A stretch of DNA of 25,840 nucleotides. Origin: a virus. Each line of letters begins with the position of its first letter. The first letter of the stretch is position 1. Shown here piece by piece: positions 1 to 25,840 of the stretch. The stretch spans positions 1-25,840 of IMG/VR virus record IMGVR_UViG_3300033993_000943. One strand, written 5' to 3'. The position numbers and the translations under genes were made by a program. The notes below the pieces were generated by a model. The model saw only the letters and a program-made list of their open reading frames with translations, ran no database searches and had not been told where the DNA came from.

Positions 1-379
1 GATACGTTTGCGTCTGGCCTGCTACCAGCGTGACATTTGGTGATTCCACGATGATGCTGTGCAGATAGGTTTCACCATTGATGTAGATGACCACCGTGTC
101 ATAGCTGTAGCCCGTGCTGGTGGCTGTGAACGCTGCGTCAATGTCAGGCATGACATAAGCAGCTGCTGTGCCGTTGTAGCTGCCCGTTGCGATGGTGGCG
201 GTGAAGCGGCTGTAGCCGTTGCCGCTCTTCTCCACGCTTTGCCAGTTGGCAACGGTGCTTTGCGCCGTGTAGCCCGTCGCGCCAACAGAGCACAGCATCA
301 CCTTGAGTGTCTCGCCCTCGTATGCCAGGGCGGCAACTCGCTGCAGTTCCTTCTGGCTGATAGTGATTGTTTGCGCCAT
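1..379 (-). CDS. Phage structural protein, 3' end outside window
   Basis: This is an open frame that starts with ATG at 379 (MAQTITISQKELQRV) and runs off the left edge with about 126 residues visible, so its C-terminus is unknown. It begins one base after the stop of the upstream gene, which puts it in the same transcript. The visible part is rich in Gly, Thr, Ala and Ser and looks like a beta-rich virion protein. It shares a local pattern with its upstream neighbour (a short MA-x-T-I-[ST]-I/L start, then a Ser-Gly-Asn-Gly-Tyr segment around residues 52-56), suggesting the two are distant duplicates. Position after the tail-tip and appendage genes suggests a minor tail or appendage component. 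No enzymatic motif is seen, and the function is inferred from context only. Confidence 0.75.
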   Translation of the reverse strand, partial: MAQTITISQKELQRVAALAYEGETLKVMLCSVGATGYTAQSTVANWQSVEKSGNGYSRFTATIATGSYNGTAAAYVMPDIDAAFTATSTGYSYDTVVIYINGETYLHSIIVESPNVTLVAGQTQTY

Positions 380-380
380 A

Positions 381-812
381 TCAAGCCACCGTGAAGGTGC
401 AGATGCCTGCGGCGTCCCAGATCACTTTGAAATCAGTGGTTGCCGGTGCCGTCTTGCTGCCGTCAAAATCAATGAACGCAACCGGCGGGTCATCAGCGTC
501 CGTGTCGTTGTAGAGGATGCCAAAGGCAGCACTGAGCGAGCCGCCGCTAGCAGTCCAGGTGACATCATCCGCGTCAAGCTTGGCATCGTTGGTGGTGACA
601 GTCGTGACGGCCACATTGGCCAGCGTGGCGCCGCCTGTGGTGTAGCCGTTGCCGCTGGCCACCTCGGTGCCACCGGTTGCGGCAAGAGTGGTGTGCGCCG
701 CGCTGAAGGTGGCTGCCGTCAGCAGCTTGAGCTTGTAGGTATCCCCAACGGCATTGGCGCCAGAGGCAAACCGGGCAGCCGTGTGGTTGTAAAGGCTGAT
801 GGTGATCGCCAT
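381..812 (-). CDS. Small phage structural protein (143 aa)
   Basis: A 143-residue protein (MAITISLYNHTAARF) of low complexity, dominated by Ala, Thr, Gly and Asp, with the look of a beta-sandwich virion protein. The Ser-Gly-Asn-Gly-Tyr-Thr-Thr-Gly-Gly segment near residues 52-60 is of a type common in small phage structural proteins that sit beside tail appendage genes. It follows the tail-assembly-chaperone-like gene by 18 bases, and a copy of the recurrent CGGCAAGTTAGG element lies 17 nt upstream of its ATG. No clear Shine-Dalgarno sequence is present. I do not recognise a named family; structural role is inferred from composition and neighbours. Confidence 0.8.
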   Translation of the reverse strand: MAITISLYNHTAARFASGANAVGDTYKLKLLTAATFSAAHTTLAATGGTEVASGNGYTTGGATLANVAVTTVTTNDAKLDADDVTWTASGGSLSAAFGILYNDTDADDPPVAFIDFDGSKTAPATTDFKVIWDAAGICTFTVA

Positions 813-829
813 GCTGCTGCTTGCGTTGA

Positions 830-841
830 CCTAACTTGCCG
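830..841 (-). repeat. Start-associated element, copy a (CGGCAAGTTAGG)
   Basis: Minus-strand CGGCAAGTTAGG, 17 nt before the ATG of the 143-aa protein. The TAG inside it is the stop codon of the upstream chaperone-like gene, whose product therefore ends Pro-Ala-Ser. Confidence 0.7.
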
Positions 842-1250
842 GTGGCTGCGGCCAGGTGATGTCAAACGGGTTGGCAGCATCGGCCAAGTCGCGCAGGGCC
901 TGGCGGTAGGCGGCCCATGCGTCACGATCAGCGCCGAGGTCGTAGTCGGTGATCTGCGTCCAGTCGCAGGACTGCAGCAGCTGTATGCGCCGTTCGCGGA
1001 CCTTGGCGTGCTGCGTTTGCAGCTCATCGAAGCTGTAGGGGCGCACGACGTACTCAAGCGCCTCTGCGTCCCAGTCCACCTTCTCGGTCCTGTAATCGCA
1101 CTCGGGGCGCTCGTATGGGCCGCTGTAACCGGCACGCCCCAGCTCATCAGGCGTGAAGGTGCTGGCGTCGGTGCGGGTGCTGCCGTCCGCAAAGCGGATG
1201 CGGTGCGGCAGGGGTGCTGGGATGGCTTGGCGGTGGGAGTAGAGCGTCAG
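831..1250 (-). CDS. Tail (fibre) assembly chaperone-like protein, likely CTG start
   Basis: The C-terminal half (Arg-rich helix, then QLLQSCDWTQITDYDL, a WAAYRQALRDL helix and a final Asn-Pro-Phe-Asp-Ile-Thr-Trp-Pro) matches the pattern of phage tail assembly chaperones of the lambda Tfa/PF16778 type, which assist fibre folding or attachment. The first ATG is at 1079, but the same frame stays open upstream and reads as a convincing N-terminus (TLYSHRQAIPAPLPHRIRF, then DGSTRTDASTFT and GYSGPYE), so the gene almost certainly begins near 1250. No ATG, GTG or TTG exists there. A CTG at 1250-1248 overlaps the stop of the LamG gene as CTGA, mirroring the ATGA overlaps used elsewhere. That gives 139 residues. 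The start is inferred; the reading frame is well supported. Confidence 0.65.
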   Translation of the reverse strand: MTLYSHRQAIPAPLPHRIRFADGSTRTDASTFTPDELGRAGYSGPYERPECDYRTEKVDWDAEALEYVVRPYSFDELQTQHAKVRERRIQLLQSCDWTQITDYDLGADRDAWAAYRQALRDLADAANPFDITWPQPPAS

Positions 1251-2002
1251 ACGTTCGGGAAGGGAGCGCCCGATGGGGTGAACGTCGCGTTGTACCTGCT
1301 GATTCCTTTCGTGATGCGCAATTCGTCTATGTAACCGTTGAATCCCGCCGCAGCGTCGTTCCTGGCCCCAATGCGGCAGTTGTTTGCCGATGCGTGAGAT
1401 GTCAGAGTGTAGGCACTTGCTGCAGTGCCGCCAATGTAATACGTTGCAACTGACCCATTCTTACTCACGGCAATATGCTGCCATGTATTTGCAGTCAGTG
1501 CCGTGGTTGATGCTGCAAGCAGTCCAGCATCAGAGTCAAATACCTGCAAAAACCCAGAATCGTTAATGAAGAAAACAAAACCGGAGCCACCACGAGTTTC
1601 CAGTATAACTCTATCCTGACCACTTACGGCCACAGGGTAGATCCAAACTTCACAAGTGAAAGACTCTGATCCTCCAGGTGCTGCCGTGTTGCTTATATCT
1701 AAGTAGTCGCCAGTGCCGTCAAAATAGCCGCTTGCCCCGCCAAACTTGCTTTGTGCCGTACTGATCTGTGCGTTGCCGTTGGCTGTGACAGTGAGAGCGT
1801 TGGTGCTGCTGTCCGTGAATGTCGTGCTGCCGTTGCTGCCATCCATGTGCAGTAGCAATGACACACTAGAAAAATTGGGATCTCCATGCCAAATACCAGC
1901 GCGTTTTGCCACGCTCTGCTCATTCTGGAACCACAGCCCAGATGCTGCGTCGTTTGTTGGCGTGCGCCTGACGCCCAGCAATCCGCCGTTGAAGCCCAAC
2001 AT
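1247..2002 (-). CDS. LamG/concanavalin A-like virion protein (251 aa)
   Basis: A 251-residue protein with a short N-terminal piece (MLGFNGGLLGVRRTP) followed by a LamG/concanavalin A-like jelly roll: SLLLHMDGSNGSTTFTD near residues 50-65, a KFGGASGYFDGTGDYL segment near 87-102, FTCEVWIYP, and the closing GYIDELRITKG near 225-235. This fold usually binds carbohydrate, so it is probably a tail appendage contacting the host surface. It starts in a TGATG overlap with the upstream gene and its end overlaps the chaperone-like gene, as expected for a fibre and its chaperone. The central part is visibly more AT-rich than the flanking genes, hinting at recent exchange. Confidence 0.82.
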   Translation of the reverse strand: MLGFNGGLLGVRRTPTNDAASGLWFQNEQSVAKRAGIWHGDPNFSSVSLLLHMDGSNGSTTFTDSSTNALTVTANGNAQISTAQSKFGGASGYFDGTGDYLDISNTAAPGGSESFTCEVWIYPVAVSGQDRVILETRGGSGFVFFINDSGFLQVFDSDAGLLAASTTALTANTWQHIAVSKNGSVATYYIGGTAASAYTLTSHASANNCRIGARNDAAAGFNGYIDELRITKGISRYNATFTPSGAPFPNV

Positions 2003-2370
2003 CAGCTGATGTCCTCGTAGCTGATGACCAGCTCCAGATCGCCGGCAGCGCTGGCCTGTGCGCGGAGGCTGTGGCCTTCCTCCAGGTAGATGTATGCCTC
2101 GCGGGTCACCAGCACCTGGGTGGCATCCGCTGGCACGGCGATGGTCTTGCCGATGGCGAAGCCGGTAGTGCCGTTGTAATGCTCCAGGCTGATGTCAGCA
2201 GCTGCGGTGCCGTCCACGTTGGCGCAGTACACCGAATTGATTTTCAGCACCTTGCCGCTGCTGGCGCCATTGCTCAGCGCTGCAGCCATCGAGGTGGTGA
2301 CGGCATAACCCACGGTCTTGCCGGTGACCGTCGTGACCGAGCTGCCGCTCTTGATGTTGGGGGCTGCCAT
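2002..2370 (-). CDS. Small appendage/structural protein (122 aa)
   Basis: A 122-residue protein (MAAPNIKSGSSVTTVTGKT) with alternating small and beta-branched residues and a SLRAQASAAGDLELVISYEDIS C-terminus. The pattern (a tract about adding a coordinate value, then a segment on 'tolerated' reference values, typical of small beta-sandwich virion proteins) fits a decoration or appendage subunit placed next to LamG-type proteins, but the family is not recognised. Its TGA overlaps the ATG of the LamG gene (TGATG), so the two are translationally coupled. A CGGAAAGCTAGG element sits 16 nt upstream of its start, and no obvious Shine-Dalgarno sequence is present. Confidence 0.75.
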   Translation of the reverse strand: MAAPNIKSGSSVTTVTGKTVGYAVTTSMAAALSNGASSGKVLKINSVYCANVDGTAAADISLEHYNGTTGFAIGKTIAVPADATQVLVTREAYIYLEEGHSLRAQASAAGDLELVISYEDIS

Positions 2371-2386
2371 GGCCTGACAACGTGTC

Positions 2387-2398
2387 CCTAGCTTTCCG
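2387..2398 (-). repeat. Start-associated element, copy b (CGGAAAGCTAGG)
   Basis: Minus-strand CGGAAAGCTAGG lying in the 29-nt gap between the large tail protein stop and the next ATG, 16 nt before that ATG. It matches the consensus CGGCAACCTAGG at 10 of 12 positions. Confidence 0.65.
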
Positions 2399-2399
2399 G

Positions 2400-5030
2400 C
2401 TACTCATTACTCAGCAGCCCCACACCATCCTCTGCCCAAGCCCAGTCGCGCCAGAACGCCACTCCAGCATCCTGGCCGCCGGCGCCAACACTGAGCGACG
2501 GCGTGACGGCAGCCACAACCACAACAGCGGTCGGGGCCAGCAAGTCAACGCCTCCCGCCTGCAGGCTGGGCACACTGACGCTGATCGCAATGCTGGCGGC
2601 CGGTGCATTGACGACAACTGATGTGCCCACCTCAGGCAACTGCGCCGCCACTGTGATCGCCGCTGCCGGTACAACCACCACAGTGGTGAGCGCCACATAG
2701 GGAGCGCTAGCGCTGATAGCAACGCTTGCTGCTGGGATCTGAATCGAGGAGGTGGCAAGCACGGTCATCTTTGACCGCACGCTCAAGGGCACGACAGACA
2801 GCTGGGTCAGGGCATAGCCGTATGCCGTCACCACCATCTTGGATTTGACCACGGCCTGCAGCGACTCCGTGACTGCCCACGGCGGCACCACTGCCGTCAC
2901 CGTCATCTGGCCATTGACCACCGCAGGTGCTGTCGGCAGCGTTGTGATCCCAGGTGCAACCGGGAACCAAAACGTTCCCGTTCCTGCCACAGCTCCCCAG
3001 AACAGCAGATCGCTGCTCACGACAATCCCATCGGCGCTGATCGCCCAGCTGGTGCCGTTGGTGCGGTACAACGCGCTCAGCCCATTGGCGCTGATGATCA
3101 CCGGACTGAACGGTGCGGCCGGCAGGATGTCAGGGCCGGTCTGGACGTTCATCCCGTAGCGGTTGCCCAGCAGCAGCCTGTTCTGCGTCTCTCCGTAAAG
3201 GCGTGCCGTGCTGCGGGCATTGCTGCGGAAGGCATAGTATTTGTTACCGCTTTTGATGAAGCGATCGTCGGAGACATACGGCGGCGTCATTCGGATCACT
3301 CGCTGCGCTGACAGCTCGCCATACGCAAATGCCAGCTCGCTGCTTGATTCGGTTCTGTAGTTGTCCAGCGGGTTGCCCGTGTCCGCTGCATCCTTGGCAT
3401 TGTTGCGCTCAACCGGCTCGGGACGCTTCTGCAGGCCCAGCTCGCGCCCGGTTGTGATGTTGACCTCAACGCCATCAGGCGTCAGATCGGCTGCGCGAAG
3501 CAGCATCTTTTCGGCAAGTCCCGTGGACTCCTTTTCGGTGCCGCTTTCGCTGACGAAATCAAACAGCTTGGCCTTGTCAAAGGCAGATGCCAGTGCCTGC
3601 TGCCCGCGCTGCGTGTAGCCATTGGCCTTGCTTAGCTCGCGGATTGTCTTGGTAACCTGTGCGCCTTCAAAATCAACGGACTGCTCCTGGCGCTCGACAG
3701 TCTTCTCGGCAACAAACAGATTGACAGGGTCAAGCTTCCAATCGAAATACACGCCCGCGTCATAGGCTTTGTCGTAAATCGACGTCGATGCCGCCAGCTT
3801 GATCAGGGGCTCCTCAACCACAACCGAACGGTTGTCAACGGTTTCGTAGTCCTTTGGCGGTTTGCCATCAGCCTGGCGCGGCTCGTATTGGTTGACTCTG
3901 TAGGTAAATGTTTCGGTGGTGCGGATGTAGTAAGCGGAGCTGCCAATGCCGGGAGCTGTGACGCCGCGCTTGACGTTGCTGTCTTCAGTCTCTTTGTTGG
4001 CCAGATGCACAATCAGCATCGGCGCCACATCCGCCAGGATTGTGTATTCCGTCGTGACCCGCACGGCCACGCGGTCCAGCTCGTCGTAGGTGGTTTCGGT
4101 GACCGAGCGCGGCGAATAGGCGTAGTCAAATGACTCAGCCGCGTCATACGGTTCAGGGCCGGGGCCAATCGTCCCCAGGCCAATGATGGTGCCGGCCAAT
4201 GGGTTGGGGATGCGAACCAGCGTCACAGCGCCGATCGTCTCGTCGCGTTCCCAGTTGCGGTTCTTGACGGCCTGCTCCTCGACAACCGGATCGTTGGGGT
4301 CCGCGTCAGCCGGTTTCTCCTCGCCCTCGTCGTACTTGAGCTTCAGCGTGCTGTAGCTGACGACCACCGCATCAGCAGGCAGCTGACCAACGCCAACCGG
4401 CGCCAGGTCAATGATGCTGCCAGCATCCACAACCGGACCGGTGCCGCCTTTTTGATCCAGGCTGAAGACCTGCAGCTGCTCGCTGGTGTCGAGGTAGCCG
4501 CAGTGGCTCATTGAAACCAGCAAGTCGCTGAGGATGCTGGCGTAGCCCGCCGAGAAATCAAACGACGGGATTGAAAAGGAAAGGTTGATCGGATTTGACG
4601 ATGCCGTAATGCCAAGCTCGCTCAAGCACTTCTGAGCAATTGAAGCGCCGCTGATCGGGATCGTGACAATGCGCTGCTCTTCCTCCGTGCGGCTGCTGTT
4701 GGCAGGGTCGTCTAGTGGGCGCCAGCTGACGCGCTCTGCTAGATCCTGCAGGTACGTCAACTTGCAGCCCAGTTCCACGGAGGTGGTGCGCCGGTACGGA
4801 TCGGCAAAGCTGCTGAGCACGCGCAGCTTGCGCGGCAATGTGAACTGCTGACCGGCCTTGGTGTAGGAAAAGGTGACGACAGTCCCCGGCGCTGGCGTGA
4901 TGGTGCCCCGGATTTCAGCTGATCCCTTGGTCTTGATCAGGCCCGTGCCTTGCACGTAGTCGTCGTTGATTGAGGCGCTGATCAGCGTGCCAAGGCTGCA
5001 AATGACTGTGGCGCGAATGTCAATGGCCAT
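2400..5030 (-). CDS. Large tail-tip/hub protein with C-terminal repeats (876 aa)
   Basis: At 876 residues this is the longest protein in the window. The N-terminal part (MAIDIRATVICSLGTLISAS, then a beta-rich region and KLTYLQDLAERVSWRPL) and a long mixed middle region fit the tail hub or tip protein found just downstream of the tape measure in siphophages. From about residue 770 to 860 the sequence becomes four imperfect repeats of 22-24 residues with the pattern [IV]-P-A-A-x-[IV]-[AT]-[IV]-x-[AV]-x-x-P, ending in a Trp-rich tail (FWRDWAWAEDG). Such repeats probably form small beta domains protruding from the tip. Its ATG overlaps the stop of the 254-aa gene (TGATG). The exact family is unassigned; tail tip is inferred from size and gene order. 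Confidence 0.78.
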   Translation of the reverse strand: MAIDIRATVICSLGTLISASINDDYVQGTGLIKTKGSAEIRGTITPAPGTVVTFSYTKAGQQFTLPRKLRVLSSFADPYRRTTSVELGCKLTYLQDLAERVSWRPLDDPANSSRTEEEQRIVTIPISGASIAQKCLSELGITASSNPINLSFSIPSFDFSAGYASILSDLLVSMSHCGYLDTSEQLQVFSLDQKGGTGPVVDAGSIIDLAPVGVGQLPADAVVVSYSTLKLKYDEGEEKPADADPNDPVVEEQAVKNRNWERDETIGAVTLVRIPNPLAGTIIGLGTIGPGPEPYDAAESFDYAYSPRSVTETTYDELDRVAVRVTTEYTILADVAPMLIVHLANKETEDSNVKRGVTAPGIGSSAYYIRTTETFTYRVNQYEPRQADGKPPKDYETVDNRSVVVEEPLIKLAASTSIYDKAYDAGVYFDWKLDPVNLFVAEKTVERQEQSVDFEGAQVTKTIRELSKANGYTQRGQQALASAFDKAKLFDFVSESGTEKESTGLAEKMLLRAADLTPDGVEVNITTGRELGLQKRPEPVERNNAKDAADTGNPLDNYRTESSSELAFAYGELSAQRVIRMTPPYVSDDRFIKSGNKYYAFRSNARSTARLYGETQNRLLLGNRYGMNVQTGPDILPAAPFSPVIISANGLSALYRTNGTSWAISADGIVVSSDLLFWGAVAGTGTFWFPVAPGITTLPTAPAVVNGQMTVTAVVPPWAVTESLQAVVKSKMVVTAYGYALTQLSVVPLSVRSKMTVLATSSIQIPAASVAISASAPYVALTTVVVVPAAAITVAAQLPEVGTSVVVNAPAASIAISVSVPSLQAGGVDLLAPTAVVVVAAVTPSLSVGAGGQDAGVAFWRDWAWAEDGVGLLSNE

Positions 5031-5794
5031 CAGATGATCTGCAGCGCTGTCAGGGAGACGCTGTAGCGGGTGCTCTTGGCGCCGCCGCTGATGATCACCT
5101 CAGCCGTTGCGCTGGGCGGCGAGATCGGGAACCAGCTGGTGCTGCTCGGTACAGCGGCAATCGTCTCGTCGTACCAAGACAACACGTCGTCGTAGCTGCC
5201 CGTGGTGAGATAGCCCTCGATCTGGCGCACCTTGTGCGCCGCCAGTGCGCCGGTCACGTAGCTCACGCCCGTTGCCGTCAGCGACACGCTGGGGCCGTCC
5301 TGGCGGGTCAGCATCGGCTTGGTCAAGGTGACAATCGGTGAGGTGCCTGTAGCCCGCGTCAGGGTGACCGTGCCAAGGCTAGGCACCGTTGCCTCAGAGT
5401 TCTGGCGGCTTTTCTCCTGCTCCCGCAGCAGCACGGCCAGCGCTTGCGCCGCATCCACCAACGTGGCATTGGCACTGATGTAGGGGCCAGCTTGCTCCCC
5501 ACTGGGGGGCTCAGTGAACCAGCAGGCCAAGCCGCTGATGCTCAGGCCGTTGCTGCTGGCGATACTGACGCTGACGGTGGTGCCAACGCTGGCGCTGCTG
5601 AGCGTGTCGGCATCGGTGAGGCGCGAGTTGCGCCAGGTGCCGTACTCGCTCACCAAGGCTTGCCACTGAGCGCTGGTCAGCAACCCATTGACGCGGAAGG
5701 TGCGAGCGGTCAGGCCGGTGCGGGCATCGCCTTCGTAGCCAAACGGCTGCGCCGTGAGAACGCTGGTGCTGAAGCTGCCGATGGTGATGGTCAT
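5030..5794 (-). CDS. Tail protein downstream of tape measure (distal-tail position, 254 aa)
   Basis: A 254-residue protein (MTITIGSFSTSVLTAQPFGY) with RTFRVNGLLTSAQWQALVSEY near residues 33-53, a pattern seen in phage tail proteins that cap the tube. It lies between the tape measure and the large hub protein, the position normally occupied by the distal tail protein in siphophages. It overlaps the tape-measure stop by 4 nt (ATGA) and the hub start by TGATG, so the three genes form a tightly coupled tail-tip unit. The rest of the chain is Thr/Ser/Val-rich and probably all-beta. Distal tail identity is positional inference; I see no diagnostic motif. Confidence 0.75.
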   Translation of the reverse strand: MTITIGSFSTSVLTAQPFGYEGDARTGLTARTFRVNGLLTSAQWQALVSEYGTWRNSRLTDADTLSSASVGTTVSVSIASSNGLSISGLACWFTEPPSGEQAGPYISANATLVDAAQALAVLLREQEKSRQNSEATVPSLGTVTLTRATGTSPIVTLTKPMLTRQDGPSVSLTATGVSYVTGALAAHKVRQIEGYLTTGSYDDVLSWYDETIAAVPSSTSWFPISPPSATAEVIISGGAKSTRYSVSLTALQII

Positions 5795-7941
5795 GACAGC
5801 GCTCCATTGACAGCATTGAGCACGTCGCCGCTGGCGCTGCCGCCGGGAACGTTGACGTTGACCGCCCAGGACTTGGCCGCAAGCTCGCGGGTTGCCGCAA
5901 GAAGCTCCCGGTTGACACCCACCAGGTCTGCGGTGTTCTTGTTCAGCGCTTCCTGCAGGTTGGCGACGTTGGTGTTGGCGGCCTTTTCGCGATCGACTTG
6001 CTGAATGAACTGCCGCACGGATTCGACAACATCACTTGTCGAACCGCTGAACTCTGGCGCCTGCGCACCGGTGATCCGAGTGAAGTCAGCCTGCGCATCA
6101 CGGAACAGCGGCAGGATGGAGCGCAACGTTTCCAGCCCGCGCCGATCGCGCTGCTCTGGATTCAGGAACTGATTCAACCCCTTGGGGTCATTGCGGATGC
6201 CGGCCAGCTCCAGCGTGGCCTGCTTGAGGTCATCGCGCAGCTGCTTGCCTGCAGTCTTCAGTGCTGTGGCGCCTTCGATCAGCTTGAGCCGCACCTCTTC
6301 TGATGCGACGACCTGCTGATCCACCAGCTTTTGCATGTCAGGGCCGGTGTCTTTGCCCTGCAGGCGCAGCGCATCAATCTGGGCACCGATCTGAATCACC
6401 TGATTTTTGGCCGCCTGGACGCCAGCCTCGATCTCCTGGCGCTGCTGGATCGTCTGACGCACGACGCCAGCTTCGGCAGCGGCCAGCTCATTGGCTGCGG
6501 CAATGCGCTGCTTGACGGTCTGCAGGGCCAGCTGGGCCTCAACCCGCTGCTGCTGTTGCTGGGCAAGAAGCGTCTTGTCTGGAGGGGGCGGCGGCGGCTT
6601 GGCTGGAAGACTTTGCTTTCCCGTTGCGCCTGAAGGCTTATTGATTTCAGCAAGATCCCGCCTGAGCAGATCTTGAAGAATTGCTTCTCGGATTCCAGTT
6701 GCAGAACCTTTGTAGGTTTTGCCTCCATACGTGACAGTTGCAGGCCCAAAGAATCCGGTTCCTTGCAACAGAGAGATCTGCCCGGCCACAATGTCTGTGG
6801 CCTGCCGCTCTCTTTTGAGCACTTTGTCGGGAGCAAGCGTTGATACCTGATTAAGTTTGACCAGAATGCTGTTTATGTCTTTGATAAATCCGGCAAATAG
6901 CGGCGATAAAACTGTGTCTAGCGTTGTTGCAAGGTTGGAGAAACCTGCGCCAATTTGCTTGAGGCCGCTACTAATTGTGCTGGCATTGGTCTGCGACGCA
7001 TCAGATGCAGCGCCAGCGGCTTTAGCTTGACGCCCCAGCAGTTCATTGTATTTGACAAGCTTGTCATTCAGGAGTGGCTGCACTGCAGTCTGCGCTTCGA
7101 CGCTACCTAGGAGGATTGCGATTTTATCTGCTGCGCCACCTGTTTTAGCCTGCACGTCGGCCAGCACGCCACCGAACCCCTTTGCCTGAAGTGCGCTAAG
7201 GCTGAAATCAAGGCCAAGCGAACTGGCCAAGTCCTTGGCTTGCTCTGATGGCTTGATAATGCTGCTGATGGCCTGGCGAAGACCGGTAAACGTCTGAGCT
7301 ACCGGGACACCTCGCAACGTTGCCGTTGCGATGGCAGCGTTTAGCTCTTGAATGCTGATGCCAGAAGCTGCCGCAATCGAAGCGATGGTGCCGATCTCTG
7401 CTGCGTATTGACGCACAGTGATCACGCCATCAGCTTGCGTCTGCACAAACTGGTCAACAAGCAGCCCGGCCTCTGCGGCGGTTTTGCCATAAGCATTCAG
7501 CACACCCGTAACCGCGCTGGCAACATCGGCCACCTCCGCAAAGCCACCCTTGGCACCCAATGCGGAAGCTCGAAGAATGGCCGTTGCATCCGCTGCTGTT
7601 GCAAAGCCAGAGCTGGCGACGTCGTAGGCGGCTTTGGTTAACTCAACAACACTGATGTTGTTGCCAAGCTCTACGGATAGCGCACGCAACTTTGGTACTA
7701 ACTGCGCTGAGTCAACGCCAAGAGTTCGCACAGCGGCAGAAGCCGCGTCAAGCTGAGTGACCTGTTGGCCAATGAACGCCGCAATGCCACCGACTGAGGT
7801 TGCAAGTCCAAGCCCGCCAATGGCATTGCGCAGAGCAGCCCCTGCTCCTTCTGCGGCTGATCTGGCGCGATTCAGTCCAGCATTGAACTGCCGATCGTCA
7901 ACGGTCAGCGTCAGTACAGCCTGCCCAAGCTGATCCGCCAC
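5791..7941 (-). CDS. Tail tape measure protein (716 aa)
   Basis: A 716-residue Ala- and Gln-rich, largely helical protein starting GTG (MADQLGQAVLTLTVDDRQF). Residues 1-330 match the TP901/PhageMin tail type: a KTAAEAGLLVDQFVQTQADG-like segment, ASGISIQELNAAIATATLRG and the hallmark VAQTFTGLRQAISSIIKPS. A Pro-rich hinge (about residues 440-455) is followed by a long coiled coil rich in QQQQ, KQRI and NELAAAEA. At roughly 1.5 angstrom per residue the tail would be about 100 nm long. The segment at about 6630-7080 is noticeably more AT-rich than either side. A CGGCAACCTTGG element is 18 nt before the start, and the end overlaps the next gene by 4 nt. Confidence 0.93.
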   Translation of the reverse strand: MADQLGQAVLTLTVDDRQFNAGLNRARSAAEGAGAALRNAIGGLGLATSVGGIAAFIGQQVTQLDAASAAVRTLGVDSAQLVPKLRALSVELGNNISVVELTKAAYDVASSGFATAADATAILRASALGAKGGFAEVADVASAVTGVLNAYGKTAAEAGLLVDQFVQTQADGVITVRQYAAEIGTIASIAAASGISIQELNAAIATATLRGVPVAQTFTGLRQAISSIIKPSEQAKDLASSLGLDFSLSALQAKGFGGVLADVQAKTGGAADKIAILLGSVEAQTAVQPLLNDKLVKYNELLGRQAKAAGAASDASQTNASTISSGLKQIGAGFSNLATTLDTVLSPLFAGFIKDINSILVKLNQVSTLAPDKVLKRERQATDIVAGQISLLQGTGFFGPATVTYGGKTYKGSATGIREAILQDLLRRDLAEINKPSGATGKQSLPAKPPPPPPDKTLLAQQQQQRVEAQLALQTVKQRIAAANELAAAEAGVVRQTIQQRQEIEAGVQAAKNQVIQIGAQIDALRLQGKDTGPDMQKLVDQQVVASEEVRLKLIEGATALKTAGKQLRDDLKQATLELAGIRNDPKGLNQFLNPEQRDRRGLETLRSILPLFRDAQADFTRITGAQAPEFSGSTSDVVESVRQFIQQVDREKAANTNVANLQEALNKNTADLVGVNRELLAATRELAAKSWAVNVNVPGGSASGDVLNAVNGALS

Positions 7942-7959
7942 GCCAACCCATCATCTTTC

Positions 7960-7971
7960 CCAAGGTTGCCG
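7960..7971 (-). repeat. Start-associated element, copy c-minus (CGGCAACCTTGG)
   Basis: Minus-strand CGGCAACCTTGG, 18 nt before the GTG of the tape measure. With the plus-strand copy three bases away it forms a head-to-head inverted pair (AGGTTGC / GCAACCT) between two divergent genes. Confidence 0.7.
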
Positions 7972-7974
7972 CCG

Positions 7975-7986
7975 CAGCAACCTAGG
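7975..7986 (+). repeat. Start-associated element, copy c-plus (CAGCAACCTAGG)
   Basis: Plus-strand CAGCAACCTAGG (11 of 12 to consensus), ending 2 nt before the ATG of the plus-strand gene at 7989. It is the only copy in plus orientation with a plus-strand gene behind it, so the element follows gene orientation. Confidence 0.7.
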
Positions 7987-7988
7987 CC

Positions 7989-8384
7989 ATGACAAGCGCT
8001 CTAGCCGGTCTCGCCAACGCCACAGCCACCTTCAATGTGGCCACCGTTGGCACCACCACCGACCCTGACACCGGCAACGTTCTGCCAGCCACAGAAGCGC
8101 TCACCGTCAGCCTGTACCTGCGCCAGGGCGGCAGCAGCAGCGCCAACCTGCCGGGCGTTGACGCTGACACCGAGGTGCTGGAGGGTTATGCGGTGAGCCC
8201 GCAGGCCCTGGATGCACGGATCAAGCCAGGCACCACCGGCACCCTCAACTTCGCCGGCCAAGGCAGCGCCAACTGCGAGGTGATCAGCAGCCGCTTTCCT
8301 TACGGCAGCACCGGCACAATCGGCAGCACGCTGCAACAGGTGCTCGGCGACAAGATCCGCATTGCCCGCTACCTGCAGAACTGA
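7989..8384 (+). CDS. Putative head-completion/stopper protein (131 aa), reversed orientation
   Basis: A 131-residue protein (MTSALAGLANATATFNVATV) with a DPDTGNVLP turn, beta strands (EALTVSLYLRQGG), a YAVSPQALDARIKPGTTGTL segment and FPYGSTGTIGSTLQQVLG near the end. Size, beta-barrel-like pattern and coupling to a gp10-like gene suggest the head completion (stopper) protein that seals the connector. It is on the plus strand while all other structural genes but its partner are on the minus strand. Its stop overlaps the next ATG (TGATG). The start-associated element ends 2 nt before its ATG. Function is inferred from neighbours and is moderately secure. Confidence 0.8.
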   Translation: MTSALAGLANATATFNVATVGTTTDPDTGNVLPATEALTVSLYLRQGGSSSANLPGVDADTEVLEGYAVSPQALDARIKPGTTGTLNFAGQGSANCEVISSRFPYGSTGTIGSTLQQVLGDKIRIARYLQN

Positions 8385-8830
8385 TGACCGTTCAGGTCAA
8401 GGCCACCTACAAGCTGACCGGCTGGAACAGCACCCAGCTCAAGCTGCGGATCCCGGTCATCCTCACCGGCTACGGCAAGGTGATGGATCAGCAGCTCAAA
8501 GAGGAAATCCAATCGCCACAGTTCAACTGGCCGCGTGAAACACGTCGCCGCAATGGCTCCCGCGTCAGCAGCCCGCGTGACATCGTGGACTTGGGCAAGT
8601 TCCTGCGCTCACAACGCCGCGATCGCCCCAGCGCCACACAGCTGCGTTTCACGTGGGATGTCAAAAGCGACAGCGGTTTTTCCTATGCGCCGCTGATCCT
8701 GACCGGCTACACCACCAGGCGCGGCACCATTGTTCCCGGTCGCAACTGGATCCAGCCAGCACTAGAAGCCAGGCCGCTTGATCGCTTTTTTGCGGCCGAA
8801 TGGCGCCGACTTGAAAGCAGCGGACTGTAG
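8384..8830 (+). CDS. HK97 gp10-like tail completion/minor tail protein (148 aa)
   Basis: A 148-residue basic protein. The N-terminal half has a long helix (VILTGYGKVMDQQLKEEIQ) and an Arg-rich stretch (RETRRRNGSRVSSPRDIV). The C-terminal half shows the hallmark order of the gp10/tail-completion family: a Phe-Ser-Tyr-Ala-Pro 'sits at the edge' segment, a Gly-Tyr-Thr turn, then PGRNWIQPALEARPLDRFF. In HK97-like phages this protein joins the finished tail to the head. It is the second gene of the reversed plus-strand pair and is coupled to the first by TGATG. It converges on the major tail gene, from which it is separated by a terminator facing leftwards. Confidence 0.82.
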   Translation: MTVQVKATYKLTGWNSTQLKLRIPVILTGYGKVMDQQLKEEIQSPQFNWPRETRRRNGSRVSSPRDIVDLGKFLRSQRRDRPSATQLRFTWDVKSDSGFSYAPLILTGYTTRRGTIVPGRNWIQPALEARPLDRFFAAEWRRLESSGL

Positions 8831-8835
8831 ACAAG

Positions 8836-8864
8836 AAAAAAGCGGTCGCCTCCACAACGACCGC
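8836..8864 (-). terminator. Rho-independent terminator after the major tail gene
   Basis: On the minus strand a 7-bp stem (GCGGTCG / CGACCGC) with a 9-nt loop is followed directly by six T. It lies 27 nt past the major tail protein stop and would stop leftward transcription before it runs antisense through the two plus-strand genes. The plus-strand reading has no T tract, so the signal is directional. Confidence 0.85.
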
Positions 8865-8881
8865 CCCCTCGACTCACCGAG

Positions 8882-8893
8882 TCTAAGTTGCTC
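8882..8893 (-). repeat. Degenerate start-associated element (GAGCAACTTAGA)
   Basis: Minus-strand GAGCAACTTAGA (8 of 12 to consensus), overlapping the stop of the major tail gene. Together with the plus-oriented copy at 7975 it forms inverted repeats (GCAACCTAG / CTAAGTTGC) around the reversed two-gene module. Confidence 0.45.
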
Positions 8894-9638
8894 AGCTCAC
8901 GGTTGCCACAGTCAGCACCGGCAGCGTATCGCCAGTGCCAAAGACGGTGGGGTCGTTGATCGTCAACACATCGCCCACCTTGTAGTTCTCGCCAGAGGCC
9001 ACGATGGTTGCGGTCTGGATCACACCAGAACCATTCACCGTGATCGTGACGGTGGCATTCTTGCCCGAGCCATTGCCTTGTGCCGGAGTGGTGCTGACAA
9101 GCGGAACGCCAGTCTGAGCGGACAGGCCAAGGCCGCCGTTAGTGACCGTCAGCGTGGCAATGCCGTCACCCTGCTGGTAGTTCTTGGGTGCGCCATAGCC
9201 CACCAGGTCAAAGGTCACAGCCGCCACCGACCCAGCTTCCAGGCTCTCAGACCAGTTGCCAACAAACGCTACCCCGGCATCGACTTGCGCATCGGTGTTG
9301 CCAGCACCCAGCAGCGGCAGCTCACGGTACCACTGAACCGCCACGTTGTTGGCCGAGGTCTGCGCTGCACGCTTGAGGATCAAGTAGCCCGTGGAGGTCG
9401 GGTCCAGGTTCAGCGCGGCGCTGATCGTATAACTGTTGCCGGTAACAATGCTGGACTTGAAGCCGAAGTCGGTGCTGTAGTCCAGCACATCCTGCGTGTC
9501 CGAGCTGACCGAGATCGAAGCATTGGTCAGGCTCAGCACCTCCGTCATGGTGCTGGAGCTTGTCGGAGCGCTGGAAGCGGTGGTGCCAGCCTTGACCCAG
9601 AACCTGAGATCAAGAGCGGCGAAATAGGTTCCGGCCAC
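8892..9638 (-). CDS. Major tail (tube) protein with C-terminal beta domain (248 aa)
   Basis: A 248-residue protein starting GTG (MAGTYFAALDLRFWVKAGTT). Residues 1-165 look like a tail-tube fold: ISVSSDTQDVLDYSTDFGF, YTISAALNLDPTSTGYLIL and a VTFDLVGYG strand. A C-terminal extension from about residue 175 contains the GSGKNATVTITVNGSGVIQT and GENYKVGDVLTI pattern, a repeat-type module often carried by phage structural proteins and probably displayed on the outside of the tube. It lies between connector genes and the tape measure, is preceded by a CGGCAAGTTAGG element 20 nt upstream, and is followed by a strong terminator, which suits a highly expressed gene. Confidence 0.85.
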   Translation of the reverse strand: MAGTYFAALDLRFWVKAGTTASSAPTSSSTMTEVLSLTNASISVSSDTQDVLDYSTDFGFKSSIVTGNSYTISAALNLDPTSTGYLILKRAAQTSANNVAVQWYRELPLLGAGNTDAQVDAGVAFVGNWSESLEAGSVAAVTFDLVGYGAPKNYQQGDGIATLTVTNGGLGLSAQTGVPLVSTTPAQGNGSGKNATVTITVNGSGVIQTATIVASGENYKVGDVLTINDPTVFGTGDTLPVLTVATVS

Positions 9639-9658
9639 GTGGGTGTTGTTGCGTGTGC

Positions 9659-9670
9659 CCTAACTTGCCG
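9659..9670 (-). repeat. Start-associated element, copy d (CGGCAAGTTAGG)
   Basis: Minus-strand CGGCAAGTTAGG, identical to copy a, 20 nt before the major tail start. Its TAG is the stop codon of the sigma-like gene, which therefore ends Ala-Ala-Ser. Confidence 0.7.
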
Positions 9671-10247
9671 CCAGCCGCTCTTCCTCTGCTTCCAGCACCT
9701 CCCACGGTGTCGGGATCGGCGAGACGTGCAGGTCGAAGCCTTTGACGTCATGCGCAATGCCGGCGGTGGCCAGCAGCGCATCCTTCAGGTCGGTCTTGCT
9801 GCAGCTCAACTCGCGGCACACGGCTGCAGACTCCCAGCCCAGTGCCATCAGCTTGCGGGCCTGGTTGCCGAGGAGCCGCGCCTTGTGCGTCGCCTTGATT
9901 GTCCAGTTGTGGCTGCGCAGGTAATGCAGCACCTCACCTTGCGCAAAGGCCCAGAAGATGGTGCTCAGCCTTCCGCGGTCCGGGTTCCAGGCCTTGCACG
10001 CCTTGATGAAGGCCATGTCCACGCAGGAAAAGATGTCCTCGCGTGCAATGCAGTGCCCGTACTTGCGTGCCAGCTTGCCACCGAAGCTCTTGATCAGGCC
10101 AATGTGCTCGGCATACATGCGCCCGATGCGGCGCTGCTCAGAGCGGGTCAGCGGGTTGGCCAAATACGGTTCAGCACGTCGCTTGAGCGGTGCAACTGCA
10201 GCAACCGCAAACAGATCAAGCTGGCATTCAGCGACGGGCATTGTCAC
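9660..10247 (-). CDS. Sigma-70 region-2-like transcription factor with N-terminal clamp-binding motif
   Basis: A 195-residue protein starting GTG. Residues 45-120 follow sigma-70 region 2 step by step: a helix ending in YGHCIAREDIFSCVDMAFI (like the DL-x-Q-x-G-x-x-G-L of region 2.2), an Ala-x-x-x-Trp-Asn-Pro-Asp-Arg-Gly-Arg segment, LSTIFWAFAQGEVLHYLRSH (like FSTYA...EI...LR) and WTIKATHKAR at region 2.4/3.0. Residues 125-160 can form a helix-turn-helix (WESAAVCRELSCSKTDL). The extreme N-terminus carries QLDLF at residues 10-14, which fits the beta-clamp consensus QL[SD]LF. It probably directs RNA polymerase to phage late promoters. It sits unexpectedly between connector and major tail genes and has only one start-associated element 2 nt upstream. 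Sigma-like identity is well supported; target promoters are not known. Confidence 0.75.
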   Translation of the reverse strand: MTMPVAECQLDLFAVAAVAPLKRRAEPYLANPLTRSEQRRIGRMYAEHIGLIKSFGGKLARKYGHCIAREDIFSCVDMAFIKACKAWNPDRGRLSTIFWAFAQGEVLHYLRSHNWTIKATHKARLLGNQARKLMALGWESAAVCRELSCSKTDLKDALLATAGIAHDVKGFDLHVSPIPTPWEVLEAEEERLAAS

Positions 10248-10249
10248 AC

Positions 10250-10261
10250 TCTAACTTCGCA
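10250..10261 (-). repeat. Start-associated element, copy e (TGCGAAGTTAGA)
   Basis: Minus-strand TGCGAAGTTAGA, a weaker match, 2 nt before the GTG of the sigma-like gene. It contains the stop codon of the connector gene. The weak match could mean lower activity here. Confidence 0.5.
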
Positions 10262-10808
10262 ACACCGGCACTGATCGGGCGCTGGAATTGGAGCCGCTCA
10301 GGCACAAGCAACCGAGCACTTGCTTCAAGTGCGGCACCACGTTCAGGGCGTTCTTGGCCTCTGCCTGGCCGGCCTGATTGAACTCCACGTCGATCACGTC
10401 AACCCGCGCTCGCTTCAGGTTGGCATTGGGGATGCCAGGGATCAGTTCGCTGCTACCAGCGCCGGTGCCGCTGAGCACGTTGCTATCACCCAGCAGGTAT
10501 TCCGCCAGGTCAAAGGCGGCTTGCTTGATCGGCTGCGGAATCTCGCTGCTGGTGAAGCTCCAGTCGCCGCATTCAGCATCACTGCGCGGCCAGAGCAGCG
10601 CCTGCGTTGTGGAAGCCTTGCTGCCCACGTATTGCAGCTCGTCGAGGTAGCGGGTCGCCATGATCAGCGCCCGACCCTTGTTGTCAGTGGTTGCCGTGGC
10701 CCAGTTCAAGGTGCCGAGGTACAGGTTGGCCAGATCATCAGCAGCGGCCACCGACAGGTAGCTGTTGGCATTGCTGGCCCCGGCAGTGGCGACAACGGTG
10801 ACGGGCAT
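10251..10808 (-). CDS. Head-tail connector ('DnaT-like' gp6-type, 185 aa)
   Basis: A 185-residue protein whose first 90 residues follow the head-tail adaptor pattern often labelled 'DnaT-like ssDNA-binding': an ANSYLSVAAADDLANLYLG segment (residues 13-31), a Trp, then NKGRALIMATRYLDELQYVG and ALLWPRSDAECG. This helical fold forms the ring below the portal. The C-terminal 30 residues (LKQVLGCLCLSGSNSSARS) look like a flexible tail. It lies just after the Mu-F-like gene, as usual for a connector. A CGGCAACTTAAG element is 17 nt upstream. I read the DnaT label as a fold name and not as a replication role. Confidence 0.82.
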   Translation of the reverse strand: MPVTVVATAGASNANSYLSVAAADDLANLYLGTLNWATATTDNKGRALIMATRYLDELQYVGSKASTTQALLWPRSDAECGDWSFTSSEIPQPIKQAAFDLAEYLLGDSNVLSGTGAGSSELIPGIPNANLKRARVDVIDVEFNQAGQAEAKNALNVVPHLKQVLGCLCLSGSNSSARSVPVLRS

Positions 10809-10825
10809 GGCGGCGCACTCTTGGC

Positions 10826-10837
10826 CTTAAGTTGCCG
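10826..10837 (-). repeat. Start-associated element, copy f (CGGCAACTTAAG)
   Basis: Minus-strand CGGCAACTTAAG, 17 nt before the connector ATG. It contains the TAA stop of the Mu-F-like gene, whose product ends Pro-Ala-Thr. Confidence 0.65.
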
Positions 10838-11852
10838 GTGGCGTCTTCGGTGCTGACCAGAGCTTGACGGCCTTGTCGAAGCCGATCTCGCCGTCCACCA
10901 GGCGCTGGCCGAGCTTCTTGCCGAAGATGGCCTGCGCAGTTGCGGGGTTGTCGCTGACCCACTGCCTAGCCGCAACCTTGAAGCTCAGCGCTTGCTCAGC
11001 GCCATCGCCGTCGGCGGGTCGCTTGGGCGGCACCTTGTTGCCACTCGGGTCGGTCATGTCTTCGCTGCGCCACTTCCACGGCAGGAGGTAGCAGCGGCAC
11101 TGCATGTGCGGGCTGACCTTGCGGTAGTCGGTCGGGAAGCGCTTGCCGTCCAGCTTCAGGCAGATCGGGCAGACCGCGCTATCCAGAACTGCCGTCCACA
11201 CCAGCCCTTCAGGCCCCATCCAGGCCGGGTCAGCCTCGAACTCATAGATCGCCTGCTGGGCCGCGTTGCCCACCTCCTGCACCCCGGTGCGGATGATGGC
11301 CTCGACGTTGTTCTCCGTGACGCGGACGACCGCATCCTCATAGGTGCGGAACACTTCGCCGCCCAGATCGGACAGCCCCAACCGGATGTAGCGCTCCACG
11401 CGATCGGCCACAGCGGCCGGCAGTGTTGCGGTCAGCTGTGTGCTGAGCGTCTTGCCGCCCACCACGGCATCGTTCACCAGGCGGTTGATCTGCGCCTGCG
11501 TGACCTGCACCCCACCATCGGAGGCCAGCTCACCGCCGGCCATGGTGACCATGCGGCGGGCAAAGTCCAGCTGCCGCTCGACAAATGGCGCCAAGGCGTT
11601 CTGCATGGCCGCCAGCTGCGGCACACCGAAGCTGTCCTGCACGCTGCGGCCAACAGCTGCAACGATGCTGGCAATGATGCGCTCCCGGCCTGGCCCTACA
11701 GCCAGAGCGCCGGAACTGCCCACCGCACGCTCCACAGCTGCCAGCGTGGTGCGCAGATCGCGCAACGCCTGCTTGATCAGGCGGTCTTCCAGCTTCTTGG
11801 CCGAAAGGGCATTGCGCAGGAAGGCTTCGACCTGTGCTGACAGATCAGCCAT
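10827..11852 (-). CDS. Mu F-like minor head protein (head morphogenesis, 341 aa)
   Basis: A 341-residue protein of the Mu gpF/SPP1 gp7 head-morphogenesis family. The first two thirds are helical (RNALSAKKLEDRLIKQALRD, then several amphipathic helices). The signature is at residues 219-257: a W-T-x-x-L-D segment, CPICLKLDGKRF, then a SPHMQCRCYLLPW motif, giving Cys228, Cys231, His249, Cys252 and Cys254 as a possible metal site. These proteins bind the portal and are packaged inside heads. The start chosen is the ATG at 11852 that overlaps the upstream TAA (TAATG). A longer GTG-initiated version to 11909 would overlap the neighbour by 58 nt with unlikely sequence. Confidence 0.88.
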   Translation of the reverse strand: MADLSAQVEAFLRNALSAKKLEDRLIKQALRDLRTTLAAVERAVGSSGALAVGPGRERIIASIVAAVGRSVQDSFGVPQLAAMQNALAPFVERQLDFARRMVTMAGGELASDGGVQVTQAQINRLVNDAVVGGKTLSTQLTATLPAAVADRVERYIRLGLSDLGGEVFRTYEDAVVRVTENNVEAIIRTGVQEVGNAAQQAIYEFEADPAWMGPEGLVWTAVLDSAVCPICLKLDGKRFPTDYRKVSPHMQCRCYLLPWKWRSEDMTDPSGNKVPPKRPADGDGAEQALSFKVAARQWVSDNPATAQAIFGKKLGQRLVDGEIGFDKAVKLWSAPKTPPAT

Positions 11853-12151
11853 TAGGCGGCAAACACCCTTGCCGGCTGCTCCGGCGTCACGACATAGGCG
11901 TCCCACCAATCAGGCAAGCCACCGATGTAGTTGACGTGCCAGCCGCTCAGCAGCACGGGTGGGGTAAGCACCTCGCCGGTGTCGGGGTCAAAGGTGCCTC
12001 CTGTGTAGATGGGACCGATGACATCGAGGGCGTGGGTGTGGCTGGCAGTGAGCACCACGGTGTCGCCGTCTTCATTGGTGGTGGTAAGGCCAGCAGCATC
12101 CAGCGCAGCCATGCCGGTGGATTCGTCGGGGAAGCGGAGGTAGTGCGTCAT
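11852..12151 (-). CDS. Small phage protein in head/appendage operon (99 aa)
   Basis: A 99-residue protein beginning MTHYLRFPDESTGMAALDAAG and containing ASHTHALDVIGPIYTGGTFD and LSGWHVNYIGGLPDWWDAYV. This pattern recurs in small phage proteins found beside tail-fibre genes, with predicted mixed alpha/beta fold and a Trp-rich end. It overlaps the lectin-like appendage gene by 4 nt (ATGA) and the Mu-F-like gene by TAATG, so all three are probably co-translated. It could be an appendage cofactor or assembly protein; no catalytic motif is visible and the function remains unknown. Confidence 0.82.
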   Translation of the reverse strand: MTHYLRFPDESTGMAALDAAGLTTTNEDGDTVVLTASHTHALDVIGPIYTGGTFDPDTGEVLTPPVLLSGWHVNYIGGLPDWWDAYVVTPEQPARVFAA

Positions 12152-13449
12152 TGCGTGATCGCCTGCAGCGTGGAGTTGGGGAGGCGCTGGGGGAAGAAGG
12201 TGAGGCGGCGGATGGTGCCTCCGACTTGTTGCGTACTTGCAAAGTTTTGACCAATAAACATGCGATCCGGCGTTGGAATTGTCGCAGTTGTGTCCTCGGT
12301 TCCGATCTGTCCGTTAGTCGCCAAGTTGATGCTATTCAGGCGGTAGGAAGCTGCTGTTGTGTAGCGAGCGCCTCCAGAAATGACTGGGCCGGCACCTACA
12401 TCCGCTTGTGTAACCCCTCCGTCAATTACGGCAACCGCAAGTGATCCAGCGCCAGTGCGTCGTGTAAAGATGCGTTCGTTGCCAAGTGCATCTGAAATGT
12501 CAGCAGCAAGCTGAGCGATCGTATTGTTTGGTGCAGATACAACATCCGCAAACACCGTCCCCTCATCCTGCCGATACCAAGAGCTGAAGTTCGCCCCCGT
12601 GATGCTGGCAACGTCCGCGCTGCGGGTGGCTGCGGCGGCAGTGGTGGGGATGTAGCTGGTGGGGAAGGCTCCGGCTTCTAGTTGGGCGCCCCAGAGGTAG
12701 ATGCCGCTAGCGCCGTCGCCAGTATAAGCAAACGCTAATGCACTTGTTGCAATAGAAATAAAATACGTTGACGTTACGGTGGTAGTTGATTGAATTGAGC
12801 ACCTATACCATCCATTAGGCAGTGCCTGAATTGTTCCGGGTCCACTGACCACTGCTCCGGTTGAAAGGTTAAAATAAGTTTCACCTTGAGCGCCATCTGT
12901 AGCATTGAAATCAATTAAACGAAATAATCGCGCTCCAGGGCCTTGCTTGGCAAAAACAGAGAATCTTTTGGCTCCAGTAGTTGTAGAAGTTTGATTAACG
13001 TTGTGCTGACTGTTTGAGGTATTTTCGGTGATTAAATCTGCCGTCGTTTGCCCGTCTGGTGCTGTTAATGCGTTTAGCGTTGAACCACTACCAAATGCTA
13101 GTAGTCCATTTGCTGTCCAAGTTGTCCCAAAATTCTCCGACTGCACTAACAAATTCGTCCGCTGCTCCTCCACCAGCAGGCCCAGGCTTTCGCCGGTCGT
13201 GGGGTTGTGGTCAAACCTCGGCACATCCACAGCCGCCGTCTGCAGCGTTCCCGCGCTGTCGATGTAGGTCGCGCTGCTGGCGCGGGTGAAGGTAATCAGG
13301 CTCTGCCCCGTTCTGGAGTCAACCAGCGATTTGCTGTCCGCAAAGCGCAGATCAAGGCTTGGCACCGCTTTTGCGCTGCGCCAAAGGGCATTGCGCACCC
13401 ACTGGCCTGGCATCAACGCAGCGCGGCGCGATGGCAGTATCAACGTCAC
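12148..13449 (-). CDS. Lectin-like virion appendage protein (433 aa) within the head cluster
   Basis: A 433-residue protein starting GTG. After about 35 basic residues it has the conserved phage module LITFTRASSATYIDSAGTLQ, DVPRFDHNPTTGESLGLLVE and EEQRTNLLVQSENF (residues 50-110), a carbohydrate-binding-like beta domain (NGWYRCSIQSTTTVTST, GIYLWGAQLEAGAFPTSYIP), and a second jelly-roll-like domain at 280-425 (MFIGQNF, IRRLTFFP). Such proteins are receptor-contacting fibres or head decorations. It sits unusually between capsid genes and the Mu-F-like gene. The stretch 12720-13160 is clearly richer in A and T than the rest of the window. It overlaps both neighbours by 4 nt. Confidence 0.82.
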   Translation of the reverse strand: MTLILPSRRAALMPGQWVRNALWRSAKAVPSLDLRFADSKSLVDSRTGQSLITFTRASSATYIDSAGTLQTAAVDVPRFDHNPTTGESLGLLVEEQRTNLLVQSENFGTTWTANGLLAFGSGSTLNALTAPDGQTTADLITENTSNSQHNVNQTSTTTGAKRFSVFAKQGPGARLFRLIDFNATDGAQGETYFNLSTGAVVSGPGTIQALPNGWYRCSIQSTTTVTSTYFISIATSALAFAYTGDGASGIYLWGAQLEAGAFPTSYIPTTAAAATRSADVASITGANFSSWYRQDEGTVFADVVSAPNNTIAQLAADISDALGNERIFTRRTGAGSLAVAVIDGGVTQADVGAGPVISGGARYTTAASYRLNSINLATNGQIGTEDTTATIPTPDRMFIGQNFASTQQVGGTIRRLTFFPQRLPNSTLQAITQ

Positions 13450-13994
13450 AGGCCAGCCTCCAGTGTCACTACCCGCAGGCTGTGAGCAGTGCCGCTGGCT
13501 GGGGTGTACGCGCCACGGGTTTCAAGTTCGGCATAAAGGATGTTGCTGCCGGCTGCCAGTTTGATTGCCGTGCCGCAGTAGTCAGATTGCGTGAACAACG
13601 TGCTGCCCAGGTCTTGCGGCGCTGAAAGATCGACAAACCCCGCATAGGCACCCACTTCGCCGCTCACCAGATCAAACGCGGCGTTGTCCAGAATCGCGGT
13701 GGGAATGGCGGTGTAGAAGTGCAGCCGGAATCCGGCCATGCCGCTGGGCACCGTGGTGCTTGCAATCATCAGGCGCACCGACTGCACTAGCACGTAGCCA
13801 CCGCTGGGGCCGATGCTGGGCAGGGTGATGATGGCGCTGCCCGCATTGGCGGGCGTGACGCCATCAGCCACACCAATCACATCACCGGCGGTGTAGGCCG
13901 TGGTATTGCTGGGGCGCGTGATGGTGACCGCAGCGCGATAAGCGACACCGCTTGCTTCTACTGCAGCCTCGCCGCCGCCCAGAAAGGTGGCCAT
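13446..13994 (-). CDS. Phage structural protein near capsid genes (182 aa)
   Basis: A 182-residue protein (MATFLGGGEAAVEASGVAYR) predicted to be mostly beta: AAVTITRPSNTTAYTAGDVI, PSGGYVLVQSVRLMIASTTV, MAGFRLHFYTAIPTAILDNA, then a VDLSAPQDLGSTLF segment and a C-terminal HSLRVVTLEAGL. This type of protein is common next to capsid and fibre genes in phages of environmental bacteria, and is probably a head fibre base or decoration protein. It starts in a TGATG overlap with the 51-aa gene and ends in a 4-nt GTGA overlap with the lectin-like gene. No named family assigned. Confidence 0.8.
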   Translation of the reverse strand: MATFLGGGEAAVEASGVAYRAAVTITRPSNTTAYTAGDVIGVADGVTPANAGSAIITLPSIGPSGGYVLVQSVRLMIASTTVPSGMAGFRLHFYTAIPTAILDNAAFDLVSGEVGAYAGFVDLSAPQDLGSTLFTQSDYCGTAIKLAAGSNILYAELETRGAYTPASGTAHSLRVVTLEAGL

Positions 13995-14149
13995 CAGTCT
14001 TCTGTCACCTGGATTTCCTTAGGTTGCCGACCACGGCGGCGAGGCCTGGCCTCTTCCTTTGGCGAGGTCTGCTCAACAGCAAAAGAGGCCGCCTCCGCAG
14101 AGGCAGCCTCCAGCTGTTCACGCAGTCGCCTGAACGCGAACAATCCCAC
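13994..14149 (-). CDS. Small basic-tailed protein (51 aa, GTG start)
   Basis: A 51-residue frame filling the gap between the 126-aa and 182-aa genes. It starts GTG at 14149 (Val-Gly-Leu-Phe-Ala-Phe-Arg-Arg-Leu-Arg-Glu-Gln) with a purine-rich GGAAG sequence about 8 nt ahead, and ends in a TGATG overlap with the next gene. The N-terminal half can form an Ala/Glu helix. Residues 33-43 are highly basic (ARPRRRGRQPK), like the tails of small head-associated or DNA-contacting phage proteins. A CGGCAACCTAAG element is embedded in its 3' part. Coupled position and codon-like composition support a real gene; function unknown. Confidence 0.72.
   Translation of the reverse strand: MGLFAFRRLREQLEAASAEAASFAVEQTSPKEEARPRRRGRQPKEIQVTED
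14018..14029 (-). repeat. Start-associated element, copy g (CGGCAACCTAAG)
   Basis: Minus-strand CGGCAACCTAAG, 23 nt before the ATG of the 182-aa protein. Unlike most copies it lies inside a coding frame (Arg-Gln-Pro-Lys) with no stop role, so it is not merely a side-effect of a stop codon context. Confidence 0.6.
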
Positions 14150-14152
14150 TGA

Positions 14153-14533
14153 TCACTTCCGGTAGAAGATGACTGTGGAGCTGGTCGCCACACGGCCAAT
14201 AAAGGTGGCCGAGCTGGCTGCTGCCACGGTGACAGAGCCGGACACGCTCACGCTTGCACCACCAGCAAAGGTGATGGCGTGAGTCGCACCTGCGAGGTTG
14301 ACGATCGTCACCTCAAAGCACTGGCCGACCATGCCACTGTCGCCCAGCTCGCTGATGATCTCAGCGGCGGTGGCGGTGGTGTAGGTGCGGCCCGTGGATG
14401 GGGTCACCGTGATCAGGCTCTCAACGCTCTGGGCAGCGGTGAGGGTGGTGTCAGCGTTGCCGCCGGCCAGCAGCACGCGGCCCTGGGTAGCGCGGCCGAA
14501 GTTGGCCTGCTCCAGTTCAAAAATGGATGCCAT
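14153..14533 (-). CDS. Putative head decoration protein (126 aa)
   Basis: A 126-residue protein (MASIFELEQANFGRATQGRV) with a strongly beta-patterned body (TTLTAAQSVESLITVTPSTG, THAITFAGGASVSVSGSVTV) and a final SSTVIFYRK strand. It is the first gene after the major capsid protein, where capsid-stabilising decoration proteins usually sit, and its size fits. The pattern near residues 95-125 is like the 'noise term' strands common in small phage beta proteins. It is 11 nt after the capsid gene and 3 nt ahead of the 51-aa gene. Decoration is inferred from position and size only. Confidence 0.75.
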   Translation of the reverse strand: MASIFELEQANFGRATQGRVLLAGGNADTTLTAAQSVESLITVTPSTGRTYTTATAAEIISELGDSGMVGQCFEVTIVNLAGATHAITFAGGASVSVSGSVTVAAASSATFIGRVATSSTVIFYRK

Positions 14534-14544
14534 CGTTAGTTACC

Positions 14545-15570
14545 TCAGAAGTTGGGGTTGGAAACGATGCTGACGACACCAATGTTCTTGGTTTCGTAGA
14601 TCTGCGTCCAGTTGCTGGCCGCTTCCAGCGTGGCGCGGGAAGGGTTCACGCCACCAGAGGTGTAGGACACACCGAGGGGGTGATAGAGATTGTGCCAATG
14701 CACCGACATGGCATCGCTCAGAGCGAGGATGTCACGGTCGGTCTCGGTCACAAGGCCCGACTGGGTGCCGGAGGCCATGGCGCCAGGGGTGAACAGGTAC
14801 GAGGCATAGTTGGTGCCATCGTTGTTCACGTCGTCAGAGACGATCACGCGCATCCCCATGTAGAAGGGAACGGTGAGGTCGCTGGCATAGGCTGCGGCCA
14901 TGCTGCCGCTAAACACCGGAGCAATGCCGGTGGTGGCTTCAGTGCCGCCGCCACGTGCCTCATCGTTGGTCACGTAGTCGATCGCCTTGCGCTCCACGAG
15001 GTCGTAGAAGCACTTGCTGTGCATCGCAATGACGCTCAGCTTCTCGCCTTGATCGCCAAGAGCAGCGCGGGCTTCAGCCACCTTGCCGGGGTTGAGGGTG
15101 ACTGCCGTTGCGTTGGAATCAATGGCCAACGCACGCAGCGCACCGGTGGTGTTGCTGGTCAGCGGGCCAAAGACACCGCGCAGGATGGAGAACACATCCT
15201 TCTGCTGCTGGTGGCTGATGTAGTCGGCGACCTTGCGGCCAATGGCCTGCATGGGGTCGTCGCCAGCGGCCAGCGCAGCCAGAGTGCGCACTTCCCAAGC
15301 GCGACCACGGTGCAGGACCGGGCAGATCTGCTTTTCAGCACCGATCTTGCCGGGGATCAAGCTGGTGGTGTCGCTCAGAACTTCAGCGTCGCCACTGAGG
15401 TTGGAGGACCAGGAAGGGACGTTCACATAGTCGCCGCCTTCTGTGGCATTGAGAATGTCCAGAGGTTGGATCACGCCGCTGTTGATGAAGGCCGACCGAG
15501 TGGTGACAGCCTCGTCAACGTAGGCAGTGAACACCTCGGGGACAATGATGTCGCTCCGAAGGGTTGCCAT
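14545..15570 (-). CDS. Major capsid protein (341 aa)
   Basis: A 341-residue protein (MATLRSDIIVPEVFTAYVDE) with the layout of an HK97-fold coat protein of the gp13-like/environmental type: an N-arm with VPEVF and a FINSGVIQPLD segment, E-loop region (GGDYVNVPSWSSNLSGDAEV), spine-helix-like region (DDPMQAIGRKVADYISHQQQ, residues 104-123), then an A-domain and a MSVHWHNLYHPLGVSYTSGG end. It follows a coiled-coil scaffold gene and precedes a decoration-like gene, the standard head order. The 75-nt gap upstream carries no strong promoter that I can see. Its abundance in virions can be checked directly. Confidence 0.9.
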   Translation of the reverse strand: MATLRSDIIVPEVFTAYVDEAVTTRSAFINSGVIQPLDILNATEGGDYVNVPSWSSNLSGDAEVLSDTTSLIPGKIGAEKQICPVLHRGRAWEVRTLAALAAGDDPMQAIGRKVADYISHQQQKDVFSILRGVFGPLTSNTTGALRALAIDSNATAVTLNPGKVAEARAALGDQGEKLSVIAMHSKCFYDLVERKAIDYVTNDEARGGGTEATTGIAPVFSGSMAAAYASDLTVPFYMGMRVIVSDDVNNDGTNYASYLFTPGAMASGTQSGLVTETDRDILALSDAMSVHWHNLYHPLGVSYTSGGVNPSRATLEAASNWTQIYETKNIGVVSIVSNPNF

Positions 15571-15645
15571 GATGATGGTTTAAGAGGATTGGGACGCGGC
15601 CACAGGCCTTCACGGGTCAGCACAGCCTTCCCTTACGGCTATAGA

Positions 15646-16335
15646 TTACCGCTTGGCTTCTGATTTGAGCTTGGCGTATAGCTCGGGGTTTGTTTTGAAC
15701 AGGCGGCCCTGTTCGGTGAGGTTGTAATGCTCAGCGCTGAACGGGTTCTTGGTGCCTGATGGAACAACCGCAGCGCTGCGACTTCCGGCCGGTGCGCCGG
15801 TGCCCTGTGGCTTGGGTGCTTTGAGCCGATACTGCGGCAGGCTGGTCTTGGCCCAGTCGTTGATTGGTGTGCGCTGATAGCCATCCACCACAACAACGGT
15901 GCCATCGGGCTCGCGTTCGATCTGCTCCGGCTTAAGGCGCAGGCGGATCACCTCGTCAGGGTCGTGAACAATGTCCGCCAGGGCAGCGACCGCAGGGCCG
16001 ATCAACTTCAGCTCGCGGTTCTCAGCTTCCAGGGCATCAAGGCGCTGCTGCAGCGTGCCTTCGCGCTCGCGGTACTGCTGCTCCAGCTTCTGGCGGGCTT
16101 CGCTGTAGTTGCCCTGCTGTTCCAGCTCAGCCTGCTCGGCGCGTTGCTTGAACTCCAGCAGCGCCCGCACGTCGGTGCCATCAGGCAACTCTGCTGCCAT
16201 CTGCTCGTATTTGCGCAGCTTGCGCTTTTCTTCCAGCAGTTCCTTGTTCTTGCTGCGCAGCAGGTTCAGCTCAGCTTCTAGGGCCGAGGCATCAGGTGCA
16301 GACTGCTCCACAGGAGCGGTGTCGTTGTCGGGCAT
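15646..16335 (-). CDS. Capsid scaffolding protein (229 aa)
   Basis: A highly charged, helical protein. From about residue 20 to 115 it is an almost continuous coiled coil (LEAELNLLRSKNKELLEEKR, then REREGTLQQRLDALEAENRE), followed by a short globular part (PDGTVVVVDGYQRTPINDWA) and a Lys/Arg-rich C-terminus (LYAKLKSEAKR), which in scaffolds often binds the coat protein. It is directly upstream of the major capsid gene. I chose the ATG at 16335 (MPDNDTAPVEQ). A TTG at 16353 would add six residues. A perfect CGGCAACCTAGG element is 26 nt upstream of the ATG, and no Shine-Dalgarno sequence stands out. Confidence 0.88.
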   Translation of the reverse strand: MPDNDTAPVEQSAPDASALEAELNLLRSKNKELLEEKRKLRKYEQMAAELPDGTDVRALLEFKQRAEQAELEQQGNYSEARQKLEQQYREREGTLQQRLDALEAENRELKLIGPAVAALADIVHDPDEVIRLRLKPEQIEREPDGTVVVVDGYQRTPINDWAKTSLPQYRLKAPKPQGTGAPAGSRSAAVVPSGTKNPFSAEHYNLTEQGRLFKTNPELYAKLKSEAKR

Positions 16336-16361
16336 GTAGACCCACAGGGTCAAAGGTGCGG

Positions 16362-16373
16362 CCTAGGTTGCCG
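16362..16373 (-). repeat. Start-associated element, copy h (CGGCAACCTAGG, consensus)
   Basis: Minus-strand CGGCAACCTAGG, 26 nt before the scaffold ATG (8 nt before the alternative TTG) and 24 nt past the portal stop. It is not part of any stop codon context of the upstream gene, so it looks like a true intergenic element. Confidence 0.75.
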
Positions 16374-16397
16374 TCACAGCCGATGACTACCGCTCGC

Positions 16398-17846
16398 TCA
16401 TGGCAGCTGCTGCAGGTTGGCGCTCAGTTGCTGCTCTTGTGCCCCCAGGCGCCGCTCCTGCTGCGCAGCCGTGGCCTCCAGCTCGGCATCCACATCGAAG
16501 TCGTCATAGAGCCATTCACCATCAGCCAGTTGGATCAGCAGCGTTTCCTGGGTGATGTCACCGCCGACGCGCAGCTTGATCAGCTCGGCTACATGCGAGG
16601 GCTCCAGCTTGTGCGCCACGAAGTCGTTGTTGACCATGCTGCTGCCCGCTGTTGGCAGGTTCAGGTAGGCCGCATGAAACCGCAGGCAGGTATCAATCAG
16701 GTTCTGCAGGCCCAAGGCCACAGCCATCAGCGCAGCATCACCTTGGCTGCGGTCGATGCTCTTGGATTCGGCGGCCTGGTTGGTCATGTTCTGACCGAGC
16801 ACGGCAGCTAGACCCAGCTCGGCGATCTGCTTTTCAATGCGATCCAGCTCGGTGAAGCGGGCCTGATAGCTAGTGCCGGTGGGTTCGCTGAACTCAGCGC
16901 GTGCATCCACCGGGAACGCCATGGCTGACGCTGGCCCAGCGTCCAGCTCGTCAAGCTCAGCCGGCACGCCGAACAGGTTGTAGCGGGGGACAGCTGCAAC
17001 GTGGAGGATGTTGGCCTGATCGGATTCGCAGCGGTAGGCCTTGAGATTCAGCCAGGCCACTTCCTCCAGCGGCGGAGTGGATTCCATCAGGCCGGTGCGG
17101 TTGGCATAGGCCACGGCAAACGGGATCTCGTCAAGCGTGGTGGCGCCTTCGCTGATCAGCTCCCAGTTGCGGCTCTTGGATGCCTGCTTGCGGAACAGGC
17201 GGAAGCGGCCGGGTTCCAGCACGCGCACCTGCTCGCAGACTTCCTCGCCGAACTCGCCGTAGGGCACAGTGACCCGCTCCAGCAGGCGCAGCTGCGTCAG
17301 CTTCTGGCTGCCGCCGATCACATCAGTACGCCAGCCGAGGATGTCACGCGGCGTGTAGCTGACCCAGTACGGCCGGCTGAAATCAGTGACCGGGGTGTCA
17401 TCGCCCTCGTCGCCGCGTGGGTAGTCCACTAGGACGCCAACATGCCCGTAGCGGATGCAGGTGCGGGCCAGCTCCTGCAGGTAGGCATTGAGATCGTTGC
17501 CGGCTAGGTCTGTGTCAAAGAGGTGTTCCTGGATCGGATCGGGCACGTTGTCGAGGCGCACCGGCTTGCGGCACAACATCCCGGCCAGCATCTGCTCCAG
17601 GCGCAGCATGTAGGGCGGACAGACGCTGCGGGCCAGGCGGGCGCTGTAGGCATCGTCATCCTCGCGGGGCTCCTGCGGCAGGTAGCGCTTGCCAGCGGCC
17701 TGCATTCCGAGCGTGCCAAGGCCAAGCTGCTCAATCAGCCGCCAGCGTGGTTCCATGCGCTGCCAGGCCAGCGATGGATCGTGAACCTGCAGCTCTTCAA
17801 CAGTGGTGAGAGACAGGTTGTTCAGGCTGGCGGCGAAATTATGCAC
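16398..17846 (-). CDS. Portal protein, DUF4055-type (482 aa)
   Basis: A 482-residue portal of the DUF4055 group. Typical segments in order: YLPQEPREDDDAYSARLARS (residues 55-74), PPYMLRLEQMLAGMLCRKPV, a GHVGVLVDYPRGDEG segment (134-148), RPYWVSYTPRDILGWRTDVI, a FRLFRKQASKSRNWELISEG region, a helical wing near SYQARFTELDRIEKQIAELG, and a Gln-rich C-terminal coiled tail (ATAAQQERRLGAQEQQLSAN). Portals form the dodecameric DNA gate and dock the terminase. GTG start at 17846 lies 10 nt after a CGGAAACCTAGG element. The spacing to the large terminase is 300 nt and holds a small membrane HTH gene. Confidence 0.92.
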   Translation of the reverse strand: MHNFAASLNNLSLTTVEELQVHDPSLAWQRMEPRWRLIEQLGLGTLGMQAAGKRYLPQEPREDDDAYSARLARSVCPPYMLRLEQMLAGMLCRKPVRLDNVPDPIQEHLFDTDLAGNDLNAYLQELARTCIRYGHVGVLVDYPRGDEGDDTPVTDFSRPYWVSYTPRDILGWRTDVIGGSQKLTQLRLLERVTVPYGEFGEEVCEQVRVLEPGRFRLFRKQASKSRNWELISEGATTLDEIPFAVAYANRTGLMESTPPLEEVAWLNLKAYRCESDQANILHVAAVPRYNLFGVPAELDELDAGPASAMAFPVDARAEFSEPTGTSYQARFTELDRIEKQIAELGLAAVLGQNMTNQAAESKSIDRSQGDAALMAVALGLQNLIDTCLRFHAAYLNLPTAGSSMVNNDFVAHKLEPSHVAELIKLRVGGDITQETLLIQLADGEWLYDDFDVDAELEATAAQQERRLGAQEQQLSANLQQLP

Positions 17847-17856
17847 GCGCTTTTGG

Positions 17857-17868
17857 CCTAGGTTTCCG
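17857..17868 (-). repeat. Start-associated element, copy i (CGGAAACCTAGG)
   Basis: Minus-strand CGGAAACCTAGG (11 of 12 to consensus), 10 nt before the portal GTG and directly after the stop codon of the membrane HTH gene. With its flanks it also forms a short GGCCTAGC / CTAGGCC near-repeat. Confidence 0.7.
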
Positions 17869-18057
17869 CTAGGCCAAGGCTTTCCTCACGGCATAACGGC
17901 TGATGTTGAGGTGCTGGGCGATGCGTGTCTGGCTGTAGCCGGAGCGGTGCAGGCGTTGGATGCGTTGCTGGCGGCTCTCGCTGAGCCAGAGCGCCACGCC
18001 GATCAGGACAATCAGCGGCAGCAGCAGCCACACGGCTGCGCAGGTGATGGTGGTCAT
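17869..18057 (-). CDS. Small membrane-anchored helix-turn-helix protein (62 aa)
   Basis: A 62-residue protein. Residues 7-25 are a strongly hydrophobic span (AAVWLLLPLIVLIGVALWL) and residues 32-61 form a resolvase-type helix-turn-helix (RIQRLHRSGYSQTRIAQHL, then NISRYAVRKALA). I chose the ATG at 18057. A GTG at 18117 would add 20 residues of unconvincing sequence. A DNA-binding domain tethered to the membrane by an N-terminal helix is rare, and its place between large terminase and portal is unexpected. It may be a membrane-linked regulator or a helper that places DNA at the membrane. Neither end overlaps its neighbours. Frame is convincing; function unknown. Confidence 0.7.
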   Translation of the reverse strand: MTTITCAAVWLLLPLIVLIGVALWLSESRQQRIQRLHRSGYSQTRIAQHLNISRYAVRKALA

Positions 18058-18104
18058 GGGGTCAATGCAGTGGTGGTCGGTGGTGGGCGCTGCCCATCGC
18101 TTCC

Positions 18105-18150
18105 GACTAGCGAACACTAGCCCATAGGCTCCGCTATGTCGAGCTAGTAG
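18105..18150. other. CTAG-rich junction between terminase and membrane HTH gene
   Basis: Within 46 bases there are three CTAG sites plus a short inverted repeat (CATAG, 6-nt loop, CTATG at 18123-18138). CTAG is generally scarce in bacterial genomes, and in this window it tends to cluster in non-coding gaps. The segment includes a weak relative of the start-associated element (CGGAGCCTATGG on the minus strand at 18122-18133). It may be an operator or processing site, but I cannot assign one. Confidence 0.35.
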
Positions 18151-19496
18151 AGCCGCACGCCGCGCACAGCACGCCCGGCCGTTGGCCGACCCACCTCAAA
18201 CAGGCGGTGGCACATGTAGCCCAGTCCATCAACCATGTGGTCGTAGCCAGCCTGCTTGTCGGGCTCACCTTTGTCGGTGTAGCTCTGCAGCTCCAGGCAC
18301 TCGATCAGCTTGCGGCAGCGCGGATCAATCCACAGGCGGGTTTCGCCGTTGCCGTTCTCCAGCAGCGCCTGCACAGATGCCACCCGATCGCGGATGGGCG
18401 GGTTTGCTGCCGGGGCCATGTTGCTGATGTCGTAGCTCTGCAGGATGGCAATGTCGCTGCGGCTGCTGTTGGTGCTGCGATTGCGGCCTGAGGCATCCGG
18501 GTAGCCGAGCACCCGCGCCTGGGGGTGACGACGGCGCAGCTCCTTGCCTAATGCGTCGGTGTCGTGAGCGGCGGCGATCTCGTCAACGATGAACAGCTCG
18601 CGGCCACGGCGCACACCCAGCACCGCATTGGTGTTACCGACGTTGAAGTCGCAGCCCATCAGGATCGTCTCGTCATCCTCGATGGCGATGGGCACCACAT
18701 GGCGGTTGCGGTTGAAGCGGTCGTAGACCGTGCCGGTGGTCAGCGAGACGAACTCGCCATTCAGGTACGCCTGGATCAGGTTGGCCGGGTAGTTGGCAAT
18801 CAGGCTGGGGATGAAGTCATCGGGCAGGTGCGGGTTGTCTGCGGTGCGGGCCTGAATCAGGCGGGTGTCGTCTTTGGCATCGCGCTTGAAGGTTTGGTAG
18901 GCCCAGCCGAAGCCCTCCGGTGTGGTGGCGGCATAGAACTGGCGGACGTGGCCAGCACGCAGACGGGCCAGGGCCATGCGGGCTGCGTTCTCGGCCACGC
19001 GTTGCGGGGCGGTGTCGGCCTCGTCAAAGCCGATGGCGCAGAGGTTCTGGCCCCGAATGCGGTTCCAGGTTTCCATGGTGCGCAGCAGGATCGTGTGCTG
19101 CCCCTCGGCAAAGGTGAGGGTGTATTCAGGCAGCGGGCTAACGCGGAAGGTGAAAGGGATTTCCCACTCGGTCAGCAGGTCGTCAAAGGTGCGCTCCAGG
19201 ATGTCGCGCAGCATGGGCGCGACGGGTTCAAACAGGGCTGAGGCATAGCCGATGTTCTGCGCGGCCAGGGTGACGGCCTTGGCGACCAAGCCGTGCGTTT
19301 TGCCAGCACCGAAGCCGCAGACCAGACCGATCTTGCGGTGGGTGATGTCATCGCAGAAGGCGAGTTGATGGGGCAGGAGGGTGGCGCGAACGCGGGCTAG
19401 GGCATCAGCCGCTGATGGCGTTGACGAGTCAATCTCTGGGTTGAGAAAGTCAAGCAGGCCAGACTGAGTGGTGATGCCGTCCAGCAGGCTGGGCAT
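18144..19496 (-). CDS. terL: Terminase large subunit (450 aa)
   Basis: The DNA-packaging motor. ATPase domain: Walker A GFGAGKTH at residues 61-68, Walker B LCAIGFDEAD at 152-161 with catalytic Glu159, and coupling motif ATTPEG at 190-195. Nuclease domain: GCDFNVG at 281-287 (Asp283), YPDASG at 332-337 (Asp334) and DHMVDGLGY at 419-427 (Asp419 and Asp423), the expected RNase H-like acidic set. Length is normal for a 430-500-residue terminase. Its ATG overlaps the small terminase stop (TGATG). The region immediately downstream (18100-18150) is rich in CTAG and carries a small CATAG/CTATG hairpin. Confidence 0.95.
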   Translation of the reverse strand: MPSLLDGITTQSGLLDFLNPEIDSSTPSAADALARVRATLLPHQLAFCDDITHRKIGLVCGFGAGKTHGLVAKAVTLAAQNIGYASALFEPVAPMLRDILERTFDDLLTEWEIPFTFRVSPLPEYTLTFAEGQHTILLRTMETWNRIRGQNLCAIGFDEADTAPQRVAENAARMALARLRAGHVRQFYAATTPEGFGWAYQTFKRDAKDDTRLIQARTADNPHLPDDFIPSLIANYPANLIQAYLNGEFVSLTTGTVYDRFNRNRHVVPIAIEDDETILMGCDFNVGNTNAVLGVRRGRELFIVDEIAAAHDTDALGKELRRRHPQARVLGYPDASGRNRSTNSSRSDIAILQSYDISNMAPAANPPIRDRVASVQALLENGNGETRLWIDPRCRKLIECLELQSYTDKGEPDKQAGYDHMVDGLGYMCHRLFEVGRPTAGRAVRGVRLY

Positions 19497-19819
19497 CAGC
19501 TCATCTCAAAGCGCAGCAGACGTGCCTGGTCTTCCAAAGCTTTCAGGGCAACGCTGAGCTGGTTGGCTTCTGATGCGCGGCGCTCGTATTCAACGAGGCG
19601 GGCGATGGCAGCAGCTAGCCATTGCGGGCGCTCCAGCTCGGCGTCCAGTTGCATCAACTGGCGTGCGCGAGCGATGTAATCATCAGCCTGACGAGCTGAC
19701 ACATCCCAGGTATTTGCAGCGTGCTGAACAATTTGATGCCTACTGTGCGCACGAAGTAGCAGGTCGTAGACAGCGTTGACCCGCTCGTCAATTTCTACGT
19801 TGGTGCTCTTCTTTGCCAT
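19496..19819 (-). CDS. Putative terminase small subunit (107 aa)
   Basis: A 107-residue all-helical protein. Residues 8-58 can form a helix-turn-helix-containing DNA-recognition domain (ERVNAVYDLLLRAHSRHQIV, then WDVSARQADDYIARARQL), and the rest is a coiled helix pair (LAAAIARLVEYERRASEANQ, LSVALKALEDQARLLRFEMS) suited to forming an oligomeric ring. Size, fold pattern and direct TGATG coupling to the large terminase support a small terminase, which recognises the packaging site. No start-associated element precedes it. The near-palindromic CCGGAGTTTAACCGG just upstream (19823-19837) is worth noting as a possible packaging or operator site. Confidence 0.8.
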   Translation of the reverse strand: MAKKSTNVEIDERVNAVYDLLLRAHSRHQIVQHAANTWDVSARQADDYIARARQLMQLDAELERPQWLAAAIARLVEYERRASEANQLSVALKALEDQARLLRFEMS

Positions 19820-19828
19820 GGCCGGAGT

Positions 19829-20146
19829 TTAACCGGAAGCGGGCATCAGGAGGATACCGTCAGCCGCGAGGATGTTGAGACGCAGCTCGGCATCATCCAA
19901 GTTTTCAGCCCAAACGGTGGCCATGCGGTTGATGCGCTCTGGCGCAACGCGGTACAAGAAGAGGTACTGCCCCTGCAGGGGATGAGCCAGGGAAGAGGGA
20001 ACGTAGGCGCCGGTCAGCTGAAAGGAGCCGAGGAGGTTGATGGCGACGTGCTCAGCATCGGCCATGGTCAGCTCGGGCAGATCAATGACCAGGCCGAAGG
20101 GATCCCCATCGAAGGGGTGATTAGCGACGATGCTCCATGGTTCCAT
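19829..20146 (-). CDS. Unknown phage protein (105 aa) upstream of terminase
   Basis: A 105-residue protein starting ATG at 20146 (MEPWSIVANHPFDGDPFGLV). The frame continues open upstream, but that part is Pro/Ser-rich shadow sequence antisense in frame to the RusA gene, so the ATG just after the RusA stop is the sensible start. It has IDLPELTMADAEHVAINLLG, a LYRVAPERINRMATVWAENL stretch and a hydrophobic end, predicted mixed alpha/beta. A CGGCAACCTAAC element is 15 nt upstream. It links the recombination block to the packaging block, but I do not recognise it. Confidence 0.72.
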   Translation of the reverse strand: MEPWSIVANHPFDGDPFGLVIDLPELTMADAEHVAINLLGSFQLTGAYVPSSLAHPLQGQYLFLYRVAPERINRMATVWAENLDDAELRLNILAADGILLMPASG

Positions 20147-20161
20147 GGTCGTGGCGTTGTG

Positions 20162-20173
20162 GTTAGGTTGCCG
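20162..20173 (-). repeat. Start-associated element, copy j (CGGCAACCTAAC)
   Basis: Minus-strand CGGCAACCTAAC, 15 nt before the ATG of the 105-aa gene. Its TAA is the stop of the RusA-like gene, whose product ends Leu-Ala-Ala-Thr. It is one of the right-most copies seen, at the border of early and late genes. Confidence 0.65.
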
Positions 20174-20588
20174 CGAGGGGGATGATGGTGATGAGGGCGC
20201 CGGGGTGCTCTGCGGCGACGGTGTAGCGCTTGGTGAATGAGGAGATGGCGATGCGTGCGTCGTCTTGAAGGAGGCCAGCATCGACAAGAGCATCTTCAGT
20301 AGAGCGGAGGCATTTGCTGCCATCGGGTTTGACGCTGTGAAAGGTTGGCGCTGAGGGCTTGAGGGTGCCTTTGGCGGTGTAGTGCGACTTGGGACGGGGA
20401 AAGAGGAAGACGCAAGAGAGGGAGACGGGGCCGGTGATGGTGGGGTGATTGACGGCAATGGCGGCCTGCTGGACGAGGTAACGCCAGGGCTTAAGGTTCT
20501 TGCAGGATTCGACCATCACACCGTTGCCTACGTGGCGTTTGCTGCCCTGCGGTTGCGGTGCCATGCCGGCGACGGTGAAGGTAATCAC
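20163..20588 (-). CDS. rusA: RusA-family Holliday junction resolvase (141 aa)
   Basis: A 141-residue protein with the RusA layout: a first strand (MITFTVAGMAPQPQGSKRHV) with the PxPQGSKR signature, a SCKNLKPWR helix start, strand SLSCVFLFPRPK, then the catalytic block KPDGSKCLRSTEDALVDAGL ending in LQDDARIA (residues 87-114). The acidic residues Asp89, Asp99 and Asp109/110 are the likely metal ligands. RusA cuts four-way junctions and is common in phages, where it resolves recombination or clears branches before packaging. GTG start at 20588. It follows SSB and precedes terminase, an order seen in many temperate phages. Confidence 0.92.
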   Translation of the reverse strand: MITFTVAGMAPQPQGSKRHVGNGVMVESCKNLKPWRYLVQQAAIAVNHPTITGPVSLSCVFLFPRPKSHYTAKGTLKPSAPTFHSVKPDGSKCLRSTEDALVDAGLLQDDARIAISSFTKRYTVAAEHPGALITIIPLAAT

Positions 20589-20620
20589 AAGTTGCCCTTC
20601 TGGCTAAACGGCAACCTCAG
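20586..20620. repeat. Inverted pair of start-associated-like elements
   Basis: Two related elements face away from each other around a short spacer: minus-strand GGGCAACTTGTG (20586-20597), overlapping the RusA start codon, and plus-strand CGGCAACCTCAG (20609-20620). They can pair as a hairpin with 7-8 bp arms. The same head-to-head arrangement is seen at 7960-7986. No plus-strand gene follows the second copy. Confidence 0.5.
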
Positions 20621-20640
20621 CAGCCAGACAAGTAGAGACA

Positions 20641-20889
20641 TCACGAAAGCAGCGCCTCAACCTGGCGGATAATGTTTTCGGGTACGGCTGGCGGGCGCGG
20701 CACCCAGCGATTGGAGGCCCAGCCGGCTGGCCCCCATTCAGCGATCTGATCAAGCAGCTTGCGCCTTGGCGTGGTCTTCAGGAAACGCACCAGGGTGATG
20801 CCTGGGGCTAGGCCCTGACGTGTGGTGATGCGCAAGTGTGTGCCATTGCTGAGGCTATTGAGCAGGACCTGTTCAGTGGTGCTAGTCAT
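20641..20889 (-). CDS. Small unknown early protein (82 aa)
   Basis: An 82-residue protein (MTSTTEQVLLNSLSNGTHLR) with a short beta segment (LRITTRQGLAPGITLVRFLK), basic turn (TTPRRKLLDQIAEWGP) and a C-terminal helix. It could be a small DNA- or protein-binding factor, but no family is recognised. The ATG overlaps the stop of the 24-residue ORF as ATGA, so it depends on translation of that tiny frame for coupling to SSB. The 52 nt between its stop and the RusA start hold only the inverted element pair. Confidence 0.7.
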   Translation of the reverse strand: MTSTTEQVLLNSLSNGTHLRITTRQGLAPGITLVRFLKTTPRRKLLDQIAEWGPAGWASNRWVPRPPAVPENIIRQVEALLS

Positions 20890-20960
20890 GCCCCACGCAC
20901 CTCCCAGAAGTGTTTGATCGTTGTCTCAGCCTTGCCCAAAGTGAACAAAACAGTCATCAT
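20886..20960 (-). CDS. 24-residue coupled micro-ORF, remnant of duplicated gene
   Basis: A frame of 24 residues, Met-Met-Thr-Val-Leu-Phe-Thr then LGKAETTIKHFWEVRGA. It starts in a TGATG overlap with the SSB stop and ends in an ATGA overlap with the 82-aa gene. The last part matches the C-terminus of the gene upstream of SSB (LGEAGVKITNFWEVR), and the DNA is clearly related as well (shared ACTTCTGGGAGGTGCG). The simplest reading is a truncated duplicate of that gene's 3' end. Exact coupling on both sides suggests it is translated, perhaps only to pass ribosomes on. It is too short to claim a function. Confidence 0.55.
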   Translation of the reverse strand: MMTVLFTLGKAETTIKHFWEVRGA

Positions 20961-21250
20961 CAAATCCTCTCAATCCTGTTGGCGCGGACGCAATGCTTCT
21001 TATGGAGCTTGCCATCTGCGGACTCCCACTGTTCGAGCGCAATACTCCCGGTCACGAGGACATGCTCGCCGTGAAGGAGGTGGTGAGCAAAGGATGCGAG
21101 CTTCCCATCTGCTGATACGTCAATAAGGCAGGAGGATGGAGCACCACGTTCTGTGATCTTAAAAGTGAAGGAGCAGCGCAAGTTGCCTTTGCCAAGGTCG
21201 ACCAAGCTTGGATGCGACAACAAAGCTCCATGGAAGCAGCAGACATTCAT
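20960..21250 (-). CDS. ssb: Single-stranded DNA-binding protein-like (96 aa)
   Basis: A short OB-fold SSB. Recognisable parts are MNVCCFHGALLSHPSLVDLG, the KGNLRCSFTFKIT strand (residues 21-33, equivalent to the G-x-x-V-x-x-F-x-L-A stretch), KLASFAHHLLHGEHVLVTGS (50-69) and the LEQWESADGKLHKKHCVRANRI strand at the end. It lacks the long acidic C-terminal tail that recruits partners in bacterial SSB, as is common in compact phage versions. It coats single strands in phage replication or recombination, fitting the RusA and PD-(D/E)XK genes nearby. Start overlaps the upstream stop by TGATG. Confidence 0.82.
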   Translation of the reverse strand: MNVCCFHGALLSHPSLVDLGKGNLRCSFTFKITERGAPSSCLIDVSADGKLASFAHHLLHGEHVLVTGSIALEQWESADGKLHKKHCVRANRIERI

Positions 21251-21648
21251 CAGCGCACCTCCCAGAAGTTTGTGATCTTTACCCCAGCCTCGCCTAAAGC
21301 AACGGCGAGCTGCTCTGCGGCCTTGAGCTGCTGGCGCTGATCAAGGATGTGCTCAGGGTAGGTGTAGGACTTGCGGCAACGGCGGGTGATTTTGCAGTCG
21401 TTCCATTCCATTGCCTCCTCTGCCTCACCTGCTTCCACCAGTTGATCCAGCGAGTCAAGGAGTTCTTGTCGTCGCGCTTGAAGGGCCTTTTCACTGTGGG
21501 CCAGCTCCGTCAACTCATCCAGTGTGGCCTCAAGTGAGGGCAAGGATGATGATTCCAGCGATGAGCAGGCAGGACCAGAGGAAGAGGATGGCATCAGCGT
21601 GGCGGCTGAGGAAGCTGCGGCGGGTTTGGCGGTGCGTGCGGCGGGCAT
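21250..21648 (-). CDS. Unknown helical early protein (132 aa; start uncertain)
   Basis: The C-terminal 90 residues are convincing: a coiled helix (LEATLDELTELAHSEKALQA, RRQELLDSLDQLVEAGEAEE), then EWNDCKITRRCRKSYTYPEH with two cysteines, and a final helix ending KITNFWEVR. The first 40 residues from the ATG at 21648 are Ala/Ser/Pro-rich and overlap another open frame encoding a membrane span. A TTG start at about 21544 is therefore possible, giving about 98 residues. It is a homologue of the 24-residue ORF downstream of SSB. I see no enzymatic motif; a role beside SSB is suggested by the TGATG coupling. Confidence 0.65.
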   Translation of the reverse strand: MPAARTAKPAAASSAATLMPSSSSGPACSSLESSSLPSLEATLDELTELAHSEKALQARRQELLDSLDQLVEAGEAEEAMEWNDCKITRRCRKSYTYPEHILDQRQQLKAAEQLAVALGEAGVKITNFWEVR

Positions 21649-21700
21649 GACGGTTTGGGCGATGGGAGAAGGTTGGAAGCGTGGGCTCAGTCGTCGTCAA
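21530..21700 (-). CDS. Possible small membrane protein in overlapping frame (56 aa)
   Basis: A frame with a TTG start at 21700 overlapping the previous gene's stop, giving 56 residues. Residues 15-33 are very basic (seven or more Arg between HRPNRHARRTHRQTRR) and residues 36-56 form a hydrophobic span (ADAILFLWSCLLIAGIIILA) that ends the protein. A positive cluster followed by a membrane helix is a genuine small-membrane-protein layout and not what random shadow translation usually gives. It overlaps the N-terminus of the 132-aa frame, and only one of the two readings (or both) is real. No ATG and no clear ribosome site. Confidence 0.4.
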   Translation of the reverse strand: MTTTEPTLPTFSHRPNRHARRTHRQTRRSFLSRHADAILFLWSCLLIAGIIILALT

Positions 21701-21872
21701 CGCGGATGACGCGGAAGAGCGCGTCGGGCCAGAGGTCATGAAGGTCGGCAGCGAGACGTGTTGCCTGCTCTTGCTGTTGGAAGACATTGGCGTCGGGGTT
21801 GAGGGGTGTATCGAGAAGGGGAAAGGTGGATGACCAACCGGTAGCGGTGAGGGATTGGATGGCGTAGCTCAT
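21687..21872 (-). CDS. Unknown small early protein (61 aa)
   Basis: A 61-residue protein (MSYAIQSLTATGWSSTFPLL) ending in an amphipathic helix and strand, QEQATRLAADLHDLWPDALF then RVIRVDDD, a pattern seen in small phage host-takeover or accessory proteins. Its ATG overlaps the upstream stop as ATGA, making it the fourth member of a chain of tiny coupled genes. The acidic Asp-Asp-Asp end is followed in the overlap by the possible TTG start of the membrane frame. Family unknown. Confidence 0.7.
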   Translation of the reverse strand: MSYAIQSLTATGWSSTFPLLDTPLNPDANVFQQQEQATRLAADLHDLWPDALFRVIRVDDD

Positions 21873-22042
21873 GGCTGCTGGGTGCAGGCGATCAGTTCAA
21901 TGCCGGGGTGATGACGAAGGAAGGCGGCGGATACCTGCTCGGGGGACCAGGACGCATCGGCGCAGAGCATTTCGCTGATGGGCGTGATCTCGCTGGTCGC
22001 GCAACGCTCAAGGGCTGGCACGTAGGTAAGGAGGAAGGTCAT
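21869..22042 (-). CDS. Unknown small early protein (57 aa)
   Basis: A 57-residue frame, MTFLLTYVPALERCATSEIT then PISEMLCADASWSPEQVSAA and FLRHHPGIELIACTQQP. It is flanked on both sides by 4-nt ATGA overlaps, which is the main evidence that it is real. A Trp-Ser-Pro-Glu-Gln helix start followed by AAFLRHHPGIEL could be a small helical bundle. No signal, membrane span or catalytic motif is visible, and I do not recognise it. Confidence 0.68.
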   Translation of the reverse strand: MTFLLTYVPALERCATSEITPISEMLCADASWSPEQVSAAFLRHHPGIELIACTQQP

Positions 22043-22209
22043 GACGCGGGCCTCCAGCCGTTGCGATAGGCGAGTTCGATCAGGTACTGACGGCTGTGGC
22101 TGAAGTAGCAGATGCCGTGGTCTTGGAGGAACTCGACAGCGGGCTCTTCGTGGTAGTCGTCGTGGACGGCCTGCTTGAGCAGGGCTTGCAGCTCGTTAGT
22201 GCTAGTCAT
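22039..22209 (-). CDS. Unknown small early protein (56 aa)
   Basis: A 56-residue frame (MTSTNELQALLKQAVHDDYH, EEPAVEFLQDHGICYFSHSR, QYLIELAYRNGWRPAS). It is helical, with a Cys-Tyr-Phe strand in the middle. It overlaps its upstream neighbour by ATGA and its downstream neighbour by ATGA. The first four residues, MTST, and the DNA around the start (GTCATGACTAGCACT region) are the same as at the 82-aa gene downstream, suggesting shared ancestry of the translation-start region. Function unknown. Confidence 0.7.
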   Translation of the reverse strand: MTSTNELQALLKQAVHDDYHEEPAVEFLQDHGICYFSHSRQYLIELAYRNGWRPAS

Positions 22210-22463
22210 GACAGTGCGGAATTACGTTGCCAGGGGGTGAGCAGGTCGTCGTGCGCGTCGTTGCCGCACCACTGGGGTTCAGGCTTCGGCGGGGTCAGCT
22301 GCACGGTGTAGGGGATGCCGTCTGCCTGGAAGGCGTCGTGCAAGTCACCAGCGTCGTGCTGATGACTCCAATCGGAGCGCAGGGCATTGACGAAGGTCAC
22401 ACGTTCTGCCTCCCGCTGACTGGGCGGGGTATCGGGCAGGACGGTGCAGAGCGGATGCTGCAT
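22206..22463 (-). CDS. Unknown early protein, first gene behind promoter (85 aa)
   Basis: An 85-residue protein (MQHPLCTVLPDTPPSQREAE) with a helix (RVTFVNALRSDWSHQHDAGD) and a Pro-rich, Trp-containing C-terminal part (QLTPPKPEPQWCGNDAHDD). It starts 35 nt downstream of the -10 box of the promoter at 22498-22526, so it is the first gene of this transcript, and is coupled by ATGA to the next small gene. First-gene position behind a strong promoter is typical of host-interaction proteins, but nothing identifies one here. Confidence 0.75.
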   Translation of the reverse strand: MQHPLCTVLPDTPPSQREAERVTFVNALRSDWSHQHDAGDLHDAFQADGIPYTVQLTPPKPEPQWCGNDAHDDLLTPWQRNSALS

Positions 22464-22674
22464 GGCTGGTATGCGGTGGGGTCGCCCCCGTGTTCAGACA
22501 ATAGGCTAGCCCAGTGCAGCCGTCAAGGGCTGACTAGGGAAGAGGGTGCCGGGATTCCGATGGGCCGCATGCCCTGTCCTGATTCCCCGTGAGGGTGTTG
22601 TATTCGGACCATCCCGGCAGGCCAATGGTGCCATGGGATGAAGGGAGAGGGAGCTAGGCGCGGCTAATCAGCGG
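22464..22674. other. Non-coding gap holding the small-gene promoter
   Basis: About 210 bases between the nuclease stop and the 85-aa gene. I see no gene, no tRNA and no convincing terminator. It contains the promoter at 22498-22526 and three CTAG sites (one of them, in the spacer, within GGCTAGCC). The absence of a terminator means transcription from the nuclease operon may continue through it. Confidence 0.6.
22498..22526 (-). promoter_or_regulatory. Sigma-70-type promoter for the small early genes
   Basis: Minus strand -35 TTGACG (22526-22521), exactly 17 bp of spacer, and -10 TATTGT (22503-22498). The spacer ends in the palindrome GGCTAGCC next to the -10 box, a possible operator. The expected start of transcription is about 22491, leaving a 5' leader near 28 nt before the ATG at 22463. 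This is the best host-type promoter I can see in the window. Confidence 0.75.
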
Positions 22675-23358
22675 CTAGAACGGCCTGAAGCGCTCGGCGT
22701 AGAGGTCGCAGGCATCCAGCCAAGCCTGCAGGCATTCGTCTGCGGTGTGGGTCTGGATGGTGAGGCTGCCGGGTTTAGACCAGAGCGTGAGGCAACGCGA
22801 GAAGAACAGGCCGTAGTGATCGCCGATCATCTCGACACCGGCGCCGAGCTGGGGCCTGGTGTCATAGGCGCTGCTGCCCGCGCTGCCTTGTGTCTTGAGG
22901 TCAGCCACGGCATAGGTGCCGTCAGGGAACTTGAGCACGAGGTCAGCGGTGCCGGCCACGTTGCGGCGCAGGCTGTAGGCCATGACTTCGGCGCCGATGA
23001 CCTGCACTTGATCCCAGAGCGGGTGGGCCAGGAGCGGGTCGATCCAGGCGGTGTAGTCGGTTGAGTCGGGTGGCAGCAGATCAGGCGGCGAAGGATTCCA
23101 GCGCTGGTGAGCCATAGCTTCCAGCGTCTGGTGAATGGTGTTGCCGCGTGGTTCCCAGATGTGACGGCTGGCCATGATCGCTTCCATTTGGGAGGGGGTC
23201 TTGGTGACCGCAGAGATCAGGGCGGTGACGGAGGTAGGGAAGACGTGGCCATCGGCCAGGCGGTAGGCGTGCGCCTCGTCGCGGGTGATGGGGAGGGGGT
23301 TGAGCCAGGTGGCTGCAGTTGGGGTCAAGGTCACAGCGGTCTCAGGCGATAGGGGCAT
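22675..23358 (-). CDS. PD-(D/E)XK nuclease, RecB/Cas4-like exonuclease (227 aa)
   Basis: A 227-residue nuclease. From the ATG at 23358 the motifs appear in order: RGNTIHQTLE with His76, a Glu at 124 in IGAEVMAYSL, GTADLVL with Asp139 (residues 136-142), AVADLKTQ with Asp153 and Lys155, and the RPQLGAG/Y segment near 168-175. This His-Asp-(D/E)xK-Gln order is the RecB/AddB-type PD-(D/E)XK fold. In a phage with SSB and RusA it probably resects DNA ends for recombination. An upstream GTG or longer start would add 12 residues but overlap the previous gene further; the chosen ATG overlaps it by 17 nt. No annealing protein is seen beside it. Confidence 0.85.
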   Translation of the reverse strand: MPLSPETAVTLTPTAATWLNPLPITRDEAHAYRLADGHVFPTSVTALISAVTKTPSQMEAIMASRHIWEPRGNTIHQTLEAMAHQRWNPSPPDLLPPDSTDYTAWIDPLLAHPLWDQVQVIGAEVMAYSLRRNVAGTADLVLKFPDGTYAVADLKTQGSAGSSAYDTRPQLGAGVEMIGDHYGLFFSRCLTLWSKPGSLTIQTHTADECLQAWLDACDLYAERFRPF

Positions 23359-23698
23359 AGCTAGTCCTAGTGAGTAATGACTGCCACACCGCAACCGGGC
23401 GGCGGTTGGCGCATGGGCGGCTGGTTGGAGTCACGCGGTCCGTCTTGACGATCAGGCCGTCCACAGCCGCAGCACGCATCACGGCACCCATGGCGCGATG
23501 CTCGCGGGTGGTGAAGCCCAGGTCATCCAGCTCGGCCCAGACCTGATCGGCCGTGAACTCCGCTTGCGTTTCAGCCAGGTGCTGCACGATTGCCGTGGCA
23601 GCCGCTTTCCAGTCGCTGTTGGCAGCATCCCAAGCGCGGGACATGCCATCAGCCTTGTTGGCCTCACCGTCAAGCACCAGGGCGAGTTGCGTCACCAT
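23342..23698 (-). CDS. Winged-helix-like early phage protein (118 aa)
   Basis: A 118-residue protein. Residues 48-86 look like a winged helix (FTADQVWAELDDLGFTTREH, RAMGAVMRAAAVDGLIVKTD), and the C-terminal end is the characteristic short basic strand pair (SRPCANRRPVAVWQSLL). Phage early genes of this pattern are common and are usually left unnamed. The protein probably binds DNA or a replication protein. It overlaps the preceding gene by 7 nt and the nuclease by 17 nt. Confident as a gene, unsure of role. Confidence 0.75.
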   Translation of the reverse strand: MVTQLALVLDGEANKADGMSRAWDAANSDWKAAATAIVQHLAETQAEFTADQVWAELDDLGFTTREHRAMGAVMRAAAVDGLIVKTDRVTPTSRPCANRRPVAVWQSLLTRTSYAPIA

Positions 23699-23967
23699 GG
23701 CGTCTCCGTGAGCGGCTGCTCCAAGGTCAACGGCAGCACTGGGGCTTCAGCTGGTGTCGGCCCGGTCGCTGGGATGAAATCACGCGGGTCACTGATGGCA
23801 ACCGCCTCTTCAGGCTCGGGGTCGCGCAGCAGGTTGCGGTAGCTCGAAGGGTTGCAGTGAGCAACGGTCGGGTAGTCGAAGTGCTCCAGCTGGCAGCGAC
23901 CGGAATCGACCAGGCGCTGCAGCAGCTTGCGGGCAGCCAGTGCCGAGCTGACAGGTTTTAGTGCCAT
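23692..23967 (-). CDS. Unknown early protein (91 aa)
   Basis: A 91-residue protein. The first half is basic and helical (MALKPVSSALAARKLLQRLV, DSGRCQLEHFDYPTVAHCNP) and the second half acidic and Pro-rich (RDPEPEEAVAISDPRDFIPA). This looks like a short folded domain with a flexible linker, typical of adaptor proteins. It overlaps the upstream gene by 10 nt and the downstream one by 7 nt. No known family. Confidence 0.72.
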   Translation of the reverse strand: MALKPVSSALAARKLLQRLVDSGRCQLEHFDYPTVAHCNPSSYRNLLRDPEPEEAVAISDPRDFIPATGPTPAEAPVLPLTLEQPLTETPW

Positions 23968-24260
23968 GCGTGCATCCGCTCCCGCTTGTGCTCTTCCTCG
24001 GCCAAGGGATGCAGGACAAAGCGTCCTGGCGTGACGCCTTCCACCGGCGGCGTGTAGGTGCAGTAGCGGCCGAACTCGTCGTAGCGACCGAGCGGGTAGG
24101 GATAGGCGCTGCGCAGCCGCGAGGCATCCAGCTGGTTCAGGGCAGCGTCAATGGACTGGGCCGCGATGGCCTTGTAGTCCGGCGGCGTGCCTTCGCGGGC
24201 GGCAATGGACACGGTGGCAAACACGAAATGGTTGGCCGCCTGAGGTTCGTAGAGCTTCAT
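23958..24260 (-). CDS. Unknown early protein (100 aa)
   Basis: A 100-residue protein (MKLYEPQAANHFVFATVSIA) with a helix (YKAIAAQSIDAALNQLDASR) and an aromatic, Tyr- and Gly-rich middle (LRSAYPYPLGRYDEFGRYCTYTP), closing in a charged His-rich helix (LAEEEHKRERMHAWH). It starts one base after the stop of the RHH/replication fusion gene, so it belongs to the same transcript. No recognisable domain; role unknown. Confidence 0.72.
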   Translation of the reverse strand: MKLYEPQAANHFVFATVSIAAREGTPPDYKAIAAQSIDAALNQLDASRLRSAYPYPLGRYDEFGRYCTYTPPVEGVTPGRFVLHPLAEEEHKRERMHAWH

Positions 24261-24261
24261 G

Positions 24262-24882
24262 TCAGAGCATCCACGAGGGCCTGGAGGACTGCGCAGGCTC
24301 GTGCCGCTCCAGTAGGGCTAGGTAGCACTCGTCTCTTAGCCAGCGAAACGCATCAGGCATGGCCACAGTGAACGCACGCTCGGTGCGCAGTTCGCGCTCC
24401 TGCACGTCCAGCTGCGCCTGCACGGCCCGCTGCAGGTCTTCAGCGGGACAGTGGGCGGTGGCCTCGATCCAAGCGGCTAGGGCCAAGGGCTTGGACTGCT
24501 TCGCCGCCTTCACCGGAAGCGACTGATAGACCCGCCAGAAGGCTTCAAACTCAAGGGTGTAGTCAGGGCGCTTTTTACCCTCATTTCTACCCTTGGTTTT
24601 ATTCTTTTTTTTTGGTTCAAGGGTTTCCCCAAACCCGGAATCCAACAGCCCCTGCTGAGCAGGCGATCCTTGCTTGACCTGCTCCGTTGGCAGGTCTTGC
24701 ATGGATGATCCTACTAGAGGACTAGTTCCCGCACCGACACGGTAGGCGCGTACTGTACTCCCCTCTGTCAACTGCTCTGAGAGCAACAGGCAGATAAAGC
24801 CCTTCCTGTCTAGGTAGTTGGGCTTTGCGGCGTCGATTCTGTCCAGCAGGTCCGCTGGAATCGTGAAATTGAGCTGTGGCAC
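24262..24882 (-). CDS. RHH-domain/replication-type fusion protein (206 aa)
   Basis: Two domains joined by a Lys-rich linker. Residues 1-40 (LNFTIPADLLDRIDAAKPNY, LDRKGFICLLLSEQL) are a ribbon-helix-helix DNA-binding domain. Residues 107-195 (YTLEFEAFWRVYQSLPVKAA, EDLQRAVQAQLDVQERELRT, AFTVAMPDAFRWLRDECYLA) match the C-terminal helical domain of phage replication proteins that load the replisome or bind single strands. The linker contains KKKNKTKGRNEGKKR encoded by an A9 run (see finding). It probably binds the nearby GGTAGCC sites and starts replication, or regulates its own gene. Promoter and iterons are directly upstream. Confidence 0.75.
   Translation of the reverse strand: MPQLNFTIPADLLDRIDAAKPNYLDRKGFICLLLSEQLTEGSTVRAYRVGAGTSPLVGSSMQDLPTEQVKQGSPAQQGLLDSGFGETLEPKKKNKTKGRNEGKKRPDYTLEFEAFWRVYQSLPVKAAKQSKPLALAAWIEATAHCPAEDLQRAVQAQLDVQERELRTERAFTVAMPDAFRWLRDECYLALLERHEPAQSSRPSWML
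24599..24613 (-). other. A9 slippery site with stop in the -1 frame
   Basis: On the minus strand nine A follow CC and end in G, giving the classic A AAA AAG heptamer in frame. A -1 slip reads Lys-Lys-Glu then TAA at 24601-24599 at once, yielding a 94-residue protein with only the RHH domain and linker. The run is also long enough for RNA polymerase slippage. No stable downstream stem was identified by eye. Confidence 0.5.
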
Positions 24883-24886
24883 GGCA

Positions 24887-24935
24887 GGTAGCTGAAAGGG
24901 TGATGCGAGGTAGCCGAGAGGTAGCCATCGGCTAC
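24887..24935. repeat. Phased GGTAGC(C) repeats upstream of the RHH/replication gene
   Basis: GGTAGC at 24887-24892, GGTAGCC at 24909-24915 and at 24920-24926, and its inverse GGCTAC at 24930-24935, which makes GTAGCC-ATC-GGCTAC. Start-to-start spacing is 22 and 11 bp, i.e. whole turns, so the direct copies lie on one face of the helix. This is the pattern of an operator array or replication iterons for the adjacent DNA-binding protein. Confidence 0.6.
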
Positions 24936-24940
24936 GTCAG

Positions 24941-24968
24941 ACACTAGCGGCAGCTAGCCGCAGATCAA
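24941..24968 (-). promoter_or_regulatory. Putative promoter with palindrome in its spacer
   Basis: Minus strand -35 TTGATC (24968-24963), 16-bp spacer and -10-like TAGTGT (24946-24941). The spacer is almost exactly the inverted repeat GCGGC-TAGCT-GCCGC (24947-24961), an obvious operator position for a repressor. Boxes are weaker than at 22498, fitting a repressed or activator-dependent early promoter of the RHH/replication gene. The GGTAGCC repeats lie downstream in the leader. Confidence 0.45.
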
Positions 24969-25032
24969 CCCCACTAGCGCGGCGCTGGCTGCGTCCCATG
25001 AATCCCGCCCTGCTAGCCAGGCGGCTGACATG

Positions 25033-25052
25033 AAAAAGCCCCGGTCGGGGCC
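25033..25052 (-). terminator. Rho-independent terminator after the RHH gene
   Basis: Minus strand stem GGCCCC-GACC-GGGGCT region (5-bp core GCCCC / GGGGC) followed by five T, placed 6 nt after the RHH regulator's stop. It makes the RHH gene a separate short transcript, so the downstream replication gene must use its own promoter. Confidence 0.75.
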
Positions 25053-25058
25053 GAGGCA

Positions 25059-25265
25059 TCAGGCAGCCTTGTTCGGCCACCGTTTCGGGATTGGCGGGGC
25101 GCCTTCCATGGCGTCAAGGGCCACCTCCAGCAGGTGGGCGGCCAGGTTGCTGGTGCTGCGGCCTTGCTCATCGCTGAGCCGCTGCAGGCGATCAAGGACG
25201 GAATTGGAAACGGTGATACTCACCCGCTTGGGCGTGCGCATCATCGGTGCGGTGTTCGGAGTCAT
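25059..25265 (-). CDS. Ribbon-helix-helix (CopG/Arc-type) transcriptional regulator (68 aa)
   Basis: A 68-residue regulator. Residues 13-52 are a clean ribbon-helix-helix: beta strand KRVSITVS (13-20), helix VLDRLQRLSDEQG, turn with RSTSN, and helix LAAHLLEVALDAM, ending in a basic Pro-Pro-Ile-Pro-Lys-Arg tail. Such dimers bind direct or inverted short sites and repress nearby genes. The palindrome CCGCTAGCGG at 25315-25324 lies upstream in its leader, and a terminator immediately follows the gene, suggesting autoregulation. The start at MMRTPKR (about 25244) is also possible. It may be the phage's early or lysogeny repressor, since no CI-type protein is seen. Confidence 0.85.
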   Translation of the reverse strand: MTPNTAPMMRTPKRVSITVSNSVLDRLQRLSDEQGRSTSNLAAHLLEVALDAMEGAPPIPKRWPNKAA

Positions 25266-25314
25266 GAGGTCGAGAGGGCCAGCCGACGGCTAACCAACTC
25301 TTAAAAACTACGCT

Positions 25315-25324
25315 CCGCTAGCGG
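25315..25324. promoter_or_regulatory. Perfect palindrome CCGCTAGCGG upstream of the RHH gene
   Basis: A perfect 10-bp palindrome, CCGCTAGCGG, 50 nt before the RHH ATG and about 5 bp from the A/T-rich TAGTTTTTAA that could serve as a -10 region. Its central GCTAGC also appears in the spacer palindrome at 24947-24961, so the two may be sites of the same repressor. Confidence 0.45.
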
Positions 25325-25351
25325 CTATTTCCCGACTGCCGCGCATCTGCA

Positions 25352-25603
25352 TCATGCGCCCACCTGCCGCTTGGCTCGCTCCAGTGCCTCCAGCGCCTCG
25401 TGCAGATGCAACGCAAAAGCGTGCAGGTCAGGCTCCAGCTCCGGCGGCAGGGCATAGAACTCCCGCGCAGTGCGCAGGCAGTCCAGGGCAGCGGCAGCAC
25501 CAGCGCCAAGGGCCTCGTAAGCAGGGCCGCTGGAGCCGAGCAGTTCAGCGAGGGTTGCGCGGCTGATCTGCTGCGCTGTAATCGGCAGGGTCGCAGTGTT
25601 CAT
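25352..25603 (-). CDS. Unknown small protein (83 aa) at the integrase end
   Basis: An 83-residue helical protein from the ATG at 25603 (MNTATLPITAQQISRATLAE): a first helix with LLGSSGPAYEALGAG, an AAAALDCLRTAREFYALPPE helix, and a final HLHEALEALERAKRQVGA helix. The frame is open 12 codons further upstream but without a better start. It is transcribed away from the recombinase with only about 70 nt between them. It could be a recombination-directionality factor by position, but I see no motif that shows this. Confidence 0.65.
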   Translation of the reverse strand: MNTATLPITAQQISRATLAELLGSSGPAYEALGAGAAAALDCLRTAREFYALPPELEPDLHAFALHLHEALEALERAKRQVGA

Positions 25604-25650
25604 GCGGGATCTCGGGGAGTGGCTGGACACCAACCCCATTCAAATAGGGC

Positions 25651-25672
25651 AGGCTACCTACTACCGTAGCCT
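25651..25672. promoter_or_regulatory. Inverted repeat just upstream of the recombinase frame
   Basis: AGGCTAC-ctactacc-GTAGCCT: 7-bp arms and 8-bp centre, ending at the base before ATG 25673. The arms contain the GGTAGCC unit of the 24887-24935 array, so the same protein may bind here and control the recombinase. It could instead be part of an attachment site, which serine integrases usually have next to their gene. Confidence 0.5.
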
Positions 25673-25709
25673 ATGGCCCAAGAGAACGCCCGAAATGAAA
25701 AGCCCTCGC

Positions 25710-25724
25710 GGGGGGGGGGGGGGG
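25710..25724. repeat. Tract of 15 G before or inside the recombinase N-terminus
   Basis: Fifteen consecutive G on the plus strand, two bases before the GTG/ATG of the recombinase. The frame from ATG 25673 runs through it (four glycines and half of Arg and Val) into the recombinase. See the finding on phase variation. The length may also be a sequencing or assembly artefact. Confidence 0.8.
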
Positions 25725-25726
25725 TG

Positions 25727-25840
25727 ATGCGCGTTGCCCTGTATGCCCGCGTGTCCACCGGTAGCGAAGAGCAGGAGCAGGCGCTGGTGCAGCAGCTCGA
25801 CCGCCTGCGTGGCGCTGCCGCAGGTCAGAAGGTGCGCGAG
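25727..25840 (+). CDS. Serine recombinase/integrase, N-terminus only
   Basis: A plus-strand frame that runs off the right edge. From ATG 25727 it reads MRVALYARVSTGSEEQEQAL then QQLDRLRGAAAGQKVRE, the conserved start of the serine recombinase catalytic domain with nucleophile Ser10 in YARVST. In this setting it is likely the phage integrase, but whether it is a large integrase or small resolvase cannot be told here. The same frame is open to ATG 25673 (MAQENARNEKPSRGGGGV), 54 nt upstream, and a stop lies directly before that ATG. I keep 25727 because it is where family members usually begin. It is divergent from the early operon. Confidence 0.85.
   Translation, partial: MRVALYARVSTGSEEQEQALVQQLDRLRGAAAGQKVRE

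Follow-up and report, generated by a model that had tools for sequence, protein, structure and literature searches.

A short sigma-like protein with a putative sliding-clamp motif and a candidate late promoter in a lineage of cyanophage-like siphophages

How the late genes of a phage are switched on is a question raised directly by the locus described here, where a sigma-like gene is found within the virion operon. The DNA analysed, which we call the window, is a virus record of 25,840 bases. Its virion genes lie on the minus strand, in an order that includes the terminase, portal, scaffold, major head, head morphogenesis, Ad1 connector, sigma-like, major tail and tape measure genes. A preliminary description of this DNA proposed that the sigma-like protein joins a sigma-70 region 2 to a motif for binding the bacterial sliding clamp, and that it ties late transcription to replication in the manner of phage T4. 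That interpretation is supported overall by our analysis: the sigma-like fold, the conserved clamp motif and the late-gene element are each borne out computationally. The protein is probably a stripped-down phage late sigma factor that contains regions 2 and 3, lacks region 4, is tethered to the sliding clamp and couples the late genes to replication.

The open reading frame of the sigma-like gene is present at 9660–10247 on the minus strand and, by gene order, is located between the connector and major tail genes, both as previously described. The start codon is most likely the ATG at 10241, two codons downstream of the GTG at 10247 used in the preliminary description, because 31 of 32 relatives have an ATG five or six codons ahead of the clamp motif (the remaining relative, L048, has GTG). 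The start differs in more distant clades. With the ATG start, the coding sequence spans 9660–10241 on the minus strand and the predicted protein contains 193 residues. Start codons in the set of 32 relatives were chosen by anchoring on the motif, and the alignments use these starts as well; gene calls and start codons throughout come from a simple ORF caller. The virion block is broken by two plus-strand genes (7989–8830), and exonuclease and replication-initiation genes are located upstream of the block, at 22.7–24.9 kb.

Based on terminase and capsid, the closest cultured phages are the Synechococcus phages KBS-S-2A and S-H1 and Prochlorococcus phages such as MED4-184 (50–60% identity), and the host is therefore probably a picocyanobacterium. 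The phage had also been called temperate, a description for which we find no support: in a search for the tyrosine-integrase family, three of 25 records score above the cut-off and a fourth is weak, and the window record gives no match. Bacterial and archaeal genomes, scanned for the sigma-like protein, gave 48 pattern matches, none of which is a relative, and no prophage copy. Among cultured phages, just weak PSS2 sigma matches (E 0.02) were obtained.

The resemblance to sigma-70 region 2, originally noticed by pattern only, is confirmed by PHROG, by Pfam matches throughout the family, and by an AlphaFold2 sigma2 bundle together with Foldseek and VIA-align comparisons. The window protein matches the PHROG 351 sigma family with an E-value of 1e-8, Pfam sigma-70 region 2 with 7e-4 (under the gathering score) and the NCBIfam FliA/WhiG model with 1e-6 (under the cut-off). 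Pfam Sigma70_r2 is matched at E ≤ 0.1 by 30 of the 32 alignment members, including the window protein, with a best value of 3e-6. A sequence profile search of the PDB gave five matches, of which four are sigma factors, led by RpoH (E 3e-5), and one, 8vd6, is not.

The preliminary description made its sigma assignment depend on structure prediction giving a sigma-2 helical fold, and this is the fold that AlphaFold2 predicts. The model (mean pLDDT 72, pTM 0.55) contains a sigma2 bundle (residues 33–110) followed by a second helical domain, where three helices (119–133, 138–145 and 149–159) occupy the place of region 3. Confidence is low at residues 1–27 (pLDDT < 50) and 162–180. Repeating the AlphaFold prediction with a more diverse set of relatives produced a similar fold with equal confidence, including a low-confidence helix at residues 7–11. 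All of the best 50 rows of a Foldseek search against the PDB are sigma chains, but a single row reaches E ≤ 0.001 and the rmsd is large, which is probably due to a different arrangement of the two domains. The best VIA-align row is the sigma2 domain of SigE (Z 10.4, rmsd 1.9 over 77 residues). Helical bundles can reach a Z of this size, and the sigma call therefore rests on sequence and structure jointly. The VIA-align superposition on sigma28 (1rp3) spans residues 31–169 and covers regions 2 and 3, with an rmsd of 9.1. Most of the named proteins among the BFVD matches listed are phage sigma factors. The predicted sigma2 fold and the region 2 sequence together argue for membership of the sigma-70 family.

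The region 2 homology domain identified by profile matches, AlphaFold2 and structure comparison extends from about residue 31 to 112 (9906–10151, minus strand). It is followed by a predicted region 3-like helix-turn-helix at about residues 119–164 (9750–9887, minus strand), whose helices are collinear with those of FliA/sigma28 and RpoH past region 2. The alignment also reveals a conserved C-terminal block, GFDLH...TPWEVL (residues 168–183; 9693–9740, minus strand), where G168, F169, L171, H172, T178, P179 and L183 are invariant in 32 of 32 sequences. This block is retained even in the most distant relative and may represent a point of contact with the polymerase. Past the region 3-like domain, the AlphaFold2 model contains only about 30 residues and one short helix. 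This is too few for region 4, and no region 4 with −35 recognition is seen in the model.

The putative clamp-binding motif is located in the N-terminal segment that is predicted to be disordered (pLDDT < 50). The preliminary description assigned QLDLF to residues 10–14; the motif stands, and its numbering is corrected to 9–13 counted from the GTG or 7–11 counted from the ATG (10209–10223, minus strand). Relatives were collected from two overlapping scans of viral contigs, one yielding 54 loci and the other represented by the best 80 of 98. Two of the 54 loci are partial and were left out of the frame comparison. The pattern Q[LM]x[LMF][LF] occurs near the N-terminus in all 33 distinct N-termini (51 proteins), within a leader that is otherwise divergent. 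Shuffled N-termini carry it with a mean probability of 0.0024, which excludes the earlier worry that QLxLF occurs here by chance. The first position is Q in all 33, the second is L (32) or M (1), the third is free (S, D, L, C, Q, A, E or N), the fourth is L (22), F (10) or M (1), and the fifth is F (28) or L (5). The motif is constant between clades while its flanks and the length of the linker vary, and it is encoded by 28 distinct 15-mers with synonymous changes at conserved positions. It is visible in whole reading frames as well, where no motif-anchored choice of start is involved. In L187, the most distant relative (47% identical), QLQLL comes right behind an assumed TTG start.

An N-terminal motif of this type is rare among the other proteins of these phages. 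Seven of 637 distinct proteins from 13 genomes contain it in the first 20 residues, and six of the seven are the sigma-like protein; the G020 copy, which starts like the G014 copy, was removed from this set as a duplicate. The other 631 proteins, which include two sigma-like copies called from a further upstream start (G008 and G035), contribute one, QLNLF in G027. That protein, encoded at 2639–3322 of the G027 contig, is a different one that starts MSIVSQLNLF, giving this relative a second clamp-like motif at an N-terminus. In the available text of one review, the beta-clamp pentapeptide consensus is QL(S/D)LF and is placed at C-termini (PMC9690074). The sigma-like protein matches a pentapeptide of the same type in a predicted disordered tail, but at the N-terminus. 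The family therefore has a conserved clamp-type pentapeptide in what is predicted to be an accessible tail, with a putative role in clamp contact.

The repeated element that the preliminary description reported at late genes is indeed present and has the form GGMAASYTARG. We derived this pattern by visual inspection of the intergenic gaps of the window, fixed it, and only then applied it to other genomes; a generic repeat search, tried as a source of the element, gave noise. On the minus strand of the window, exact matches are positioned upstream of the portal gene (17857–17867), the scaffold gene (16362–16372), the ORF at 13446–13994 (14018–14028), the Ad1 connector gene and hence the sigma-like gene behind it (10826–10836), the major tail gene (9659–9669, overlapping the last sigma-like codons), the ORF at 2002–2370 (2387–2397) and the ORF at 381–812 (830–840). 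Minus-strand copies with one mismatch are located upstream of the tape measure gene (7960–7970) and where the RusA gene ends, ahead of a small gene that precedes the terminase genes (20162–20172). A divergent copy, also with one mismatch, is found on the plus strand at 7976–7986, 2 nt upstream of the ATG of the gene at 7989–8384. This copy and the one at 7960–7970 form an outward-facing pair between divergent genes (window 7942–7988), and relatives have the same outward-facing pairs in front of divergent genes of the same type.

The overlap between the element and the last codons of the sigma-like gene is frequent among relatives. Where the overlap is weak or lost, a copy of the element sits a few bases downstream in several relatives (e.g. 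G008, G018 and L187), which suggests that the DNA rather than the peptide is conserved. The L015 group, L120 and L128 have another sequence after the sigma-like stop codon, and no element was seen there.

In nine relatives, 91 of 128 element matches (at most one mismatch) lie −6 to 45 nt upstream of a same-strand start, compared with 2.5 start-associated matches on average, and at most 8, for 40 column-permuted patterns. A further 17 of the 128 are upstream of an opposite-strand start, some of them in divergent pairs. G016 was scanned for the element and left out of this count. In KBS-S-2A, S-H1 and MED4-184, where the sigma-like gene is absent, none of 21 element matches is positioned at a same-strand start. 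The start-associated copies are concentrated at late genes: in the five long relatives among the nine, the element precedes 57 of 183 late genes versus 2 of 135 others. For this comparison the contigs were read as circles, with the late region defined as 27 kb from 3 kb before the portal gene, since some contigs are circularly permuted and a linear reading misplaced elements as early; terminal repeats are seen in G008 and G020 alone.

The element also follows the presence of the sigma-like gene. Within the same capsid lineage, the density of start-associated elements is higher in each of six contigs with the gene (lowest, 1.96 per 10 kb) than in any of 35 contigs whose sequenced stretch does not contain it (highest, 1.43 per 10 kb), and exact copies are found in five of the six versus one of the 35. 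These contigs derive from at least 80 capsid loci, of which 46 were picked by eye for length and 41 satisfied a 5.5 kb rule. Five of the six gene-bearing contigs were already known from the sigma scans, and L187 is new. The GC content is 59–63% in contigs with the gene and 51–58% in those without, apart from one at 60%; this difference and shared ancestry mean that the p values (4e-5 and 5e-5) overstate independence. The link between gene and element is correlational, is drawn from related genomes, and is confounded by GC content and ancestry.

Several features of the element resemble those of a promoter. Removal of near-identical flanks left 87 sites, 10 of them from the window and some still orthologous. 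The distance from the element to the start codon is 2–3 nt at 13 of these sites and at least 10 nt (peak 17) at the remaining 74, and is never 4–9 nt; 12 of the 13 sites in the close class have an ATG start. Such a gap would be expected if transcription starts 3–4 nt past the element, giving either a leaderless mRNA or a real leader. When the A and T of AASYT are read as −11 and −7, +1 becomes the fourth base past the 11-mer. The predicted +1 is A at 57% of sites, compared with a background of 21%, but neighbouring positions are also A-rich (38–49%), and because the enrichment covers four bases (38–57%) the predicted start point is not sharp and provides support rather than proof. No position upstream of the element exceeds 0.4 bits and those at −35 are below 0.1 bits, as expected for a factor that has no region 4. 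The spacing and the absent −35 sequence fit a candidate promoter of the −10-only kind. The claimed near-absence of host-type promoters also holds: four were found in positions 1–20,000 versus 3.7 expected, and scans for sigma-70 promoters and terminators gave no excess over shuffles.

The clamp that would be bound by the N-terminal motif is likely to be host DnaN, since no phage clamp was found beside the sigma-like gene. The DnaN C-terminal domain has no match in 37 IMG/VR records, many of them fragments, that include the window, and among three cultured phages it is present in S-H1 alone. The DnaN N-terminal domain and the gp45 family gave no match in 10 records including G008 and G020, the gp45 search having been run without a T4-like control. 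In S-H1, where the sigma-like gene is absent, the phage's own DNA polymerase III beta clamp (L058 18187–19236) adjoins the terminase.

In the mechanism that we propose, the sigma-like body would dock on host RNA polymerase, as its sigma2 fold suggests. Lacking region 4, the protein would read GG-MAASYT-ARG, the element observed upstream of many virion genes, as a −10-only late promoter. Transcripts would begin 3–4 nt past the element and would be either leaderless mRNAs starting at the AUG or mRNAs with 5′ leaders of mostly 13–23 nt. The N-terminal QLxLF peptide, on its flexible linker, would replace the missing −35 contact and hold the holoenzyme on a clamp, most likely host DnaN, loaded at replication forks. 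Replication would thereby turn on the late genes, in the manner of T4 but through a single chain and the host clamp. We regard this T4-like logic of late transcription as well supported by inference.

Each part of this mechanism can be read in another way. The protein might be a late sigma factor for the element whose N-terminal motif binds RNA polymerase, another phage protein or some other partner that is not the clamp, with no tie to replication. Short hydrophobic motifs can serve several partners, and the C-terminal placement of clamp motifs in the available text of PMC9690074 would agree with such a role; however, the invariant Q followed by L or M, a free position, L, F or M, and finally F or L matches the published QL(S/D)LF, and the motif is positioned in a tail predicted to be disordered, which together make a non-clamp partner rather unlikely. 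The identity of the factor that reads the element can also be questioned. Many longer relatives encode a second, full-length sigma (five of eight by tblastn: G008, G014, G018, G020 and G026; further examples by Pfam, e.g. G016, G024, G032 and G035), so the sigma-like protein need not be the sole phage sigma, and the element could be the promoter of that sigma or of a host sigma, with the short protein acting as a cofactor or inhibitor. We consider this unlikely, because KBS-S-2A has a full-length sigma but no start-associated element, because G027 and G030 (46.9 and 45.0 kb; completeness unproven) carry the element and the short protein with no match to a full-length sigma, and because a −35 element is absent.

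The association with gene starts and the orientation with the gene would also be consistent with an element that acts in translation, with the sigma-like protein unrelated to it. The start-associated sequences of cluster K mycobacteriophages are likewise short oriented repeats at many gene starts; as described in the available part of PMC3203893, they contain AGGAG, typically lie 3–7 bp from the start and belong to the non-structural half of the genome. The element described here, in contrast, is found at late genes, separated from the called start codon by 2–3 nt or by 10 nt or more and never by 4–9 nt, contains no Shine-Dalgarno core and tracks the sigma-like gene, and we judge a translational role to be improbable. 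More doubtful again is the idea that the protein is not an initiation factor but a virion protein, or a sigma mimic that titrates or inhibits host polymerase: its gene does sit in the virion operon, but the region 3-like domain is kept and the protein tracks a promoter-like element in phage late genes. The preferred reading remains that of a late sigma factor tethered to the clamp.

The parallel with T4 gp55 is close in architecture and differs in detail. As described in the available part of PMC2988020, gp55 is a small sigma2-based late sigma factor that lacks region 4, is counted as a member of the sigma-70 family, and has a conserved clamp epitope on a divergent linker at the other, C-terminal, end. 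According to the available part of PMC7892883, activation in T4 cannot do without the gp33 clamp motif but is only impaired when that of gp55 is lost. Resemblances to gp55 as presented in these sources are the small sigma2-based structure without region 4 and the putative clamp epitope on a divergent linker. The −10-only promoters found at many T4 late genes have a possible counterpart in the late-gene element, whose layout is of that type. Here, however, the epitope is N-terminal and fits the bacterial DnaN consensus, and a C-terminal gp45-type epitope such as that of gp55 is not found. The sigma-like protein also adds a region 3-like domain, the promoter-like sequence is GGMAASYTARG, the genome is of the siphophage type, and neither a phage clamp nor a gp33-like partner is seen: the 637 distinct proteins of 13 genomes include no conserved second protein with a clamp motif. 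An hhalign comparison of the sigma-like protein with gp55 gave an E-value of 0.34, in a test that lacks power because it also missed the true KBS-S-2A sigma (E 0.21, wrong register); the absence of gp55 from the best 50 VIA-align rows excludes nothing. By analogy, the sigma-like protein may work like gp55, and we do not file it as a gp55 member.

Regions 2 and 3 occur in the same order in the FliA/WhiG/SigF group, from which the sigma-like protein differs by the lack of region 4, by scores far under the family cut-offs and by the N-terminal clamp motif. The RpoD-like sigma of KBS-S-2A is also phage-encoded and comes from the same terminase/capsid lineage (PMC3751600), but it is full length, is located outside the virion block, and belongs to a genome without start-associated GGMAASYTARG. 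In a literature search on phage sigma–clamp or DnaN links and on late promoters of cyanophage siphoviruses, covering listed records and selected passages of open-licence papers, we found no comparable system; the papers returned deal mainly with T4 or are reviews and genome reports.

On balance, we lean towards the view that a cyanophage-like siphophage lineage, outside the T4 family, has its own form of clamp-activated late transcription. A single protein would combine promoter reading by sigma2–sigma3 with a tether to host DnaN, its N-terminal peptide replacing both the −35 contact and gp33, and would act at about ten short −10-only promoters distributed over the virion genes, some of which give leaderless mRNAs. 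If so, clamp-based coupling of late genes to replication would be a recurrent solution, found again in a system whose small sigma is built differently and whose clamp comes from the host. It would also be a minimal, single-protein version in which tethering could be tested by altering five residues. For the uncultured cyanophage relatives, the analysis provides a concrete candidate late promoter with predicted start sites.

Two minor observations concern other features of these genomes. The full-length sigma of KBS-S-2A (L056 7779–8708) ends in QLPLIP, a possible C-terminal clamp motif, and among eight relatives of this sigma (L164–L171) the terminal sequence is QLTLVQ or QLTLIQ in three and QGTLPLLQVQ in the other five; the KBS-S-2A sigma and some of its relatives thus terminate in clamp-like QLPLI, QLTLV or QLTLI. 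A clamp-like motif at the C-terminus of an RpoD-like phage sigma would possibly be placed as in T4 gp55. In the window itself, a 46-nt direct repeat with 83% identity (20896–20941 and 21254–21299) flanks the ORF at 20960–21250.
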